Shown here one piece after another: positions 1-64,000 of a stretch of 64,000 nucleotides of DNA. The position numbers and the translations under genes were made by a program. Numbering within the stretch: the stretch's first letter is position 1; the number at the start of each line of letters is the position of its first letter. Under the pieces are notes generated by a model. That model ran no database searches. It was not told the origin of the DNA and saw only the letters and a program-made list of their open reading frames with translations. The DNA comes from Haladaptatus caseinilyticus (lineage in GTDB: Archaea; Halobacteriota; Halobacteria; Halobacteriales; Haladaptataceae): positions 372,001-436,000 of the forward strand of contig NZ_CP111041.1 of NCBI RefSeq assembly GCF_026248685.1, in the 5' to 3' direction.

Positions 1-4
1 ATAT

Positions 5-907
5 ATGCCAGTCCATCCGGAAGCTCGCGATTGCAGCGATAGTATTCCACAGATAGACGTCGATGAGGTGATGGATATCGACCGAAACGTACGCGACATT
101 GATCCGGCGGTTGTCGTGTACAACCATCGTTATCGAATCGAGGATATCGATTTTTACGACGAGTACCCTCTCGTCCATATCCGCCACGGTGCATCCATTG
201 GACGCGGAGAAGTAGACGTAACTGTCGCATCGATCGGTCACGCTATCGATGTCGCCCTTGCGCCGGGTGAGCGGTGGGCGCGGCGATATCGAGAAGCGTT
301 TCCCGACGACGTTCGCGTCGCGGTCGTTGGTATTCCGGAAGCCGACGACTTGGTTGCCGCGGAATCACCCCGTCAAAAACGGGTGCTATACGCTCCAACC
401 AATCACAACTACGGCGGCGGTTCGTACCTCGCCACTGCGGAAACGGTCCTCGATACGTTTGCAGACACCGAATACGAGCTTCTCTTTCGGCCCCATCCGA
501 TGGACCAGACAGAGGAGCCGGGTCGTTCGCTCACACAAGCCTGCAGGGAACGAATCGCGTCCCTTCCAAACGTGATCTTCGACGAACACTCGACGCCGGG
601 TGAGAGTATGCTGAATGCCGATATACTCATCTCCGATTATTCCGGAATCGTCGCCGAATGGCTACACACTGGACGTCCGCTAATACAGTTTACCGACATC
701 GCTGCTGAGGATAATACCGTCCCCGAAATCGGTAATGTGATGAGTATCGCTGACTTCGACGTTTCGGTTATTGACGATCTCTACAACCATGGCTCATCGA
801 AACCGGTCGCCAAACGCGAAGCAGCGTTTCGCGCGGAACTCGGGATCCCAATGGACGGGCATGCCGGTGAACGTGCCGCTACGGAGGTAATCGCATGCAC
901 GCGGTAA
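5..907 (+). CDS. CDP-glycerol glycerophosphotransferase family protein (5' end may lie outside window)
   Basis: Resembles the TagB/TagF family, which transfers glycerophosphate from CDP-glycerol to a lipid- or glycan-linked acceptor at the cytoplasmic membrane face. Visible family marks are an RHG triad at residues 60-62, a LYAPT strand at 128-132, RPHP at 162-165 and the donor-site SDYSGIVAEWL at 210-220. At 300 residues it is shorter than full TagF proteins, and the ATG sits four bases into the window, so an upstream start is possible. Its end overlaps the nucleotidyltransferase by 13 bases, implying translational coupling. Family assignment is good; the acceptor in an archaeon is unknown. 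Confidence 0.82.
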   Translation: MPVHPEARDCSDSIPQIDVDEVMDIDRNVRDIDPAVVVYNHRYRIEDIDFYDEYPLVHIRHGASIGRGEVDVTVASIGHAIDVALAPGERWARRYREAFPDDVRVAVVGIPEADDLVAAESPRQKRVLYAPTNHNYGGGSYLATAETVLDTFADTEYELLFRPHPMDQTEEPGRSLTQACRERIASLPNVIFDEHSTPGESMLNADILISDYSGIVAEWLHTGRPLIQFTDIAAEDNTVPEIGNVMSIADFDVSVIDDLYNHGSSKPVAKREAAFRAELGIPMDGHAGERAATEVIACTR

Positions 908-1566
908 TCTTGGCGGCCGGTTGTGGGAGTCGAATGGGAGACTCGACGGCAGACATTCCAAAGGCATTCCTCGAGATTCACGGTCGGACGCTTTTCGATC
1001 GCCAACGAACAGCGCTTCGCGACCGCGTTGACGGACTTACGATCGTACTTGGGTATCAATACGAAAACATTGTCGACGATCTTACCGCAGTCGAAGCTAT
1101 CGTCTTGGAGCAGTGGGAAGAGTACGAAAACGCCGAATCGCTTCGATGTGCTCTCGAACGCATCAATGACGACGTTCTCGTGCTGAACGGTGACGTCGTG
1201 GTCGCACCGTCAGTTCTCGACCGATTACTGCGACGGTATGCGGCGTTGAACGGCCGGTACAACGTCGTGGTCTGTCTGCCGGGTATCCAGAATGACCACA
1301 CTGCGATTCAATGTGATGAAACAGGGACCGTTATCGGCTACGGAATGATACCCGGATATCGACATGCCGGCGTCGGAATCGTTAGTCAACGGTATCGACA
1401 TGAAGCGATGGATTTCCTCGCTCAAAATCAAACTGAATGGTATCCGCACATTTACCATAAACTTCCAACGAAGGGACTATTCATTTCCCCTACCAGCCAT
1501 ATAGAAATCAACAGGCCGAAAGACCTCAGAGTAGCCCACGATCGGATGCCTTCCCTCGAATACTGA
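895..1566 (+). CDS. Sugar/choline-phosphate nucleotidyltransferase (LicC/MobA-like)
   Basis: NTP-transferase of the GT-A-like fold, 223 residues, activating a phosphorylated alcohol or sugar as its NDP derivative. The N-terminal LAAGCGSRMG (residues 6-15) is the nucleotide-binding loop, PK at 22-23 follows, and NGDV at 98-101 supplies the metal-binding aspartate. The YENAESLRCAL stretch (77-87) resembles the region of LicC-type phosphocholine cytidylyltransferases where a serine-rich turn contacts substrate. Overlap with the upstream transferase suggests it makes the CDP-linked donor used there. The classical CDP-glycerol enzyme TagD has another fold, so this would be a non-orthologous replacement or may make a different donor. 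Confidence 0.8.
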   Translation: MHAVILAAGCGSRMGDSTADIPKAFLEIHGRTLFDRQRTALRDRVDGLTIVLGYQYENIVDDLTAVEAIVLEQWEEYENAESLRCALERINDDVLVLNGDVVVAPSVLDRLLRRYAALNGRYNVVVCLPGIQNDHTAIQCDETGTVIGYGMIPGYRHAGVGIVSQRYRHEAMDFLAQNQTEWYPHIYHKLPTKGLFISPTSHIEINRPKDLRVAHDRMPSLEY

Positions 1567-1599
1567 CGTTCACTAACACAACTTCAAAGCGGTAGACTT

Positions 1600-1607
1600 A
1601 TTTTAAA
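1600..1607 (+). promoter_or_regulatory. TATA-like box for the glycerophosphodiesterase gene
   Basis: An ATTTTAAA run lies about 24-31 bases before the ATG at 1631, the distance expected for an archaeal TATA box driving a leaderless mRNA. It indicates that the phosphodiesterase has its own promoter. Confidence 0.45.
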
Positions 1608-1630
1608 TTGCCCTATGAAACCCGTAAGTC

Positions 1631-2329
1631 ATGGAACTCATCGCCCATCGAGGGTGCGCAGAACAATATCCAGAGAATACCGTCTACGCGGTTGAGCAAG
1701 CATCGGCTCGTTTTTCGACCATCGAGATAGACGTCCGTCGGTGCCGATCGGGAGAAATCGTTGTCTTTCACGACAAAATCCTCGAGCGCGTGACCGACGG
1801 AAGTGGCTCGATCGCTAGAATGGAGTGGAACCAACTACGAGAACTCGAAATCCTAAACTCCGGCGAACGAATTCCGCTACTATCCGAAGCGCTTACTGCA
1901 ATTCCCTCGGGTGTGCATGTTCAGATAGAACTTAAACAGACGGGAATCGCGGCCGATGTGCTACGGCAAATTGAAAACATCGGCGTGAATGCACGTGTCA
2001 CTTCGTTTCTCCCGAGCGCATTAACCGAAGTTCGGGAACACGACCCGGGAATGGCGCGTGGGTACCTGTTCGGTGAGAAGGTTGGCATCACCGCCGGTAT
2101 TCAAACCGCACTCGCCCTCGATTGTGACTCGCTCCACCCCCATTCGCGGCAATGTATCCAAACGGAAATCGTCGATTTCGCTCACGAAAACGAATTCGAC
2201 GTGATCGCGTGGGGGGCCAGCGACGAAATGACTGTTCGTGAGCTTCACATGGCCGGCGTCGACGCCGCCACCGCCGACCGATACATGCCGATTACACAGG
2301 AAGAGACCAACCCATTGGTTGCAGACTAA
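1631..2329 (+). CDS. ugpQ: Glycerophosphodiester phosphodiesterase (GDPD family)
   Basis: Hydrolyses glycerophosphodiesters to sn-glycerol 3-phosphate and an alcohol. The TIM-barrel signature is complete: HRG at residues 6-8, PEN at 14-16, EID at 32-34 (metal ligands), the catalytic FHD at 46-48, and IELK at 99-102. Length (232 residues) matches single-domain bacterial UgpQ; there is no signal peptide, so it is cytoplasmic. It follows the CDP-glycerol-type transferase and nucleotidyltransferase with a 64-base gap and a separate TATA-like element. Together the three genes could build, remodel or recycle a glycerophosphate-containing lipid or polymer. Confidence 0.88.
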   Translation: MELIAHRGCAEQYPENTVYAVEQASARFSTIEIDVRRCRSGEIVVFHDKILERVTDGSGSIARMEWNQLRELEILNSGERIPLLSEALTAIPSGVHVQIELKQTGIAADVLRQIENIGVNARVTSFLPSALTEVREHDPGMARGYLFGEKVGITAGIQTALALDCDSLHPHSRQCIQTEIVDFAHENEFDVIAWGASDEMTVRELHMAGVDAATADRYMPITQEETNPLVAD

Positions 2330-2850
2330 AACGCTCTTCACGATAACCACCCTGAAATTCTCATGCCCCTCTTTACCGAGTACTACGAGTCAAAACAGAT
2401 CGCTAACGATTGAGCAGAAAAAGTAGTGGAGATGATTATGACCGTAACGCTTTCTCACTGATGCTTTCTTCATAGTCTGGCCCGATTCTCCAATGTCGCC
2501 CTCAAACAGCTTTCCGTGCTAGCCATGCGTGCAAGCAGGCCAGAAGGAACTGCCGAGCTGACTATCGCTTCGCTCTTTTCCCATAGCACGCCGATTGTCG
2601 TTCTCGGATCTCACCGACCAACGAACGCTCATGGAAAGTGCGAATGCTGCGACTGACGATACACCCGAGATACCGATGGTCCTCTTTGTCTGAGTACAAC
2701 GGCACGCAGCGATCGATACCAATGACGAGAAAAAGACCGTCGAAAGCGAACAAGCGGATATTGGCACGACGGGTGGTCCCGTCATTCATCTCTTGTGAAG
2801 ATGAGTACAGGTATCGCGATATCGGATGTCGCCAGCGAAGTTCGACGTCG
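2330..2850. other. Gene-free stretch with possible decayed coding sequence
   Basis: No intact gene seen. Between about 2545 and 2785 on the plus strand one frame reads as halophilic-looking acidic peptide interrupted by a stop near 2691 and ending near 2784; it may be more of the gene whose remnant follows at 2851, but I cannot identify it. Confidence 0.4.
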
Positions 2851-3087
2851 TATATCGATGCAGTGCAAAAAGGATCGATTCGAGTGGTGAGTGAGTACCG
2901 TGATCCGGAAACGATTTGTGAGGAACTACGGTCATGGGTGGAACGCATCGAGCGTGGAATGGTCGAATCAAGTGCATTGGTGATTACAAACCGTGGTTCA
3001 AAGAAGCGAGAGGACTACACGCAATCGACGCGGAGTGTGGCGGCACTGGAGCGAGCGGCTGAATTGGGGGTTTGTCCGGCGCTGGCT
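2851..3087 (+). pseudogene. Remnant of a family B DNA polymerase (C-terminal part)
   Basis: About 79 codons read like the region near the C-terminus of haloarchaeal/plasmid-type family B DNA polymerases: EYRDPETICEELRSWVERI, then LVITNRGSKKREDYTQ and STRSVAALERAAELGV. There is no catalytic palm domain, no start codon in a sensible place, and the similarity stops just before the oppositely oriented SRPBCC gene. I read it as a relic of a mobile or viral replication gene. The identification rests on remembered family sequence and needs a profile search. Confidence 0.55.
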
Positions 3088-3099
3088 TTCGCGAAGCTT

Positions 3100-3558
3100 T
3101 TAGAGAGGACGCACTTCGTCGGTTTCAAGGATGGTCTTCAGATTCCCGCCCTCTTCTCTCATATGCATCCGGACGGCATCGAATTCTCGCCGGTTGAGCC
3201 ACGCACCGACCGGGCCGGTTCGTACCTTGATTCGTTGAGTGAGGTCACAGCCGCTCTCGTGGGGATCGATCTTGAAGCTAATCGATGGCATAAGTATCCC
3301 GACTAGCCGTGAGGTGGGTTTGAACTCGATATATCGGTCAGGAACGACCTCCGTGAACTGGACCGTCTTTTTCTGCCTCTTTCCTGCGATTTGTTCCTCG
3401 AAGTAAGCGATCGCTCCTTGTTCTAACCCATCTCCAGTATTCCATCGGAACTGGATATGATCGGGATGCCACCGTCGATAGTTCACATCCATCGTTTCGA
3501 AGAAGTGATAGACCTCCTCCGGAGATGCGGTCACTCGGGTGGTTTCTTCTAAGATCAT
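3100..3558 (-). CDS. SRPBCC (START-like) family protein
   Basis: 152-residue single-domain protein of the SRPBCC/polyketide-cyclase-like fold, a cavity fold binding lipids or small hydrophobic molecules. It shows the usual opening TTRVTASPEEVYHFF (residues 6-20), a central beta-sheet rich stretch and a long C-terminal helix (about 122-147) that would close the cavity. No signal peptide or membrane segment. It stands alone between a polymerase remnant and the divergent SulP gene, so context gives no clue to ligand. Confidence 0.75.
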   Translation of the reverse strand: MILEETTRVTASPEEVYHFFETMDVNYRRWHPDHIQFRWNTGDGLEQGAIAYFEEQIAGKRQKKTVQFTEVVPDRYIEFKPTSRLVGILMPSISFKIDPHESGCDLTQRIKVRTGPVGAWLNRREFDAVRMHMREEGGNLKTILETDEVRPL

Positions 3559-3749
3559 CGCTGTCCCCTATAATTGTCTCCGCAGATGATAGCTGTTTGT
3601 TCAAGAAGGAAGTCTCACTTGATGACTCGGATAATTATTGACTCAACACGACCTAAATAGCAAAATCCCACTAGAGATAGAATATATGTGTAATATTTTT
3701 GTCCTCAAACGACGTACTCCGTTCGGGTTCGATATCTGGGGAGAAAATC

Positions 3750-5462
3750 ATGGCAAACAACAGTCTTTCACAACGGATCACACAGGGACTCCAGTCGGAT
3801 CTCCCCGTGACGAAGTGGCTTCCAGAGTACGACCGAGCGTGGCTCCGAACCGACATCGTATCGGGTCTCACAGTCTCAGCGGCGGTCATTCCCGGCGGTT
3901 TAGCATACGCCTCGCTCGCTGGATTGCCTCCTCAGACAGGGCTGTACGCCGCCCTAATGGGTGCTCTTACGTACGTGATTTTCGCCTCATCTCGACAGGT
4001 AATCGTCGGCCCGACGTCACCGCTCGCTGTGTTGCTCCTCACGGAAGTGGGCCCCATCGCAGCCGGGAGTGCGATGGAATACATATCTCTCGTCACCACG
4101 ACGACGATCATGGTTGGAATCATTTGCGTGTTCGCCTGGATATTCAGACTCGGCGACCTCGTGAACTTCATTTCCGGGTCCGTACTCACCGGCTTCGCGT
4201 CCGGTGCCGGTCTCTACATCATTTCCACGCAACTCGGGAAACTTTTCGGTATCTCGGGCTCCTCGGGTACCTTCTTTCAGCGCGTCGGGTTTATCATCAC
4301 TCACCTGAACGAGGCACAGTTCACGACGGTCGCCGTCGGACTCATCTCCATCGTCCTATTATTACTTGGAAAACGATTTTTACCGCGCGCACCGACTGCG
4401 CTCCTCGTCGTTCTGCTCGCCATCGCTGTATCGTCGATCCTGAACCTTCAAGCACAGGGTGTCACGATCGTCGGCCAAATCCAGAGTGGTCTCCCCCCGG
4501 TCACGGCCCCCCTAATTCCGTCGATCGGCGTCGTCGAGTCGCTCGTCCCGGTGGCCTTGGCACTCTTTATCCTCTCATATGTGCAAGGAATCGGGGCTGT
4601 TCAAACGTTTGCACGTCGAAACAACTACCGGGCAGACCCCGACCAAGAACTCCTCGCTGATGGGGCTGCGAACGTCGGTGCCGGATTGTTCGGTGGATTC
4701 GTCGTCGGAGGGAGCATGTCGAGGTCGGCACTCAACGACTCGATGGATGGGAAATCGCAGCTCGTCAGCGCGGTGGTCGTCGGCGTTCTCGTCGTCGTCC
4801 TCTTGTTTCTGACCGGGTTGTTCACGACGCTCCCGGATGCTACGTTGGGAGCCGTGGTTACTGTTGCTGTCCTTGGCATCATCGATGTTGATGGGATGCA
4901 GCGACTCCGTTCCATCAGCCAGAACGAATTCATCATCGCATTGGCGGCGTTGCTCGGTGTGCTCGCCCTCGGGATGCTCTGGGGCGTGTTCATCGGTGTC
5001 TTTCTCTCGCTCGCGATCGCCATCTCACGAGCGAGTAATCCCAAGAAAGAGGTGCTCGCGCGAATTCCTGGGACCGACCATTTCGCCAGCCGAGAGCAAC
5101 ACTCGGAAGCGATAGAGGAACCGGGCGTCCTCGTGTACCGCGTGGATGCCGGGTTGTTTTACGCGAACACGAATAGTGTTCAGGACGACCTCCTCGAGAG
5201 AATCGAGGAGCACGAGACGCCGGTCGACCTCATCGTCTTCGACTTGTCCTCTTCACCCATGGTGGATCTTGCGTCCGTGGAGATGTTTGAAGACTTGCAC
5301 CGGACACTCGAGCCGCGTGGAATCGACCTCCGTTTGGCGGGGGTGAACGAACAAGTACTGGAAATGTTCGAGGCAGCGTCCTTAGACGAGACACTCGGTG
5401 ATATCCACGAGGAAGAGACGGTGGCGTCGATCATCGATACGGTGAAAAACCCGACTCGGTGA
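3750..5462 (+). CDS. SulP family inorganic anion transporter with STAS domain
   Basis: Membrane transporter of the SLC26/SulP family (sulfate, bicarbonate or another anion). The 570-residue protein has the N-terminal family signature VIPGGLAYASLAGLPPQTGL and TSPLAV, some 10-12 hydrophobic segments, then a cytoplasmic STAS domain over about the last 115 residues (FDLSSSPMVDLASVEMF). The ATG at 3750 is chosen over an in-frame one at 3699 because homologous sequence begins here and a GGGGAG ribosome site lies 8 bases upstream. It is followed convergently, after 26 bases, by a Na+/H+ antiporter, consistent with Na+-coupled anion uptake, though that link is inferred. Confidence 0.92.
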   Translation: MANNSLSQRITQGLQSDLPVTKWLPEYDRAWLRTDIVSGLTVSAAVIPGGLAYASLAGLPPQTGLYAALMGALTYVIFASSRQVIVGPTSPLAVLLLTEVGPIAAGSAMEYISLVTTTTIMVGIICVFAWIFRLGDLVNFISGSVLTGFASGAGLYIISTQLGKLFGISGSSGTFFQRVGFIITHLNEAQFTTVAVGLISIVLLLLGKRFLPRAPTALLVVLLAIAVSSILNLQAQGVTIVGQIQSGLPPVTAPLIPSIGVVESLVPVALALFILSYVQGIGAVQTFARRNNYRADPDQELLADGAANVGAGLFGGFVVGGSMSRSALNDSMDGKSQLVSAVVVGVLVVVLLFLTGLFTTLPDATLGAVVTVAVLGIIDVDGMQRLRSISQNEFIIALAALLGVLALGMLWGVFIGVFLSLAIAISRASNPKKEVLARIPGTDHFASREQHSEAIEEPGVLVYRVDAGLFYANTNSVQDDLLERIEEHETPVDLIVFDLSSSPMVDLASVEMFEDLHRTLEPRGIDLRLAGVNEQVLEMFEAASLDETLGDIHEEETVASIIDTVKNPTR

Positions 5463-5488
5463 AAGACGGGACGACAATGACGCTCCAC

Positions 5489-7228
5489 TCACCGCTCGGA
5501 GCGACCACCCTCTCGCGAGCGGTCTTCTGGCTGAGACGTACCCGTCTGGGTGGCCGCACCGTCGCCGAGGTCCACCTTCCCGAGTTGCTTGCGCCAGTAC
5601 GGCGTAAAGCCCGGCGGTGTCGGTTCCTCCACGGTCCACCGGTCGGCTTGAACGCGGTCGAGTTCGACTTCGACGTCCGCTAGTAGGCGTTCACCAACGT
5701 CTTTGCTTATCTCGCCCCGCTGTATCGCGTCCTCGATGGCGTCGTGTTCCGCTACGAGGATTCGGTGCTGTCCGAGTCGTTCTTCGTGGCGTTCGATCTC
5801 GGGATGTTGATCGAGTAACGACTTGATTGCAGCCTCGAGTTTCGCACGTTCCCGTTTGGAAACCGTGGTCAGGTCCTCGTAGGCGCTCGTCGGTATCTCA
5901 TCACGGTCCAGGAGGCGTTCTGCGGAGGTAAGAGCAGCAGAAACAGCGTTGAGACGTCCGATGAGTGCCTCGTAGAGTTGCTGTGCTGGCGTCTGCTGTC
6001 GGATTCCGACTCGGGTGATGAGTCGTCCCATCGTCGGACTGTTGACGAGGAGGGTGAACGCAGCGACACCGAAAACGAGCGCGGAAAGCCGTTCTGCTCG
6101 GCCAGGAAACGTTTCGGCGATACTCAGTGCGAGCGCAATCGAGACCGACGCATGGATACCGCTCCAGGTCAGGACGTGTTGGTAGGAACGTGGAATCGGC
6201 CTTGCCTGCCATCGATTGAGGAGACCGACCAGCGGATAAATAACGACGGCGCGTGCGAGGAAGACGATGACGATGGCGATGACGATCTGGACGCCGTATT
6301 CGACGAGGAGGTCGAATGGGGTAATGATGCCGACGACCACGAAAATCAGCGTGTTTGCGATGAAATCCGCGTACTCCCAGATAGCTTCGACGCTGAAATG
6401 CGTCTCCGGGGAGATATCCGTTCGGTCGGCACGGGATGCGAGGAAGATACCGGCGGTGAGCGTTCCGATGACACCACTGGTTCCGAGAACATCGAGAAAC
6501 AGGTAGACACCATAGGCGGCGACCAACGTGACGACCACCGCTGTTTGACTGTCATCCACGAAGGCGATCAGTTCGTACGAGAGATACCCGACCGCGGCAC
6601 CGACGAGCGCGCCACCGACGAGTGCGACGAGGATGCCGACACCGACGTCGAAGAGAAACGCGCTTGGAATGACGAACTCTTGGGTCGCCAAATCCTGCGA
6701 TTCTGCCTCGATAATGACCGCCAAAATCGACGAGTAGACAACGATTGAGACGCCGTCGTTCAGGAGGCTCTCGCCCTCGACGAGGATGTTGAGACGTTCG
6801 GGGACACCGAGGTTCTCGAAGACTGCGAGGACCGAGACGGGATCGGTTGGCATGATGATAGCACCGAAGAGGATAGCAACCGCAAGCGAGAAGCCGAACG
6901 CGAACTGCCCGACAACGGCAATTATAGCGATGGAAAGGAGCATTCCCAGAATGGCGAGGACGAGAATAGGGATCAGATTCTGGCGAAACGCTTCGACGTT
7001 GATGTTGATCGCGTCGTTGAAAATCAGCGCCGGAAGCAAGGCGAGCAAGATGAACTCGGACGACGGGTCGACTTCGACTGGTGAACCGAGGATAGAGATG
7101 ACTAAACCCGCGACGAGAAGACCCGTCGTGTACTGCAGTTGGGTATATTTCGCGACGACGATGCCGACGACACCGGCAATCGCGAAGAGATACAGAATGA
7201 CGATAAGTTGCTCTTCAATCCCACCCAT
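5489..7228 (-). CDS. nhaP: Na+/H+ antiporter, CPA1 (NhaP) family
   Basis: 579-residue cation/proton antiporter. About 12 membrane segments fill residues 5-400; family marks are PALIFNDAI, IIMPTDPVSVLAV, the ion-binding EGESLLNDGVSIV, and TWSGIHASVSIALAL, which corresponds to the conserved arginine/serine helix of CPA1 proteins. A soluble charged, probably coiled tail of some 150 residues follows, richer in Glu/Arg than most short NhaPs. Start 7228 was preferred to 7312 because the first transmembrane helix begins a few residues later. It exports Na+ in exchange for H+; haloarchaea keep several paralogues. Confidence 0.9.
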   Translation of the reverse strand: MGGIEEQLIVILYLFAIAGVVGIVVAKYTQLQYTTGLLVAGLVISILGSPVEVDPSSEFILLALLPALIFNDAININVEAFRQNLIPILVLAILGMLLSIAIIAVVGQFAFGFSLAVAILFGAIIMPTDPVSVLAVFENLGVPERLNILVEGESLLNDGVSIVVYSSILAVIIEAESQDLATQEFVIPSAFLFDVGVGILVALVGGALVGAAVGYLSYELIAFVDDSQTAVVVTLVAAYGVYLFLDVLGTSGVIGTLTAGIFLASRADRTDISPETHFSVEAIWEYADFIANTLIFVVVGIITPFDLLVEYGVQIVIAIVIVFLARAVVIYPLVGLLNRWQARPIPRSYQHVLTWSGIHASVSIALALSIAETFPGRAERLSALVFGVAAFTLLVNSPTMGRLITRVGIRQQTPAQQLYEALIGRLNAVSAALTSAERLLDRDEIPTSAYEDLTTVSKRERAKLEAAIKSLLDQHPEIERHEERLGQHRILVAEHDAIEDAIQRGEISKDVGERLLADVEVELDRVQADRWTVEEPTPPGFTPYWRKQLGKVDLGDGAATQTGTSQPEDRSREGGRSER

Positions 7229-7230
7229 AT

Positions 7231-7242
7231 GTGATATATCAC
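7231..7242 (-). promoter_or_regulatory. 12-bp perfect palindrome just before nhaP
   Basis: GTGATATATCAC is identical on both strands and ends two bases before the ATG at 7228. The ATATAT core is too close to the start codon to be its TATA box unless the true start is further in; an operator or translation-initiation element is more likely. Confidence 0.45.
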
Positions 7243-7630
7243 TCCCAACATCATTATTCTTGCACCCGTCGATCGACAGGCCATGAATTCCCGGATCTAG
7301 CGAAAATACCACCGCTGTCGCAGTCGCTCACGGGGAAAGCCCAAGTCACGAACTCTGTGATTATGTCGACGCAGTATATCTTCGATTTCTGCTCGTCCTA
7401 CAAGGTGCCACTCGGCTACTGGATATGCGCTGATTTCACTGCTCGTGGCAGTCCATTCCTACTGTTCTGGGCTCTCGACACGATGGTTTCTCCAAGTACC
7501 AACCCGTCTGTCCTAGCGCGAATCCCATACGCTCGAGTGCTCGTCTACCGATTCGATTTGTGTTCCGGCCCCAACTGAAAGTGGTCTGCTCACCGAATTG
7601 TAGATCACTAATGATTAGATCTTACATTCT
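7243..7630. other. Gene-free stretch
   Basis: No convincing gene. A 115-codon open frame on the plus strand (7231-7578) has no recognisable motif and uses codons unlike its neighbours, so it was left out. The region separates the divergent nhaP and Tat-exported protein genes and must hold both promoters. Confidence 0.5.
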
Positions 7631-7652
7631 TATTCGAATATAATTTAAATTA
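7631..7652 (+). promoter_or_regulatory. Two abutting AT-rich palindromes upstream of the Tat-exported protein
   Basis: TATTCGAATA (10 bp) and TAATTTAAATTA (12 bp) are both perfect palindromes placed end to end, with ATTCT/AGAAT arms at the outer edges. They lie 42-63 bases before the ATG at 7694, just upstream of a TTTATTTATTT TATA-like run. Confidence 0.45.
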
Positions 7653-7693
7653 GAATAACTTTATTTATTTCTAAGATTTATATTCATAATGCG

Positions 7694-8335
7694 ATGGCGG
7701 AAAACAACTCGACAAACGTCGATCAGACGACGCGTCGAACAGCACTCAAACGAATTGGTACCGTCGGTGTTTCCCTCGCAGGAATCGGGAGCATGGCCGA
7801 TTCCACTGCAGCGGCGACGAGTATCGGCATAACAAAAGGCGACAGTAGTAAAAGCGGTAGTGGCAACACGCGTGTCGGATCTTATGCGCGTCCAAATGAT
7901 AACGAGATGGGGGCCCTTGCAAATGCCTCAGGTATCGGAAACGGTTCTGCGACTGCCCGATTATACGGCCGATTTAATCCAAGTAGTAATGGTTCCTATG
8001 ACGTCACAGCGGAGTATTATCGAGCGGGACGAACCTATACTGGTGGTTCGGGAAGTGCCACAGCGGATATTTCCCTTTTCGTCCGCGGAGACGGCCAAGG
8101 AATCAAACGCGATCAAGTCGAATCACCCAGTGGGAAAACGGTCGGCACTACGACCCAAACAGCAGGCTTTGAACTCTCCGGGTCTACTACGTATGATGTT
8201 GGTGTAGAGATCAAGGTCTCATGCGATGAGCCATTTGGGGCAGGCTCAGTTGCAGACTTCTTTAACAACCTTCCAACACAAAGTCCAAACAATCGATGTG
8301 TGGAGGTCAATCGGTTGAATATCAGTTCTCTATAA
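7694..8335 (+). CDS. Tat-exported hypothetical protein, Gly/Ser-rich
   Basis: 213 residues. The N-terminus has a twin-arginine signal (RR at 14-15, then LKRIGTVGVSLAGIG and an Ala-rich cleavage region around 35-42), so the protein is exported folded, as most haloarchaeal secreted proteins are. The mature part is rich in Gly, Ser, Asn and Thr with regularly spaced aromatic residues, suggesting a beta-rich surface or extracellular protein. Two cysteines near the C-terminus could pair. I recognise no family. The AT-rich promoter with palindromes suggests regulated expression. Confidence 0.75.
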   Translation: MAENNSTNVDQTTRRTALKRIGTVGVSLAGIGSMADSTAAATSIGITKGDSSKSGSGNTRVGSYARPNDNEMGALANASGIGNGSATARLYGRFNPSSNGSYDVTAEYYRAGRTYTGGSGSATADISLFVRGDGQGIKRDQVESPSGKTVGTTTQTAGFELSGSTTYDVGVEIKVSCDEPFGAGSVADFFNNLPTQSPNNRCVEVNRLNISSL

Positions 8336-8436
8336 ATTTTCCATTCGGAATAGGATTCTCGCATCTATTTTTATTGATGCTGTTAGAAATCACGGGACTC
8401 ATCGACGGTATCAATAAGAGCAACGACAACCCGAAT

Positions 8437-8694
8437 GAGTACCAGTACGTTGTCACACCGGATCACGTGACCGAAGACGAGATAGCCTACATCTGTCCGC
8501 ACTACGTCCACTGCAACGCTGGGTGCAAGCACATGGCTGCTGTCGAACCCGAAACTGACGACGGCACACACGAGGCGTTCCCATCGGAAAGGCGACGAAG
8601 ACGATGCCGAACCTGAAAGCTGCGACTGTGACGGCCACGATGGGTTCCCGCGCTGGGAGTGGTACGCACCGGTCGAAAGAGCCTGCCGAACTAA
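8437..8694 (+). pseudogene. Decayed SWIM zinc-finger protein
   Basis: One frame reads EYQYVVTPDHVTEDEIAYIC then PHYVHCNAGCKHMAAVE, the SWIM-type zinc finger of small haloarchaeal proteins, with the first cysteine of the CxC pair lost. After FPSE the frame shifts and continues as DDAEPESCDCDGHDGFP, and a second shift near 8660 restores VRTGRKSLPN and a stop at 8692. Thus at least two frameshifts and two lost metal ligands. The original start is not recoverable. Related fragments lie at 10876-11013 and 19839-20087. Confidence 0.7.
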
Positions 8695-8838
8695 CCTCAC
8701 TCGAACCTCCTTTTCATCGTTTGACGACTCTCAGCAAAAGTGAGTTGTTCCGGATTGCAGGGAGACGACTTTTGCGCTCACACGAGTGACCACAGGAGTG
8801 CAGCTATTATAGCATCAGGTCGAAATAAATGCCTATTT

Positions 8839-9132
8839 TCATGGGAGGCCGTCGATGACCTCCCTAAATTCTTCTTCAGGAAATGCTTTGAGAGTCTCTG
8901 TCGTTACATTTCCTAAGCTTCCGAGTCGAAGAATCACTCGTGCCGCTGTTTGATCGTCGGGAAGCTCAAGGACAGCCACTAAGTCGTGTCGTCCCATCGT
9001 GAGGTAAAATCCCTTCAGTTCACCACCCTCTTCGTCGACGACCTCTTTGAACGAGTCGAGTCGCGCTGGACTCTGTTCGATGTTCTGGATCCCTTGCTGT
9101 GTATAGTCGAATAAGCAAATGTATGTTGCCAT
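8839..9132 (-). CDS. GYD domain-containing protein
   Basis: 97-residue GYD-domain protein, a small ferredoxin-like fold common in bacteria and haloarchaea whose biochemical role is not established. Family features visible are the opening YICLFDYTQQGIQNI, the conserved YLTMGRHDLVAVLE in the middle and a C-terminal region ending FPEEEFREVI. It is a single gene. Upstream on its own strand the motif CTGAGGGG occurs twice, 15 bases apart (9141-9148 and 9156-9163), the nearer copy in ribosome-site position. Confidence 0.88.
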   Translation of the reverse strand: MATYICLFDYTQQGIQNIEQSPARLDSFKEVVDEEGGELKGFYLTMGRHDLVAVLELPDDQTAARVILRLGSLGNVTTETLKAFPEEEFREVIDGLP

Positions 9133-9374
9133 CGTTCCACCCCCTCAGGTTCTATCCCCTCAGTTGACTGGGGCACGCTAGGTACGATCGGCAGAAGGTT
9201 AATGATTGCTTTGAGGGTACCGACAGTTCCCCTCGTTTACTATTATGCCGTGGATTTTCGCTCAAACACACAACCAAGGCAGACGGAGTGACTTGGCTAC
9301 CTTTATGTCTCAATTGACCTCGATTCGACTGCCGGTGAGCGAACCCTTTTAGCGCCTTCTATGGATGGTAACAT

Positions 9375-10802
9375 ATGGCAGAACAAGAATCCGAGTCCGT
9401 GAAACGGACACTGTTCGATACCATCGAGGCCGAACGTGATCGACTGAAGATGATCGCGCGGGAGATCTGGGAGAACCCCGAGGTGGCCCTACAAGAGTCC
9501 GAATCAAGCGAACGGCTCCAGTCTGTCCTACACGAGGAAGGATTCGAAATAACGACTGGTGTTGGCGGCATTGAAACCGCCTTTGTTGCCCGATACGGAG
9601 ACGAAAATCCCATCGTCGGCACCATGGGCGAATTCGATGCTTTGCCAGGGATGAGCCAGCAAGCGAAAGCTGAACGTGAACCAGTGGAGGTTGGTGCGCC
9701 TGGCCATGGATGTGGACACAACCTCTTCGGCGTAGGCAGCCTCGCTGCAGCCATCGCCATCAAGCGTTCGATAGAACACAATGATCTGTCTGGGTCGGTT
9801 GTCTTCTTCGGCACGCCAGCTGAGGAAGCTGGTGGTGGGAAAGTGTATATGGTTCGTGACGGCGCCTTCGACGATGTAGACGCGATCATTTCATGGCATC
9901 CAGGTTGGTACAACGCACCCGGAAAGGGGTCGTGTCTTGCTGTCGATGCGTTCGATTTCACTTTTCGAGGAGAGACCTCTCACGCCGCAGCCTCACCAGA
10001 CTCCGGACGATCTGCGCTTGATGCGGTACAGCTTCTGAACATGGGCGTCGAATTCATGCGCGAACACATACCAGATGCCGCCCGCATCCACTACGTTATC
10101 CAAAACGGCGGCTCCGCAGCTAACGTTGTCCCAGGCGAAGCAAGTGTAGAGTACCTCGTGCGCGCGCCCGAGCGTGTGGAGGTCGAGCGCATCTCCGAAT
10201 GGGTTTGTGACATCGCTTCGGCAGCTGCTCAGATGAGTCGAACTGACCTTGCTACGACGAAAACCTCCGGAATGTATGGTGTCTTACCGAACCATACTCT
10301 CGCCGACGCAATCCGTAGAAACATGGATCATGCCGATTTTCCCCTCGATGACGAGCAGGCGAAATTCGCTGCAGAGCTTCGTGATACCCTTGGTGACGTA
10401 GAGGATTCGCTTCAGTATATTCCTGCGTCTGAGCGCGAAGCCGCTCGTGATGTGGCAATGTTCTCCCGACCCATCAACGCGCCTGATGAGGGGCAAACTG
10501 GCTCATATTCGACGGACTCAGGTGATGTCTCGTGGAATGTCCCGCTCGGGCGGTTCAGGGCTGCGACATGGCCTGTCGGGACGCCCGCTCACTCTTGGCA
10601 AGCCGTTGCGGCAGGAAAGGATTTGGGAACAGTCGGGATGGAGTTCGCTGCAAAAACAATCGCGGCGACACTCGCAGATCTGCTCGAAGATCCCCAACTC
10701 CGCCAGCAGGCACGCGCGGAGTTCGAAGAACGATCAGCCACTCATGAATACGAGAGCCCGCTTCCCGAAGGAGCAGATCCATACAAACTCGTGAACCGCT
10801 AA
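9375..10802 (+). CDS. M20 family amidohydrolase (AbgB-like)
   Basis: 475-residue metallo-aminoacylase/carboxypeptidase of the M20 family, cleaving an amide such as an N-acyl or p-aminobenzoyl amino acid. Seen in order: GEFDALPGMSQ (about 93-103), GAPGHGCGHNLFG with a metal-binding histidine, PAEEAGGGK with the catalytic glutamate, SWHPGWYN, the dimerisation-domain entry GETSHAAASPDSG, and a late HSW histidine. The GHGCGHN variant and overall length fit the AbgB branch rather than the 390-residue hippurate hydrolases. No signal peptide, so cytoplasmic. It stands alone; substrate cannot be read from context. Confidence 0.88.
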   Translation: MAEQESESVKRTLFDTIEAERDRLKMIAREIWENPEVALQESESSERLQSVLHEEGFEITTGVGGIETAFVARYGDENPIVGTMGEFDALPGMSQQAKAEREPVEVGAPGHGCGHNLFGVGSLAAAIAIKRSIEHNDLSGSVVFFGTPAEEAGGGKVYMVRDGAFDDVDAIISWHPGWYNAPGKGSCLAVDAFDFTFRGETSHAAASPDSGRSALDAVQLLNMGVEFMREHIPDAARIHYVIQNGGSAANVVPGEASVEYLVRAPERVEVERISEWVCDIASAAAQMSRTDLATTKTSGMYGVLPNHTLADAIRRNMDHADFPLDDEQAKFAAELRDTLGDVEDSLQYIPASEREAARDVAMFSRPINAPDEGQTGSYSTDSGDVSWNVPLGRFRAATWPVGTPAHSWQAVAAGKDLGTVGMEFAAKTIAATLADLLEDPQLRQQARAEFEERSATHEYESPLPEGADPYKLVNR

Positions 10803-10875
10803 CTTGGAGGTCTTAGGCTTCTTTGTGACAAACAGGATCGCAATTGCTGTTCGGATTCAAATATAAGTCATTGAC

Positions 10876-11013
10876 GAGAGCTACGAGAACCGTGCAGAAA
10901 ACCAATACGTGGTCTCCATCGATAATGTGACTGAGAGGGTACGTGTCCCCCACTACGCCCACCGCAACGCTAACCGCAAATCTGCATTGTTGATCTCATC
11001 AGACGAGGGAGTA
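10876..11013 (+). pseudogene. Fragment of a SWIM zinc-finger protein
   Basis: About 46 codons read ENQYVVSIDNVTERVRVPHY then AHRNANRKSALL, matching the finger region of the SWIM family but with every metal-binding cysteine and the final histidine replaced. No start or downstream domain remains. It is a decayed copy related to 8437-8694. Confidence 0.5.
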
Positions 11014-11075
11014 TGCTTTGTCATGGTAGGTTGCGAGAAGTGCTAACTATAGAAAGCACCCCACATACGGCATGT

Positions 11076-11094
11076 GAAACAGTCAGACTGTTTC
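11076..11094. repeat. 19-bp perfect palindrome (9-1-9)
   Basis: GAAACAGTC, a single A, then GACTGTTTC. It lies in a 427-base gap that otherwise holds only the SWIM fragment, 136 bases beyond the end of the convergent HalOD1 gene. Candidates are a terminator hairpin, a protein-binding site or the footprint of a lost element. Confidence 0.5.
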
Positions 11095-11229
11095 TGAAAA
11101 GTTCGTTTCCAGACCGTGGAACCGGATACACAGGGTGCTCTTGCTTCTCAGTCAAAGATTACCACACAACACGTACATTAAGGTCTGGCAGGGAATCGAA
11201 CACGACTGCTGTGGATAGAACGAATACCG

Positions 11230-11613
11230 TCACTCCGGGTCCGGAAGGTCTTCATACTCAGCAGGCTCGGACACCGTAATCCATCCATCACTGCCAACCT
11301 CGACGTGATACTGATTATACCGGAATGTAACACTTCCCTCACTATCGCGGGTCTTTCCGGCGACCTTCGGACCGAAGAAGCCGTCTTCGATCGCAGCAAT
11401 ATCCACAGCCTCGTATAACGGGGGATCCTTGATATCTACGGGAGCGACGTCTGCGGCGTCCGCGATTGCAAAGATTATTTCGGTAGTGAGATCGCGGTGG
11501 CTCTCTCGTTCGTAGTGAGCCTGCGCCACAAACGTCATATCGGTATCGTCGGGTTCGGTTCCGTCCTGTGCAAGTTTGGTGCCATCATCGGTGTGGTCAT
11601 TACTTGAGGTCAT
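11230..11613 (-). CDS. HalOD1 output-domain protein
   Basis: 127-residue protein with the halobacterial output domain 1, found at the end of haloarchaeal response regulators and as stand-alone small proteins; its mechanism is unknown. The domain spans about 38-115, with TTEIIFAIADAADVAPVDI, the PPLYEAVDIAAIEDGF turn and a C-terminal VTFRYNQYHVEV strand. A disordered acidic N-terminus precedes it. It is 76 bases from the DUF7344 regulator end on the same strand and may be co-transcribed with it. Confidence 0.85.
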   Translation of the reverse strand: MTSSNDHTDDGTKLAQDGTEPDDTDMTFVAQAHYERESHRDLTTEIIFAIADAADVAPVDIKDPPLYEAVDIAAIEDGFFGPKVAGKTRDSEGSVTFRYNQYHVEVGSDGWITVSEPAEYEDLPDPE

Positions 11614-11689
11614 CTGTCGTCCTCCGTGTGAAAGTGTTCTACTGTTAGATCATTGCCGAGGCAGTGATCCCTCTTTGCCGAGCCATAGA

Positions 11690-12166
11690 TTACCGCGTAT
11701 CCTCCCGGTCGAACTCGCTGCGAGCATGCTCTTCTTGCCGATTGTCGAGACTGCCACCTGCGCCCTCCAACGCGGTCAACACCTGTATCGCATGCGGACC
11801 AGGGGTGATAGTCTCGGTAGTAGCGTCGAACTCGATCACGTCCAAGTCAACGAGTTTTGGTACGTGGGAGTGATAGAGCGACGTATACATCTCTTCGCGC
11901 GTAAGCGTCGCGATGTTCTCCTCTTCAGTATCGGTCTCCCAAGCAGCGAGTTTGGTCGCGAGGTCCTCTAACGACCATTTGGTCTCTTCGGCGAGGGTGT
12001 AGACGAGGTAGCGTCGTCGTGGATGCGCAATCGCCTCGAAGACGGGTTGTAATTCGAGGATGGATTTCGAAACATCGACGTCGAGATCGCGCTCGGCGGC
12101 GCTCTCCTCGGTGGTTCGACCGGGGTGTGTCTCCCACTCGTCAGGAGGTTGATTCTCACCCGCCAT
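11690..12166 (-). CDS. DUF7344 winged-helix regulator
   Basis: 158-residue haloarchaeal putative transcription regulator. The winged helix covers about residues 35-115: FEAIAHPRRRYLVYTLAEE starts it, followed by a recognition segment containing YTSLYHSHVPKLVDLDVIEF, typical of this ArsR-like family. Start 12166 was chosen over 12280 because the upstream extension is not acidic and a TTTTAATACC TATA-like element sits 24-33 bases above 12166. It probably controls itself or the HalOD1 gene downstream; targets are not evident. Confidence 0.82.
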   Translation of the reverse strand: MAGENQPPDEWETHPGRTTEESAAERDLDVDVSKSILELQPVFEAIAHPRRRYLVYTLAEETKWSLEDLATKLAAWETDTEEENIATLTREEMYTSLYHSHVPKLVDLDVIEFDATTETITPGPHAIQVLTALEGAGGSLDNRQEEHARSEFDREDTR

Positions 12167-12355
12167 AGTCGATGGTCTGGCGTGGAAGGTATTAAAAGCA
12201 TGGTGAAAAGTGTGTACCTCGACTATATTGAGCAGATTCGAACCTCGTCGCCGTATTGCACTGCTCATGGATACTGGCATGTTTTCAGTGCGACTATTTG
12301 GAACGACTCGATACTGACCAGCAGTAGTGGTTAAAACCGCCGGTGTGTCCTATCT

Positions 12356-12398
12356 GTGGATAGTCGGCCGGAAAGAAACAGGCCCCCCGACTGTCCAC
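12356..12398. repeat. Hairpin with 12-bp stem
   Basis: GTGGATAGTCGG (12356-12367) pairs with CCGACTGTCCAC (12387-12398) with one G-T wobble; the 19-base loop contains a further CC/GG pair. It is too long to be chance in one kilobase of intergenic DNA and sits outside any gene. Confidence 0.55.
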
Positions 12399-12490
12399 TA
12401 CTACCACACTATAGATCCGGAGTAAATCGCCTATACACTATCGGGAAACGCTCTCTCCTTCCACAATTATCTTCGATCTCACGGACAGTC

Positions 12491-12530
12491 CTACTATCTT
12501 ACTCCCAATGATAGTCCCACGGGGGGTAAG
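12491..12530. repeat. Overlapping alternative hairpins
   Basis: ACTATC (12493-12498) pairs with GATAGT (12510-12515), while CTTACTCCC (12498-12506) pairs with GGGGGTAAG (12522-12530) with one wobble. The two stems share sequence and cannot form together, as in attenuators. Confidence 0.4.
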
Positions 12531-12967
12531 ACTACACCCTTCTGTTTTACAGGTTAGAGCCGAACAGTCCGGAATTCATCAATCTCACCCATCAGTACCT
12601 CGTCATCGCCGGTGGACGGTTCCGTAGTACTCTTCACTACCAGCTACTCTTACCTTCATTGAAACCTCGGTATTTCTTCTATTGGCACTCCCCTACTTTG
12701 GCAGACTCTGCGTCGTCCTCTCGCACGGCTGCACGTCTTGCTGTCGGTACTGTCGACCAGCTCGTTCCTCGTCGTATGGTTCATCTCTCGTTTTAAGGAC
12801 CTTATCGCTCCCGCTACACTTTCCGTGTCTGTCTCGCTCTCATTGAGTGGTGATAGATACATTCATCCGCATAAACGGAATATACGGACAAAACGAGCGC
12901 CAAAATAGTTAATTGGATAAGTTATACAGGGGCAAATACTATAGTGATAGACAACAAATAATTCATA

Positions 12968-13345
12968 ATGGTTAATAAATATGTTTATTACGGGGCGCTA
13001 CTCTCAGCAGTTGTCGGGGGCGTAATCGGCGTTGTGAGTGGTAGCAGTGCCCTTGCTCCGTGGGGTGTTCTCGGCGGGTTGGTCGCTGGATGGACAGCAA
13101 ACACAACGGCTGATGGACTCTATAATGGGGGGCTCGCTGGACTTCTTGGCGGTATCTTGACCCTTGCAGTTGTCGTAGGATTGGGAGCTCTCAATGTCGT
13201 TCTCTCGACCGGAGATGTAAACGCTGCAGGGGCAATCGGAGCCTACGTCTCGGTCGTCGTAGGATTGATGATTATCCCCTTATTTACTGTAGAGGGTCTC
13301 ATCGTCGGAGGGATCGCACCGTCTCTACGGGAATTGGTCCCCTGA
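12968..13345 (+). CDS. DUF5518-like membrane protein
   Basis: 125-residue integral membrane protein of four hydrophobic segments (about 5-27, 28-45, 56-80, 88-117), almost free of charged residues and very rich in Gly, Ala and Val. The glycine pattern GALLSAVVGGVIGVVSGSSA and a following GGLVAGW match the haloarchaeal DUF5518 family, whose role is unknown. A TATA-like box and leaderless arrangement are consistent with a single-gene transcript. Confidence 0.75.
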   Translation: MVNKYVYYGALLSAVVGGVIGVVSGSSALAPWGVLGGLVAGWTANTTADGLYNGGLAGLLGGILTLAVVVGLGALNVVLSTGDVNAAGAIGAYVSVVVGLMIIPLFTVEGLIVGGIAPSLRELVP

Positions 13346-13670
13346 AGAGAATATGGAAGTAGTACCAAACCATGATCGCAAACCGTTAGGTGTCTCAGTT
13401 CAAGGGAATCGCTATATTCGCTGTAACAGTCGTTCATAGGATTTGTGATGGTATGTGAATAAACCCACATGGAGGAGTCGCTTGGTTTGTAGTAAGTAAG
13501 CCAATAGGCAGTTGGTTAGATAACATCTAGTTGCCCCGATCAGGCTATGCACAGGGGGCAGATAGCGAGTTCAGAACGCTCGCTTTGAAACAATGCTCCT
13601 TGATAAAACGCGATACAGAGTCAGGTACCGTTCCGAAATCATTACCACGACAAAACATTGAGTACGTTTC
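13346..13670. other. Gene-free stretch
   Basis: Nothing recognisable; AT-rich in its first half. The promoter of the DUF1508 gene must lie at its end. Confidence 0.4.
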
Positions 13671-13865
13671 ATGCCTAGAAAACCGAGATTTGAGTTGTAC
13701 CAAGATACCGCTGATGAATGGCGTTGGCGACTAGTCGCTACGAATGGGAATATCATCGCGGATAGCGGCGAAGGATATACGTCAAAACAAGGCGCTAAGC
13801 GCGGAATTCAAAGTGTGAAAAAAAGCGCCTCGAACGCCCAAGTTATCGAGTCGGATCAATCGTAA
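13671..13865 (+). CDS. DUF1508 (YegP/HVO_2922-type) small protein
   Basis: 64-residue protein of the UPF0339/DUF1508 family. The family core is plain: RFELYQDTADEWRWRLVA, NGNIIADSGEGY and TSKQGAKRGIQSVKK (residues 5-50), giving a compact beta-beta-beta-alpha unit. Haloarchaeal members are single-unit; some bacterial ones carry two. It is small, soluble and of unknown function. Confidence 0.88.
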   Translation: MPRKPRFELYQDTADEWRWRLVATNGNIIADSGEGYTSKQGAKRGIQSVKKSASNAQVIESDQS

Positions 13866-14327
13866 ACCGATTGTTCGAGGTCCCACACTACATGTACATC
13901 TCCTAAGACGACGGACAGTGGGTCATCGGGCTCGCTAAACCTAAAAACGGCTGGAAACCGTCCGGCGAGGTCTAACAACGGCATATACGTGATTCACCGC
14001 TGAACCACTGATATTGCCTTCTCGTCCCGGTTTCTCCGTAGATATCGGCATCTAGCGCTCTATCTTGTGGTTTTTGATGTATCCGCTCGTGGGTACACTA
14101 CAGACCATGGAAAAACACAAAATTGGGATAGGGAAACGATTCACCAAGTACCGAACATCCCGATTCATAGTAGGGTGGCAGTCGGAATCGCGTCCTCGGT
14201 CCCCACCCTCGACACTTCACCTTCCTTCAGCCGTAAGTTTATCAACATACAATGATGAAGAATCAACGTCCTGCATAACGGATGGGACAACGAGCGAACA
14301 ATTTCCCGCTTCCTCCGTAATAGAACA
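13866..14327. other. Gene-free stretch
   Basis: No gene seen; two overlapping plus-strand frames at 14065-14331 show no family motif. Contains a short ACGG/CCGT hairpin near 13950 and the promoter of the antiporter gene that follows. Confidence 0.4.
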
Positions 14328-15686
14328 ATGAAAGGCCGCTTCCGTCATCCGCTTGTTGCCGTCGCGATAGCACTGCTGTTGACGCTTCCGTTTGTCCTGC
14401 TGTTCGTTACGCACGGTTATCACCTTGATCCGGCGTCGACGCCGGAGGATCCGGGTGCGAATATTGCACCTGGTATGGCGGTTCTCGTCGGGGGACTCGC
14501 TATTCTTGGGGCAGCGTTTTTACTCGCGTGGGGGGCAGAAACCGCCGAAAAGGACGTTCCAACCGCATTTGCGATCGCCGTCCTCGCGGTGCTTGCCGTC
14601 GCTCCTGAGTACGCTGTCGACGCGTTGTACGCCTGGAATGCCGGGGCGTTCGAAGGAACCCAGCAGGGGGCGGACGCAGCCAACCTCGCCATCGCAAATA
14701 TGACAGGAGCGAATCGAATCTTGATCGGGATTGGCTGGTCTGGGATTGCACTATTCACGATCTATCGAGCGAAGCGCTCCAACGACCCAGCGGTCACTAA
14801 ACGTGCAGGGTTTCTCACGGACGCTGTTACGATCGATCGAGATATCTCTCTCGAGATCGGGTTTTTGCTCGTTGCGACGGCGTACGCGTTTTTCGTTCCG
14901 TTTGGTGGTGGAATCGGTATTTTTGATACGATCATTCTGGTGGGTCTGTATGGTCTCTATATTGGGATCGTTATTCGGGGAGATGTCGAGGAAGGTGGAG
15001 CGCACGTCGGGGTTCCCGCATACTTCCAAGGGTATTCGAAGAGGCGACGCATCGCGGTCGTCCTCTTCTTGTTCATATATTCTGGTTTGATCATCTTCGA
15101 AGCAGTTCACCCATTCGCGTTGGGTCTCGAAGAGCTCGGAACCTCTCTTGGTGTCCCGCCGTTCTTCATGATTCAGTGGCTCGCGCCGCTTGCGAGTGAG
15201 AGTCCTGAACTCATCGTCGTCGCCTATCTCGTGAACAAGGCACGCTCAACCGCTGGCTTCAATGCTCTGATCTCCTCGAAACTCAACCAATGGACGCTCC
15301 TCATCGGCACGCTCGCCCTCGTGTATTCTATCGCCGCCGGTCATCTTGGCACACTCTCGTTCGATCAAAAACAAGCCGCTGAAATTTGGATCACCGCCGC
15401 TCAGAGCTTGTTCGCTCTTGCCATCCTCACGAACTTCGAAATCAGTATCCGCGAAGCAGTCGCGCTGCTCGTGTTATTCGTTTCACAGGTCATTGCGGAG
15501 TTCGTTATCATTCAGACGTATGCCGACCCGACTGCGGTGAAATTGAGTCTTAGTATCCTGTATGCCTACACTGCGGTCTATATCCTCCTCGGTGTCGGGC
15601 TGTTCATCAAGCGCCAGCGGAGTTTCCGCGAACTCATTAACCACACGACTTCAAGCGTCCAGAATGTGCTGTTTAGATCATATTAA
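14328..15686 (+). CDS. CaCA-type sodium/calcium (cation) antiporter
   Basis: 452-residue membrane protein with about 11-12 hydrophobic segments. It has the two inverted alpha-repeats of the CaCA superfamily: VAPEYAVDALYAW with NMTGANRILIG (about residues 87-143), and LASESPELIVVAYLVNKA with FNALISSKLNQWTLLIG (about 285-325), each bearing the acidic ion ligand. The second repeat is closer to the canonical form. It likely exchanges Na+ or H+ for Ca2+ or a similar cation. A soluble loop around residues 210-230 separates the halves. Confidence 0.85.
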   Translation: MKGRFRHPLVAVAIALLLTLPFVLLFVTHGYHLDPASTPEDPGANIAPGMAVLVGGLAILGAAFLLAWGAETAEKDVPTAFAIAVLAVLAVAPEYAVDALYAWNAGAFEGTQQGADAANLAIANMTGANRILIGIGWSGIALFTIYRAKRSNDPAVTKRAGFLTDAVTIDRDISLEIGFLLVATAYAFFVPFGGGIGIFDTIILVGLYGLYIGIVIRGDVEEGGAHVGVPAYFQGYSKRRRIAVVLFLFIYSGLIIFEAVHPFALGLEELGTSLGVPPFFMIQWLAPLASESPELIVVAYLVNKARSTAGFNALISSKLNQWTLLIGTLALVYSIAAGHLGTLSFDQKQAAEIWITAAQSLFALAILTNFEISIREAVALLVLFVSQVIAEFVIIQTYADPTAVKLSLSILYAYTAVYILLGVGLFIKRQRSFRELINHTTSSVQNVLFRSY

Positions 15687-16050
15687 TCCCAAGTTGATTC
15701 TCCCTCTTCCGATACCACAAGTGCGTCATCAGTGCACAGCGAGCCCAAACCAACCCCGACAGTTAGCGTCGAAGACTTCACGAAAACGCTGGGAAATGTC
15801 CATATTTCACAATATGAGGGAATAACAAGCGTACGGCGGATTTCGAATTGGCGTGTCGAGTAAAGCTGGTACCACTGAGAACGGAAAGACACGCGTATAT
15901 CGCGCGAATTCCGCAGCCTCGATTCACTACATGGTCTAAGCGTTGGTGGCACCACCCCTCACGAGTCATCCTGCGATTTTTCCGAAGACCACCAGAACAT
16001 GGAGCACTACTGTACCAGATAGAACGAGGTCAACTGCGACCGGCAGCGTT
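15687..16050. other. Gene-free stretch
   Basis: Several short overlapping open frames but none with recognisable motifs or halophilic composition; nothing assigned. Confidence 0.4.
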
Positions 16051-16308
16051 CTACGGATCCAAGTCGGAGACGGAAACCGTGCGATCAGAATGAATCGTAA
16101 CGCGGTAGCCGATATATTCAAAGTTCACTTTCGGTGAGCCATGCTCATAGAGTTCTTCGAGGGCATCAGGATTGATCGCCTCGTAGAGCGGTGTTGCAGG
16201 CTTCGTTCCATTCGCTTCAGTCACTGCAGTCACGATGGCGGTGGTGATCGACTCGGCGTCCGTAAGTTTCGTTCGTATCGTTGGCTGCAAAGACGACGCG
16301 TTTTCCAT
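16051..16308 (-). CDS. HalOD1 output-domain protein (short)
   Basis: 85-residue stand-alone HalOD1 domain. It follows the family order: SITTAIVTAVTEANGTKPAT, PLYEAINPDALEEL, then VNFEYIGYRVTIHSDRTV. Start 16308 gives the usual length; an in-frame start at 16443 would add an unlike, non-acidic leader. It is the second such protein in the window (the other at 11230-11613), sharing the PLYEA turn but little else. Confidence 0.8.
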   Translation of the reverse strand: MENASSLQPTIRTKLTDAESITTAIVTAVTEANGTKPATPLYEAINPDALEELYEHGSPKVNFEYIGYRVTIHSDRTVSVSDLDP

Positions 16309-16596
16309 ATGCTCTGACCATGGAAGGTGCGCTAATAGTTTTTGGGGGTCTATTGGTAACGTATCGCACGTGTTTCGATCGACCTCTGTGGGAAGACTTC
16401 CCTTCTTCTCGATAACTGTACTAATCCAACTCCCACCGACCATCGTCGGATCTGCTCTTGAGTAAGGTCCCAGTATCAGTGTCTTCCCTCGTCGACTACT
16501 ACGTAGTCATTTGTCCACATTTTCCGGTCGAAGTATTCGCAATTCGCTCATCGCGTGGAGTGAACGTGTGTCTCTTTCTTCCAACTCCTTCTACTG

Positions 16597-16625
16597 GTGT
16601 GAATCTCGCGTTTTCGAGTTCACAC
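16597..16625. repeat. Hairpin with 11-bp stem and one bulge
   Basis: GTGTGAA then CTCG pair with CGAG then TTCACAC around a six-base CGTTTT loop, with a single bulged T at 16604. It lies between the divergent HalOD1 gene and a small membrane protein gene, about 45 bases above the TATA box of the latter. Confidence 0.5.
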
Positions 16626-16670
16626 TAAATCCTACCAGTCAAATAATCATCTCGATATTGTCGAAAACAG

Positions 16671-16677
16671 TATAAAT
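16671..16677 (+). promoter_or_regulatory. TATA box
   Basis: TATAAAT, 21-27 bases before the ATG at 16698, within the palindromic stretch TATAAATTTTATA. Spacing fits a leaderless transcript of the small membrane protein. Confidence 0.5.
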
Positions 16678-16697
16678 TTTATAACATCAGCCACAAC

Positions 16698-16934
16698 ATG
16701 TCCGTGAAGACTCGAAGATCGACATACAAAATTGGCCTCACCGTTGTTGCGATAGTCACGTTCCTATACAGTGTTCTGATTGCAGGCTCGCCGTTGCTAT
16801 GGGTCGGGATGGCGTCTTCAGCGTTGACATTCTATCTAGTGTGGCGAGCAGTTCGTGCATTGGAGCGTATCGCATCGGCGGCGGAGCGACTTGATACACG
16901 GTTTGATGATACAGGCGAAGGGTGGAAGCAGTAG
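16698..16934 (+). CDS. Small two-helix membrane protein
   Basis: 78 residues with two hydrophobic segments (about 12-30 and 33-51) and a charged, helical C-terminal tail (VRALERIASAAERLDTRF), a layout common in small haloarchaeal membrane proteins of unknown role. Clear promoter and halophile-like tail support it being real. No family recognised. Confidence 0.6.
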   Translation: MSVKTRRSTYKIGLTVVAIVTFLYSVLIAGSPLLWVGMASSALTFYLVWRAVRALERIASAAERLDTRFDDTGEGWKQ

Positions 16935-17172
16935 TGCCGAAAAATGAGAAGTTGCTGGCGATGAGATAGTTGAAGCCAATATGCAGTGGAAGTCACTGAT
17001 GGCCCGCTCGAGTACATAGTATAGCAGCCTCCGTTTTTATTTATCAAATGAATTCTTAAAAAGACGGTCTCAGCTTTCGGCACAGATTTCGGCTCGAGTA
17101 GGTCCGTAAGTGGTTCATCGTCGATCTATCCGTCCATCTATAATTGCGACGACCGACGTACTGGTTGTTGAA

Positions 17173-17814
17173 TTAGACGAGTCTCATAAGGACCGTCGAC
17201 TCGATTTTCCGCAGATGCTCACCAACCGTCCCTGCAGAGATATCCACTTGCTCCGCAAGGTCACTCAGGGTCGCACGCCGCGGCAGGTCATAATAACCCT
17301 CTTCGACCGCCAGTTCCAACAGCTCTCGCTGGCGATCTGTCAGCAGCGACGCGAGTTGGCGCATATCCGGCCGATACTCGCCGGTCCCTTCGAGCGTAAT
17401 CCGAATCCCGTCGGGGATTTCAGCGATTGCCTCTCGAATCTTCTTATCCCCTCCAAGCATGGTTATTCGAAGTCCACCCTGATCGGTGTATTCCATCGGC
17501 CAATCGACGACGACCTCGTACCGTCGGAATATACTGAGAAGCTCGGTCATGAGGGTATCTGCTCGAAAATGGAGATAGACGAGCCCGTCCGATGCGACTG
17601 ACCGTTCGACAGATAGTACCGCTGGGTCCGCCTCCAGTGCTTTTTCGTTCCGGTCGAGGTCACCACGGAGTTGATACAGTGCCACGCCAGTTCCGTCATC
17701 CAGGAGGTTGATGTAATGAATCGCTTCCCCTTCCACCGCTGAATCGGTAGCGTACTCACCGGTAGAACAGCGTTCGTCAGCGATCTGAGCGATGACGATC
17801 GTAACATATCTCAT
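17173..17814 (-). CDS. HTH-10 (bacterio-opsin activator-like) regulator
   Basis: 213-residue haloarchaeal transcription regulator. An N-terminal sensor-like region of mixed alpha/beta (1-150) precedes the HTH-10 domain: LTDRQRELLELAVEEGYYDL (about 157-176), PRRATLSDLAEQVDISAGTVGEHLRKIE. The glycine-tyrosine-tyrosine turn is the family hallmark. Start 17814 is chosen because MRYVTIVIAQ matches usual family N-termini; starts at 17943 and 17955 exist. It is divergent from the methyltransferase and could regulate it. Confidence 0.88.
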   Translation of the reverse strand: MRYVTIVIAQIADERCSTGEYATDSAVEGEAIHYINLLDDGTGVALYQLRGDLDRNEKALEADPAVLSVERSVASDGLVYLHFRADTLMTELLSIFRRYEVVVDWPMEYTDQGGLRITMLGGDKKIREAIAEIPDGIRITLEGTGEYRPDMRQLASLLTDRQRELLELAVEEGYYDLPRRATLSDLAEQVDISAGTVGEHLRKIESTVLMRLV

Positions 17815-18010
17815 GCTATCTATCCGGCTTTTGTGTTCAGTATCCCCAGGACGACTGAACTCGATCACGCAATTATGTACCGAGCTTTGCGGGACACCTG
17901 TCTCGAGTGAACGCGCATCGGAGGGAGAGTATGCGGTATACATGTTTAAACCCACCTCAGATGTGCGGCGCTATTGGCATGCATCGCTGGATCGTCTATC
18001 TCACCGACGC

Positions 18011-18769
18011 ATGCCGAACAGAAAATACAAAAGAGACACCCCGAACCGAATGGAAACGAAACCACCGATTCCCGGTCAGTCGATCGCCGCGGCGGTTTCC
18101 GAGCGCTTTGACGTCGCTGAACATCGACGATATTTCGCTCGTGATCTTGAAGGGGTGGTACTAGATCTCGGCGCGGGAAACGGTGCAATGTTTCCGTACC
18201 TACAGACAGCAACCCAGCGCGAATCAGCACTCGACGTGTATGGAATCGAACCGGATCCCGGCAGGCGAAGGCAGGCAAAGCGAACAGCTAGCAGGTACGA
18301 TCTGAACATCGATCTGCGATCAGGACAGGCTGAATCCTTGCCTTTTGCGGACGATATGTTCGACGTGGTCATCGCCTTCGCGGTGTTCTGTACGGTTCAG
18401 GACCCTGTACAGGCCCTCGAAGAAGTCCACCGCGTCGTGAAGCCGGATGGCGAATTCCGTTTTCTCGAACACGTTCGGTCGGACGGTCTGTGGGGTTACA
18501 TTCAGGATATGATAACACCACTCTGGAAGCGAATCGACAACGGCTGTCACCTCAACCGTCGAACGGACGAGTGGATCACAGCTGGTCCCTTCGCCCTCGA
18601 AGAAAACGAAACGCTGAGCATTGGTGTTAGTCCGTCGAGATCCTTCGTGCGTGGAAGTGCCACGCCAGTGAGCCAAACCGAGAATGACAGCCGAATCGAG
18701 AGAAACGAACGTGACCCTTCGGTCACCTTGAAGTCGTCAAGTGATGAACGATTTCGGGAATCGCACTGA
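18011..18769 (+). CDS. Class I SAM-dependent methyltransferase
   Basis: Methyltransferase of the UbiE/Methyltransf_11 type, about 252 residues. Motif I VVLDLGAGNGAMFPYL binds S-adenosylmethionine, the acidic strand end YGIEPDP follows, then AESLPFADDMFDVVIAFAVF, LEEVHRVVKPDGEFRFLEH. After the core the C-terminus is short and polar, so the acceptor-binding cap may be degenerate. Alternative starts are 17942 and 18050; none is decisive. It is 3 bases before a small membrane protein gene, implying an operon. Substrate unknown. Confidence 0.82.
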   Translation: MPNRKYKRDTPNRMETKPPIPGQSIAAAVSERFDVAEHRRYFARDLEGVVLDLGAGNGAMFPYLQTATQRESALDVYGIEPDPGRRRQAKRTASRYDLNIDLRSGQAESLPFADDMFDVVIAFAVFCTVQDPVQALEEVHRVVKPDGEFRFLEHVRSDGLWGYIQDMITPLWKRIDNGCHLNRRTDEWITAGPFALEENETLSIGVSPSRSFVRGSATPVSQTENDSRIERNERDPSVTLKSSSDERFRESH

Positions 18770-18772
18770 AAC

Positions 18773-19000
18773 ATGCAGACGAAAGCGACCGGATTGATGA
18801 TTCTCGGCACCATCGTGGCGCTTCTCGGTATAGTATGGTCAGTTCAGGGTCTCGGAATCATACAGATAGATCCCATTCTGTGCACCGTAGATTGCGAACC
18901 GATCACTGGAAAATCAGTGCAGTGGACGGTTATCGGCGTGATAGCACTCTTCGCCGGAATAGTCATCGTCTCGGCGGGGCTGAGACGCGTACGTCGATGA
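18773..19000 (+). CDS. Small two-helix membrane protein
   Basis: 75 residues: hydrophobic segments at about 5-28 and 50-70, separated by an external loop with a CTVDCEP cysteine pair, and an Arg-rich cytoplasmic end. It follows the methyltransferase by three bases, so is almost surely co-transcribed. Function unknown. Confidence 0.68.
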   Translation: MQTKATGLMILGTIVALLGIVWSVQGLGIIQIDPILCTVDCEPITGKSVQWTVIGVIALFAGIVIVSAGLRRVRR

Positions 19001-19067
19001 TGCTCCCCTTGGAGTCCTCACCACAATCATGGGAAAAGGAAGCCATCTCCCTGGGTCGATCGCGTGT

Positions 19068-19472
19068 TTACGACTCGTTCAGGGCCACCGCGTCGCGGAC
19101 AAGCGACTTGAATGCCTTCTCGTCTATCTCGTACCCCTCGTGAATATCTATGGCGCGACTGACTTTGGCGTTCAGGCTAGCGTTGAAGAGACTTGCCGGA
19201 TCCTCCAGGGAAGCACCCTTAGCGAAGGTCAATTTCACCTTCTTCTTGTACGTTTCGCCGGTACAGATATTCCCGCTGTGGGTCCACACCGGGACACCCT
19301 GTGGGTTGGATGGCTTTCTCCATTTTACTTCCTCGACGACATCCGGGTCGGCTTCTTTGATGAGACCACGCATCTGGGAAAGCGTTGTACCCCGCCAGTC
19401 GGACAGCTCCTCGATTCTCGCGTCGATGAGCTCGGAGGGGGATTCGTCAGTCTCCGGGGCATCACCTGCCAT
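19068..19472 (-). CDS. DUF1801 domain-containing protein
   Basis: 134 residues, DUF1801 (YdhG/SufT-related fold, Fe-S-independent). Typical stretches are LIKEADPDVVEEVKWRKPSN, then VWTHSGNICTGETYKKKVKL and a C-terminal DEKAFKSLVRDAVALN. Proteins of this family are soluble single-domain; their activity is not established. Gene is convergent with the methyltransferase operon. No partner evident. Confidence 0.85.
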   Translation of the reverse strand: MAGDAPETDESPSELIDARIEELSDWRGTTLSQMRGLIKEADPDVVEEVKWRKPSNPQGVPVWTHSGNICTGETYKKKVKLTFAKGASLEDPASLFNASLNAKVSRAIDIHEGYEIDEKAFKSLVRDAVALNES

Positions 19473-19838
19473 GACTTCTCTCCTCTCGGAGTCTCGAGCC
19501 GTCTTCGTTGAATCGGGATGCTGAATAGCTGAGTTGTGTACCGGAATGGAATTTTCTCAGCGACTCGCGCCACGTCGCCGATCGGGAAAACGCCCGGGTG
19601 CGGAGTGACGTATCGCTCAGTTCATGGAGCGCCTTACGTCCGTAACCCCCGCTCTCATCGGTCGCTGTCGAAGTAGTTCGTTGGTTCATACTACTCACAG
19701 CTACTCAGGAGACGCACGAGAATACGAATGCTGCCTAACACTTGAGGTGGCTTTATCGTCGACGACGGGTGTTCTCCCCCTCCTGAAGGGATACATGCCG
19801 CACCTCGACGATATGCGATGTAGGCAAGAAGAAACACC
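19473..19838. other. Gene-free stretch
   Basis: A 78-codon minus-strand frame (19462-19698) reads polar and Arg/Ser-rich with no family motif and overlaps the DUF1801 start; I do not call it. Nothing else seen. Confidence 0.4.
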
Positions 19839-20087
19839 TCACTCGGAATCGTTCGGCAGGCCTTTCCGTCCCGTCCGCACACATTCCCAACATGGGAGCC
19901 CTTCGAGCTCAGCACAATCACATTCGTCCGGTTCCGTATTCTCCCCTCTGTTAGCGACACTGTGTGTTCTCCCACCAGTTTCGTTGGCGAATGCGACCCC
20001 GAGGAGAGGGAATTCTACGACATCTATCTCCGATGCACGGATCATAGAAACCATTCGTTTGAGGGCGTCATAATCATGAGCGAACAC
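19839..20087 (-). CDS. Short protein with the C-terminal Cys module of SWIM-finger proteins
   Basis: 82 residues from a GTG. The last 35 carry EPDECDCAELEGLPCWECVR then TGRKGLPNDSE, the same Cys-rich tail seen, decayed, at 8600-8694, with all four cysteines intact here. The SWIM finger itself (CxC...CxH) is absent: residues 1-50 (FAHDYDALKRMVSMI, SEIDVVEFPLLGVAFANE) look like an unrelated domain. So it is either a fusion of a new N-terminus to this tail, or a remnant. Hairpin DNA (20092-20162) lies directly upstream. Confidence 0.5.
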   Translation of the reverse strand: MFAHDYDALKRMVSMIRASEIDVVEFPLLGVAFANETGGRTHSVANRGENTEPDECDCAELEGLPCWECVRTGRKGLPNDSE

Positions 20088-20091
20088 CGTG

Positions 20092-20162
20092 GTGAAAGTG
20101 GTTAGCCGACCGCTTCAGGGACGGGATAACTGGCGAGAGGACGCTTCTCGCGTCACTTTCAC
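20092..20162. repeat. Inverted repeat with inner hairpin
   Basis: Outer arms GTGAAAGTG (20092-20100) and CACTTTCAC (20154-20162) are perfect complements. Inside, GCGAGA (20133-20138) pairs with TCTCGC (20146-20151). The element starts four bases above the GTG of the Cys-tail gene. Could be a small mobile-element footprint or structured leader. Confidence 0.5.
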
Positions 20163-20447
20163 AGGCGTTGTCCTGAGGTTTTTCGTGTGTCCGAAGCATC
20201 AAAAAACATCAGTTAGTCTCGTCGAACAGAACATCAGCTCGGGAACGGCGGCGTCGTCAGCGACCGCTAACAATTCCCATCAGAACACACCTCTTGAGAA
20301 AGGAAGTCACTGATCCGCCGACACCCGAATATCGCCATTCTTTGGTCGCTGCGATATCGAAGCGGCGCCCCTGTATCAAATTACAACCCAACTCTTGCTG
20401 GCGATTTGAGTAAGATAGATATAGATCTATCGTATACACACTTCCCG

Positions 20448-21158
20448 ATGACTGGCACGATCGTGGAGGTGACAATCCCTGCCGAACAGTTCGCGCTTGA
20501 ACACACGCTCGGCGAACTTGAGACAGTGACGCTCGAAATCAAGCAAATGGTCGCTACCAATCGGGACAGCTTGATGCCCTTCGCGTGGATCGAAACGGAC
20601 GAACGCACCGCCATCGAGGAGGCATTAACCAACGATGAGAGCGTCGCTGACTTTCAACTGATTGCCGAATTGGACACGGAGTGTTTATATCAACTCGAAT
20701 GGGTGGCTCGTATCGACCATCTCATTCGCATCCTCGTCGAGGAGAACGGAACCGTACTAGCTGCAACCGGCCAAGACGATACGTGGCATCTCCGCCTCCT
20801 ATTTGCCGATCACGATGCAGTAAGAAACACTACCGAATACTGCGAGAATAACGGGTTGGACTTTACGGTCAATAATATCCTCGAGTTCAACACCGATCAT
20901 CGAAACCGGTTCGATCTCACCGAGACACAGCAACGAGCATTACAGCTTGCTGCTGAACGCGGATACTATTCCGTGCCTCGCGATAGTACCGCCGATGATT
21001 TGGCCGAGGAGTTGGGAATCACACATCAGGCGCTCTCTGAACGACTTCGACGTGCCCACGGCAATCTCGTCGATCAAGTATTCGTTGAAAGTACCGGAAC
21101 CCGGGAGCCACCGGAACTGACCACTGGCGAATCCGGCGAGGATACGATGGCCGAGTAG
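20448..21158 (+). CDS. HTH-10 (bacterio-opsin activator-like) regulator
   Basis: 236-residue regulator of the classical small HTH-10 type: sensor region beginning TGTIVEVTIPAEQFALEHTL, then HTH-10 with LTETQQRALQLAAERGYYSV and PRDSTADDLAEELGITHQAL, about residues 158-210, and a disordered acidic tail. Start 20448 (ATG) is preferred to a TTG at 20406 because family members begin with this strand. It precedes an MFS exporter by 140 bases on the same strand and may regulate it. Confidence 0.9.
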   Translation: MTGTIVEVTIPAEQFALEHTLGELETVTLEIKQMVATNRDSLMPFAWIETDERTAIEEALTNDESVADFQLIAELDTECLYQLEWVARIDHLIRILVEENGTVLAATGQDDTWHLRLLFADHDAVRNTTEYCENNGLDFTVNNILEFNTDHRNRFDLTETQQRALQLAAERGYYSVPRDSTADDLAEELGITHQALSERLRRAHGNLVDQVFVESTGTREPPELTTGESGEDTMAE

Positions 21159-21298
21159 CAGTGAGTATCGTGGATATCAGTCACTATCTGATGCTATCGC
21201 GAAACTGAGATAGCGATACAAAGGGGAGTTCCTGTCTGACGATTGCCGAGACCGAAACCCTCTCCACATTCTATCGCAAATATTTCCACCTACGCTAG

Positions 21299-22495
21299 AT
21301 GAAACGGTTTCAAATCCTCCAAGAGTCCCTCGCAACGACGGTCATATTTGCTAGCACACTCGTCGCAGTCATGGGTGTGTCACTCATCAGTCCTGTACTC
21401 CCCGAAGTTCAAGAAGCATGGAATATTACAGAGGCACAAGCAAGTCTGTTACTCTCTGCATTTACCCTCCCAGGAGTATTTTTAACAATTCCAATCGGAA
21501 TACTCGCGGATCGAATCGGTCGCAAGCGAATTCTCATCCCATCGCTCGTTGTCTTCGGGATTTGCGGATCCGGAGTCGTCCTGTTCTCGAATTTCGAGAC
21601 AATACTCTTTCTCCGTGCAATCCAAGGTGCAGCCAGTAGCGCGATTGCGACACTTACAGTCACGTTGCTTGGTGACCTCTACACCGGTGAAAAGCGGCGA
21701 ACTCTGATTGGGATGAATGCTGCAATCCTCGCGGTGGGTGCGGCCGGGTATCCACTACTTGGAGGTGCACTTGCGACGGTTTCCTGGATGGCACCTTTTG
21801 TCTGCTTCTTTCTTGGAGTAGTTGTCGCTTTCCCCGGTCTAATCTTTTTGGAAGAGCCTTCCTCCACCGACGAAAATACGGACAGTGATATCTGGGAATT
21901 CATGACCAGTTCAACGTCAATGAAACCCTACCTCGTACTCTACACCGCCATATTCGGTATTTTTCTTGTTCTCTATGGTGCCCAGCTCACGGTAGTCCCC
22001 TTCATTCTTGCCAATTCCTACCAGTACTCGTCAGGAACGATCGGGATTCTTCTCGGCTTGCCAGCAGTAGCAATGGGTCTGACAGCTGTACAAGGAGACC
22101 GACTGCTTCAGTTCTTTTCGAGCTTCCAATCTATTGCACTCGGATTCATGAGCTATGGTATCGGTCTCGTCGCGATATCGGTCGCTGATTCCGTGTATCT
22201 GATCGTCGTTGCCCTTTTGTTGTTTGGACTGGGTCAAGGGCTCGCTGAACCGATCACAGACACTGCACTCAACGAACTGGCACCCGATGAATTTCGAGGG
22301 AGTATTATGAGTATTCGAACCAGTGTGCTTCGACTTGGAACTACCATCGGGCCACCCCTCTTCGTTGGGGTTGCTGCATTTTTCAGCTACACGCAAGCAC
22401 TGTTGATCGGTGGTGCAATGTCGTTGTTTATCGGGGTCAGTTGGCTGTTCGTTCGGAGTACCCGGATATCACAAATAGCAGTTTCCGATCCGTGA
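21299..22495 (+). CDS. MFS transporter (drug/metabolite efflux type)
   Basis: 398 residues, 12 predicted membrane segments. The loop 2-3 motif GILADRIGRKRILIPSLVVF and the antiporter-type motif C region (AVGAAGYPLLGGAL in segment 5) put it among H+-coupled exporters of the DHA1 type. No signal peptide. Likely controlled by the HTH-10 regulator just upstream. Substrate not deducible. Confidence 0.88.
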   Translation: MKRFQILQESLATTVIFASTLVAVMGVSLISPVLPEVQEAWNITEAQASLLLSAFTLPGVFLTIPIGILADRIGRKRILIPSLVVFGICGSGVVLFSNFETILFLRAIQGAASSAIATLTVTLLGDLYTGEKRRTLIGMNAAILAVGAAGYPLLGGALATVSWMAPFVCFFLGVVVAFPGLIFLEEPSSTDENTDSDIWEFMTSSTSMKPYLVLYTAIFGIFLVLYGAQLTVVPFILANSYQYSSGTIGILLGLPAVAMGLTAVQGDRLLQFFSSFQSIALGFMSYGIGLVAISVADSVYLIVVALLLFGLGQGLAEPITDTALNELAPDEFRGSIMSIRTSVLRLGTTIGPPLFVGVAAFFSYTQALLIGGAMSLFIGVSWLFVRSTRISQIAVSDP

Positions 22496-23339
22496 CAACC
22501 CCCGTCCGCTAATCGCAGTGGCTTTACGAAGTCCTCATTTTGGCCACAACAGCACTCGAAATGCACATTGTATTACCGGTGACCCTCGATAGCAATGGAT
22601 CGAACGATAAAGTGTGGGTTTTTTGCGAAACGGATGGGGTCGAGAATGCGATCCTATCCGATTACAACGGTATAATCATCGACAAATGATAGTACGGTCG
22701 TAATTGGCGAATATGCCCACAGTTCTCCGTACGAAAGTTCCTACGCGATCGCTTGCCGAATTGCAGCGTCCGAATGCCAACAGTACGTGACTAGAAAACC
22801 GGAGTCAGATTCGAACCGGAGGCGGGGACGACCGGCGCTTTGGACCCAGAATGCGCTGAATAATACCATCGATATCTGGCTGAGACTCCTCCTCTGGTTC
22901 GTCCGACGGGTAATGTGGAACTGTCATTGGGCTTCACTCAATCTAGTAGTACGCCATCAATTATAATAATTATTCACTGTTGCAAGATAGGTTTTGAGTA
23001 AGTCGGTTATCGCCTTACACTAAAGTTTATAAATTTCATGAAGTCTTGAAATGCAAAATGCAGCGACACTACTTCCAGCATGAAGGAGGAGCAATAGTGA
23101 GAACGCAAGCTGCAGTCAACAACCCGTGCGAATCATCCTCGTGTCGACTCTGTATCACGGGAACTGCGTTATTGGAATTCGTTCAGTATTCGTTGGGCCT
23201 TCCAGCATATGGACAGGAGTGCCGTCAGCGTGTCGTCCATCGCAGTTTCGACGACGGTCGTGTGTTCGCTGTCCACGTCCCGATGGGTATAGTGTAGTAA
23301 CCTTGGGAAAGACGCGGTTTCGTGACCTGTACTCACTCG
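22496..23339. other. Mostly gene-free stretch of 0.84 kb
   Basis: Apart from a 40-codon minus-strand frame at 22805-22927 nothing convincing is present. AT-rich around 22960-23040. An 83-codon plus frame at 23046 lacks halophilic composition. Confidence 0.4.
22805..22927 (-). CDS. Possible 40-residue acidic microprotein
   Basis: ATG to TGA frame reading TVPHYPSDEPEEESQPDIDG then IIQRILGPKRR and a Pro/Ser-rich end. The acidic first half and basic end look protein-like and the codon thirds are G/C-rich on this strand, unlike the surrounding AT-rich DNA. No homologue known to me; could equally be chance. Confidence 0.3.
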   Translation of the reverse strand: MTVPHYPSDEPEEESQPDIDGIIQRILGPKRRSSPPPVRI

Positions 23340-23522
23340 CTATACACCAAACCAGAAAAACAACGCGATCCAAAGCAGGAATACGAACACGGCCGCAATG
23401 ATCAGACCCTTCCAGAACGTCCGATATTGGTGGTGTGAAACATCTGCTGGAGGTGCATTCTGCTTCGACCAGCGGCAATCAAGGATACTCTGCTGCTCAG
23501 CTTGCATTTCCCAGTGGTCCAT
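23340..23522 (-). CDS. Small single-helix membrane protein
   Basis: 60 residues: a polar N-terminal half followed by one strong hydrophobic helix (GLIIAAVFVFLLWIALFFWF, residues 39-58) at the C-terminus, a tail-anchor-like layout. Isolated gene, no recognised family. Supported only by composition. Confidence 0.45.
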   Translation of the reverse strand: MDHWEMQAEQQSILDCRWSKQNAPPADVSHHQYRTFWKGLIIAAVFVFLLWIALFFWFGV

Positions 23523-23943
23523 AGTATCCGTATAGTACCATCATAAGTTGTTATACACATCCTTCTAAATGATAATCACTGGCTACGAGGTAAATACGCG
23601 CCCAGACGTAAATTCAGCTTTCTGGAGATATAACGGTCTCTGCGCACTTGGTGTTCGATTTCCGTCTCATTTCAGTTCGCTCACTTCTCTATTTAAATTG
23701 AACTATTATCGGTCGCAATACTGCGGTTTTACGGTGAGTGGACGTTTACGGATACCCACTTTACAACAGATATTGTTACTTTCGTTGACAATTTTTATCC
23801 GGTTTCGGTGGCCACTAGCGATCGATGAACACGTGGGACTATCTCACAGTTGCTAGGCGAAGAAACCCGCCGGACACCGAATTCGGCTCCGTTCGTGTCG
23901 ATTCGGGACGCCGATCACTCGCCGACACGACCCTTCCAAGCCA
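23523..23943. other. Gene-free stretch
   Basis: No gene seen; short AT-rich blocks. Holds the promoters of the flanking genes. Confidence 0.4.
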
Positions 23944-25131
23944 ATGAGCACAACAGCTCGACGTGCCCGTTTCACCGACACCCTCGTATTCGGAATCCTC
24001 GGAGTACTATTCGGGACGTGGGCGGTCCGCATCCCTGCAATAAGCGCCACGCTCGATCTTTCATCGGGTGACATCGCGGTGGCACTCGTCGGGTTGGCGT
24101 GTGGCAGCCTCGTCGGACTCCCATTGAGCGGGATTCTCGTCTCACGGTTTGGCAGTCGAAACGTAATCCGGGCTGGACTGTGTATCTACTGTCTATCGCT
24201 TCCGTTGGTCGCACTCAGCAGCGGGCTTGCCATGCTCGTCGGTCTATTGTTCCTCTTTGGCTTCGGAAAAGGGCTCATCGATGTCGCCGCCAATACGCAA
24301 GGTGTACGGATCGAAACTGCGTATTCAGGCCAAATAATGGGGAGTATCCACGCGATGTTCAGTGGCGGAGGATTGGTCGGGTCGGGACTCGGTGCGGTCG
24401 CTACGGATATCGGACTCTCTGTCGAATCCCACTTCGCGATCGTCAGTGTCACATCGCTCACCATTGGACTTCTGACGAGTCGATGGTTACTCCCGACCGA
24501 CGGCCCAATCGGCGCAACGACAGGTACTGGACGGACCTTCGCACTTCCCTCTCGAAAGTTAGCGGGGTTCTGTGTCATCGGGTTCTCCGCCTTGTTCATC
24601 GAAGGCGTCGTCAACGATTGGAGTGCCGTCTTCCTCGAAGATTACACCGGTGCGAGTGCGAGTATCGCCGCGCTCGGATTCGCAGCGTTCTCGCTGATGA
24701 TGATGGTCGGGCGGTTCTCGGCCGATCACGTGGTCGAACTAGTTGGGTCCCACCGATTCATCCGCATCGCCGCTGGGGTCGCTGCGATCGGCGTTGCGCT
24801 GACGCTGATCGCTCAAACCGCGCTCTCGATCGTCGGCTTTGGTCTACTGGGGATCGGTCTCGCGGGCATCATGCCGGTCACGTTCAGTTTAGCGGCGAAC
24901 GCCGACCCCGAGACACCGACCGAATCAGCCGTCGCCGCCGTCTCGACTGCTGGCTACGGAGGGTTTGCAGTCGGACCGGTAGCGATCGGGAGCATCGCCG
25001 AGGCAACGACACTGCGCTTGGCATTCGTTTCGGCGTTCGCACTCACCATCCTCATCGCGCTACTCACGGTCGTTCCAACGGTCAGCAACACCACATACGG
25101 TGACGAATCGACTGCGCAGGTTTCGGACTAA
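23944..25131 (+). CDS. MFS transporter, FucP/YbjJ-like
   Basis: 395 residues, 12 membrane segments. The start FGILGVLFGTWAVRIPAISA and the LSSGDIAVALVGLACGSLVG following it are typical of the YbjJ/FucP-like MFS branch, which contains sugar permeases and putative exporters. It is convergent with the TrmB regulator gene, only 7 bases apart. Because TrmB proteins usually control sugar genes, a sugar substrate is plausible but the genes are not divergent, so the link is weak. Confidence 0.86.
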   Translation: MSTTARRARFTDTLVFGILGVLFGTWAVRIPAISATLDLSSGDIAVALVGLACGSLVGLPLSGILVSRFGSRNVIRAGLCIYCLSLPLVALSSGLAMLVGLLFLFGFGKGLIDVAANTQGVRIETAYSGQIMGSIHAMFSGGGLVGSGLGAVATDIGLSVESHFAIVSVTSLTIGLLTSRWLLPTDGPIGATTGTGRTFALPSRKLAGFCVIGFSALFIEGVVNDWSAVFLEDYTGASASIAALGFAAFSLMMMVGRFSADHVVELVGSHRFIRIAAGVAAIGVALTLIAQTALSIVGFGLLGIGLAGIMPVTFSLAANADPETPTESAVAAVSTAGYGGFAVGPVAIGSIAEATTLRLAFVSAFALTILIALLTVVPTVSNTTYGDESTAQVSD

Positions 25132-25138
25132 CGGCCCA

Positions 25139-26236
25139 TCAGGACGGTAGGATATCAACTGACGATTCGTCGATCCGCTTGATCGTGAATCGCTTGGCGG
25201 CAACGTCTTCGGTGAGTGCTCCACGGCCACCAATAGTGTAGCTGCCGTCGGCAGTCTCGAACCGAATTCTCGCTTCCGCGGCTAGTTCGAGTAACGACGC
25301 GGATGTTTCGTCCGGACGAGAACCGGTATATTCAACGCCACCGAACCGACCCGAGAGCATACATTCGCGGCCGGTACGGACGAACTCACCCTCGATGCGA
25401 CCGGTGATGATCGCACCATCGTTGAGTGCCGGTTCGATGCCGCGGATACATTCAGTGATCTCGACGAATGTATAGGGTGGCCGATCGCTGCGACCGTCGA
25501 AGATCGATTCGTAAACTTCCCACAATCGAGTCAGATAGTACCAATGGAAGACATACGCCAACGTGTAGTCGTCGACGAGAACGCCGTACTCGGACGACAG
25601 TTGGTTGTGTGTCGCATAGCATGCTTGCTGGCGGTCGGCCAGTAATAGAAACGGCCCGGGAAGATCACGTCGTCGCACTTCGGTACAGACACCCTCGAAG
25701 TCGGAGGAGTCGAACGGCAGTTCCTCGTCGGGTGAAACGTGGAGCGAGAGCTGAACGTGAACGTCGCGTTTGTGGGCATTTCGAAGCTCTGTGCGGAGTC
25801 TCCGGAACTGATCCGGTGTCGCGGCGAACTGAATATGGTCGGTCGCCGCTTCGATCGTCTCCTGGGCATGTTCGAGAACGGTCCGAACCCCACGGACGAG
25901 ATTTACGTCACCATCTTGGACATCGGGTGTTTGATATCTCGTTTTTATCTCCGAAATCGCGTTCTCGTACTGATTTATCGTCGTCCGCAGTCCGGAAAGT
26001 GCGTCCGATGGATCGTTCACTTGAGCATACAGTCGATCACGATCATAGGTGGTCACATAGCCGTCGTTTTCCAAGTCTCTGAGTATATCGTAGATTCGCG
26101 GTTGAGGCACGTCGCTAGCCGTAGCGATCTCGCTTGCAGATGCGGATCCGAGTTCTAGCAGCGTCGCGTATGCGCTGGCTTGATATGGGGAGAACCCAGC
26201 TTCTTCGAGAATCGTAAGAAGTTCGTTCGTCTCCAT
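25139..26236 (-). CDS. TrmB-family sugar-sensing transcription regulator
   Basis: 365 residues. The N-terminal winged helix (1-75) reads LLTILEEAGFSPYQASAYAT, SASEIATASDVPQPRIYDIL, as in TrmB of Halobacterium and Pyrococcus. A short coiled-coil (about 78-100) and an effector domain follow, then the C-terminal half ends in a small beta-barrel-like region (residues 270-365) found in longer TrmBs. Ligand is normally a sugar. It is upstream of nothing on its own strand; targets unresolved. Confidence 0.9.
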   Translation of the reverse strand: METNELLTILEEAGFSPYQASAYATLLELGSASASEIATASDVPQPRIYDILRDLENDGYVTTYDRDRLYAQVNDPSDALSGLRTTINQYENAISEIKTRYQTPDVQDGDVNLVRGVRTVLEHAQETIEAATDHIQFAATPDQFRRLRTELRNAHKRDVHVQLSLHVSPDEELPFDSSDFEGVCTEVRRRDLPGPFLLLADRQQACYATHNQLSSEYGVLVDDYTLAYVFHWYYLTRLWEVYESIFDGRSDRPPYTFVEITECIRGIEPALNDGAIITGRIEGEFVRTGRECMLSGRFGGVEYTGSRPDETSASLLELAAEARIRFETADGSYTIGGRGALTEDVAAKRFTIKRIDESSVDILPS

Positions 26237-26380
26237 CGGTCCAACGTTCGGCGGCTCTCGACTTATGTCTGCGCCATCGGCTTTGCCGATATCGATCGCT
26301 TGCTATTTTCGACGAGGCAGATTGGGTCGCAATTGTCACGTCGAAAGTACTGTTTCAATTCCAGAGATAACAATCACGGT

Positions 26381-27763
26381 TCAACCGATGATACCCAATC
26401 GAGCAGCCGCTCCGAGTAGGCCAAAGACGAATACAAGAAGCGTCGCGATGGCGTAGTAAGACGTAGCAGCTGTTCCAGGTTGGAACGGCTCAGGGAGATG
26501 TTTGCGAACGATGTAGTAGTTCGCGATATAATAAAAGAACTGGAAAACTGCGACCATCACCGCAGCGCCAACGACGAGGGTGACTGGCAGTGAACCAATA
26601 GCGAGTACGGGGACGAGACTGACGACGGCCATAAATAGCACGAACATCTTTCGAGTCCGTTCGGTGTCCATGTCACGTTCGAGAACCATCGGAAGAATAT
26701 CACTGGCAACTCGTGGGGCACCATCGAGAAGTGTAATAACAGTCGAATAAAGTGCGGCGAAGCCACCGATAATCATCGCCCAGTACGCCCATGCCCCGAA
26801 GGAATTTTGGAGTAGTTGCCCCGTTACAATAGCGAGATTTTCGTTCGTTGGTGGGTTGGGATAGAGGACGTTTGCAGCCAGCAGAATCATTGCGACGATG
26901 AGGATGAAAGTAAACCCGTATGCAATGTTGAAGTCTCGACGTCCGGTTCGAATCCAAGCGGCGATATAGTCATGATACCGATCGTCGTTCGGATCGAGTC
27001 CTTCGGTTCGGAGTGCACGGGCCCCCTGCTTCTTTGCAATGGACCAGCTTCCAAGAGTGATAGTAGTACCGAGGCCAGTGGGGGCAAAGCCTGCCATTGC
27101 GGCGAAAAGACCGAGAAATACCGTCGACCCAAAGTCGGGCGTTTTGAACGACGTTTCTGCGATGATGTTTGGTGATGGTGGTGCGACAAAGGTCCCCAGA
27201 AATGCCAATAACCCAAGGGATACGACGAATAGTTTGAGTATCGTTTCGAGAGCAGAATAACTCGAGAAGAGTACAAGAACGGTTGCAATGCCAATGAGTA
27301 AGACGTATGCAGTAAGCATGTTGAGGCCCGGAATGAGAGCCGCAGTGAAACTGGCAGCACCCGTGCCAACTGCACCTGTAATGATCGTTTGGGGGAGTAC
27401 AATGATAAATAGGGCGACCCATTGTGCCCAGTGATTGGGGCCCGGCAATTCCCCATAGCCCTTGACAGGGTTGCGTCCAACACCATAGCTATAGCGGACA
27501 CCAAGCTCCCAACCGCCATATTTCACGAGAAAGATCACGGCTGCGATCCAAATACCAAATACGCCGTAGAGACCTCCAATCGTCGGTGCGAGAATAATAT
27601 GACTCGATCCAATGGCAGTAAGGGCCCATAGCATCGAGGGGCCGAAATGTTCGCGCATGAACGCGACCCAGCTTTCGGCAGGATATTCGAGTTCGAGTGT
27701 TGCATGTTCTGAGTCCTCCGCTTGCGGTTTCGTCTCCTGGAGATTTGAGGTGTCTGCTGACAT
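26381..27763 (-). CDS. Nramp-fold transporter lacking the canonical metal motifs
   Basis: 460-residue membrane protein, about 11 hydrophobic segments, similar to the Nramp/MntH family in overall pattern. In canonical Nramps the first segment has DPGN and the sixth MPH, which bind Mn2+ or Fe2+. Here segment 1 reads AIGSSHIILAPTIGGLYG and segment 6 reads AAMAGFAPTGLGTTITL, so both motifs are missing. Start 27763 (ATG after a TATA at 27800) is chosen over 27793. It may carry another ion or an organic substrate. Convergent with the TrmB gene. Confidence 0.78.
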   Translation of the reverse strand: MSADTSNLQETKPQAEDSEHATLELEYPAESWVAFMREHFGPSMLWALTAIGSSHIILAPTIGGLYGVFGIWIAAVIFLVKYGGWELGVRYSYGVGRNPVKGYGELPGPNHWAQWVALFIIVLPQTIITGAVGTGAASFTAALIPGLNMLTAYVLLIGIATVLVLFSSYSALETILKLFVVSLGLLAFLGTFVAPPSPNIIAETSFKTPDFGSTVFLGLFAAMAGFAPTGLGTTITLGSWSIAKKQGARALRTEGLDPNDDRYHDYIAAWIRTGRRDFNIAYGFTFILIVAMILLAANVLYPNPPTNENLAIVTGQLLQNSFGAWAYWAMIIGGFAALYSTVITLLDGAPRVASDILPMVLERDMDTERTRKMFVLFMAVVSLVPVLAIGSLPVTLVVGAAVMVAVFQFFYYIANYYIVRKHLPEPFQPGTAATSYYAIATLLVFVFGLLGAAARLGIIG

Positions 27764-27793
27764 ACCTTGACACGTTATAACACACCAATACAC

Positions 27794-27808
27794 AGTATTA
27801 TAAATACT
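27794..27808 (-). promoter_or_regulatory. Inverted repeat centred on the TATA box of the Nramp-like gene
   Basis: AGTATT-ATA-AATACT, a perfect 6-3-6 palindrome that contains the likely TATA sequence TTTATAAT, 31-45 bases above the ATG. A second palindrome, GTTATAAC, lies at 27774-27781. Either could be a repressor site. Confidence 0.45.
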
Positions 27809-27998
27809 AATCGATAGCCTGAGAAAAGATGCTCGTAAACGATGAGACCGGGTATAATGTGATTCGTATTATGTTTATGGGTCGGGGTCCCTATCGTGAT
27901 CACCAAGGAGCGGATACGCTCGAGAGTAGGTGAACATCCGCTCATTGGGCCGAAGGGCTCTCCGATGGTTAAAGGGAGTGTCGATAAAAGGATTGTAC

Positions 27999-28565
27999 TC
28001 ACCGGGTAGAGTCGAGACTGTACGCTCCTGGATGATCAGGGTCCTTCCAGCCTTCTTTACCACTCCATGATTCGACATCAAGACGGTAGACGGCAGTCCG
28101 ATCGACTGACTCCTGAGCGATTCGCTCATAATCCTCGCCTTCGGTCAATTGCGGTGCAAACTTCTCCATGAACTGCTCAAGAACCGCTCGTTTCTCCGCG
28201 CTGGCAGCAAGCAGATCGATGGCTCCGTAAGCGACCACACTCGAGTATTCGACGGTGAAGTTTACCGGCTCATCGGCCGGGATATATCGCCCTTTCTCGC
28301 TCGTGGTGAAGGAAGCACGCGGATCGTCGTTGCGCTCGATGAGATCGTGGGCACGTCCCGCCTGTGCACCGTGGAGGTAAATCACACCCTCATCTCGATC
28401 GTAGACGAAGAGTTGTGTCACAAGATGAGGGATGTCATCATCGATAAGACCGAGCACACCCGTTTCCTGCTCGGCAAGAAACTCAGGTATCCATGCCGGA
28501 TCGTCGATTGCCTTTCCTTGATAACGGATCGAATCGGTGACGTTTCTTGGGTCGTTCTGGGTCAT
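27999..28565 (-). CDS. Pyridoxamine 5'-phosphate oxidase-like FMN-binding protein
   Basis: 188 residues of the split-barrel flavin fold (PNPOx/NimA-like). Seen are the N-terminal IRYQGKAIDDPAWIPEFLAE, the VYDRDEGVIYLHGA strand pair, and ASFTTSEKGRYIP. Family members reduce nitro-compounds or bind FMN/heme with unknown roles. Start 28565 chosen since 28634 would add an unrelated leader. Single gene. Confidence 0.82.
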   Translation of the reverse strand: MTQNDPRNVTDSIRYQGKAIDDPAWIPEFLAEQETGVLGLIDDDIPHLVTQLFVYDRDEGVIYLHGAQAGRAHDLIERNDDPRASFTTSEKGRYIPADEPVNFTVEYSSVVAYGAIDLLAASAEKRAVLEQFMEKFAPQLTEGEDYERIAQESVDRTAVYRLDVESWSGKEGWKDPDHPGAYSLDSTR

Positions 28566-28702
28566 CTCTACTGTAGCAGACAGCGACGGTAAAAATGGTT
28601 TTGAAAGATCTTCGAAATTATCAATTTCGGCCACTGGTCTGACAGCTCTTTCGGAACGGATCCAATCCGAGAAATCACGGCGAGGAGATCTTCAATATCC
28701 CG

Positions 28703-28730
28703 CTCGCAAGCGAGTAAGTGTTATACTCGC
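28703..28730. repeat. Competing hairpins
   Basis: CTCGC (28703-28707), GCGAGTA (28710-28716) and TACTCGC (28724-28730): the middle arm can pair with either neighbour, giving mutually exclusive stems. Confidence 0.4.
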
Positions 28731-29029
28731 TGTTATGCAGCCACTTGAACCCGTAATCATGATTCAGTTGCGGAAGAACCGGGGGACGCGTCGTCTGTCT
28801 ATGAGGTTCCGATCGATTTGCGCCGGAGAGAATCGTAGTTGTAGTTTGATTTTGAGAGATTGGTCATAATTTCTTTTCCCGGTACGTCCATTGGTTGAAT
28901 TGGCTCGAGGAAACTCGGCCACCACCCCCCTATCGAAGTGAAGTCAGAGGCACATCAGCCGTCGATAGGGTCGTGAGCTGTCCGCTCAGTTCACATCAGC
29001 TGCCCACCTACCATCCAACCTACAGTATC

Positions 29030-29098
29030 TCCCAGTCCGACCGATTCGTGGGCATGATCCCGCAACCATGCCCGCGGAGTAGCCCTCTCGGACTGGGA
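29030..29098. repeat. Nested inverted repeats, 69 bp
   Basis: Outer arms TCCCAGTCCGA (29030-29040) and TCGGACTGGGA (29088-29098) are perfect 11-base complements. Inside, GGGCATG (29050-29056) and CATGCCC (29067-29073) form a second stem with a ten-base loop. Located in an 0.86-kb gap with no gene; suggests a structured RNA, a site-specific recombination site, or a tiny element's ends. Confidence 0.55.
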
Positions 29099-29426
29099 TT
29101 TCTATCCGGGAGAACGAAAAACACAGATGGCTGTGAGTACGTGTTCGATTCGACCGATCTGGTGGATCGTAGTGTCTCCACCACTGTCGTTGACGAGTGC
29201 GGAAGTTCGTAGTCACGCGATTTCTTGCGGTGTAATGGATACGAATAGCCTGAAAATACCTCGGAATAAGACGCCGACGGGTGAAAGGTCTACTCGTCGG
29301 TGAATATGGGAATCTCAGGGGGGAGGATGCGTCGAGAATCGATTGTACGCGTACGTCCGTGATGCGAGAACCGATACACGAGAATCCGAAGACGAAACGA
29401 TATAGATTCGATTCGGCGTGATCAGC

Positions 29427-30209
29427 TCAGGACTTGCTACCCCAACCGAACGAGAGCCACCCCCCGTCCGGGTGGAGAATTTCGCCGGTCATGAAATGCT
29501 CCCGCTCAGCGAGGAAGGCTGCGCAGTTCGCGACTTCCTCGGGGGTACCGAACCGACCGAGTGGGGTTCGGTCGATGACATCCTGCTCGTCAAATCCGAT
29601 CTGGTCCTGGGCATCGTCGACCATATCCGTCCGAATGTAGCCCGGTGAAATAGCGTTGACTTGGATGTCGTGTTCTGCCCATTCGACGGCCAGACAGCGG
29701 GTGAGGTTGTTGACACCTCCCTTCGACGTGTTGTAGGGAGTTCGACCGGTTTGCCCCTGTTCACCCATCATGCTGGAGACGTTGATGATGCTCCCGCCGG
29801 TGCCCTGTTCGATCATCCGCCGTCCGGCCAATTGTGCGCCACTGAACGCGCCCGTGAGGTTGACGTCCAGGACCCGTTGCCAGTCGGAAAGCGACATCTC
29901 CTCCGCCGGCCCACGGATGTTGATACCCGCGTTGTTCACCCATACATCGAGGGAACCGAACCGTTCGACGGTTCGATCGACGAGCGCACTAAGCGAGTCA
30001 GCGTCCGTAACGTCGGCTTCGATTGGGGCGACGGATTCGTTCCCGGTTTCGGCCGCGATTTCGTCCGCGGCCGCTGCCGCTCGGTCCTGCGAGCGTGAGT
30101 TGATGACGACGTTCGCGCCACGTGATGCAAACTCCCGTGCGATTGCGAAACCGATGCCGCTACTCGAACCCGTTACGACGGCGGTCTGGTCGTGCAATGT
30201 GCTAGTCAC
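29427..30209 (-). CDS. Short-chain dehydrogenase/reductase (gluconate 5-dehydrogenase-like)
   Basis: 260-residue NAD(P)-dependent oxidoreductase of the classical SDR type. TGSSSGIGFAIA (13-24) binds the cofactor, NNAG (about 92-95) stabilises the core, and Ser plus YNTSK (residues 148 and 160-164 region) is the catalytic triad; ISPGYIRTDM follows. Closest in style to gluconate 5-dehydrogenase and 3-oxoacyl-ACP reductase. It is 109 bases before the universal stress protein gene on the same strand and near the GntP permease, which favours a sugar-acid role. Confidence 0.9.
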   Translation of the reverse strand: MTSTLHDQTAVVTGSSSGIGFAIAREFASRGANVVINSRSQDRAAAAADEIAAETGNESVAPIEADVTDADSLSALVDRTVERFGSLDVWVNNAGINIRGPAEEMSLSDWQRVLDVNLTGAFSGAQLAGRRMIEQGTGGSIINVSSMMGEQGQTGRTPYNTSKGGVNNLTRCLAVEWAEHDIQVNAISPGYIRTDMVDDAQDQIGFDEQDVIDRTPLGRFGTPEEVANCAAFLAEREHFMTGEILHPDGGWLSFGWGSKS

Positions 30210-30318
30210 GGTTAGTGGATATCGTGAGATGGTTTTATTTTTCCGGTTTTAGCCACTATTTCTTCATCAAAAAAGAGAAATATAGCCAAATGTTGCAATA
30301 ATCAGGAAAGATAGGGCG

Positions 30319-30765
30319 TCATTCGGTAAGGACGGTAACAGGATGGTCGAAGTCGAGGATGACTTTCTGCGTGGCATCGCCGAAGAGGGCTTTTCCGGTC
30401 GGCGACCGCTGGCGTCCGGTGATGAAGACGTGGTCACAGTCGTACTCCTCGGCGGCGTCGAGGATCGTATCCGCCTTGTCACCGAGGTAGCCGGTCACCT
30501 GGTACTCGACGTCGAGTTCCGAGAGTACCTCGTCGCCGATGTCGCGGGCGAACTCGGTCGCACCATCTTTGGCTTCGCCGACCGTGTAGTTCGCCGAACT
30601 GCTCATGAGCGATTCCATCGCGTCTCGACGAGCTCCGTACTCCTGTTCGGTGGTGATGTGAGTCAGTACCAGGTCAGCGTCCGATCCGTCGGCGATGATA
30701 CCCGCTTCGTACAATAGTTCCTTTGCCGTTTCAGTAGGCTCGACGACGGCGAGTGCACGTTCCAT
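30319..30765 (-). CDS. Universal stress protein (UspA family)
   Basis: 148 residues of the UspA fold. The nucleotide-binding end GRQRSPTGKALFGDATQKVI (117-136) approximates the G-x2-G-x9-G(S/T) motif of ATP-binding Usps, though its final glycine-serine is replaced. It is divergent to the GntP permease gene with 170 bases between, an arrangement often seen in haloarchaea where a Usp accompanies a transporter. Confidence 0.88.
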   Translation of the reverse strand: MERALAVVEPTETAKELLYEAGIIADGSDADLVLTHITTEQEYGARRDAMESLMSSSANYTVGEAKDGATEFARDIGDEVLSELDVEYQVTGYLGDKADTILDAAEEYDCDHVFITGRQRSPTGKALFGDATQKVILDFDHPVTVLTE

Positions 30766-30921
30766 GTCTAATGTGAGACAACGTGAAATAATAAAACCAG
30801 CGTTCGTTTATCGAAGCAAACAGATAATACAATATTTTTCATATATGAGTTTCATTTGTTAACGTTCATTATTAAATTTCGTATTATAATGGAAAATGTT
30901 TTCAATGGGTATCAATGACAT

Positions 30922-30926
30922 GGAGG
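30922..30926 (+). promoter_or_regulatory. Ribosome-binding site deciding the GntP start
   Basis: GGAGG ends eight bases before the ATG at 30935. A TATA-like TATTATAA at 30882-30889 would place transcription start near 30910, so the in-frame ATGs at 30896 and 30905 are unlikely to be used. Confidence 0.5.
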
Positions 30927-30934
30927 CGCAAGTC

Positions 30935-32332
30935 ATGGCAATTGAATTCGCACAGAGTCCGCTGCTGACGTTCGTAGTCGGACTTGTATTGGTCGTTCTC
31001 CTGTTAGTCGTTTGGGATCTTCCAGCATTCGTCGGGCTAGCTATCGCCGCGTTCGGTGTCGGTTTGCTCAACGCGGTGTTTGTCGCGGACTTTACGTTCG
31101 GCGACGCGGCGACGAAAACGGCGGCGGCGTTCGGGGATGGTATGACGGGAATCGGTATCCCGATTCTGATGGCATCGGTAATCGGGAAATCGATGCTCGA
31201 AAGCGGGTCCGCACAGCGTATCGTCCGGGCGTTTCAATCGGCCGTCGGAAAAGGGAACTCCGACATCGCCCTGTGGGGAAGCAGTACCATCCTCGCGATA
31301 CCGGTGTTCTTCGATAGCGTGTTCTACCTCCTGGCACCGCTTGCACGTTCGATGCGTGCTCGCGTGGGCAAGAACTACGCGCTATACCTCATCGCCGTCG
31401 GGGCAGGTGCATCGGTAGCCCACGTATTCATCCCACCGACGCCGGGACCCTTGGCAGTTTCCGATCAACTCGGAATCGCCAACCTCGGGCTAACCATCCT
31501 CATCGGTATCATCGTTGCCATCCCCTCGGCAATCATGGGCGGGCTCGTGTACGGTCGCTGGATTAACAAGCGAATCACCATTCCGCTTCGGGATGCGATG
31601 GGAACGACGACGGAAGAACTCGAAGAGCGTGCAAACCGAGATACCAAGGACCTTCCCGGCGTTCTCGAAGCTTCCATGCCGATTTTCCTCGCTATCGGGC
31701 TGGTCGCTTCGTACACAATAGTCGATACGTTCAAGGATCCGTATCCGGTCCTCGCAGATTTGCAACCGGTGGTCGCCTTCATCGGGGACAAAAACGTCGC
31801 GCTGACGATCGCCGCCATCGCGGCGGCGTACACGTACCTCCGCTGGTCCGACCTCTCGCGGTCGCTCTGGGAAGAGGAACTCACAGAGGCACTGAAGAGT
31901 GGTGGTAACATCGCCGCCATCACCGCGATGGGTGGCGCGTTCGGGGCACTTCTGGCCGCGTCCGGAATCGGATCGTACATCGCGGATCATCTCCAGGGTA
32001 TCGGTATCGGTCTGCTCGTGACCGCGTGGCTCATCGCCGCTATCGTTCGGGTCGCACAGGGCTCGGCGACGGCTGCCATGCTCACGGCTGCGGGAATCAT
32101 GGCACCGCTGACCGGTCAGTTATCGGTTAGTCCGGTATACATGGTGATGGCAATCGGAGCGGGCGGAAACATCTGTTCGTGGTACAACGACTCCGGGTTC
32201 TGGCTCGTCAAGGAGATCGGAGGACTCACGCAAGCGGAAACCTTGAAGACGTGGACGATGCTGACGACCATCATCTCCATTACGGGCCTCGTGACGGTAC
32301 TCATTCTCTCCTCGCTCATCCCGTTGGCGTAG
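30935..32332 (+). CDS. GntP family permease (gluconate/sugar-acid:H+ symporter)
   Basis: 465-residue membrane protein with about 12-14 hydrophobic segments, of the GntP family that brings in gluconate, idonate, glycerate or fructuronate with H+. Family-typical parts are TAAAFGDGMTGIGIPILMAS, FFDSVFYLLAPLARSMRA, the PPTPGPLAVSDQLGI loop, and the late NICSWYNDSGFWLV. It sits opposite a Usp and SDR dehydrogenase and upstream of nucleoside hydrolase, DsrE and enolase-superfamily genes. Substrate is inferred to be an aldonate or related acid. Confidence 0.93.
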   Translation: MAIEFAQSPLLTFVVGLVLVVLLLVVWDLPAFVGLAIAAFGVGLLNAVFVADFTFGDAATKTAAAFGDGMTGIGIPILMASVIGKSMLESGSAQRIVRAFQSAVGKGNSDIALWGSSTILAIPVFFDSVFYLLAPLARSMRARVGKNYALYLIAVGAGASVAHVFIPPTPGPLAVSDQLGIANLGLTILIGIIVAIPSAIMGGLVYGRWINKRITIPLRDAMGTTTEELEERANRDTKDLPGVLEASMPIFLAIGLVASYTIVDTFKDPYPVLADLQPVVAFIGDKNVALTIAAIAAAYTYLRWSDLSRSLWEEELTEALKSGGNIAAITAMGGAFGALLAASGIGSYIADHLQGIGIGLLVTAWLIAAIVRVAQGSATAAMLTAAGIMAPLTGQLSVSPVYMVMAIGAGGNICSWYNDSGFWLVKEIGGLTQAETLKTWTMLTTIISITGLVTVLILSSLIPLA

Positions 32333-32522
32333 GTAATCCGTCATCTGCGGGACCCGATTTTGACCATCGTTACGTCGTAGTACTTCGTATTCGAGGTGAA
32401 CGGTCGGGAAACCCTCGGACCGTCGTCAATTCGGACGTGACAATCATTCGACGACCGCTAGTTGAATTTCTCGACACACACCACAATACCGCAATGGAAT
32501 CCGTTCTCGAAAACGGAGGTAG

Positions 32523-32771
32523 TTAGGCTGTGAGAACTTGATGGAAGCGACGATTGGATTCTTCGAGTTGCCTTTCCGGAACTGCATGAACGGAATAGCC
32601 ATGATCCATATCGCGATGCTTCCGAGCTGCGATTCGTTCTGCTTGCTCGGCGGATAGTCGATAGAGAACAACGTCGACTTGCTCTTGCTTTTTAGTGACC
32701 ACGACCGCATATGGATCTGTATCCTGGCACGAGTCCCTGTCATTCCGACTGTTTCGATCGGTTTGTGTCAT
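32523..32771 (-). CDS. Conserved-looking hypothetical protein, 82 residues
   Basis: Polar, soluble. After a Ser/Asn/Arg/Asp-rich first 20 residues it reads YAVVVTKKQEQVDVVLYRLS and then a helix with EQAERIAARKHRDMDHGYSV, which looks like a folded beta-alpha unit. The start at 32771 is preferred over 32858, which would add a Cys/Leu/Arg leader unlike a halophile protein. No family recognised. Confidence 0.5.
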   Translation of the reverse strand: MTQTDRNSRNDRDSCQDTDPYAVVVTKKQEQVDVVLYRLSAEQAERIAARKHRDMDHGYSVHAVPERQLEESNRRFHQVLTA

Positions 32772-33166
32772 TGTGTCACCTTGTGTCGCTCTCGTGGTAG
32801 GTTCCCACTCTACCAAACAACAACTACGACGTACGCATAGTAATAGTTTACAGTTCATTTACAGCTTCGAGATAGCATTAAAAACATGATTGAGGAAGTA
32901 TACTTATGGCGCTGGAGAATTCGATTCCAATTTGAGTTGATGGGTCACTGAGTGTCCGAATGAAGTATGCGTCAGTATGAGCACTGCAACTATCCCCATC
33001 TATCTTCGACAAAACCGTGTAAGTGCTCCGCGATATGGAATCTCGCTATAACCGTCGCTTCCCACTTTGCTTTCGCTCGGGATTTCCCTTCGGACTGTAG
33101 AGGTGGAAAAACCGAGAGTCGGTAACGGATTCATCGCTGGAAGGCATGTGAGAATGCAATATTCAT

Positions 33167-33206
33167 ATACGGTATTTGCATACTGTATTTGTATTATACT
33201 CCGTAT
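33167..33206 (+). promoter_or_regulatory. Array of three ATAC-n-GTAT palindromes
   Basis: ATAC-G-GTAT (33167-33175), ATAC-T-GTAT (33180-33188) and ATAC-TCC-GTAT (33196-33206) lie in a row, the first two followed by TTG. Half-site spacing differs by two bases in the third. About 220-260 bases above the nucleoside hydrolase ATG. Confidence 0.45.
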
Positions 33207-33318
33207 TCAATTATGTGACACCAGTAGACGATCGCCAATTGGGGTACGGATTCGTAGCGAGGACTGCGGCGGTCGATTGCCCGGCGTCAAAAGAGGGTTC
33301 GCGACCCGGAACAGTTCT

Positions 33319-33335
33319 ACTATAGTGAGTATAGT
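33319..33335 (+). promoter_or_regulatory. Inverted repeat upstream of the nucleoside hydrolase
   Basis: ACTATA-GTGAG-TATAGT, perfect 6-5-6, 94-110 bases before the ATG at 33429. The TATAG arms could serve as promoter elements in both directions or as an operator. Confidence 0.4.
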
Positions 33336-33428
33336 CGGTCGTTTCGCTATTCGATCGTGTATCTCAAACCGTCATCCGAGACGAATTTGGTCAGCACTTA
33401 CTTGAAAGACCTGTCCGTACGTATTTTC

Positions 33429-34397
33429 ATGACCGAAGAAACGCGACGGGTGATTATCGATACCGACACGGCGGGCGACGACACACAGGCACTCCTTCTC
33501 GCAGCGACCGCCGATGACATCGAAATTGAGGGTGTTACCATCTGTACCGGAAACATCGAATTCGAGTACATGGTGGAGAACGCGAAGTACACGCTAGAGA
33601 TGGCGAATATTGGCGACGACGTCACCGTCTACGAAGGTGCACGAACGCCGCTCGTGAAGAAACACGAATATGCCGACTACGTTCACGGAGAAGGAGGACT
33701 CGGAGGCGACCTGTTCCCGGATACTGGAATTCCCTCCGGTGACCGCCACGGCGCGGACTACATCGTCGAAATGGCTCGCGAGAATCCGGGAGAGATCACG
33801 CTCGTCTGTATTGCGCCGCTGACGAACGTCGCGCTTGCACTCCAAATAGAACCGAACCTGAACGAATTGCTCGATGAGGTGTGGGTGATGGGAGGGAACG
33901 TCAACTGCCTCGGCAACGTCACCCCCGCAGCGGAGTTCAACTTCTGGGCCGACCCCGACGCCGCAAAGCGGGTGGTTCGTGATCTCGATATCGTACTCTT
34001 CGATTGGGGCGTCACCGTTCGAGACACCGTCTTCGACGCCGACCTGCTGGCCGAAATCGACGACGGCCCCGACACCGAATTCGCATCGTTTTTCGCGGAG
34101 ATAAGCGCTGCCGTCCGCGAGTTTAACAAGGAGTCACAGGGCCGAGACAGAACGACGCAACCGGACGCAGGCCTGATGGCTGCACTTATCGAACCGGCCC
34201 TCATCGAATCGGCCGCGACGTACCACGTCGATGTCGACGAACGAGAAGGGTTGACCCGCGGATACACTTTGGTGGACGAGGACGACGTCACAGACGGCGA
34301 GGCCAGAACGACCGTGATCGAGTCGTTCGATACCGCCTCGTTCCACCGGATGTTCAAGGACATGTTGTTCGAATCGACCCCGACGGAGTCCCTATAA
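33429..34397 (+). CDS. Inosine-uridine preferring nucleoside hydrolase family protein
   Basis: 322 residues. Cleaves the N-glycosidic bond of ribonucleosides to base plus ribose. The Ca2+-binding start DTDTAGDDTQALLLAA has the family DTDxGxDD spacing (residues 11-18), CIAPLTNVALAL follows at mid-length and VTPAAEFNFWADPDAAKRV contains the ribose-binding asparagine and aspartate. ATG 33429 is chosen because it leaves the DTD motif near the N-terminus as usual. The DsrE gene follows after 115 bases with its own control element. Confidence 0.92.
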   Translation: MTEETRRVIIDTDTAGDDTQALLLAATADDIEIEGVTICTGNIEFEYMVENAKYTLEMANIGDDVTVYEGARTPLVKKHEYADYVHGEGGLGGDLFPDTGIPSGDRHGADYIVEMARENPGEITLVCIAPLTNVALALQIEPNLNELLDEVWVMGGNVNCLGNVTPAAEFNFWADPDAAKRVVRDLDIVLFDWGVTVRDTVFDADLLAEIDDGPDTEFASFFAEISAAVREFNKESQGRDRTTQPDAGLMAALIEPALIESAATYHVDVDEREGLTRGYTLVDEDDVTDGEARTTVIESFDTASFHRMFKDMLFESTPTESL

Positions 34398-34470
34398 CCG
34401 GATCGACTCTGTCGTCCGGCGTTTGTCGATCGAGAAGAGTGAACATGCTCGGAAGTGGACAGTTGGTATC

Positions 34471-34506
34471 TCGATGGGAAATTTTTACCCAGTAGTTTCC
34501 CATCGA
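34471..34506 (+). promoter_or_regulatory. 11-bp perfect inverted repeat in the DsrE gene promoter
   Basis: TCGATGGGAAA (34471-34481) and TTTCCCATCGA (34496-34506) flank a 14-base loop that begins with a T run resembling the TATA region. The right arm ends six bases before the GTG at 34513, so it covers the promoter and start site. Confidence 0.55.
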
Positions 34507-34512
34507 TAGATT

Positions 34513-34854
34513 GTGAAAACAGTTTTCCACGTTAGTGATGGAGCGGACGAGATACAGGACGCTGCGATCCGATATGCGGGCGGGATCTTTGAGGATGAGT
34601 CCGTCGATATCGACGCTGTTGCGGTAGTTGCGAACGCATCGGGAATCGAACTCGTTCGGACGGACTCAGCCTTCGCCGAGGAGATCGGTGCGCTCTCGGA
34701 AGGCGACGTTCGATTCATCGCGTGTGAAAAATCGATGGAAGCCGCCGGATTGACGTCCGACGATATTCTTGATACCGTCGACACAGCCCCCACCTCCGTC
34801 GGGGTGCTTACCAGGTTACAAGAAGAGGAGTATCGGTATATCAAAGTACCGTAG
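34513..34854 (+). CDS. DsrE/DsrF-like family protein
   Basis: 113 residues from a GTG start. The beginning KTVFHVSDGADEIQDAAIRY and the FIACEKSMEAAGL segment are typical of small DsrE-like proteins of the haloarchaeal/proteobacterial type. The single conserved Cys (in FIACEKS, about residue 76) is the position used for sulfur relay in DsrE/TusD, so activity is possible. Strong inverted repeat upstream suggests regulated expression. Partner not evident. Confidence 0.82.
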   Translation: MKTVFHVSDGADEIQDAAIRYAGGIFEDESVDIDAVAVVANASGIELVRTDSAFAEEIGALSEGDVRFIACEKSMEAAGLTSDDILDTVDTAPTSVGVLTRLQEEEYRYIKVP

Positions 34855-35090
34855 TTTTCGTACAGATTCGGAACGAACGCTTCGTCATCCGGGGTTCCAC
34901 CGAGGACTCCCCCCACCCCGAATGCTGGTTTCATCGATGGCAAAAACGCGTGGGGACATGAGTAGCGGTCGAGAGTGGATGCTCTTGGTGTATCTGAGAC
35001 CAGGGGACGAACAGATGGCATGAATGTTATCAGGTTCGGCATCTGTCCCTCTTACCTTTTAATGATCTAAAGACGTACCGTGTCCCGACG

Positions 35091-36140
35091 ATGCTATACG
35101 ACCACGTCGCCGATCTCGATCTCCAGATCGATGGGTATGACCTCGAACGACACGAACGGGATACATCTAGCGGGTTCGTCAGGGCGACGACCGTCGTCTC
35201 GTTACACGGCGATGGTGAGATCGGGCAGGGCGAGGACGTGACGTACGACAACGATGCCCATGACACGCTTTACGAGTCCTCGGAGGAATTTTCCCTCACA
35301 GGGAAGTACACGCTCGATGAATTCTCCGAGCAGCTCTCCGGGATCGATTTCTTCCTCGGAGACGAGCCAAATCAAACGATCTTCCGGAACTATCGACAGT
35401 GGGCGTTCGAAAGCGCCGCCCTGGATCTCGCATTGAAACAAGCCGATACTGATCTCGCTACCCAACTTGACCGCGAGTATAACCCGGTACGGTTCGTCGT
35501 GAGTACGCGACTCGACGACCCACCAACCGGCGACCGTATCATCGACTGGCTCGATCGGAATCCAAATTTGGAGTTCAAGCTCGATCCCACATCTGACTGG
35601 ACCGACGACGTCGTCGATCGGTTGGCTGCGACTGACGCAGTTCGAACGCTCGATCTGAAAGGCCAGTACCACGGGACGACTGTGGATCAGCCTGCCGATC
35701 CCGCGCTCTACGAACGAGTCGTCAAGGGATTCCCGGACGCGCTCATCGAAGATCCAGCACTGAACGATGAAACACGGCCGCTATTTGAGGGACAGGAAGG
35801 ACGTGTAACGTGGGATTACCCCATCCGCAGTGTTGAGACGGTTACGGAACTACCGTGGGAACCGAAGTGGCTCAACATCAAGCCGTCGCGGTTCGGCTCG
35901 GTTCAGTCGTTGCTCGAGACGATCGATTACTGTCACAACCACGATATCCAGATGTTCGGCGGCGGCCAGTTCGAACTCGATGTCGGTCGAGGACATATTC
36001 ACGCAGTTGCATCGCTGTTCTACCCGGACGCGCCGAACGATGTGGCTCCGAAAGCATACAATGACCCAGATCCCAGTGGTAATCTGCCGTCGAGTCCGCT
36101 TTCGCCACCAGAAACGCCGCAGGGACTCGAATGGGAATGA
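35091..36140 (+). CDS. Enolase-superfamily enzyme (mandelate racemase-like, sugar-acid type)
   Basis: 349 residues. N-terminal capping domain (1-120) then a TIM barrel. Metal and acid/base candidates: FKLDPTSDW at the second strand, LDLKGQYHGT, IEDPALND with the glutamate ligand, then WLNIKPSRFGSVQS with a lysine and FGGGQFELDVGRGHIHA near the end. The family abstracts a proton alpha to a carboxylate; known members dehydrate aldonates or cycloisomerise. Together with GntP and SDR upstream, a sugar-acid dehydratase is likely but the reaction is not fixed. Confidence 0.82.
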   Translation: MLYDHVADLDLQIDGYDLERHERDTSSGFVRATTVVSLHGDGEIGQGEDVTYDNDAHDTLYESSEEFSLTGKYTLDEFSEQLSGIDFFLGDEPNQTIFRNYRQWAFESAALDLALKQADTDLATQLDREYNPVRFVVSTRLDDPPTGDRIIDWLDRNPNLEFKLDPTSDWTDDVVDRLAATDAVRTLDLKGQYHGTTVDQPADPALYERVVKGFPDALIEDPALNDETRPLFEGQEGRVTWDYPIRSVETVTELPWEPKWLNIKPSRFGSVQSLLETIDYCHNHDIQMFGGGQFELDVGRGHIHAVASLFYPDAPNDVAPKAYNDPDPSGNLPSSPLSPPETPQGLEWE

Positions 36141-36263
36141 AAAAAGAAACAGAACCAAACCGGCAATCAGTGTCGTCTCATCGCCTTCGATGATCTCTTG
36201 GAAACGGAGTTCGTCACACGCCGAGTTGACGAAGACGCACCTTTCGCCACACATCATACATTC

Positions 36264-36292
36264 ACGGAACAGGGGCAATCGCATTGTTCCGT
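36264..36292. terminator. Hairpin between convergent genes
   Basis: ACGGAACA (36264-36271) and TGTTCCGT (36285-36292) are complements, with CAAT/ATTG inside. It lies between the enolase-family gene and the end of the TFB gene, so could end both transcripts. Confidence 0.35.
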
Positions 36293-36404
36293 CTTCGATG
36301 AAACCGAAGCTTGGTCGAACGGGTGGCTATAGACTCAAAGTTGAAACAGTTGACTTAGACCCGGTTACACTCTGCTGCTGTAGACACCGATGTCTGTGTC
36401 GTCA

Positions 36405-37256
36405 TCAGTTACGTGTGACTCCTCTGGAGTTCTGGTCTGCAGTCTCCAGTAGCTCTTGGTAGCGATTCCGGATCGTTACCTCACTCACATCCGTTACCTC
36501 GGAAACCTCGCTCTGCGTCATCTTTTCGTCGGTGAGCAATCCGGCTGCGTAGAGCGCCGCTCCAGCGAGCCCGACCGGACTTTTTCCGCTGTGGACGTTT
36601 GCCGCCTTCGCTGACTGAAGGAGTTCATGAGCACGTGTCTCGAGTTCGTCGCTGACGTCGAGTGCGGATGCGTACTTCGCAATGTAGTCCTCGGAATTCG
36701 GCGGTTGGATTTCAAGACCTAGTTCCCGGCCGAGATATCGGTAAGCGCGCTTGAACTCCACCTTGTCGACTCGGCTGACGGCTGCGACCTCGTCGACTGA
36801 TCGGGGGACCGCTGCCTGGCGGATTGCGGCATAGATCGCGGCGGTCGCGATACCCTCGATGGATCGGCCGGGGAGGAGGTCCTCCTTTAGTGCGCGGCGA
36901 TAGATGACGCTCGCCGTCTCTCGAACAGTCTTCGGTACGCCGAGGGCGGATCCCATTCGTTCGATCTCGCCGAGTGCTTGCTTGAGATTGCGTTCTTTGG
37001 AGTTGCGCGTGCGGAAACGCTCGTCCCATGTTCGTAAGCGCTGCATCTTCTGGCGCTGGCGTGATGAGAGAGACCGACCGTGAGTGTCACGGTTCTGCCA
37101 TCCAATCTTGGTCGACAGCCCGTTATCGTGCAGTAGCTTCGTCGTCGGAGCACCGACACGAGCCTTCTGATCGCGTTCTTCGCTGTTGAATGCGCGCCAA
37201 TCGGGACCGTGATCGATTTCACCTTCGTCGACGACGAGACCGCACTCCCGGCACAC
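36405..37256 (-). CDS. tfb: Transcription initiation factor TFB (TFIIB homologue), N-terminus unusual
   Basis: TFB recruits RNA polymerase to the TBP-bound promoter. Two cyclin-like repeats are clear (about 85-175 and 180-275), preceded by the B-finger/linker WRAFNSEERDQKARVGAPTT. The first possible start in frame is the GTG at 37256, which splits the zinc ribbon: CRECGLVVDEG lies inside, but the first pair RVCPECGGS is encoded just upstream in the same open frame. That frame stays open for about 85 codons above the GTG but contains no ATG, GTG or TTG. So either a non-standard start, a frameshift or loss of the original start has occurred. One of several haloarchaeal TFB paralogues. Confidence 0.88.
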   Translation of the reverse strand: MCRECGLVVDEGEIDHGPDWRAFNSEERDQKARVGAPTTKLLHDNGLSTKIGWQNRDTHGRSLSSRQRQKMQRLRTWDERFRTRNSKERNLKQALGEIERMGSALGVPKTVRETASVIYRRALKEDLLPGRSIEGIATAAIYAAIRQAAVPRSVDEVAAVSRVDKVEFKRAYRYLGRELGLEIQPPNSEDYIAKYASALDVSDELETRAHELLQSAKAANVHSGKSPVGLAGAALYAAGLLTDEKMTQSEVSEVTDVSEVTIRNRYQELLETADQNSRGVTRN

Positions 37257-37609
37257 GGTCTCACCGTGTGCAGTATCGTGAGTAAGCGATCCGCCACACT
37301 CAGGACAAACGCGTTGCTTCTCGGTCGATGTTGTTGATTCTTCGTGTTCGTTCTCGGTCGATACGGTCGATTTCGTGGTTAACTGCGCAGTCGTGTTGGT
37401 ATCCTTGTGAGTGGCATTCTGGTGTTCGGGTGGATGGCCCGAACTACTCTTGCTGCACTCTGATATAAGGGTACCACGACCATGAGTCTTTGGTTGGCAT
37501 GAACCAAATAGAGATTTCGACTACACCAGTACTCATCTCAAAAAGACATTATTAAGGATAGTACTCGACTTTTTCGCTATATCGGCCTTCAACAGCCAAA
37601 GTCTATTAG

Positions 37610-37625
37610 CTTAGCATGAGCTAAG
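37610..37625 (+). promoter_or_regulatory. Inverted repeat overlapping the HTH-10 gene start region
   Basis: CTTAGC-ATGA-GCTAAG, 6-4-6, ends eight bases before the ATG at 37633. Since this gene is probably leaderless, a protein bound here would block transcription start; autoregulation is the simplest idea. Confidence 0.45.
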
Positions 37626-37632
37626 ATATGAT

Positions 37633-38355
37633 ATGCGCGAGTTCATCTTTACGATCGAGTACGATCCGGGAATCGATCCGATTACAGACATATTCATCGA
37701 TTATCCAGCGACGATGGCTAAATCACTCGCCTGCTGTGTGACGGCTCGGAGTATGTGGCGAGTTGATCGGATCACTGGTCCAACAGACGCACTGTCGTCA
37801 TTAGAGACGATTTATCTCGATTCAAAGCACTGTAATGAGTGTCTCGGCTCACGAAACTGCCACACACCCAGTGAGTATGCGGAGTTAGATAGCGATACTA
37901 ATCAGCGAACGATCTATACGTATCAGCCTGAAATCGAAGGCTGTCATTCGGTTCCCTATCGCGCAGCACAACAGCTCGGTGATGGTTTACTCTTCCAAAC
38001 GACACGCAACGAATCCCAGTACGAGTGGCGTATTCTCATGCGCGATAAGACAGCAGTTGGCGAACTTTACGACACGATTCAACAGGAGCTCCGCGATGGT
38101 GTACGGATTGAACTCGATCAACTAGGCACGCCAGCTCATTGGTGTGAAGAGGCCGTCACCATCGCCGACCTGCCATACGCACAACGAGAGGCACTCATCG
38201 CTGCTGTCGAACAGGGATATTACGAGACGCCCCGTGAGACGTCGGTCGAAGACATTGCTGATAGTGTCGGTGTTCCGCGTTCGACCCTACAGTATCGATT
38301 GCAGCGTGCCGAATCATGGCTCGCGACACGCTTCATGAGCGAATCATATTCGTGA
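37633..38355 (+). CDS. HTH-10 (bacterio-opsin activator-like) regulator with Cys-rich sensor
   Basis: 240 residues. The C-terminal HTH-10 (LPYAQREALIAAVEQGYYET then PRETSVEDIADSVGVPRSTL, about 180-232) matches the other two regulators of the window. The N-terminal sensor has an unusual set of cysteines (CC at 36-37, CNECLGSRNC at 70-79, then C at 105) that could bind metal or sense redox. Divergent from TFB, whose start region is 377 bases away. Confidence 0.87.
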   Translation: MREFIFTIEYDPGIDPITDIFIDYPATMAKSLACCVTARSMWRVDRITGPTDALSSLETIYLDSKHCNECLGSRNCHTPSEYAELDSDTNQRTIYTYQPEIEGCHSVPYRAAQQLGDGLLFQTTRNESQYEWRILMRDKTAVGELYDTIQQELRDGVRIELDQLGTPAHWCEEAVTIADLPYAQREALIAAVEQGYYETPRETSVEDIADSVGVPRSTLQYRLQRAESWLATRFMSESYS

Positions 38356-38520
38356 GTAACTAACTTGTCGGAAGTCGAAGTAGTCGTGTTGCGGGTGGGG
38401 TTTCACTCAACACGGCGTGTCTTGCTCCATACGTATATCGTGTGTCCATCCCGTGTGCACGAGGCTCGATCACTGCGGTATTCTGCCAACGAGAGAAATA
38501 ACAGGCCCGCTGTCGCTGTT

Positions 38521-38979
38521 CTACGGTTGGTCGTCCATTTCCATTGCGGCAACGAGTTCATCCGGAAGCGCGCCGATCTGCATGAGCATGCCCAGGATAT
38601 TGACTTCTTGCCACGTTTCGGCGAGTTTCCCGTCTTCAAACCGGTTGATGTCGATCCCCGTGACGGTTACCTCTTCATGCGTTGGATCAATCCCCATCAT
38701 TTCCCCGACGTGTTCTCCCGTCTGTGACCACCGACCGATCACATAATCGTCGGTTGAAATGAGTTGCTCGGTTACTATCGGTCCATCTATGATGCCAGCA
38801 CCCATCTCGGCCATTTCTCGATAGACGTCACGACCGCGCATCGGTTCTGGCATGGATTGGTCGTGCAAAACGTAGTCTTCGGCAACCAATTCGTCGATCG
38901 CATCGAAGTTGTGGTGTTCCCAGACCTCCTCGTTGAGACGGTGCGTGAGTTGCTCGTTTTCTTTCGTTTTAGTGCTCAT
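38521..38979 (-). CDS. SnoaL-like ester cyclase family protein
   Basis: 152 residues of the SnoaL-like alpha+beta barrel, often annotated ester cyclase. Typical: EVWEHHNFDAIDELVAEDYV, a DQSMPEPMRGRDVYREMA run, TEQLISTDDYVIGRWSQTGE and FEDGKLAETWQEVN. Such proteins bind small organic molecules or act as isomerases. Start 38979 gives the usual size; 39108 would add an unrelated leader. Isolated gene at the edge of the carbohydrate region. Confidence 0.85.
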   Translation of the reverse strand: MSTKTKENEQLTHRLNEEVWEHHNFDAIDELVAEDYVLHDQSMPEPMRGRDVYREMAEMGAGIIDGPIVTEQLISTDDYVIGRWSQTGEHVGEMMGIDPTHEEVTVTGIDINRFEDGKLAETWQEVNILGMLMQIGALPDELVAAMEMDDQP

Positions 38980-39487
38980 AATTGTCTCTCCTCGTGTCCG
39001 CAGCGTTTCGACGCCATCCCAGTGCTTAGTTATGAAGTCGGGGAGGGAGAATCGTGTCGGCATACCGTTTTCCAACCGTACATTGCGCAATCCGACCAGA
39101 ACTGTCATCCTCCTAGAGTGCCATTATGACGTCTCTCGGAGACGTCTACACTCACTATCCAGATGAAAGTACGAATGGTTGCGAGTATCGTGTCGCGTCT
39201 TATTACTCGTCTATGACGTATCTGTGGCAATTTTCCATTGATTTGCACGCTCGGTGTCCCGTGTATTTCCATCGATTCTTAGGAATAGAGAATGCGATAG
39301 TTCCATCGGAGTCACGGTTCGACGATTCCCCCATCGCCTTCCGTTTCGATCGTTACTACACTGTTCGCCGCTGAATCAGTGCAATCGACTTCATTGGGAC
39401 GATCCGGAACAGCTACCTTATCGATCATAGCGTGACATCCACGGAACCCCGTTTTCGGAGGAGTAGATGCCGATGTCACGGGTTTTC
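38980..39487. other. Gene-free stretch with a strong hairpin
   Basis: No gene. At 39128-39146 GACGTCTC and GAGACGTC form a perfect 8-bp stem with a three-base TCG loop. It lies about 150 bases upstream of the SnoaL-like gene and 340 bases after the end of the alpha/beta hydrolase gene on the same strand; terminator or operator. Confidence 0.5.
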
Positions 39488-40315
39488 TCATTCGGTTTCG
39501 ACCGAATCACTGAGGAACTGTCGAATCAGGTGCACCGTCGTCCCGAATTCGTCGCGTCGAATGCAGTGACCTGCATTTGTGACGTGTTCCAACCGGGCAT
39601 CGTCGAAGCGATCGACACGCTCTCGATCGAGGGCACGTTGGTCGTCGTCGACGTCGGCCCTCAGTATGAGCGTCGGGCAGGTGATTTTCGAAAACGTAGT
39701 CGATGGTCGGCGGTATCCGTTGCGGAAAATCTCTGTAACGTCAGTGGATACTCGTCGACGGGCATGGAAGAGATACTCCTTCCATGCTTCGTGTTCGAAC
39801 GACTCCAATAGCGCGGTGCACGATTGATTGTGCCACGATTCGATCAGTTCTCGCACGTTAAATATCCGCTCCTCGGAGGCGCGTTCGTGAATGCCATGGA
39901 GCATTCCCGCCGGATCTTCTAGGACGAGCGTTCGTGGAAGCGTGGGATACGTCGCTGCGAGACACGCGACGGTGTTGCCGACCATCGAGTGTCCCCAAAG
40001 GATGGGAGAGTCGATGCTGAGTTCATCCAGCAGGCCAGCGAGGTCGGCAACGCGATCGTCGATGGTATATCCGATCGATGGTGCATCGGATAGACCATGT
40101 CCTCGGGCATCGATAGCGATGACGTCGAATTGATCCGTGAATTCGGCCATTGTCGGTGCGAAACAGCGACCATCGTCGTAGAGACCATGAGCCAATACAA
40201 GCGTCACGCCATCCGGGTTTCCAGTGCGATAGTAGTGGATATCGATCCCGTTTGTTTCCACGAACCCATCTCCCCAATTGCTTATCTCGGGACTGGAGGG
40301 TTTCGGTGCATGCAT
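39488..40315 (-). CDS. Alpha/beta hydrolase
   Basis: 275 residues. Oxyanion loop HGLYDDGRCF, the DARGHGLSD turn, and nucleophile elbow GHSMVGN with the serine at about residue 99 of the shorter form; DPAGML follows, the acid is likely in TLILRADVDDDQ, and the C-terminal histidine is in NAGHCIRRDE. Reaction not deducible (ester, lactone or haloacid). An in-frame ATG at 40345 is also possible. Adjacent to the IclR gene, so maybe part of the carbohydrate regulon. Confidence 0.86.
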   Translation of the reverse strand: MHAPKPSSPEISNWGDGFVETNGIDIHYYRTGNPDGVTLVLAHGLYDDGRCFAPTMAEFTDQFDVIAIDARGHGLSDAPSIGYTIDDRVADLAGLLDELSIDSPILWGHSMVGNTVACLAATYPTLPRTLVLEDPAGMLHGIHERASEERIFNVRELIESWHNQSCTALLESFEHEAWKEYLFHARRRVSTDVTEIFRNGYRRPSTTFSKITCPTLILRADVDDDQRALDRERVDRFDDARLEHVTNAGHCIRRDEFGTTVHLIRQFLSDSVETE

Positions 40316-40426
40316 GGTGACTCCGTGTTGCTCTCGGTCCGACAATGTATCGGTTGAAATCGCGTGACGATCATCGTGTACACGGAGTATTCAGAGGGAT
40401 TTCGGGGGGATGATTCGTGACGGGCA

Positions 40427-41200
40427 TCAGGCATATCGGAGCTTTATCCGGATCGTCTCCGTGATGTTTTCGACGCTTTCGGGAATCGTCTCATCGAATC
40501 GGTCCCCATTCATCCGACTAACAGGTCCGGAGACCACGATGGCGGCGTTCGGCTCTGGGGGGTCACAGAGGAGCGGGACGGCAACGCTTCGAATTCCCTC
40601 GATTCGCTCCTGATAGTCGAATGCAACCCCTGTCTCACGGATTTCTTCAAGTTCTTCCATGAACGCTTCGCGTGTCGTGATGCAGTTCGGACCGTGGTTC
40701 GGAAGACCTCGACGGTCGAGAATCTCGTGCACTCGTTCTTCAGGCTCGAACGCGAGTATCGCCTTTCCCCCAGCAGCGGAATGAATATGGAGCCTGATAC
40801 CGATGTAAGTGTCCGTCTCGATCGATTCTTCCCCCTTCGAGATGTATACGTGAGCAGCGAGACCGTGGTCTTCGACGACGAGCGCCACTTCGTCACCGAA
40901 CTCCGCTGCAAGCTGGTCGATTTTTGGCTTCGCAAACTGATAGAGGCGCGTCCGATCTCGAAGTTGTCCACCGTTTTCAAGGAACCGATACCCGAGATTG
41001 TACTCTTTACCACGCTTGATAACGTACTCGCAGTCGCGAAGCGTGTTCAGGTGACTGTGAACGGTACTGACCGGGATGTCCAAGCACTCCGCGAGTTCGG
41101 ATACTCCGGCGTACCCATCGATCTCTTGGAGTGCGTGCAGCACCCGAAAAGTGGTTCGAACAGCCTTGATTCCATCACCTGAAGACATATTTGCCGACAA
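40427..41200 (-). CDS. IclR family transcription regulator
   Basis: 257 residues: winged helix at 10-70 (FRVLHALQEIDGYAGVSELA then PVSTVHSHLNTLRDCEYV), and the IclR effector domain at 75-250 with the AHVYISKGEESIET and HIHSAAGGKAILAF segments that form the ligand pocket. IclR proteins in haloarchaea control sugar catabolism operons (for example xylose and rhamnose). It sits downstream of the isomerase/epimerase gene on the same strand and is the only regulator in the carbohydrate region, so is the best candidate controller. Confidence 0.92.
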   Translation of the reverse strand: MSANMSSGDGIKAVRTTFRVLHALQEIDGYAGVSELAECLDIPVSTVHSHLNTLRDCEYVIKRGKEYNLGYRFLENGGQLRDRTRLYQFAKPKIDQLAAEFGDEVALVVEDHGLAAHVYISKGEESIETDTYIGIRLHIHSAAGGKAILAFEPEERVHEILDRRGLPNHGPNCITTREAFMEELEEIRETGVAFDYQERIEGIRSVAVPLLCDPPEPNAAIVVSGPVSRMNGDRFDETIPESVENITETIRIKLRYA

Positions 41201-41343
41201 GCGGTCGAGGGATTAAGTCTTTCCGGTATCACTGAAAGGAAACGGTCGAGATACCAGTTAACCACAAACACATTCGGTAGTGGTGAATTTATGTATTAAT
41301 TGGCACCGTGACAACACAACAAACATAAACCAGTCAGCAGGGT

Positions 41344-41360
41344 GTTTCCGATCCGAAAAC
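41344..41360. promoter_or_regulatory. Quasi-palindrome that might be an IclR-type site
   Basis: GTTTCCG-ATC-CGAAAAC, one mismatch in seven pairs, in the 301-base gap between the isomerase gene end and the IclR start, 144-160 bases above the latter. I saw no clear second copy near the other carbohydrate genes, which weakens the idea. Confidence 0.3.
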
Positions 41361-41501
41361 GGGACTTTCTGTACAAACGACTTAATTAAAATCAAGTAAA
41401 TCGAATTCGAAACGGGCATAGAGATTCAGCGATAGTGAATCACAGCGAATCCGAAGAGAGTCTCATCTCGAACGATGGTAAATCTACCGTACCATCGATC
41501 G

Positions 41502-42260
41502 CTACTGTGACGCCTGGAGGTGCTTGAATTTCGCCAATTGAGCGGCACCAGTAACGACCGACTCGACGGGGTCGTCGGGGTTCTCGTGCTCGTAGATGAG
41601 CCAATCGATATCGGCCTCGACGGCGGAGCGCCATGCTCGGTCCATGTCGAGGTCTCCATCACCGAGGTTGACGAGCGCCTCGTTCGCGACATGAACATCC
41701 TTTAGATGAACCGAGACGGTTCGATCCCCAACCGTTTCGAGCACCTTGTATGGATCGTAGCCAGCGATTGCGATCCACCCGAGATCGAGTTCGAACTTGA
41801 CGATATTCTCGGTTTCATCGACGAGGAGGTCGAAGTGGGTCCGATCGCCGAGACTCGTAAATTCGTGTCGATGTGTGTGATAGAGGAGTTGAATCCCGTG
41901 GCTACGAAGAGTAGTCGTGAGTTCGGTGAGTAGCTTCGCGGTTTCTTGAGTCACGATCGTTGACTCGAAGTACTGTTCGTCGAGGAATCCGAGCACGATT
42001 TTGTCGCACTCGAGTGCCTCACATGCACTGACCACGTCATCGAGCGTTTCGGTCAGATCTGGAAGGCCGACTGTGAGGCCCGCTACATCGAGTTCTGTCT
42101 CCTCGAGCGCACGTAACGTTTCGGCAGATGGATGTCCATCGTACACGAGTTCAACCCCCTCTACTGCCGTTTCTCCTGCAATACGAACCTTCGTCGGCTC
42201 GGTTACGTCGAAGTCGTTCAGGGTGTATAGTTGGATAGCAGTTCTAATCATCATAGACAC
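41502..42260 (-). CDS. Sugar phosphate isomerase/epimerase family protein (TIM barrel), copy 1
   Basis: 252-residue AP-endonuclease-2-like barrel. Metal-binding residues expected at strand ends are visible: LLYHTHRHEFTSLG with two histidines and a glutamate, KFELDLGWIAIAG with the acidic pair, VHLKDVHV and WLIYEHE. The family includes xylose isomerase-like epimerases, 3-keto-sugar hydratases and C-glycoside deglycosidase subunits. It shares clear identity with the barrel at 43756-44496, separated by the ThuA gene, so they are a duplicated pair. Start could be 42254 or 42251. Confidence 0.88.
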   Translation of the reverse strand: MSMMIRTAIQLYTLNDFDVTEPTKVRIAGETAVEGVELVYDGHPSAETLRALEETELDVAGLTVGLPDLTETLDDVVSACEALECDKIVLGFLDEQYFESTIVTQETAKLLTELTTTLRSHGIQLLYHTHRHEFTSLGDRTHFDLLVDETENIVKFELDLGWIAIAGYDPYKVLETVGDRTVSVHLKDVHVANEALVNLGDGDLDMDRAWRSAVEADIDWLIYEHENPDDPVESVVTGAAQLAKFKHLQASQ

Positions 42261-42498
42261 ATCGGATTGGACGGGTCATTTTCATCGGTTGGTATCGCTC
42301 GTGTGTGGAGATGGCGCAAGTCGGCGACGCATTCTTGCGTCTACTGGTCGGTAAATCCGCCTTCGGTCCATGACACGAACGTATAGGTAGTTTTAATTCA
42401 GGTATCAGTCATAATAATAGTTCCCCTCGATTATTGGGTGTGTCGAAGGTGGGTGTGTCAGACGGCGACTGCCAGATACCAATCACTCGATCGATATT

Positions 42499-43251
42499 TC
42501 AATGGACGGTTCGCTCGTCGGCTGTATCGATGTCCTCGATCGGATCATGATTTCCACGAACAACGTCGGGACCGTTCTCGTTTGGCGCAGCCCATTCACA
42601 GGCGTTTCGAAGCACCTGTCGGATTTCCTCCTGATAGTAGACCGGATACGTTTCATGTCCCGGTCGGAAGTAGAAGATGCGCCCCTCACCGCGGGAATAA
42701 CAGCAGCCAGAACGGAACACTTCACCACCCTCGAACCAAGAAGTGAAAATCAACGAGTCCGGTTCGGGAATGTCGAAATGCTCCCCGTACATCTCCGCGT
42801 CGGGGACTTCGATGTACTCGTCGACGCCATCGACGATGGGATGAACCGGATTCGTCACCCACAGTCGCTCCGTTTCCGCAGTTTCGCGCCACTTTAGCGA
42901 ACAACTCGTTCCCATCAGGGTACGGAATATCTTTGAAAAGTGACCAGAGTGAAGCACGATGAGTCCCATTCCACCGAGGACCGCTTCTTTGACGCGTTCG
43001 ACGACCGCGTCGTCTACGTCATCGTGTGCGGCATGGCCCCACCAGGTCAGCACGTCCGTCTCGTCGAGTACATCATCGGTGAGACCATGCTCCGGCTCGT
43101 GGAGCGTCGCTGTCTCGACATCGAACCCACCTTCTCGAAGCGCGTTTGCGAGGACATCATGGATGCCGTTCGGATAGACCTCGGCGACCGTTTCACTCTC
43201 TTGCTCATGAATGTACTCGTTCCAGACGGTAACACGGATATTTTTCGACAT
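42499..43251 (-). CDS. thuA: ThuA domain protein (trehalose utilisation family)
   Basis: 250 residues of the glutamine amidotransferase-like ThuA fold. Seen: the start [29 protein letters not shown] (65-78), [19 protein letters not shown] (97-115), the [20 protein letters not shown] region, and late [12 protein letters not shown]. In Sinorhizobium ThuA acts with a Gfo/Idh/MocA-type ThuB in conversion of disaccharides to 3-keto forms. Both kinds of gene are present here, which supports a role in 3-keto-sugar metabolism, though ThuA chemistry is not settled. Confidence 0.9.
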
Positions 43252-43412
43252 ACCGGACAGATTGGGTGGATGGTGTAAAAGCGTATTGTTCGGATAGTTA
43301 TTTGCGTGCTTCGAGGATGTCGTTCTGGTTCAGCCGTTTTCGCCGTCGTCAGAACGTTCGGATGAGGAGCAACTGGGTGAACGAAGCGAACGAGGGACCG
43401 GCACATCAGCGC

Positions 43413-43643
43413 TTAGAGTGGAACGTTACGGCAATAGAGTACCATATATCCCGCCGCCAGGGAGATCGGGACCAATGCAACGAAATTCAAGACGATGATG
43501 ACGAACGTTGCACTCCTCCGCGGGACGACGACAAACGAGACGAGGTTCAGTACGAGCACGAGGGAACAGACCATGAACAGGATGTGGATCGCTCCAATAT
43601 ACGTACAGAGGTGGTCACGGAACCCGCCGTCGGTATTCGACAT
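43413..43643 (-). CDS. Small two-helix membrane protein
   Basis: 76 residues with two hydrophobic helices (about 17-38 and 46-67) and a short Arg-rich turn between. It starts with MSNTDGGFRDHLCTYIGAI; ATG 43643 gives a compact protein. It sits upstream of thuA on the same strand and divergent to the second epimerase. No family recognised. Confidence 0.55.
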   Translation of the reverse strand: MSNTDGGFRDHLCTYIGAIHILFMVCSLVLVLNLVSFVVVPRRSATFVIIVLNFVALVPISLAAGYMVLYCRNVPL

Positions 43644-43755
43644 ACCTGATTTGAGATTGGGCCACACCGAAAATCCTTCGCTCGGAATCGGCCGATCTAC
43701 AGCAGTCACAGCGCGGTGGGGAACGACTAAATGCGTCCGATTAGTTGTTTCGATT

Positions 43756-44496
43756 ATGCAGAGTGCAATACAGTTCTATACCCTGCGAGCGCTGGATGAA
43801 CCGCTCGACCGGACGCTCGACCGTGTCGCCGAAACCAGCCTCGACGGCGTAGAGTTCGGTGTGGGGGAGGCCACGTCCCCGGCTGACATTGCAGACGAGC
43901 TTGCCGACCGCGATCTTCAGCTCGCGAACCTGATGGCGGGGACTGATGACCTCGAGAACCCCCAATCAGGGCTTCTCGAGGTCTGTGATGCACTCGACTG
44001 TGATACAGTGGTACTCGGTTATCTCGATGCGTCCTACTTCGAGTCAGTCGAACGGGTCGAGGAAACCTCTACCATGCTCTCCGAGTTCGCCCGGACATTG
44101 GACGAGTACGGATTGAACTTCCACTATCACAACCACGACCACGAATTCGGCGAAATCGGAGGGAGGACGGCGTTCGACATACTCCTCGAGTCCGTCGACG
44201 AACGGGTCGGGTTCGAACTCGATCTCGGGTGGATCGGAACCGGTGGCGACGACCCCTACGCCCGTCTCAACTCGCTTGGTGACCGTGTGTCGTCCGTTCA
44301 TGTGAAGGACATGCATTTCGAGACTGGGAAGTTCGTGAGTCTCGGGGAGGGCGACTTAAACCTCGACAGGGCGATTCGAACCGCACAGGAGCAGAACGTC
44401 GAGTGGGTGATCTACGAAAATGACGAACCCGACGACCCCGTAACCGAGCTTGAACACGGCGCTGATCGCCTCGCCGACGAGGTCAAGAACACATAG
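43756..44496 (+). CDS. Sugar phosphate isomerase/epimerase family protein (TIM barrel), copy 2
   Basis: 246 residues. Paralogue of the barrel at 41502-42260: both start with AIQ(L/F)YTL and share FELDLGWI, a K-D after strand seven (VHVKDMHF) and WVIYENDEPDDPV near the end. Metal-ligand histidines and glutamate sit in NFHYHNHDHEFGEIG. The ATG at 43756 follows a short promoter; an upstream in-frame ATG at 43495 was rejected because that extension is not acidic. Likely acts on a keto-sugar or sugar phosphate with the oxidoreductase and ThuA. Confidence 0.9.
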   Translation: MQSAIQFYTLRALDEPLDRTLDRVAETSLDGVEFGVGEATSPADIADELADRDLQLANLMAGTDDLENPQSGLLEVCDALDCDTVVLGYLDASYFESVERVEETSTMLSEFARTLDEYGLNFHYHNHDHEFGEIGGRTAFDILLESVDERVGFELDLGWIGTGGDDPYARLNSLGDRVSSVHVKDMHFETGKFVSLGEGDLNLDRAIRTAQEQNVEWVIYENDEPDDPVTELEHGADRLADEVKNT

Positions 44497-44519
44497 CTCC
44501 CGGGTTTCGGAGCACGAAT

Positions 44520-45794
44520 TCACGAATCCGGATCACCGTTAGTCTCCCGAAGCGCAACGTCGGCTGCTCCACGAACAGCTTCCGAGGGATCATTCTCGCG
44601 TAACGAAGCCAGCTTCCTCCGATCGTCGGAATCAGCGACGTATCCGAGCGCGAACGCTGCACGAGCGCGAACGGAGTCGGATTCTGCATCGAGTGCAGCT
44701 CGGATCGCTGTGGACGTTACGGATGCCTCGTCGGGGAATCGCTCCGTGAGATACGTGAGAAGCGCCGCGCTTCCTGCACGAGCGGTTTGGTCGTCGACGG
44801 ACAGTAACTCGCCGAGATCTGAAATCACTGACCGTGCAGCGGCCGTTGTCTCTTCGAATCGGATCTCGGCACAGTGTGCGAGCGTTTCAGCAGCTACCCC
44901 GCGGATAGCAAGTGGTGCGTTGCTGTCGCCGACGACCCTTACCAGTGGGTCTATCGCCAGCCGAGAGTTATCGACGTCGGATCGAACGAGAGCGGCGACG
45001 GTATCGGTGGCCCAACGTCGAACCGGAACCGCGACATCCGCCTCGATCGCATCGAGAAGCCGATCGTCGAGCGGCACGGCTGAGGGGTCCTCTCGAGCGA
45101 CGGTCGCTATCGTCTCCGCAGAGATGACGCGCAGTCGAAGTCGTCGGGTGCGCGCGTCTGCCATTCGCTCGGTGACAGGTGACTTCCCGGGAGTCGTTTT
45201 TCCAGGGACATCGATGTCAGTCGGTTCGGTTTCGGATCCCGTTCGTTCGCATGGGAGAACATCCAACAGCGCGGGAACCGCTGGTTCAATTGATGCAGAG
45301 TCGGCTTGAGCTATCGCAAGCAAACACCGTGCGGCTAGTTCCCGTAGATTCGGAAACTCGCTCTCGAGATGTTCAGCGAGGGTTTGAACACCGCGGGCGC
45401 TTGCATCAGGTGCGTGTGGGGCAACCTCCATCAGGGCATGTGTCGCATTGATTCGAGGGAGAGTTGCATCATCGTCAAGGCACTCGACAAGGCTAGGTGT
45501 CAGAGCAGACAGAAGTGTCGGTCGATTTTCGGCGACGCTTCCGACGACCGTTGCTGCTGCGTTTCTAACTTCGGGGTCCGGGGAGGAAAGGGCGTTCCGT
45601 AGCACCTCCACAGCATGGTCACGTTGGTCGGGATTAGCCTCTATTACCGTCACAATGGCTCCAACAAGCCCGTCTCGACCGACCACTTCCGGGGCAGTCA
45701 ACAGTGAAACCGCGTCGGAGACAGGTACCGTGGCCGGTTCGTTTCGTGCACGCGACAGAAAGTCAGTACCGTCACCCGTATCGTGGTGAGCCAT
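44520..45794 (-). CDS. HEAT-repeat protein
   Basis: 424 residues built of about nine to ten HEAT-like repeats, each with a proline-less helix pair and the Ala/Asp pattern (for instance VRNAAATVVGSVAENRP, VRARAAFALGYVADSDD). Such alpha-solenoids are protein-binding scaffolds; haloarchaea have several of unknown role. Very acidic, no signal peptide. It interrupts the carbohydrate genes and is convergent with the second epimerase (23 bases apart), so a functional link is uncertain. Confidence 0.85.
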   Translation of the reverse strand: MAHHDTGDGTDFLSRARNEPATVPVSDAVSLLTAPEVVGRDGLVGAIVTVIEANPDQRDHAVEVLRNALSSPDPEVRNAAATVVGSVAENRPTLLSALTPSLVECLDDDATLPRINATHALMEVAPHAPDASARGVQTLAEHLESEFPNLRELAARCLLAIAQADSASIEPAVPALLDVLPCERTGSETEPTDIDVPGKTTPGKSPVTERMADARTRRLRLRVISAETIATVAREDPSAVPLDDRLLDAIEADVAVPVRRWATDTVAALVRSDVDNSRLAIDPLVRVVGDSNAPLAIRGVAAETLAHCAEIRFEETTAAARSVISDLGELLSVDDQTARAGSAALLTYLTERFPDEASVTSTAIRAALDAESDSVRARAAFALGYVADSDDRRKLASLRENDPSEAVRGAADVALRETNGDPDS

Positions 45795-45865
45795 TTGGAT
45801 TCATCCGTAGTCTGGCAGTAGTCCCTCAAAGAGTTGACGAACTGTGTGAGCAGTTACCACAACGC

Positions 45866-45872
45866 TTTTAAT
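45866..45872 (+). promoter_or_regulatory. TATA box
   Basis: TTTTAAT 26-32 bases before the ATG at 45898, fitting a leaderless mRNA for the small membrane protein. Confidence 0.5.
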
Positions 45873-45897
45873 CCTGAACACAGAAACTTCACTAACT

Positions 45898-46176
45898 ATG
45901 GGAACAGTCAATGATTCGACCAGCGAGAGCGGGTCGTCCGGACGGGGGTCCGATCATGGGGCATTTTCGATCGTTACCGAGCCACTCCTTCGCGTCCTCC
46001 TTGCGATCAGGGGATCGTTCCTCCTTTTCATTGCCTCGGTTGGTGTTCTGTTTATCGTGACGGGTGCGACCATCATGGATGAAGTTCTCGCTGGAATGTT
46101 CGGCATCTGGGGCGTGAGCTGCCTTCTCTATGCTGGCCTCGGCTATGGTCTGCTCAAGCTCATCGGTTATCACTGA
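45898..46176 (+). CDS. Small membrane protein
   Basis: 92 residues: a Ser/Gly/Asp-rich cytoplasmic leader (1-28) and two hydrophobic helices (about 38-60 and 64-88). Short loop MDEVLAGMFG between. No family known. The TATA box and clean start support it. It lies between the HEAT-repeat and oxidoreductase genes, on the opposite strand. Confidence 0.62.
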   Translation: MGTVNDSTSESGSSGRGSDHGAFSIVTEPLLRVLLAIRGSFLLFIASVGVLFIVTGATIMDEVLAGMFGIWGVSCLLYAGLGYGLLKLIGYH

Positions 46177-46310
46177 GATCGCTGTGAAAGACACTTCACG
46201 GATCGACAGGTCGCGTTTGTGAGTCCCGTTTTCTGGGTGGACCGAGAACAGTTTCGACGACGATAGGTGTATTTCTCGTTCACATCGCTGCCGACCGCTT
46301 TTCCCCCGGC

Positions 46311-47435
46311 TTAATCCGAGGCCGGTTCCGGTGTGAGTGCCCCTGACTCGACCATCGCCACGAGTGGGTTGTCATCGAAACTGAGCGGGAATTCGATTCG
46401 GCCACGGCGACGTGCTGACTCCCACGCGCCGAAGATGAGTTTCGTTGCCCGGAGGGCGTTCTCGCCGGAGAGGTCCGATGATTCGTCGGATGACAGGCTT
46501 TCGACGACGTCCGCGACTGCCCGTCGAAGGAACACCTGATCCTTTTCGAGACTGGTTACATCTTTCGCCCCGTGAACGTCTTCATCGGTATCGATGGTTT
46601 CCCATCCCGTCGAACCCGTTCGTCGAACGCGTAGAACCGGCCCTGGTTCGCCGCCACCGAAGCCGACTCCGATTTCGATAGTGCCGTCACTACCGATCAG
46701 GCGGTTGTGGCAGTCGACGAGTTGTGCCCCCGAGCCAGTACCAGTCACTGCGAGACCGTGAACACCGCTCTCGTACTCCCACTGTACCAATGCTTGGTTT
46801 TCGTTGTGTGCTCCGAAGAAGATGTTTTCCTCGCTGTAATCGATCTGTGCGAGGACCCATTTCGGATCGGATTCGTCTACGTAGAAGTTACTCAGGTCGA
46901 ACGAGTGGGAACCGTAGTCGAAGAGTGTGCTGGCGGAGAACTCGACACGCTGAAGTTCTCCGATGGCACCGTCGTTGAGCAACGCCTTCGCCTTACGGAA
47001 CGGTCCGCCGAAGCGGCGCTGGTGGTTGAAGGTGAGCTGGACGTTCCCTTCGGATGCTTCGGTAACCATTCGTCGGCAGTCACCCCATGTATCAGCCATC
47101 GGCTTCTCACAATGGATGGCATCGGGAATGCCAGTCTGAATACAACCGACGACGATATCAGCATGAATGGCCGGTGGAACACAGACACTAACGATATCCG
47201 GCTCCGTTTCTTCGAGCATCGTCTCGTACGATTCGTACACGTTCGAATCAGAGATGGCAAAGCTGTCGGCGAACGCATCACCGTTTTCACGAACGATATC
47301 GGCGCACGCGACGAGTTTGCAGTCGTTTCGGGAGTCGTAGGCCATTGCGTGTCGGTACGCCATCGCGAACCCGGACGCGTCCGGACTCTCGGGGGCGGGA
47401 CCGGTTCCGACGAAGGCGATACGGTATGTTGTCAT
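46311..47435 (-). CDS. Gfo/Idh/MocA family oxidoreductase
   Basis: 374 residues. N-terminal Rossmann domain with IAFVGTGPAP (6-15), VSVCVPPAIHADIV (82-95) and the catalytic CEKPMADTW (109-117), followed by the C-terminal alpha/beta dimer domain. The family oxidises or reduces sugars at one hydroxyl with NAD(P), and several members make 3-keto-glycosides. It lies just downstream of the ABC importer genes on the same strand with a 157-base gap and its own likely promoter (GGTTTTAGTGG), so probably acts on the imported sugar. Confidence 0.92.
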   Translation of the reverse strand: MTTYRIAFVGTGPAPESPDASGFAMAYRHAMAYDSRNDCKLVACADIVRENGDAFADSFAISDSNVYESYETMLEETEPDIVSVCVPPAIHADIVVGCIQTGIPDAIHCEKPMADTWGDCRRMVTEASEGNVQLTFNHQRRFGGPFRKAKALLNDGAIGELQRVEFSASTLFDYGSHSFDLSNFYVDESDPKWVLAQIDYSEENIFFGAHNENQALVQWEYESGVHGLAVTGTGSGAQLVDCHNRLIGSDGTIEIGVGFGGGEPGPVLRVRRTGSTGWETIDTDEDVHGAKDVTSLEKDQVFLRRAVADVVESLSSDESSDLSGENALRATKLIFGAWESARRRGRIEFPLSFDDNPLVAMVESGALTPEPASD

Positions 47436-47592
47436 GGGGTGTCTCTGTCAATCAATCTCGAGGATTACCACTAAAACCTTTCGTCAGATGGTGATTTGAA
47501 GGCAGTACCGTCTTGCGATTTCGGAGGAGACCCACCGCTACTTGCCGGGCGAATGGGAGACGATCGATCGTCGACAGCCACGAACCGTTCGG

Positions 47593-48744
47593 TCAGTCGC
47601 TTTCGGAATCAGCCGTGTTCGTTGCTGACGTGTCGTCGAGTTCTGAGGCAGGACTGAGTCCGTCGTCCAGTTCCTCACTCTGCCAATATTCGCTTATACT
47701 GTCGGTGCGAAAGCAAGCAGCTCGATGTTCGTTGCTGGTGTGTTCCATCGGTGGCGACTCCCGTTTACAGAGCTCGCGAGCCTCCGGACAGCGCGTATGG
47801 AACCGACAGCCGCTCGGCGGATTCGACGGATCGGGGACGTCGAGCGATCGAAGCGGCGGCTGCTCGACGTTCTTCGAGAGGAGGTCCGGTGTGGCCCACT
47901 TCAGGACTTTCGTGTATGGATGTTGGGGGTCATCGATGATCTGCTCGACCGGTCCGATCTCGACGAGTTCGCCGAGATACATGATACCGATACGCCCGTC
48001 AGCTTTGCTCGCAATGTACTTCGCGTTCGAGAGGTTGTGGGAGATGAACAGGTACGAGGTGTTGAACAGATCCTGTAGTTCGAGCATGAGATCCATCATC
48101 TCGACGCGCAGCGACACGTCGAGCGCACTGATGGATTCGTCCGCGAGGATGAGATCCGGATTCATGAGGAGTGCCCTGATCAGCGCGACTCGCTGCTGCT
48201 CCCCGCCCGAGAGCTGGTGTGGATACCGATTCGCGTAGTCTTCCGACGGCGTCATTCCCACGCGGTCGAGCATGGCGAAGATGCGTGCCTGCCGGTCTTC
48301 CTTCGAAAGGTTCGGCTGCCAACGTTTCAAGGGATCCTCGAGTGCAGATTCGACGGTATAATTGGAATTCATCGACGAACCAGGATCCTGATGGATTATT
48401 TGGAGTGACCGACGAATCTCGCCCCACGGGATTTGACTCTCGTCGTTCGATAGTCGCTTTACGGGGTTGAGAGATTCCGAGCGTTTTTTCGCCTCCCAAA
48501 CATCCTGGCCGCGATACGTCACGGCGCCTCCAGTCGGTCGCTGGAGTGCCACCGCTGTCTTTCCGAGCGTGGTCTTCCCGCAGCCGGACTCACCGACGAG
48601 AACGACAACATCGTTCTCCGGAATCTCGAGACTGACACCATCGACGGCACGTACCGTCTCCGATCCACCGAGACCCATCAGCGTGTTATTCTCGAAATGG
48701 ACGTGAGCATCCTCGATGGAAAGGAGGGGTTCGTCGGTGCTCAT
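47593..48744 (-). CDS. ABC transporter ATP-binding protein, OppF/DppF type
   Basis: 383 residues. Walker A GESGCGKTT (51-59), signature LSGGEQQRVALIRALL and Walker B LILADESISALD. The last is unusual: most such proteins have DEPxSALD; here Pro is Ser, while the catalytic Glu is kept. The C-terminal oligopeptide-type extension (HPYTKVL then CRFHTRCPEARELC and a late Cys) is complete. It overlaps the OppD-type gene by 4 bases and has a near-perfect ribosome site. Energises import by the permease pair upstream. Confidence 0.92.
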   Translation of the reverse strand: MSTDEPLLSIEDAHVHFENNTLMGLGGSETVRAVDGVSLEIPENDVVVLVGESGCGKTTLGKTAVALQRPTGGAVTYRGQDVWEAKKRSESLNPVKRLSNDESQIPWGEIRRSLQIIHQDPGSSMNSNYTVESALEDPLKRWQPNLSKEDRQARIFAMLDRVGMTPSEDYANRYPHQLSGGEQQRVALIRALLMNPDLILADESISALDVSLRVEMMDLMLELQDLFNTSYLFISHNLSNAKYIASKADGRIGIMYLGELVEIGPVEQIIDDPQHPYTKVLKWATPDLLSKNVEQPPLRSLDVPDPSNPPSGCRFHTRCPEARELCKRESPPMEHTSNEHRAACFRTDSISEYWQSEELDDGLSPASELDDTSATNTADSESD

Positions 48745-49856
48745 ACTCCACCTCCCATGTCCGATCCACGGGTTCCGGCAATATCAGTATTCGCCGTCTC
48801 CCCATCGTCGGGAAGGTAATTAAGCTGAAGTCGCTCCCTAGCTTCATCGGGGTAGAAGCAGGCTGCACCCTGGTCGTTCCCGAGGCCAAACATTTCCGGG
48901 TTTGCGCGTCTGCACTGTTCGTCGGCGAGCGGACAGCGTGGATGATACGAACAGCCATCCGGGATGTCGACGGGATCGGGGGCGGAGCCTGGAATCGCCT
49001 CCATCTCCTCTTCTACCGTGGCAAGGTTGGGAACGGAGTTCAGGAGTGACCGGGTGTACGGGTGAGCCGGACGCCGGAGAATGTCCTTCGTCTTGCCGAG
49101 TTCGATGAACTCGAACGCATACATTACCCCGAGACGGTCGGCGATGTCCGAGACCAACGAGAGGTCATGAGTGATGAACACCATCGTCAATCCGTACTTC
49201 TCCTTCAACCGGTTGAGGAGGCTGATGATAGAACGCTGCATCAGTAGGTCGAGCGCAGCCGTGGGCTCGTCCATCACCAGTACGTTGGGCTTGAGGATGA
49301 GCGAGAGGGCGATGAGTGCTCGTTGTTTCATTCCGCCGCTCAGTTCGTGTGGGTACGAGTCGAGCACGATATCGGCATCGAGGTGAAGATCGGTCAGGAT
49401 TTCCCGTGCGCGCTCCATTCCCGCACCGATGTCGTAGTCGTGTTCGTTGAGCGTCTCCCAGAAATGTGACCGAACGGTCATCGTCGGGTTAAACGCGCTC
49501 TGAGCACCCTGTACCATGAACGAGACTTCTTCCCAGCGCACTTCCTTCAGCTCGGAGGGAGCGAGCGAGTGGAGGTCGACCGGTTCTCCCTCCTCCGGGT
49601 GATAGATGATCTCGCCCGAGAACTCTCCCGGATCGACAACGGCGTTCAACAACGAATCCGCGAACATGGACTTGCCGGAACCGGACTCGCCCACGACACC
49701 CAACACCTCGTCGCGCATGATCTCGAGATTCACGTCGTTGAGGACACGCGACTCGCCGCGTTCCATGTCGAACGTGACCGAGGCATTGCGGACTTCAAGC
49801 ACGACATCGCCGTCGACATCGGTTGCTGGATTCCGCTTCGGTGTCTCGATGGACAT
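48741..49856 (-). CDS. ABC transporter ATP-binding protein, OppD/DppD type
   Basis: 371 residues from ATG 49856 (a GTG at 49859 is also possible). Walker A GESGSGKSM, signature LSGGMKQRALIALSLI, Walker B VLVMDEPTAALD are all intact. The C-terminal extension has HPYTRSLLNSVPNL and the four-Cys module (CSYHPRCPLADEQC, then a late Cys). A GGAGGTG ribosome site at 49864-49870 serves it. Pairs with the OppF-type subunit to form the heterodimeric ATPase of the importer. Confidence 0.92.
   Translation of the reverse strand: MSIETPKRNPATDVDGDVVLEVRNASVTFDMERGESRVLNDVNLEIMRDEVLGVVGESGSGKSMFADSLLNAVVDPGEFSGEIIYHPEEGEPVDLHSLAPSELKEVRWEEVSFMVQGAQSAFNPTMTVRSHFWETLNEHDYDIGAGMERAREILTDLHLDADIVLDSYPHELSGGMKQRALIALSLILKPNVLVMDEPTAALDLLMQRSIISLLNRLKEKYGLTMVFITHDLSLVSDIADRLGVMYAFEFIELGKTKDILRRPAHPYTRSLLNSVPNLATVEEEMEAIPGSAPDPVDIPDGCSYHPRCPLADEQCRRANPEMFGLGNDQGAACFYPDEARERLQLNYLPDDGETANTDIAGTRGSDMGGGV
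48749..48755 (-). promoter_or_regulatory. Ribosome-binding site of the OppF-type gene
   Basis: GGAGGTG on the minus strand, four bases before the ATG at 48744 and inside the end of the upstream gene, marking internal translation start in a polycistronic mRNA. Confidence 0.6.
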
Positions 49857-49968
49857 CACTGGACACCTCCTGTCGTCGGGTTCGGTCGATTCTGATCTTC
49901 GGTCTGTGTGGGTATCGGGTAATACATTGTGTTCGTGTAGTGAGAGTTAGTCGTCGAGGCCGTCACAG

Positions 49969-51966
49969 TCACTTTTGCTTTGGACGACCCTTGATTCCAC
50001 CACGTTTCGTTAACCACTCGGGGTTCCCCATTCCGAGTTCGGGTTCCCCGTTTGGAGCGAAGATGAAGTCGCCAGTGTCACCCCACATACTGTACACGTC
50101 GCTAAAGATTTCGATGTGAAGGGCCTGGAAGTTGTGGTACCATGCCGCCTTCTTGGCATATTTCGACACTTCCTCTTCCGTCTGTGCGAGTTCCATGCCA
50201 CGGTTCCACTCGAACGGGCGGAAGCGTTGACCGTTACCGGAGATTTCCTTAGCGCCAACCTTGGCGGGGAATTTCGGCGTCGGATTAAACGGATGGTTGT
50301 ACACGGGACTCGTATCGCCCTCGATCTTCGGTCGAGTGACTTTGTTCGAACAGCCTCCAGGCGTGTTCGGATCGGAGACGAGGTCTTCGTACGTGCCGAA
50401 TCCGTTGTATCCTGATGACCGACTGAGGTCGTAGAATCGGGTTGGATGGGGTTCGTTCGTTCCAATAGGATACTGATTGATATCGAAGTCGTAGCTCTCG
50501 TATGCGACCTTCCCCCAGGAACCGCTCTCCGGCGAGATGAAATCGTTCTTGATGCCGAAAGCGTTGAGCATCTCCGAGTGGGTTTTCGCGGACATGGGCC
50601 ATGGACCCCAATCCGGGGCGTAATAACTGATACCCGTCGTTTTCTTCCCATTGGAATGGGTCCAAACGTCACCGTTCTTGGTGTAGCCGGCGTTTTTCAT
50701 CGCCTGTTTCGCCTTTTTCGGTTTGGCGCTCGTGCCGTAGTCGATGAGTTTCCCGAGGAATTCCTCGCCGAGGTACTTCTTCTCCATCGCGGGAGTCATT
50801 CCTGAAGCGATCGTTCCAGGGGTCTCCACGGGCTTGCCGTATCCCTGTTTGAGGACCTTCGCTATCTTCTCGAAATCGGTTATGTACGCGATCGCACGGC
50901 GAACACCTCGTCGCGCGAGATGTTCGTTACGCCAGTTCATACAGGCCTTCGGTCCACCAAGGGTTCGGTACTGAGACAGCGTCTTGATACCTTTCGGAGC
51001 TTTGACTTTCCCGCGCCAACTCGAGACGTTTCGACCCCAGTCGAGATTGTCCTGAGAGAACGACTGCTTCTTTTTTTGCGAATCGGACATCGCGATCATG
51101 CGGAGCGTTTCCAGATTCGTCTGCTTCGCGTACGGGTGATCCGTGACCGGTTTACTGATGATCTCCGTCGTACTCCATTCCGTCGGCTTCCACATCCCGT
51201 TTCCGAGCCCCTCATCGACGTACGTTTGGAGATCGACTTTGAGATCGATCAGCTCCTTCTTGACTGCTTGGATCTCTTCGTCGCTTTTCGCTTTCTCGAA
51301 CTTGTCGACGTACTTGCCGTAGAACCCGGTTTTGTACTCACCGATCGTGAACTCGTGTTGAATCGCGACGATGGTTGGGTTGAATGGCCGCGGTAACGTC
51401 TTTTTCACCGTGAATTCGTCCACCTTCTCGATGGACTCGTCGGACGCCTCCGGGCCGTCGCCGTAGAAGTACTCGGTGAGTTTCCAGCGCGTGATGTGGT
51501 CGTCAGCGTTGACCGGCTCGCCGTCCCACCACGTAAAGTCCTCTCGGTAATTGAACGTCACTTCACACCCATCGACTTTCGGGAGTTCTTTCAACAAGTA
51601 TGGTTGAAATCCATCCGACGTGAACGAGTAGTTCAGTGCCTTCTCCCTCCACGCGATCCAAGCCGGACCAACCTTGGTCGGGGATGGGCTCAGCGGGTTC
51701 ATCTCCATCTTCTTTGGCTGGTAGCTGAGCCACTGTACTTTGTCGATGCGAGGGTCACGAGCCTTTGAATCGACGACGTTCTTTCCACTTTCCGTGCGTA
51801 CGTCCGTCCCGATCGTCGGACCGGCGTTGTTGTCGGGTCCGGTATCACCGCCTCCGGAACAGCCAGCCAATCCGGCTGTTGCCGCACCGGTAGTCATCGC
51901 CAGCAATTTCCGCCGCGAGACGGTCGATACCGATATCTCGTCAGATGGTGGACTCTCCTTTGGCAT
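49969..51966 (-). CDS. ABC transporter substrate-binding protein, family 5, Tat lipoprotein
   Basis: 665 residues. Tat signal with RR at 18-19 and the lipobox LAGC at 33-36, so the mature protein is exported folded and lipid-anchored at Cys36. The rest is a cluster-C (SBP_bac_5) binding protein with the usual FNYREDFTWWDGEPVNADDH segment. In Pyrococcus and Thermotoga proteins of this family bind cello- and other beta-gluco-oligosaccharides as well as peptides, which suits the glucanase and GH3 genes here. It has its own TATA-like box. Confidence 0.9.
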   Translation of the reverse strand: MPKESPPSDEISVSTVSRRKLLAMTTGAATAGLAGCSGGGDTGPDNNAGPTIGTDVRTESGKNVVDSKARDPRIDKVQWLSYQPKKMEMNPLSPSPTKVGPAWIAWREKALNYSFTSDGFQPYLLKELPKVDGCEVTFNYREDFTWWDGEPVNADDHITRWKLTEYFYGDGPEASDESIEKVDEFTVKKTLPRPFNPTIVAIQHEFTIGEYKTGFYGKYVDKFEKAKSDEEIQAVKKELIDLKVDLQTYVDEGLGNGMWKPTEWSTTEIISKPVTDHPYAKQTNLETLRMIAMSDSQKKKQSFSQDNLDWGRNVSSWRGKVKAPKGIKTLSQYRTLGGPKACMNWRNEHLARRGVRRAIAYITDFEKIAKVLKQGYGKPVETPGTIASGMTPAMEKKYLGEEFLGKLIDYGTSAKPKKAKQAMKNAGYTKNGDVWTHSNGKKTTGISYYAPDWGPWPMSAKTHSEMLNAFGIKNDFISPESGSWGKVAYESYDFDINQYPIGTNEPHPTRFYDLSRSSGYNGFGTYEDLVSDPNTPGGCSNKVTRPKIEGDTSPVYNHPFNPTPKFPAKVGAKEISGNGQRFRPFEWNRGMELAQTEEEVSKYAKKAAWYHNFQALHIEIFSDVYSMWGDTGDFIFAPNGEPELGMGNPEWLTKRGGIKGRPKQK

Positions 51967-51993
51967 GTATTCGCACTCGTATTGTCGAAGTGT

Positions 51994-52004
51994 GTTTAAA
52001 ATAG
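51994..52004 (-). promoter_or_regulatory. TATA-like element for the binding-protein gene
   Basis: Minus strand TATTTTAAACA, 28-38 bases before the ATG at 51966. It allows the binding protein to be made in excess over the permease. Confidence 0.45.
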
Positions 52005-52227
52005 TTATGGTTCTGGGGTGGAGAAAGGTCGTCGTCGATCACGAGTAGAGGCATGAAGCGGAGTGGAACGGCGACTGGTCCAGGGGTGTATCGATGATTG
52101 GCCGCCAAAAGATCACAGTGAGATCCTGCCGTGATAACCCGTAGAACAATCAGTGCCGAGGAGCGGTGAATACCGTAGCACCTAGGTCACTTCGTCGAAA
52201 TCATGTCAGAGATAGTCACAATTTCGG

Positions 52228-53316
52228 TTACACGTCGTTCAGTTCGGCTCCCTCGTCGTCACCACCGACGCGTTTTGCGTGCTTCGCACGGAGTCGAACG
52301 TTGAAGACGCGATCCATTCCCTGTGCGAATAGGACGAACCCGAGCGATATCAGTGCGATCGTGAACATCGGGATGAGAATGAAGTGAATGTTCTCGGGGC
52401 TTCGAAGGTTGCTTTCTTGGTACGCCGTGTTGAGCAGCACTCCCCAGTTGAGCGACGTCATGGGAAGAATACCGAGGAAGTACAGCGCTACGGATTCGAA
52501 GATGATGTTGCGTGCACTCGTCGCCGTGTTGATCGAGATGTACGGCATCAGCTGTGAGATGAGGTCTTTTCGGATGATGTGCCACTTCGAGAGACCCATC
52601 GCGCGAGAGGCTTCGACGTATTCCTCTTCACGAATGCTGAGCACCTGGGACCGAATGGTTCGAGCAAGCCCTGGCCAGTTATCGATACCGAGGATAAGTC
52701 CAACTATCCACGGGCTCTTCGGCGGAAAGACCGACGCGATGACGAGGACGAGTGCGAGTCCCGGGACAGTTAGCACTACGTCCGTGAACGACATCAGTAC
52801 GCTGTCTACTTTTCCACCCTTGTATCCCGAGACGGTCCCGATAAGGGTGGCAACCACGACGGAGAACAGCGCGCCAGCGGTGATCATCTTCAACATCGCC
52901 GGCGTGGAGTGGACGATTTGGCTCACCATGTCCTTCCCGACAACGCCGGTGCCGAGCGGATGGGTCATGTCGACGAACGGTTCGAGGAAGATAGGGCCTT
53001 GAAGGGTCCGAGGTTCCGGAACCACGTACGGCCCCACAGTCCCCATGAGGAAGAAGAAAAGGAGGATGATTCCACCAATTCGGACTCGCCAGTCGGCCCA
53101 CGCAACCGACATCGGTGCGTAGACATAGGCGTCGAGCAGGCGGGAGAGCCGTTGTTTCCGTGTGTACGACGGACGGTCCTCCGCGGTGGTCGTGAACAAC
53201 TCGTGTTCGAGTTGGCCCCCGTCGGTGGCGACATCGGCTGGAGGGATGGATCCGGTGTCGGATTGGGTCTTCCCGAGTGACTCGCTTGAACGTGCGTCTT
53301 CCTCAGTAGGTTTCAC
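52228..53316 (-). CDS. ABC transporter permease, DppC/OppC type
   Basis: 362 residues with six membrane segments after a long acidic N-terminal tail (1-75). Contains the permease EAA-like loop EYVEASRAMGLSKWHIIRKD and the following QLMPYISINTATSARNIIF. Start GTG 53316 is chosen because GGAGGTGA (53322-53329) lies five bases upstream; a start at 53331 would place that site inside the gene. It overlaps the DppB-type gene by 14 bases. Confidence 0.9.
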   Translation of the reverse strand: MKPTEEDARSSESLGKTQSDTGSIPPADVATDGGQLEHELFTTTAEDRPSYTRKQRLSRLLDAYVYAPMSVAWADWRVRIGGIILLFFFLMGTVGPYVVPEPRTLQGPIFLEPFVDMTHPLGTGVVGKDMVSQIVHSTPAMLKMITAGALFSVVVATLIGTVSGYKGGKVDSVLMSFTDVVLTVPGLALVLVIASVFPPKSPWIVGLILGIDNWPGLARTIRSQVLSIREEEYVEASRAMGLSKWHIIRKDLISQLMPYISINTATSARNIIFESVALYFLGILPMTSLNWGVLLNTAYQESNLRSPENIHFILIPMFTIALISLGFVLFAQGMDRVFNVRLRAKHAKRVGGDDEGAELNDV

Positions 53317-54331
53317 GGTCGTCACCTCCACGAACCCGGGGGTCGATGATGCCGTAGGTGAAGTCCGCGATGAAGATGCCGATCACAGTGATCAGGGTAA
53401 AGAAGATGAAGGCACCCATCAACAGTGGGTAATCACGGTTCTGCAACGCGCCGAACGTCGCGAATCCGACCGCAGGGTACTGGAAGATAGACTCCAAGAT
53501 GATTCCGCTTCCGAAGATGCCCGCAATACCCATCATCAGCCCCGTGTAGATCGGAAGGATAGCGTTTCGACCCACGTATCTGATGGCAATACGTCCGCGA
53601 TTGATTCCACGCAGACGGGCGACGCGGAGATATCCCTTCCCCATCTCGCGGATACAATTTCCACGGAATGCGAGTGCACCTCCGAAACCAGCGATGAATC
53701 CCGAGAGAATGGGAAGTGCGGCGTGATGAACGACACTCGCCATGAACGGATAGTTGAATCCCGGTGTCGTCGCCGGGTCGTACCGTCCACCGGTCGGAAA
53801 GATGGGATGGATGTATGCGAACAAGATGAGCGTGAGAATGGCGACGATATAGTACGGGACCGTCTGGTTGAGTATCGTGAGGATCGTCAACCCGGAGTCG
53901 AAACGACTTCCCTCTTTGTATGCCATCCCTGCACCGAGCAGAAGGCTAACCGTCGTCCCGAGCACGAGACCGTAAACGCTGATAAAGATGGACCACGGCA
54001 TCTTTTCGAACAGGATATCGAACACCGGTTCCCCCCGCCAGACCGACTGGCCGAAATCCTGGTGCAGGATGATGCCCTTCATGTAGTTGAAATATGCCAC
54101 GTGCATCGGTTGATTCGGATTGACGTTGGTGTACACCTTCACGAGTTGGTCGATACGCGCCTGATCGACCTGACTGGCGCCGCCGCCACCCTGAACTGCC
54201 TGGTCGACGAGCCGTGTCCGAAGGATCGTTTCCATACTTCCCGGCATCGACCGGAAGAGAACGAATGCGAATGATGTTGCGATGAACAACACCATGATCG
54301 CCATTCCGACACGTCTAACGTAATAGTTCAT
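53303..54331 (-). CDS. ABC transporter permease, DppB/OppB type
   Basis: 342 residues, six membrane segments; the first (VGMAIMVLFIATSFAFVLF) leads, and a periplasmic-side loop of about 90 residues follows as in DppB. EAA-like loop: YLRVARLRGINRGRIAIRYV. It forms the channel with the DppC-type subunit. First gene of the transporter operon, 142 bases after the glucanase-like gene end, same strand. Confidence 0.92.
   Translation of the reverse strand: MNYYVRRVGMAIMVLFIATSFAFVLFRSMPGSMETILRTRLVDQAVQGGGGASQVDQARIDQLVKVYTNVNPNQPMHVAYFNYMKGIILHQDFGQSVWRGEPVFDILFEKMPWSIFISVYGLVLGTTVSLLLGAGMAYKEGSRFDSGLTILTILNQTVPYYIVAILTLILFAYIHPIFPTGGRYDPATTPGFNYPFMASVVHHAALPILSGFIAGFGGALAFRGNCIREMGKGYLRVARLRGINRGRIAIRYVGRNAILPIYTGLMMGIAGIFGSGIILESIFQYPAVGFATFGALQNRDYPLLMGAFIFFTLITVIGIFIADFTYGIIDPRVRGGDDRETY
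53322..53329 (-). promoter_or_regulatory. Perfect ribosome-binding site fixing the DppC-type start
   Basis: GGAGGTGA, complementary to eight bases of the archaeal 16S rRNA 3' end, five bases before GTG 53316. Lies within the last codons of the DppB-type gene. Confidence 0.65.
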
Positions 54332-54473
54332 TGTCTACCACGCAAAACCAACTTGCTAAAGAAAAATCTTTGGGTGTTACTCTCCTGCAATCCCTGTTAA
54401 AGCCATGTCCCGCTGCTCACGCCGAGGAGAAAAACCAACGTCTACTCGGTTTGCGGAATCGGTTGGGTTGTGG

Positions 54474-55883
54474 TTAGATACTGAACTCCTCGCGTTCGAG
54501 GAGATGCTCCGGTCGATTCCCCATCGTCGTCTCGTGGAAATAGTCACGGATGACCCCGTCCTCGAGATGGTTCGCGATAGCCCCGATGGACATCCCTTGG
54601 TCGAGAGCGTAGAATTTCTCCGTTACCTCGCCCGTCTCGGCATTGATCGAGTCGTAAAAGCCGTACTTGCCGTCGATTCCCATCTTTCGTAATTGCGTTA
54701 CGTTTTCGATCACGGCATCCGGCGCGTAGTCGATCGCGAGGAACGTGGCGTGAGGCGTGACGATTGGGCCGGGCGTATAGTTGTCCTTCCATACTCCCTG
54801 TGCGGGAACGCCAAACGCGCCGTACCCATCAGGTGTTCCACACGGTGAGAGTCCCCAAACGGGCCACCCTTGATCGGCAGCGAACTCGATCTGAACCTGG
54901 GTCCAGTTCGAGTTGTTCTTGCCGAATGCGTCAGTTCCGAGTTCCTGTTCCTTCATGAACAGCGACGGCATCAGTGCCTCGAATTGTGCACCACCCCACG
55001 ATGGGACGTACGACGTTCCGTTGTAGTCATAATGACCTTCGAACACGTCAACGCCGTCGTAGGTCTGCCACTCCCCTTCGGCGGTTTGTTGGGTCCAAGT
55101 GTCCTCGGGAGTGTACGTCCGATTCGGTTGCCACCAATGAGTTTTGGGTATGTCGCCTTTTCCGATCGCACAGTAACTGGCGACGCGCGGTTCGCTATTG
55201 ATCGTTCCGTACTCCCAATCGGCAAGGCCACTTTGGTAGTCATAACTCCCGATGAGTCGACCCGTCTCCTCGTCGTGGAACGGGGAGTAATTCTGTGCAG
55301 TGACGAGCGCGCGCGCACGACGGCCCAGTTCCTCATCTTCGTATCGTTGGCTGACGACACCGAGTGCGGCGGTCAAGTGGCCGTTATCCACGGTCGAGAT
55401 GAGCTTCGATCCAGAATGCGTCTCCACCCATGGACGCCCATTCCGAATGTCATACCAGCGGAGAAACAGTCCATTCCATGTCTCGACGGATTCCAACGTG
55501 TCGACGACGGTCCGCAACCGATCTCGTGTTCGTCGTTCGGACAGGAACCCGAGTTCCTCCGCACCGACGGTACTGATAATATACATCGCGATGTTCGATG
55601 GGGAGGTACGGTTCGAACGTTCGATCGACGCGCCACTCACGTCGACGACGTCGTCCGGAAGTCCGAGATTGGATGTGAACCGCTGGAAGAACCGATAATG
55701 TCTCCGGGCGATCCCACGGAGTCTATTCACGCGGCCATCTCCTCGGTCGTCCCACTGGTCGCGCCCGTCACTGTCCTCGGTAGCAACAGCGGTTCCGACA
55801 CCGATCGACGATGCGATCCCGACAGCACCGACCGTGCGAAGGATGTCTCTACGTGTCTCGCTGGTGAATCTTTGCTCTGTCAT
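54474..55883 (-). CDS. Tat-exported glycoamylase-like / GH144-type glucan hydrolase
   Basis: 469 residues. Tat signal (RR at 11-12, no lipobox, Ala-rich end near 35) so secreted. The rest matches the alpha/alpha-barrel family PF10091, known from GH144 endo-beta-1,2-glucanases and the matching region of cyclic beta-1,2-glucan synthases: TSPSNIAMYIISTVGAEELG (93-112), LISTVDNGHLTAALGVV (161-177), WGGAQFEALMPSLF (296-309), GYGAFGVP (353-360), VTPHATFLAIDYAP (375-388), GKYGFYDSI (405-413), DQGMSIGAIANHL (428-440). Exact specificity is inferred. Heads the minus-strand operon with the importer. Confidence 0.85.
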   Translation of the reverse strand: MTEQRFTSETRRDILRTVGAVGIASSIGVGTAVATEDSDGRDQWDDRGDGRVNRLRGIARRHYRFFQRFTSNLGLPDDVVDVSGASIERSNRTSPSNIAMYIISTVGAEELGFLSERRTRDRLRTVVDTLESVETWNGLFLRWYDIRNGRPWVETHSGSKLISTVDNGHLTAALGVVSQRYEDEELGRRARALVTAQNYSPFHDEETGRLIGSYDYQSGLADWEYGTINSEPRVASYCAIGKGDIPKTHWWQPNRTYTPEDTWTQQTAEGEWQTYDGVDVFEGHYDYNGTSYVPSWGGAQFEALMPSLFMKEQELGTDAFGKNNSNWTQVQIEFAADQGWPVWGLSPCGTPDGYGAFGVPAQGVWKDNYTPGPIVTPHATFLAIDYAPDAVIENVTQLRKMGIDGKYGFYDSINAETGEVTEKFYALDQGMSIGAIANHLEDGVIRDYFHETTMGNRPEHLLEREEFSI

Positions 55884-56006
55884 GAGTTAGCGTGCCGCTT
55901 CTGAGTAGCAGTTAGTTCGTTTTAAATTTTAGGGATAGTTGTGCTAATCAGATACGACTCGGCGGGGAGGAGAACATTGATACCCATCGGTCTTGCCATT
56001 GGAGGT

Positions 56007-57554
56007 ATGCGGATACTGTACATCGACTGTGACTCGCTGCGACCCGACCATCTCGGCTGTTATGGCTACGATCGAAACACGTCTCCGAACATCGATCGCA
56101 TCGCTGACGGCGGTCGTCGCTTCACGAACTACTACGCCTCGGACGTTCCCTGCCTCCCCTCGCGGACTGCCCTGTTCACCGGACGCTTGGGTGTACATAC
56201 GGGTGTCGTAAATCACGGTGGTGCTGCGGCGGATATTCGACCACACGGAGCCAGTCGGGACGAAGGAAATACGGGATCGTACCGTACGTGGATGTCGGCA
56301 CTGCGTGATGAAGGCCACCATACGGCGTTCATCAGTCCGTTCCCCCAACGCCACGCCGCATGGCACGTACTCGATGGGTTCGAAGAGTGGCATGACACGA
56401 AAGGTGGCGGCAACGAACGCGCCGAGGTAGTCTACTCCTATGCCGAGGAGTGGCTGGAGAGTCAAGCCGAGAAGGACGACTGGTATCTCCACGTCAACTT
56501 CTGGGATCCGCATACAAACTACGACACGCCCGAAGAGTATGGCAACCCCTTCGAATCCGAACCGGCTCCCGAGTGGCTCACACAGGAACGGATAGACCAG
56601 CAGCGTGAGAGCTACGGTCCACACGGTGCTCACGACTTACACCACGAATATATGACGGGAGAACGACTACCGGACCTCCCGCGAACACCCGAAGAGATCC
56701 GCGACAGAGAAACGTTCAAACAGTGGATCGACGGCTACGATACTGGTATCCGATACATGGACGATCACATCGGCCGACTCCTCGACGTACTCGAAGAGAA
56801 GGAAGTACTCGAGGACACCCTCATCATCGTCACCGCAGACCACGGCGAGAATCAGGGAGAACTCAACGTGTATGGCGACCACCAACTCGCGGACGAGTGG
56901 ACCTGCCGGATCCCCCTGATCGTCTCCGGTCCCGGCGTCGAATCCGGAATCGACGACGATCTCCACTACAACGTCGACCTCCCGCCGACTATCACCGAGT
57001 TCATCGACGGTGACATCCCCGAGGGGTGGGATGGGCAGTCGTTCGCCGACTCGCTCGAACGTGGCGAGAGCGAGGGTGACCGTGAATTTCTGGTTCTCAG
57101 TCAGGGAACGTGGACCTGCCAGCGCGCCGTCCGATGGGAAGACTGGCTACTCATCCAGACGTATCACGACGGCTGGCGAGAGTTTCCCCCACTCGCACTG
57201 TTCAACCTCGATTCGGACCCACACGAGACGACGAACGTAGCTGAAGAGCGACCGGGGGTCGTGGACCACGGGCTCAGTCTCCTCCAGCGTTGGCACAGCG
57301 CCCGGATGGTAGAAAATGCGACCGGTGCTGCCGGTGGGATTGCCGAAGCTTCAGACGCACTCGTCGATCCCCTGCTCGAGGTCGTTCAGGAAGGCAAACC
57401 GTTTTACCAGCGTGGAAACCGTGAGTCATTCGTGGCGCGACTTCGGGAGACAGGACGCGAACACCATGCGAACGAACTATTGAATAAATCTGGTGTCGTC
57501 GAACACGATAGTTCATTGATTGGGGACCCGAAGGAGTACAGCCACCGACAGTAA
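56007..57554 (+). CDS. Sulfatase (Cys-type, formylglycine-dependent family)
   Basis: 515 residues of the alkaline phosphatase/arylsulfatase fold. CLPSRTALFTGR (49-60) contains the Cys converted to formylglycine in active sulfatases. Ca2+-site residues are in LYIDCDSLRPDHL (4-16) and VTADHGENQGE; WDPHTNY gives a conserved His. No signal peptide, so apparently cytoplasmic, which means any sulfate would be removed after uptake. Start 56007 gives the family N-terminus; 55941 is in frame but adds a non-homologous leader. Divergent from the glucanase-like gene, 123 bases apart, so likely co-regulated. Confidence 0.92.
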   Translation: MRILYIDCDSLRPDHLGCYGYDRNTSPNIDRIADGGRRFTNYYASDVPCLPSRTALFTGRLGVHTGVVNHGGAAADIRPHGASRDEGNTGSYRTWMSALRDEGHHTAFISPFPQRHAAWHVLDGFEEWHDTKGGGNERAEVVYSYAEEWLESQAEKDDWYLHVNFWDPHTNYDTPEEYGNPFESEPAPEWLTQERIDQQRESYGPHGAHDLHHEYMTGERLPDLPRTPEEIRDRETFKQWIDGYDTGIRYMDDHIGRLLDVLEEKEVLEDTLIIVTADHGENQGELNVYGDHQLADEWTCRIPLIVSGPGVESGIDDDLHYNVDLPPTITEFIDGDIPEGWDGQSFADSLERGESEGDREFLVLSQGTWTCQRAVRWEDWLLIQTYHDGWREFPPLALFNLDSDPHETTNVAEERPGVVDHGLSLLQRWHSARMVENATGAAGGIAEASDALVDPLLEVVQEGKPFYQRGNRESFVARLRETGREHHANELLNKSGVVEHDSSLIGDPKEYSHRQ

Positions 57555-58372
57555 CGTCCATTCTAATCCGCCGACTCCGTATTCGATGGTTTCCGATGAA
57601 GAGCAAAAAATCGGGATCCGCCACGATAGGACAGTTCACGTACGTACCAGTGGATTTTCCGAATGATGGATGGTCAAAAAACCATATTCACGCAGTATTC
57701 AGATGTATACAAGCAAATGGGAATATTTTCTACCGGAATTTGCGAAATTACTAACAAAGGCATCCGAAATGAGTGTTTCGTTTAAGTATGGTTATATCCA
57801 CCATGATTGAAAAGGGCGTAGCCAGGCACTAGTCATAGGTGAATGCATGCGTTGTGTTCGGTGCTGGAAGTAGCTGACCGGAAGAGTTGCGAGCCACCGG
57901 CCGTTTCTCGGTGACGAACGAGTATTGAGAGGGTGGTTCATGGCGAGGGGAATTACAAAGTTAGATTTGTAATGCGAACTGCCGGTCAGTGCTGTTGCTT
58001 GCAGATGAAAGTCGTCGGAAGTTCGACTGCAAATCTCAGTATCGATCCGTCTACGAGGGATCTATTCGGCGGTCTAATGGAGGTTGAGAAGAAATAATGA
58101 GGAGATACCGTAGGTGAAGCGGATATTTTCATCATCATTGAATGTTGCTGTCGTCGCTGGCGAACGATTATTTCACGGGAACGTCCGTTACGAACCCTTC
58201 TCATCGACAGAGGGTCCGAATGAGTTCACGGATGTGGGTGAGGGTGGTTCTCCACTGCCGAAAGCCACGGACAAACCCGTGCGATCACTCTTCTTGAGGG
58301 ACGGATTTCGGAAGACAGAAACGACTAAGTAGTAGAGTTCCTCAGCTGTTTTTGATTGGAGATACTTTGAAA
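57555..58372. other. Gene-free stretch of 0.8 kb between sulfatase and GH3 genes
   Basis: No gene recognised; the plus-strand frame 58114-58332 shows no family features. AT-rich around 57680-57800. Contains the 8-6-8 inverted repeat at 57952-57973. Confidence 0.45.
57952..57973. promoter_or_regulatory. Perfect 8-6-8 inverted repeat
   Basis: ATTACAAA-GTTAGA-TTTGTAAT, about 400 bases above the GH3 gene and 400 after the sulfatase stop. Its symmetry and AT-content suit a regulator site, but the distance to GH3 is large. Confidence 0.45.
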
Positions 58373-60565
58373 ATGAGTTTATTACAGATGTTCGCCTCTA
58401 CCGAGCAACGCTCGTTCATCGAGGACGAGGTAGATTCACTGTTGGAGGAAATGACATTGGAAGAGAAGGTGGGGCAGCTGAACCAACTCAACGGAACCGA
58501 CCAAACCGGACCGGCAGTCGAGGATATGGATCTCGAAGCAGAGATCCGTGCGGGCCACGTCGGGTCTGTATTGAACGTCGATGGGTTCGAAACTCGGAAG
58601 CGATACCAAGAGTTGGCGGTCGAGGAGTCACGGCTCGGGATCCCGCTTCTATTCGGCTTTGACGTCATCCATGGGTATCGAACGATTTTCCCGATCCCGC
58701 TCGGGGAAACGGCAAGCTGGGACCCAGACGTAGCCGAGGCAGCAGCGCGCGTTGCTGCGAGCGAAACTGCCGCAGCAGGTATCCATTGGACGTTCGGCCC
58801 ACCGGTAGACGTGACACGTGATGCACGGTGGGGACGAGCAATGGAGACCAGCGGTGAAGACCCCTATCTCGCGAGCGAATTTGCAACCGCTCGGGTGTGC
58901 GGGTTCCAGGGTGATGATTTACGTGCGAAAGACACGGTTCTCTCCTGTGCGAAGCATTATGCGGCATATGGGGACGTCAAAGCGGGCAGGGAGTACAACA
59001 CGGTTGACATCAGCGAGTCGACGCTCCGAGATTTTCATCTTCCACCCTTCAAGGCAGCGGTCGACGCAGGCGTCGGGACACTGATGAACGCCTTCACCAC
59101 GTACGACGGGGTTCCTGCAGGCGCAAGCACGCACCTCCTCAGGGATATCCTCAAGGACGAATGGGGGTTCGAGGGGTTCGTCGTTTCCGACTGGAACTCC
59201 TTCCGAGAGTTCATCTACCACGGTGTCGCCGGCGATGAGCACGACGCAGCGAAGCTTGCTATCGAAGCCGGTTCAGACATGGATATGGTCGGGCATATCT
59301 TCGCCACGGCGCTCGCGGATCTCGTACGTGCCGGTGATGTCAATGAAACACTCGTCGACGAAGCAGTTCGGCGAGTCCTTCGAACCAAGTTCCTTCTCGG
59401 GCTTTTCGACGATCCATATCGTTACTTCGACGAGGAACGCCGGTCGGCCGTTATCCAGGCGGCGGCGCACCACGAGACCGCTCGTGACGCCGCACGCAAG
59501 TCGATCGTTCTGTTGAAAAACGAGAAAGATATATTACCGCTCTCGAATCGTGGCGAAATCGCAGTAGTGGGTGACCTCGCCGACGACGGTAACGATGCAA
59601 TCGGTGACTGGCGCGCACGTGGCCGACCCCAAGACGCGATTACCGTTCGAGACGGGATCGAATCGGCAGCCGATTCCAGTACGACCGTCAGGTTTGCACA
59701 GGGATACGAGCGACCGGGAACTGTCACCGACGAATTACGAGACGAAGCGATCGAGACTGTAACGGACGCTGATGTGGCCATCGTCGCCGTTGGCGAGACG
59801 TGGGAGCTTTCCGGCGAGGCGTCCGCCCGTTCCGACATCACTCTTCCCGGGGATCAGCGTGACCTCCTCGAGGAACTCGTTGCGACAGAGACTCCCGTCG
59901 TCGCGATCCTCACGAACGGCCGTCCACTTGCGATACCGTGGATGGACGAAAATATCCCCGCGATTCTCGAAACGTGGTTTTTAGGAACGCAAGCAGGGAA
60001 CGCGATCGCGGATGTGTTGTTCGGCGAATACAACCCATCCGGAAACCTCCCGATAAGTTTTCCCCGGGCGGTAGGTCAGGTCCCGATTCAATACAATCAG
60101 TTGCCAACGGGGCGACCACTGGAGCGGGCAGAACCGGGGTGGGGGACTTCCTACCTCGACACCCCCAACGATCCGTTGTACGCCTTCGGCCACGGGCTCA
60201 GCTACACGCAGTTCGAGTACTCCGACTTGGAGTTGAATCCCAATCAGATCAGTCCAGGGGAGACTGTAACAGCATCCGTGATAGTCGAAAATACGGGCAC
60301 GCGGCCCGGAGAGGAAGTAATACAACTGTACACGCACGACGTCGTCGCGAACCGATCACGACCGGAAAAAGAGTTGAGTGCGTTCGAGAAAGTTCGTCTC
60401 GAGCCCGGAGAACGACGGAAGGTGACGCTCTTCATCGAGCCAGACTCACTTGCGTTTTGGACGACGGACGAAGAAATCGCCGTCGAGCCGGGCGAGTTCG
60501 AGGTACTGGTAGGACGTTCTTCAGATGATATTAGGGAGACGGGTGTCTTCGAAGTCCAAGAATGA
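58373..60565 (+). CDS. GH3 family beta-glucosidase
   Basis: 730 residues. GH3 N-domain (20-310): RWGRAMETSGEDPYL (153-167), CAKHYAAYG (193-200 region), MNAFTTYDGVPAG (238-250), and nucleophile VVSDWNS with Asp273. C-domain (350-600) with NEKDILPLS and GETWELSGEASARSDITLPG bearing the likely acid/base glutamate; a fibronectin-III-like domain ends the protein (640-725). No signal peptide, so acts inside on imported oligosaccharides. ATG 58373 chosen over TTG 58352. GH3 with GH144 genes in bacteria degrade sophoro-oligosaccharides, supporting but not proving the same here. Confidence 0.94.
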   Translation: MSLLQMFASTEQRSFIEDEVDSLLEEMTLEEKVGQLNQLNGTDQTGPAVEDMDLEAEIRAGHVGSVLNVDGFETRKRYQELAVEESRLGIPLLFGFDVIHGYRTIFPIPLGETASWDPDVAEAAARVAASETAAAGIHWTFGPPVDVTRDARWGRAMETSGEDPYLASEFATARVCGFQGDDLRAKDTVLSCAKHYAAYGDVKAGREYNTVDISESTLRDFHLPPFKAAVDAGVGTLMNAFTTYDGVPAGASTHLLRDILKDEWGFEGFVVSDWNSFREFIYHGVAGDEHDAAKLAIEAGSDMDMVGHIFATALADLVRAGDVNETLVDEAVRRVLRTKFLLGLFDDPYRYFDEERRSAVIQAAAHHETARDAARKSIVLLKNEKDILPLSNRGEIAVVGDLADDGNDAIGDWRARGRPQDAITVRDGIESAADSSTTVRFAQGYERPGTVTDELRDEAIETVTDADVAIVAVGETWELSGEASARSDITLPGDQRDLLEELVATETPVVAILTNGRPLAIPWMDENIPAILETWFLGTQAGNAIADVLFGEYNPSGNLPISFPRAVGQVPIQYNQLPTGRPLERAEPGWGTSYLDTPNDPLYAFGHGLSYTQFEYSDLELNPNQISPGETVTASVIVENTGTRPGEEVIQLYTHDVVANRSRPEKELSAFEKVRLEPGERRKVTLFIEPDSLAFWTTDEEIAVEPGEFEVLVGRSSDDIRETGVFEVQE

Positions 60566-60840
60566 TTAAGGGAACTCCATACTGGTTTGTCGGCCAGCTA
60601 CCCCGTACCAACTGGTCGTCTCGTCGGCGGTAACTCGATAAAGTGTCAAAGTAGGACTGTGGAAAGCTCACAAACGAGCAATCGAGCTTGTCCGACTACT
60701 GTACCGGTCGTCGTCATACTTGTAGAAGGTAAATCTCCGGACCACCGGGTTTTGGGACTATCCTAAGCAGGAGAGTTTCGTCGAAACTTGGAGGACCTGA
60801 TGACAATCATTTTTAGTAAGAAAAATGCCCTTCCCGAGAC

Positions 60841-60881
60841 CTGTTAACCTACAATTTTGACCACTGGTCGTTTGTTAACAG
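60841..60881. terminator. Inverted repeats between convergent genes
   Basis: CTGTTAAC (60841-60848) pairs with GTTAACAG (60874-60881), and GACCA-C-TGGTC (60859-60869) is a perfect palindrome inside. The 368-base gap after GH3 and after the small protein gene on the other strand holds nothing else, so a two-way terminator is the simplest reading. Confidence 0.4.
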
Positions 60882-60933
60882 TCGATTTTCTATCAAATAG
60901 TTTTCCAAAATACATTGTAATTTGGGATCGTTA

Positions 60934-61323
60934 TTATGGATTCGCAGGGCCGACATATGCGGATTTGATATGATCCCCGTCCCGCCATTGAAAATAGTAA
61001 TACTGGTTGTCGTTGATGGTCTTCGTTACGATCGATGCGTTAGCTGGAACGCCTTTTTCGACGATCGTATCCCAATCTGCCACGTCTTCCGGAATATTCT
61101 TTTCGCGTGCTTCGGCGACGAGTTCATCGGCTGTCGCTTTTTCAGTCTGATGGGTGTCTGTAGAAGTCGTTCGATCGGATTTCGTCCGTGCGGCATGGTA
61201 AATCCGGAGCTCCTGAGCATAGTGGGCAACGGCTCGCAGCGTCTCACTGTCCTGTTTTTGGAGTCCTTCGACCATGTACTTCGGCAACAAATCGGAGGGA
61301 GTGGGTTTGGTTGGTTCCGGCAT
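60934..61323 (-). CDS. Haloarchaeal conserved hypothetical protein (DUF6788-like)
   Basis: 129 residues. N-terminal helical part (PKYMVEGLQKQDSETLRAVA) and Thr/Ser/Glu-rich linker, then a C-terminal beta-unit ending YYYFQWRDGDHIKSAYVGPA, an ending shared by a haloarchaeal family seen near mobile genes. No catalytic motif; soluble. Role unknown. Confidence 0.7.
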   Translation of the reverse strand: MPEPTKPTPSDLLPKYMVEGLQKQDSETLRAVAHYAQELRIYHAARTKSDRTTSTDTHQTEKATADELVAEAREKNIPEDVADWDTIVEKGVPANASIVTKTINDNQYYYFQWRDGDHIKSAYVGPANP

Positions 61324-61370
61324 CGATATCGTTCCTGGTTAAACTACAATGGGAGATGCAAAGGTATAAT

Positions 61371-61388
61371 TTTGTTGGTTAATTACTC
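61371..61388. repeat. Copy 1 of an 18-bp near-palindromic repeat
   Basis: TTTGTTGGTTAATTACTC, 48-65 bases above the ATG of the small protein at 61323. The core GTTAATTAC is nearly self-complementary. Copy 2 is at 61692. Confidence 0.45.
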
Positions 61389-61691
61389 CAGAAGACCATT
61401 TGAAACCAACCAAGTTTGACTTCAGTGATCAGTCATGATAACCATTAACACTGTTCTGAGGTTGTGATCCTAGTTCATACTTCATCGCCGCATGTATTCC
61501 AGACTGACGCAATGGGTGGTCGATCGCAGACTGTGGGTTCCAAGAGGATTATGACTTTTACATCTCTGATAAAGTGATCGGGAAGTGGCATTTAGAAAAC
61601 AGTTTTTTCTCAACCATCCACTTGATTTTCTTAAGATAACTTCCGAGAATTGAATTCAATGATATTACCATTCCTGTTAGAGCAATAGACT

Positions 61692-61709
61692 TTTGTTGGT
61701 TAGCTACTC
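61692..61709. repeat. Copy 2 of the 18-bp near-palindromic repeat
   Basis: TTTGTTGGTTAGCTACTC, two mismatches to copy 1 and likewise about 50-67 bases above the start (61759) of the divergent YfcC-family gene. Placement of one copy before each gene suggests a shared operator. Confidence 0.45.
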
Positions 61710-61758
61710 ACACGATGGTGGATGTTGGCAGAATATCATAAACAAAAAAATAGTAACA

Positions 61759-63216
61759 ATGGAAGAAGATACACAATCGACAACGGCTAAACCGGAATCG
61801 GACGCACAGACGGGCGCGACTGCAGCAACCATAGCTGAGAAGATACCGGATCCGTACGTACTGATCTCGATCATCATCGGCATAGCTGCGATTTCAACTC
61901 ATCTGATTCCTGCTGGAGAATATAAGCGGAGGATGGTGGGAACCAGGGAAGTGATCGTTCCTGGTAGTTTCCACTACATCCAGGAGCCACCGGTTTCGTT
62001 GGTAGGTGCCCTACAATCGATCCAGTTGGGGTTAATCGATGCTGCTTCGATCGTATTTTTCGTACTTATCATCGGTGGTGCCTTCGGAGTAATAACCGCG
62101 ACCGGTTCGATCACCGCGGCATTATCTGAAATAGTAACGAGGGTAGAAACGAGTGATAGAGAATACTTAGTAGTCGTGTTCGTCCCGCTGTTCTTCGGTC
62201 TTTTGGGCGGGGTCGCCGGTCTATACGAAAGTACGATACCGTTTGTCCCGTTGGCGATTCTGCTCGCGCTTAGTTTGGGGTATGATGCTGTTGTGGGCTG
62301 TTCGATGGTCCTGTTAGGACTAGCTGCAGGATTTGCTGCAGCACCGCTAAATCCATTTACAGTCGGCGTAGCACAGGGCATTGCTGGTCTCCCACTATAC
62401 TCCGGTCTCTGGTATCGTTCGATATTCTGGGTCATCTCAATGACTGTGACGATACTCTACATTTATCGATATGCTTCGAAAGTAAAGGTGGATCCATCGA
62501 AGAGTTACGTAAGTGATATCGATTACAGTAGCTTCGAACTTGATTCAGATCCAACGGAGATAGCGTTCGAACGTATACAGGCGGTGATACTGGGTGTTTT
62601 CACATTCACCATCCTCTTGCTTATCGTTGGCGTAACCCAGTATGGGTGGTACATCAATGAAATCGCAACCCTGTTTTTGGTAACCGGTGCCGTCATTGGG
62701 TTGCTCTACGGAATGAACACGGATCAAATCGTCTCTAATTTTATCGGCGGCGCAAAAGACCTCCTCTATGCAGCCCTCATCATCGGATTTGCACGAGGTA
62801 TCATCGTCGTCCTCAAAGATGGAGCCGTCCTTGATACCTTGATTTGGACGCTCGTTCAACCGCTCAAGGACATGTCTCCCGTGGTATCGGCTGCATTGAT
62901 GGTTCCGATGATGTCGATCGTGAATTTCTTCATCCCCTCCGGAAGCGGTCAGGCAGCAGTGATCACCCCTATCCTTGCACCAATCGGCGAAATTGTGGGG
63001 ATTCCGGTACAGGTCGTCGTGTTGGCGTTCCAGTACGGGGATGGCTTTTCCAATATGTTCATCCCTACGTTGGGACCAACGATGGCCATGATCACCATCG
63101 CGGATATTCCGTACGGGAGATGGCTCAGATTCACCTGGAAGCTACTCGTTCTCCAGACGCTTATCGGGATGTCTGCCGTAGCCATCGGGGTCGCGATAAA
63201 CCTCGGGCCATTCTAG
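61759..63216 (+). CDS. YfcC-family membrane carrier (basic amino acid/C4-dicarboxylate type)
   Basis: 485 residues, about 12 hydrophobic segments. Matches the YfcC/DcuC-like family: KIPDPYVLISIIIGIAAIST at the start, GGVAGLYESTIPFVPLAILL, a half-way AAPLNPFTVGVAQGIAGLPL and late FFIPSGSGQAAVITPILAPI. Start 61759 (ATG) follows an A-rich leader and gives the acidic cytoplasmic N-terminus; 61693 is in frame but odd. Precedes an aminotransferase by 108 bases, so amino-acid uptake coupled to transamination is likely. Confidence 0.88.
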   Translation: MEEDTQSTTAKPESDAQTGATAATIAEKIPDPYVLISIIIGIAAISTHLIPAGEYKRRMVGTREVIVPGSFHYIQEPPVSLVGALQSIQLGLIDAASIVFFVLIIGGAFGVITATGSITAALSEIVTRVETSDREYLVVVFVPLFFGLLGGVAGLYESTIPFVPLAILLALSLGYDAVVGCSMVLLGLAAGFAAAPLNPFTVGVAQGIAGLPLYSGLWYRSIFWVISMTVTILYIYRYASKVKVDPSKSYVSDIDYSSFELDSDPTEIAFERIQAVILGVFTFTILLLIVGVTQYGWYINEIATLFLVTGAVIGLLYGMNTDQIVSNFIGGAKDLLYAALIIGFARGIIVVLKDGAVLDTLIWTLVQPLKDMSPVVSAALMVPMMSIVNFFIPSGSGQAAVITPILAPIGEIVGIPVQVVVLAFQYGDGFSNMFIPTLGPTMAMITIADIPYGRWLRFTWKLLVLQTLIGMSAVAIGVAINLGPF

Positions 63217-63324
63217 CGCATCCCATTTCAGATCTATTACCCCTCAACGGTAGGTCGATCGTCTTTCCATACGGCTTCAGCGCTCACCATCAGATTTAAT
63301 GTATGGTATTCACACTTGTTGTGT

Positions 63325-64000
63325 ATGGATAGGCATACCGCGGAGCCAACAGCCGAGGGTCTTCCTGGTCCGAACGCGAAAGAGTGGATCGATTTTCATA
63401 CCAAACACGCTGCACCGAGCGAATACTCACACGAATTCGTCTGGGACATCACCCGAGAAGCGGACGGACCGTTTGTGACCGATGTCGATGGGAACGTCCT
63501 GCTCGACTTCACCTGTCATATTGGTGCCGCCCCACTCGGCTACAACAACGGGAAGGTCCTCGACAAACTCCGCGAGTTCGACCTCGTGGAACCGATGAAG
63601 ATTGCGGGGCAGGACATGTACTTCGGAGCGGGTGAGACACCCGCATCCTCCGACATACCTGGTTCGAGTCACCTTATGGAAAAACTCTGTGACGTCTCAA
63701 GTCAGTACGGGATGGACACGGTGTTCCTGTCGAACTCCGGGGCAGAGGCCGTTGAGAACAGTATGAAGATTTCCTACGATAATACGCCGGAAGCGAAGTA
63801 TGGAATTGCTTTCCAGGATAGCTTCCACGGTCGGACGTTCGGAACGCTCTCGGTAACCCGCTCAAAGGAGGTGTATACCCGACATTATCCGGAACTCTCC
63901 GGAATGCGGATGGTCCCGTTCTGTGACAATCAGGACGGGAGTCCCGAGACCTGCGACTGTGGGTTCTTCGTCGGAGAGGGTTCTCAACTCCGAACCATGC
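63325..64000 (+). CDS. Class III aminotransferase (3' end beyond window)
   Basis: First 225 codons of a pyridoxal-phosphate enzyme of the 4-aminobutyrate/ornithine aminotransferase class. Visible: EWIDFHTKHAAPSEYSHEFV, VTDVDGNVLLDFTCHIGAAP, LSNSGAEAVENSMKI (substrate/PLP phosphate loop), FQDSFHGRTFGTLSV. A CDCGFF insert around residue 213 is typical of a haloarchaeal subgroup. The PLP lysine lies past the window end. Together with the YfcC carrier it suggests use of an amino acid or omega-amino acid. Confidence 0.9.
   Translation, partial: MDRHTAEPTAEGLPGPNAKEWIDFHTKHAAPSEYSHEFVWDITREADGPFVTDVDGNVLLDFTCHIGAAPLGYNNGKVLDKLREFDLVEPMKIAGQDMYFGAGETPASSDIPGSSHLMEKLCDVSSQYGMDTVFLSNSGAEAVENSMKISYDNTPEAKYGIAFQDSFHGRTFGTLSVTRSKEVYTRHYPELSGMRMVPFCDNQDGSPETCDCGFFVGEGSQLRTM

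What the first reader, a model, noticed from the sequence alone, without database searches (positions are those of the whole stretch)
54474..60565. Haloarchaeal glucan-utilisation locus with a GH144-like secreted hydrolase, sulfatase, GH3 and oligosaccharide-type importer
A Tat-exported PF10091-type protein (54474-55883) lies with an Opp/Dpp importer (47593-54331), a cytoplasmic sulfatase (56007-57554) and a cytoplasmic GH3 (58373-60565). In bacteria the GH144 plus GH3 plus ABC combination degrades beta-1,2-glucan. A similar pathway with family 5 binding protein and a sulfatase is not one I know from archaea. Substrate specificity is inference.
Basis: partly seen in the sequence, partly recalled or inferred. 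Interest (0 to 1): 0.75.

Follow-up and report, generated by a model that had tools for sequence, protein, structure and literature searches.

The report
Haloarchaeal beta-1,2-glucan utilisation locus with sulfatase
A salt-loving archaeon carries a 20-kb gene cluster, shared with a few other haloarchaea and partly matched in Gram-positive bacteria, that looks built to cut, import, desulfate and digest a beta-1,2-linked glucose polymer; I found no such pathway described in archaea, and the sulfatases hint at a sulfated form of the polymer that has not been described.

Summary
[quoted passage not shown] AlphaFold model Z 52 to the GH189 domain of cyclic-glucan synthase and 41-42 to beta-1,2-glucanases EeSGL1 and CpSGL. 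It is not GH144 proper. Its nearest named relatives outside haloarchaea are Bacillota proteins (about 50% identity), and an actinobacterial homologue has the catalytic spacing published for GH193 SkSGL. General acid (E231) and base (D166) are invariant; the GH189 nucleophile Glu is Pro, so an inverting hydrolase is expected. The GH3 belongs to the BglX family and keeps the aromatic-Arg-aromatic +1 subsite of sophorose-hydrolysing Lin1840. The locus is larger than reported: IclR, TIM-barrel, ThuA and Gfo/Idh genes extend it to about 40.4-60.6 kb. Its parts recur in Halorussus, Halomontanus (plasmid) and an unnamed haloarchaeon. The sulfatase forms a 100/100-supported clade of exclusively cluster-linked members; two Bacillota place a homologue beside an SGL, one with a formylglycine-generating enzyme adjacent. 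Best reading: a haloarchaeal locus for beta-1,2-glucan, probably sulfated, with an Opp-type importer. Substrate and sulfation are inferred; no maturase was found in the genome. New variant of a known kind.

The parts
54474..55883 (-). Tat-exported SGL-superfamily (PF10091) hydrolase, predicted inverting endo-beta-1,2-glucanase; acid E231, base D166
53303..54331 (-). Opp/Dpp-type permease (OppB-like)
   Evidence: PF00528; orthologue 86% in Halorussus cluster
52228..53331 (-). Opp/Dpp-type permease (OppC-like)
   Evidence: PF00528; 76% in Halorussus cluster
49969..51966 (-). Tat lipoprotein, family 5 solute-binding protein
   Evidence: PF00496; 75% orthologue only in the Halorussus cluster among 392 genomes, next 36% or less; fold search not discriminating
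48741..49859 (-). Opp/Dpp-type ATPase (OppD-like)
   Evidence: PF00005 + PF08352; 79%
47593..48744 (-). Opp/Dpp-type ATPase (OppF-like)
   Evidence: PF00005 + PF08352; 80%
46311..47435 (-). Gfo/Idh/MocA oxidoreductase
   Evidence: PF01408; orthologues 59-69% in Halorussus, G062 and Halomontanus clusters
56007..57554 (+). cytoplasmic sulfatase with CxPSR signature
   Evidence: PF00884; motif; cluster-specific clade, support 100/100
58373..60565 (+). cytoplasmic GH3 beta-glucosidase, BglX family; nucleophile D273, acid/base E482, +1 subsite W274/R581/W590
43495..44496 (+). xylose-isomerase-like TIM barrel (AP_endonuc_2); the true start is probably downstream of the listed one
   Evidence: PF01261; homologues in the related clusters
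42499..43251 (-). ThuA-like protein
   Evidence: PF06283; 73% orthologue in G062 cluster
41502..42260 (-). xylose-isomerase-like TIM barrel (AP_endonuc_2)
   Evidence: PF01261; orthologues 57-60% in four other clusters
40427..41200 (-). IclR-family regulator, candidate regulator of the locus
   Evidence: PF01614; orthologues 72/63/61% in Halorussus, Halomontanus and G062 clusters

Best explanation
A catabolic locus for a beta-1,2-linked glucan, probably sulfated. Proposed route: the Tat-exported SGL-superfamily enzyme cleaves the polymer outside the cell by an inverting mechanism (E231 acid, D166 base) to beta-1,2-gluco-oligosaccharides; a Tat lipoprotein of family 5 and an Opp-type ABC transporter import them; a cytoplasmic sulfatase removes sulfate esters; the cytoplasmic BglX-type GH3 splits the oligosaccharides to glucose; the Gfo/Idh, TIM-barrel and ThuA proteins may process modified or leftover units by C3 oxidation; the IclR protein regulates. 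Shown here: family, fold, conserved catalytic residues, export motif, gene linkage, recurrence and co-inheritance. Inferred: the substrate, its sulfation, order of steps, and regulation.
For: Fold and catalytic residues of the glucanase; the hydrolases of this superfamily with a known substrate are specific for beta-1,2-glucan (PMC12102758). GH189 nucleophile position is Pro in 32 and Ser in 1 of 33 homologues, so a cyclising transglycosylase is unlikely. GH3 above the NCBIfam BglX cut-off (776 vs 666), 658 bits to 5xxl (which I recognise as BT_3567) and 536 to Lin1840, with Lin1840's sophorose-binding W271/R572/Y583 matched by W274/R581/W590. GH3 homologue within 10 kb of the glucanase in 27 of 78 Bacillota loci. 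Recurrent clusters in Halorussus, G062, G320 and Halomontanus. Sulfatase clades A and B, each 100/100, contain only cluster-linked members; two Bacillota put a 51-54% identical sulfatase beside or near an SGL with GH35 and a family 1 binding protein (plus a permease in one), and one has FGE next to the SGL. GH35 also occurs in a characterised beta-1,2-glucan cluster (PMC8861115).
Against: [quoted passage not shown] The genome has no FGE and no convincing anSME, so the sulfatase may be immature or work otherwise. GH3 is not adjacent in every cluster, and G152 and G036 have the glucanase without sulfatase or GH3 homologues at the thresholds used. The binding protein does not cluster with a sugar-specific group. 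The sulfatase's role on this substrate rests on linkage only.
Confidence: 0.62

Rival explanations
1. The locus degrades plain, unsulfated beta-1,2-glucan or sophorosides; the sulfatase-family protein has drifted to another ester substrate or is inactive for want of a maturase.
For: No FGE or anSME in the own genome, no FGE in G181, G282, G320; the bacterial beta-1,2-glucan clusters described in the papers read have no sulfatase.
Against: The CxPSR signature is intact in the cluster-linked sulfatases read over that region, and none of the other PF00884 proteins of the genome that were read shows it; FGE lies beside the SGL and sulfatase in Perspicuibacillus; G062 has FGE on the same contig.
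Confidence: 0.3
2. The target is a different sulfated heteropolysaccharide (algal or haloarchaeal exopolysaccharide) in which beta-1,2-glucosyl stretches are one element.
For: Related clusters add GH2-malectin (G062) and GH172, with GH78 nearby (Halomontanus); two sulfatase types occur; several Gfo/Idh and TIM genes suggest modified sugars.
Against: The window locus itself has no further GH; characterised SGL enzymes need beta-1,2-linked glucose units bound across subsites -3 to +2 (PMC12102758).
Confidence: 0.25
3. The secreted enzyme is a cyclising transglycosylase like the GH189 domain of cyclic glucan synthase, used in making rather than breaking glucans.
For: Highest sequence and fold similarity among solved structures is to GH189.
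Against: GH189 nucleophile Glu replaced by Pro; stand-alone exported protein beside an importer; no second PF10091 in the genome; tree separates it from cyclic glucan synthases with support 100.
Confidence: 0.04
4. The importer is a peptide or metal transporter that happens to lie beside a glucan hydrolase.
For: Opp/Dpp/Nik family by all searches; top fold matches include NikA and DppA at nearly tied Z.
Against: Opp-type genes sit beside the glucanase in Halorussus, G062, G320, Halocatena and Halomontanus; sugar-binding family 5 proteins TM1223 and the chitin-oligosaccharide binder are among the top fold matches.
Confidence: 0.12

Closest known systems
Streptomyces griseus SGR_2422-2427 and Listeria innocua lin1839-1841 beta-1,2-glucan gene clusters (PMC12369401, PMC4757417)
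   Same: SGL-superfamily hydrolase (SGR_2427, GH193), beta-glucosidase preferring sophorose, ABC importer.
   Different: They use a Lin1841-type sugar-binding protein, GH1 or GH94+GH3 enzymes; no sulfatase is described; the haloarchaeal locus has a family 5/Opp importer, sulfatase(s), IclR, Gfo/Idh and TIM-barrel genes.
Ignavibacterium album IALB_1177-1187 cluster (PMC8861115)
   Same: SGL homologues with GH94, GH35 and an ABC importer.
   Different: GH144 enzymes, GH35 transglycosylase, no sulfatase mentioned; GH35 is absent from the haloarchaeal loci read but present in the two sulfatase-bearing Bacillota clusters.
[quoted passage not shown]
   Same: Same fold (Z 52.1, 1.7 A over 382 residues) and acid Glu.
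   Different: Nucleophile E1442 is Pro here; stand-alone, exported, no glycosyltransferase domain.
Haloarchaeal glycosaminoglycan loci (PMC13260240)
   Same: Haloarchaeal polysaccharide locus with ABC importer and sulfatase.
   Different: Lyase/GH88/GH154 chemistry on uronic-acid polymers, not an SGL/GH3 route.
Levoglucosan lgdA-B1-B2-C genes (PMC7676230)
   Same: Gfo/Idh oxidoreductase with two sugar-phosphate-isomerase-like proteins, as in the accessory part of this locus.
   Different: No SGL, GH3 or sulfatase; the link is by family only and was not tested.

Membership tests
SGL superfamily (GH144/162/189/192/193/194) | (alpha/alpha)6-barrel fold of the SGL type | tested here: met
   Predicted model: Z 33-52 to SGL structures, next folds Z about 23
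SGL superfamily (GH144/162/189/192/193/194) | Conserved general acid Glu (E211 CpSGL, E1356 TiCGSTg) | tested here: met
   E231, aligned to E1356 by HMMER and invariant in 33 homologues
SGL superfamily (GH144/162/189/192/193/194) | Conserved Phe and Tyr (F286 and Y367 of XcSGL) | tested here: inconclusive
   F301 and Y354 are invariant and align with EeSGL1, but were not superposed on XcSGL
GH144 | Closest sequence similarity to CpSGL/XcSGL | tested here: not met
   CpSGL 28 bits versus 135 for GH189 and 88 for GH192
GH189 | Nucleophile Glu equivalent to E1442 | tested here: not met
   Pro at that position, WGLSPCG
GH193 | Groups with SkSGL in a family tree | tested here: inconclusive
   SkSGL sequence not at hand; the Nonomuraea homologue has the published D160-E246 spacing of 86 and joins the same clade, apart from cyclic glucan synthases
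GH193 | Hydrolysis of beta-1,2-glucan with inversion | not testable with these tools
   needs an assay
BglX-type GH3, beta-1,2-glucan-associated | NCBIfam BglX model above cut-off | tested here: met
   776.4 bits against a cut-off of 666
BglX-type GH3, beta-1,2-glucan-associated | Subsite +1 aromatic/Arg/aromatic set of Lin1840 | tested here: met
   W274, R581, W590 aligned through JMB19063 Y262, R587, F598
Formylglycine sulfatase (PF00884) | C/S-x-P-S-R signature | tested here: met
   CLPSR
Formylglycine sulfatase (PF00884) | A known maturase (FGE or anSME) in the genome | tested here: not met
   No PF03781 match; TIGR03942 best 20 bits, cut-off 349
Sugar-binding family 5 SBP | Nearest solved relatives bind oligosaccharides | tested here: inconclusive
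   Mannobiose, chitin-oligosaccharide, nickel and peptide binders lie close together at Z 20-22

The most novel reading that the evidence does not exclude
The locus is the haloarchaeal form of a pathway, shared with some Bacillota, for a naturally sulfated beta-1,2-glucan, a polysaccharide not yet described, perhaps carrying sulfate in more than one way (two sulfatase clades) and desulfated in the cytoplasm.
Probability: 0.33. Interest if true: 0.82.

Novelty: new variant of a known kind. Interest (0 to 1): 0.62.

Why it matters
Beta-1,2-glucans are known as bacterial osmoregulatory and symbiosis glucans; the papers read place their degraders in bacteria and fungi. A conserved haloarchaeal locus would extend the pathway to archaea, with a different importer and a sulfatase. 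If the substrate is sulfated, it points to an undescribed polymer in salt habitats and gives a direct way to find it: use the enzymes as probes. The absence of any known maturase beside an intact sulfatase signature is a second testable puzzle.

Tried and rejected
GH144 label: rejected on scores. GH189 transglycosylase: rejected on the missing nucleophile. Binding-protein specificity: phmmer against PDB gave only marginal hits (TM1223 and others, E 0.005-0.01) and the fold comparison put sugar, peptide and nickel binders close together, so no verdict; an absent ligand class there means nothing. [quoted passage not shown] the library is open-access only. Four Bacillota rows (L039, L043, L047, L098) were mis-extracted by my frame-extension script and dropped from the tree.
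Full report
OBSERVATION. The window is 64 kb of a 557-kb contig in a 4.8-Mb haloarchaeal genome. The 469-aa protein (54474-55883, -) matches PF10091 at 81 bits (cut-off 27) and is the only such protein in the genome. Its N-terminus has a twin-arginine motif and no lipobox; the first 48 residues are of very low confidence in the model. The importer is a five-gene Opp/Dpp set whose family 5 binding protein has a Tat-lipobox N-terminus. The sulfatase and the GH3 start at MRILYID and MSLLQMF without a visible signal, so both are probably cytoplasmic. The glucanase and the sulfatase are divergent, 123 bp apart (sequence).

THE HYDROLASE. [quoted passage not shown] GH144 CpSGL has only 28 bits. The AlphaFold model (mean pLDDT 86, most of the catalytic domain over 90) aligns to 8wy1 at Z 52.1 (1.7 A, 382 residues, 29% identity), CpSGL at 42.3, EeSGL1 at 41.3 and fungal GH162 at 33; the next unrelated barrels fall to about 23. 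In TiCGSTg the acid/base is E1356 and the nucleophile E1442 (PMC10834661). Counting through the HMMER alignment, E1356 falls on E231 (NSEPR) and E1442 on P347 (WGLSPCG). The base proposed for GH144 and GH192-194, an acidic residue equivalent to D149 of EeSGL1 (PMC12102758), falls on D166 (STVDNG). D166 and E231 are identical in 33 of 33 homologues and position 347 is Pro in 32 and Ser in 1. An inverting hydrolase, not a transglycosylase, is therefore expected. Hydrolases of this superfamily with a known substrate act specifically on beta-1,2-glucan (PMC12102758).

FAMILY. A scan of named genomes found 535 relatives; the best 80 are two haloarchaea (Halocatena marina, Halorussus salinisoli, 70-73%) and otherwise Bacillota such as Halobacillus and Paenibacillus (41-52%). 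An actinobacterial homologue (Nonomuraea) has D and E 86 residues apart, the spacing published for GH193 SkSGL (D160, E246). In a quick tree the nine haloarchaeal proteins form one group (support 83) inside a clade with the Bacillota and Nonomuraea proteins, divided from cyclic glucan synthases with support 100 (several long branches). GH193-type membership is likely but not proven, because SkSGL itself could not be included. Lateral transfer from Bacillota is plausible, but its direction is inference, since only the nearest 80 relatives were kept.

THE GH3. It exceeds the NCBIfam BglX cut-off (776 vs 666). Among its best solved relatives are 5xxl, 'periplasmic beta-glucosidase', which from my own knowledge is sophorose-hydrolysing BT_3567, and Lin1840 from the Listeria beta-1,2-glucan cluster. 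Lin1840 binds sophorose at +1 through W271, R572 and Y583, with JMB19063 equivalents Y262, R587 and F598 (PMC4757417). Through the 3u48 alignment these map to W274, R581 and W590; nucleophile D273 and acid/base E482 are present. This set also fits laminaribiose, so it supports but does not prove beta-1,2 preference.

THE LOCUS IS CONSERVED AND LARGER. Homologues of the glucanase occur in only 7 of 392 genomes sampled from the order. Around them: Halorussus salinisoli has Gfo/Idh, OppF, OppD, binding protein, OppC, OppB, a TIM gene, glucanase and sulfatase in the same order (65-86% identity for all but the TIM gene), with the GH3 about 20 kb away; G062 has two glucanases, two sulfatases, GH3, Gfo/Idh and TIM genes, IclR and an Opp set; G320 has glucanase, GH3, Opp set and TIM gene; Halocatena marina has glucanase and Opp set. 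A 323-kb plasmid of Halomontanus rarus carries IclR, Gfo/Idh, TIM, sulfatase, TIM, binding protein, four transporter genes, BglX, glucanase, sulfatase and GH172 in one run. Pfam and tblastn show that the window unit likewise starts upstream at an IclR regulator (40427-41200), followed by TIM, ThuA and TIM genes and Gfo/Idh, with orthologues in these clusters (IclR 61-72%, TIM 57-60%, Gfo/Idh 59-69%, ThuA 73%). Presence of the glucanase predicts a close sulfatase (5/7 vs 26/385, Fisher p 4e-5) and a close GH3 (4/7 vs 12/385, p 6e-5); these p-values ignore relatedness and include the own genome, but stay below 0.001 without it.

THE SULFATASE BELONGS TO IT. Close homologues exist in 31 of 392 genomes. 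In the tree the window sulfatase groups only with sulfatases of the Halorussus, G062 and Halomontanus clusters (support 100/100), and a second clade, also well supported (100/98 on the tree), holds a second sulfatase from those same three clusters. The Halorussus clade-A copy lies about 21 kb from the full glucanase and 5 kb from a second, shorter glucanase-like frame. Two Bacillota, Perspicuibacillus and Melghirimyces, have a 51-54% identical sulfatase beside or a few genes from an SGL gene, with GH35 and a family 1 binding protein; in Perspicuibacillus the next gene on the other side of the SGL is a formylglycine-generating enzyme, and in Melghirimyces a permease gene is also present. A GH35 beta-1,2-glucoside transglycosylase is known from an Ignavibacterium SGL cluster (PMC8861115). 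The simplest reading is that the imported oligosaccharides are sulfated. A search of the open literature held here gave no sulfated beta-1,2-glucan, so this step is inference.

WHAT DOES NOT FIT. The genome has neither FGE nor a convincing anSME, although the sulfatase has an intact CLPSR signature that the other PF00884 proteins of the genome, as read, lack. G062 and G152 have FGE; G181, G282, G320 and G036 do not; only 6 of 59 sampled genomes of the order do. Either another maturase exists or the protein is not a classical sulfatase. The binding protein gives no decision: TM1223 (mannobiose, mannohexaose), a chitin-oligosaccharide binder, NikA and others lie together near Z 20-22 on a model of only moderate confidence (pLDDT 71). 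In G152 and G036 the glucanase stands without close sulfatase or GH3 homologues.

ACCESSORY GENES. A Gfo/Idh enzyme with two sugar-phosphate-isomerase-like proteins can act by C3 oxidation, beta-elimination, hydration and reduction, as in the levoglucosan pathway (PMC7676230). Such a role here, perhaps for modified residues, is a hypothesis resting on family membership only.

VERDICT. Observation confirmed and extended; interpretation partly right. A haloarchaeal beta-1,2-glucan utilisation locus of a new variant: GH193-like glucanase, BglX-type GH3, Opp/family 5 importer, cluster-specific sulfatase, IclR. I found no report of beta-1,2-glucan degradation by archaea in the papers searched. Most novel open reading: an undescribed sulfated beta-1,2-glucan.

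Noticed in passing
G000 whole genome; window 56007-57554: The locus sulfatase is the only PF00884 protein seen in the genome with a formylglycine signature, yet neither FGE nor anSME was found; FGE is present in just 6 of 59 sampled genomes of the order.
   Followed up: partly
[quoted passage not shown] the three read parts keep the STVDSG and LLASEAR motifs and one the WGISESG motif, suggesting archaeal cyclic-glucan synthases.
   Followed up: partly
L173 (G405): A 594-aa PF10091 protein in another archaeal genome matches at E 3e-59, much stronger than the haloarchaeal one, and may be a GH144-type enzyme in an archaeon or a contaminant contig.
   Followed up: no
L010 / L012:1984-2880: Halorussus salinisoli has a second, shorter frame matching the glucanase C-terminal part (56% over residues 343-469) about 15 kb from the full gene, perhaps a remnant.
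   Followed up: no
L078:11426-13285: Melghirimyces has a second SGL with C-terminal RTX calcium-binding repeats directly after the first.
   Followed up: no
window 44520-45794: A HEAT-repeat protein gene sits inside the cluster between TIM and Gfo/Idh genes; a 39% homologue lies next to Gfo/Idh in Halorussus too.
   Followed up: no
window 61693-63216: A DcuC/YfcC-family transporter gene follows the GH3; it matches the YfcC model only below cut-off.
   Followed up: no
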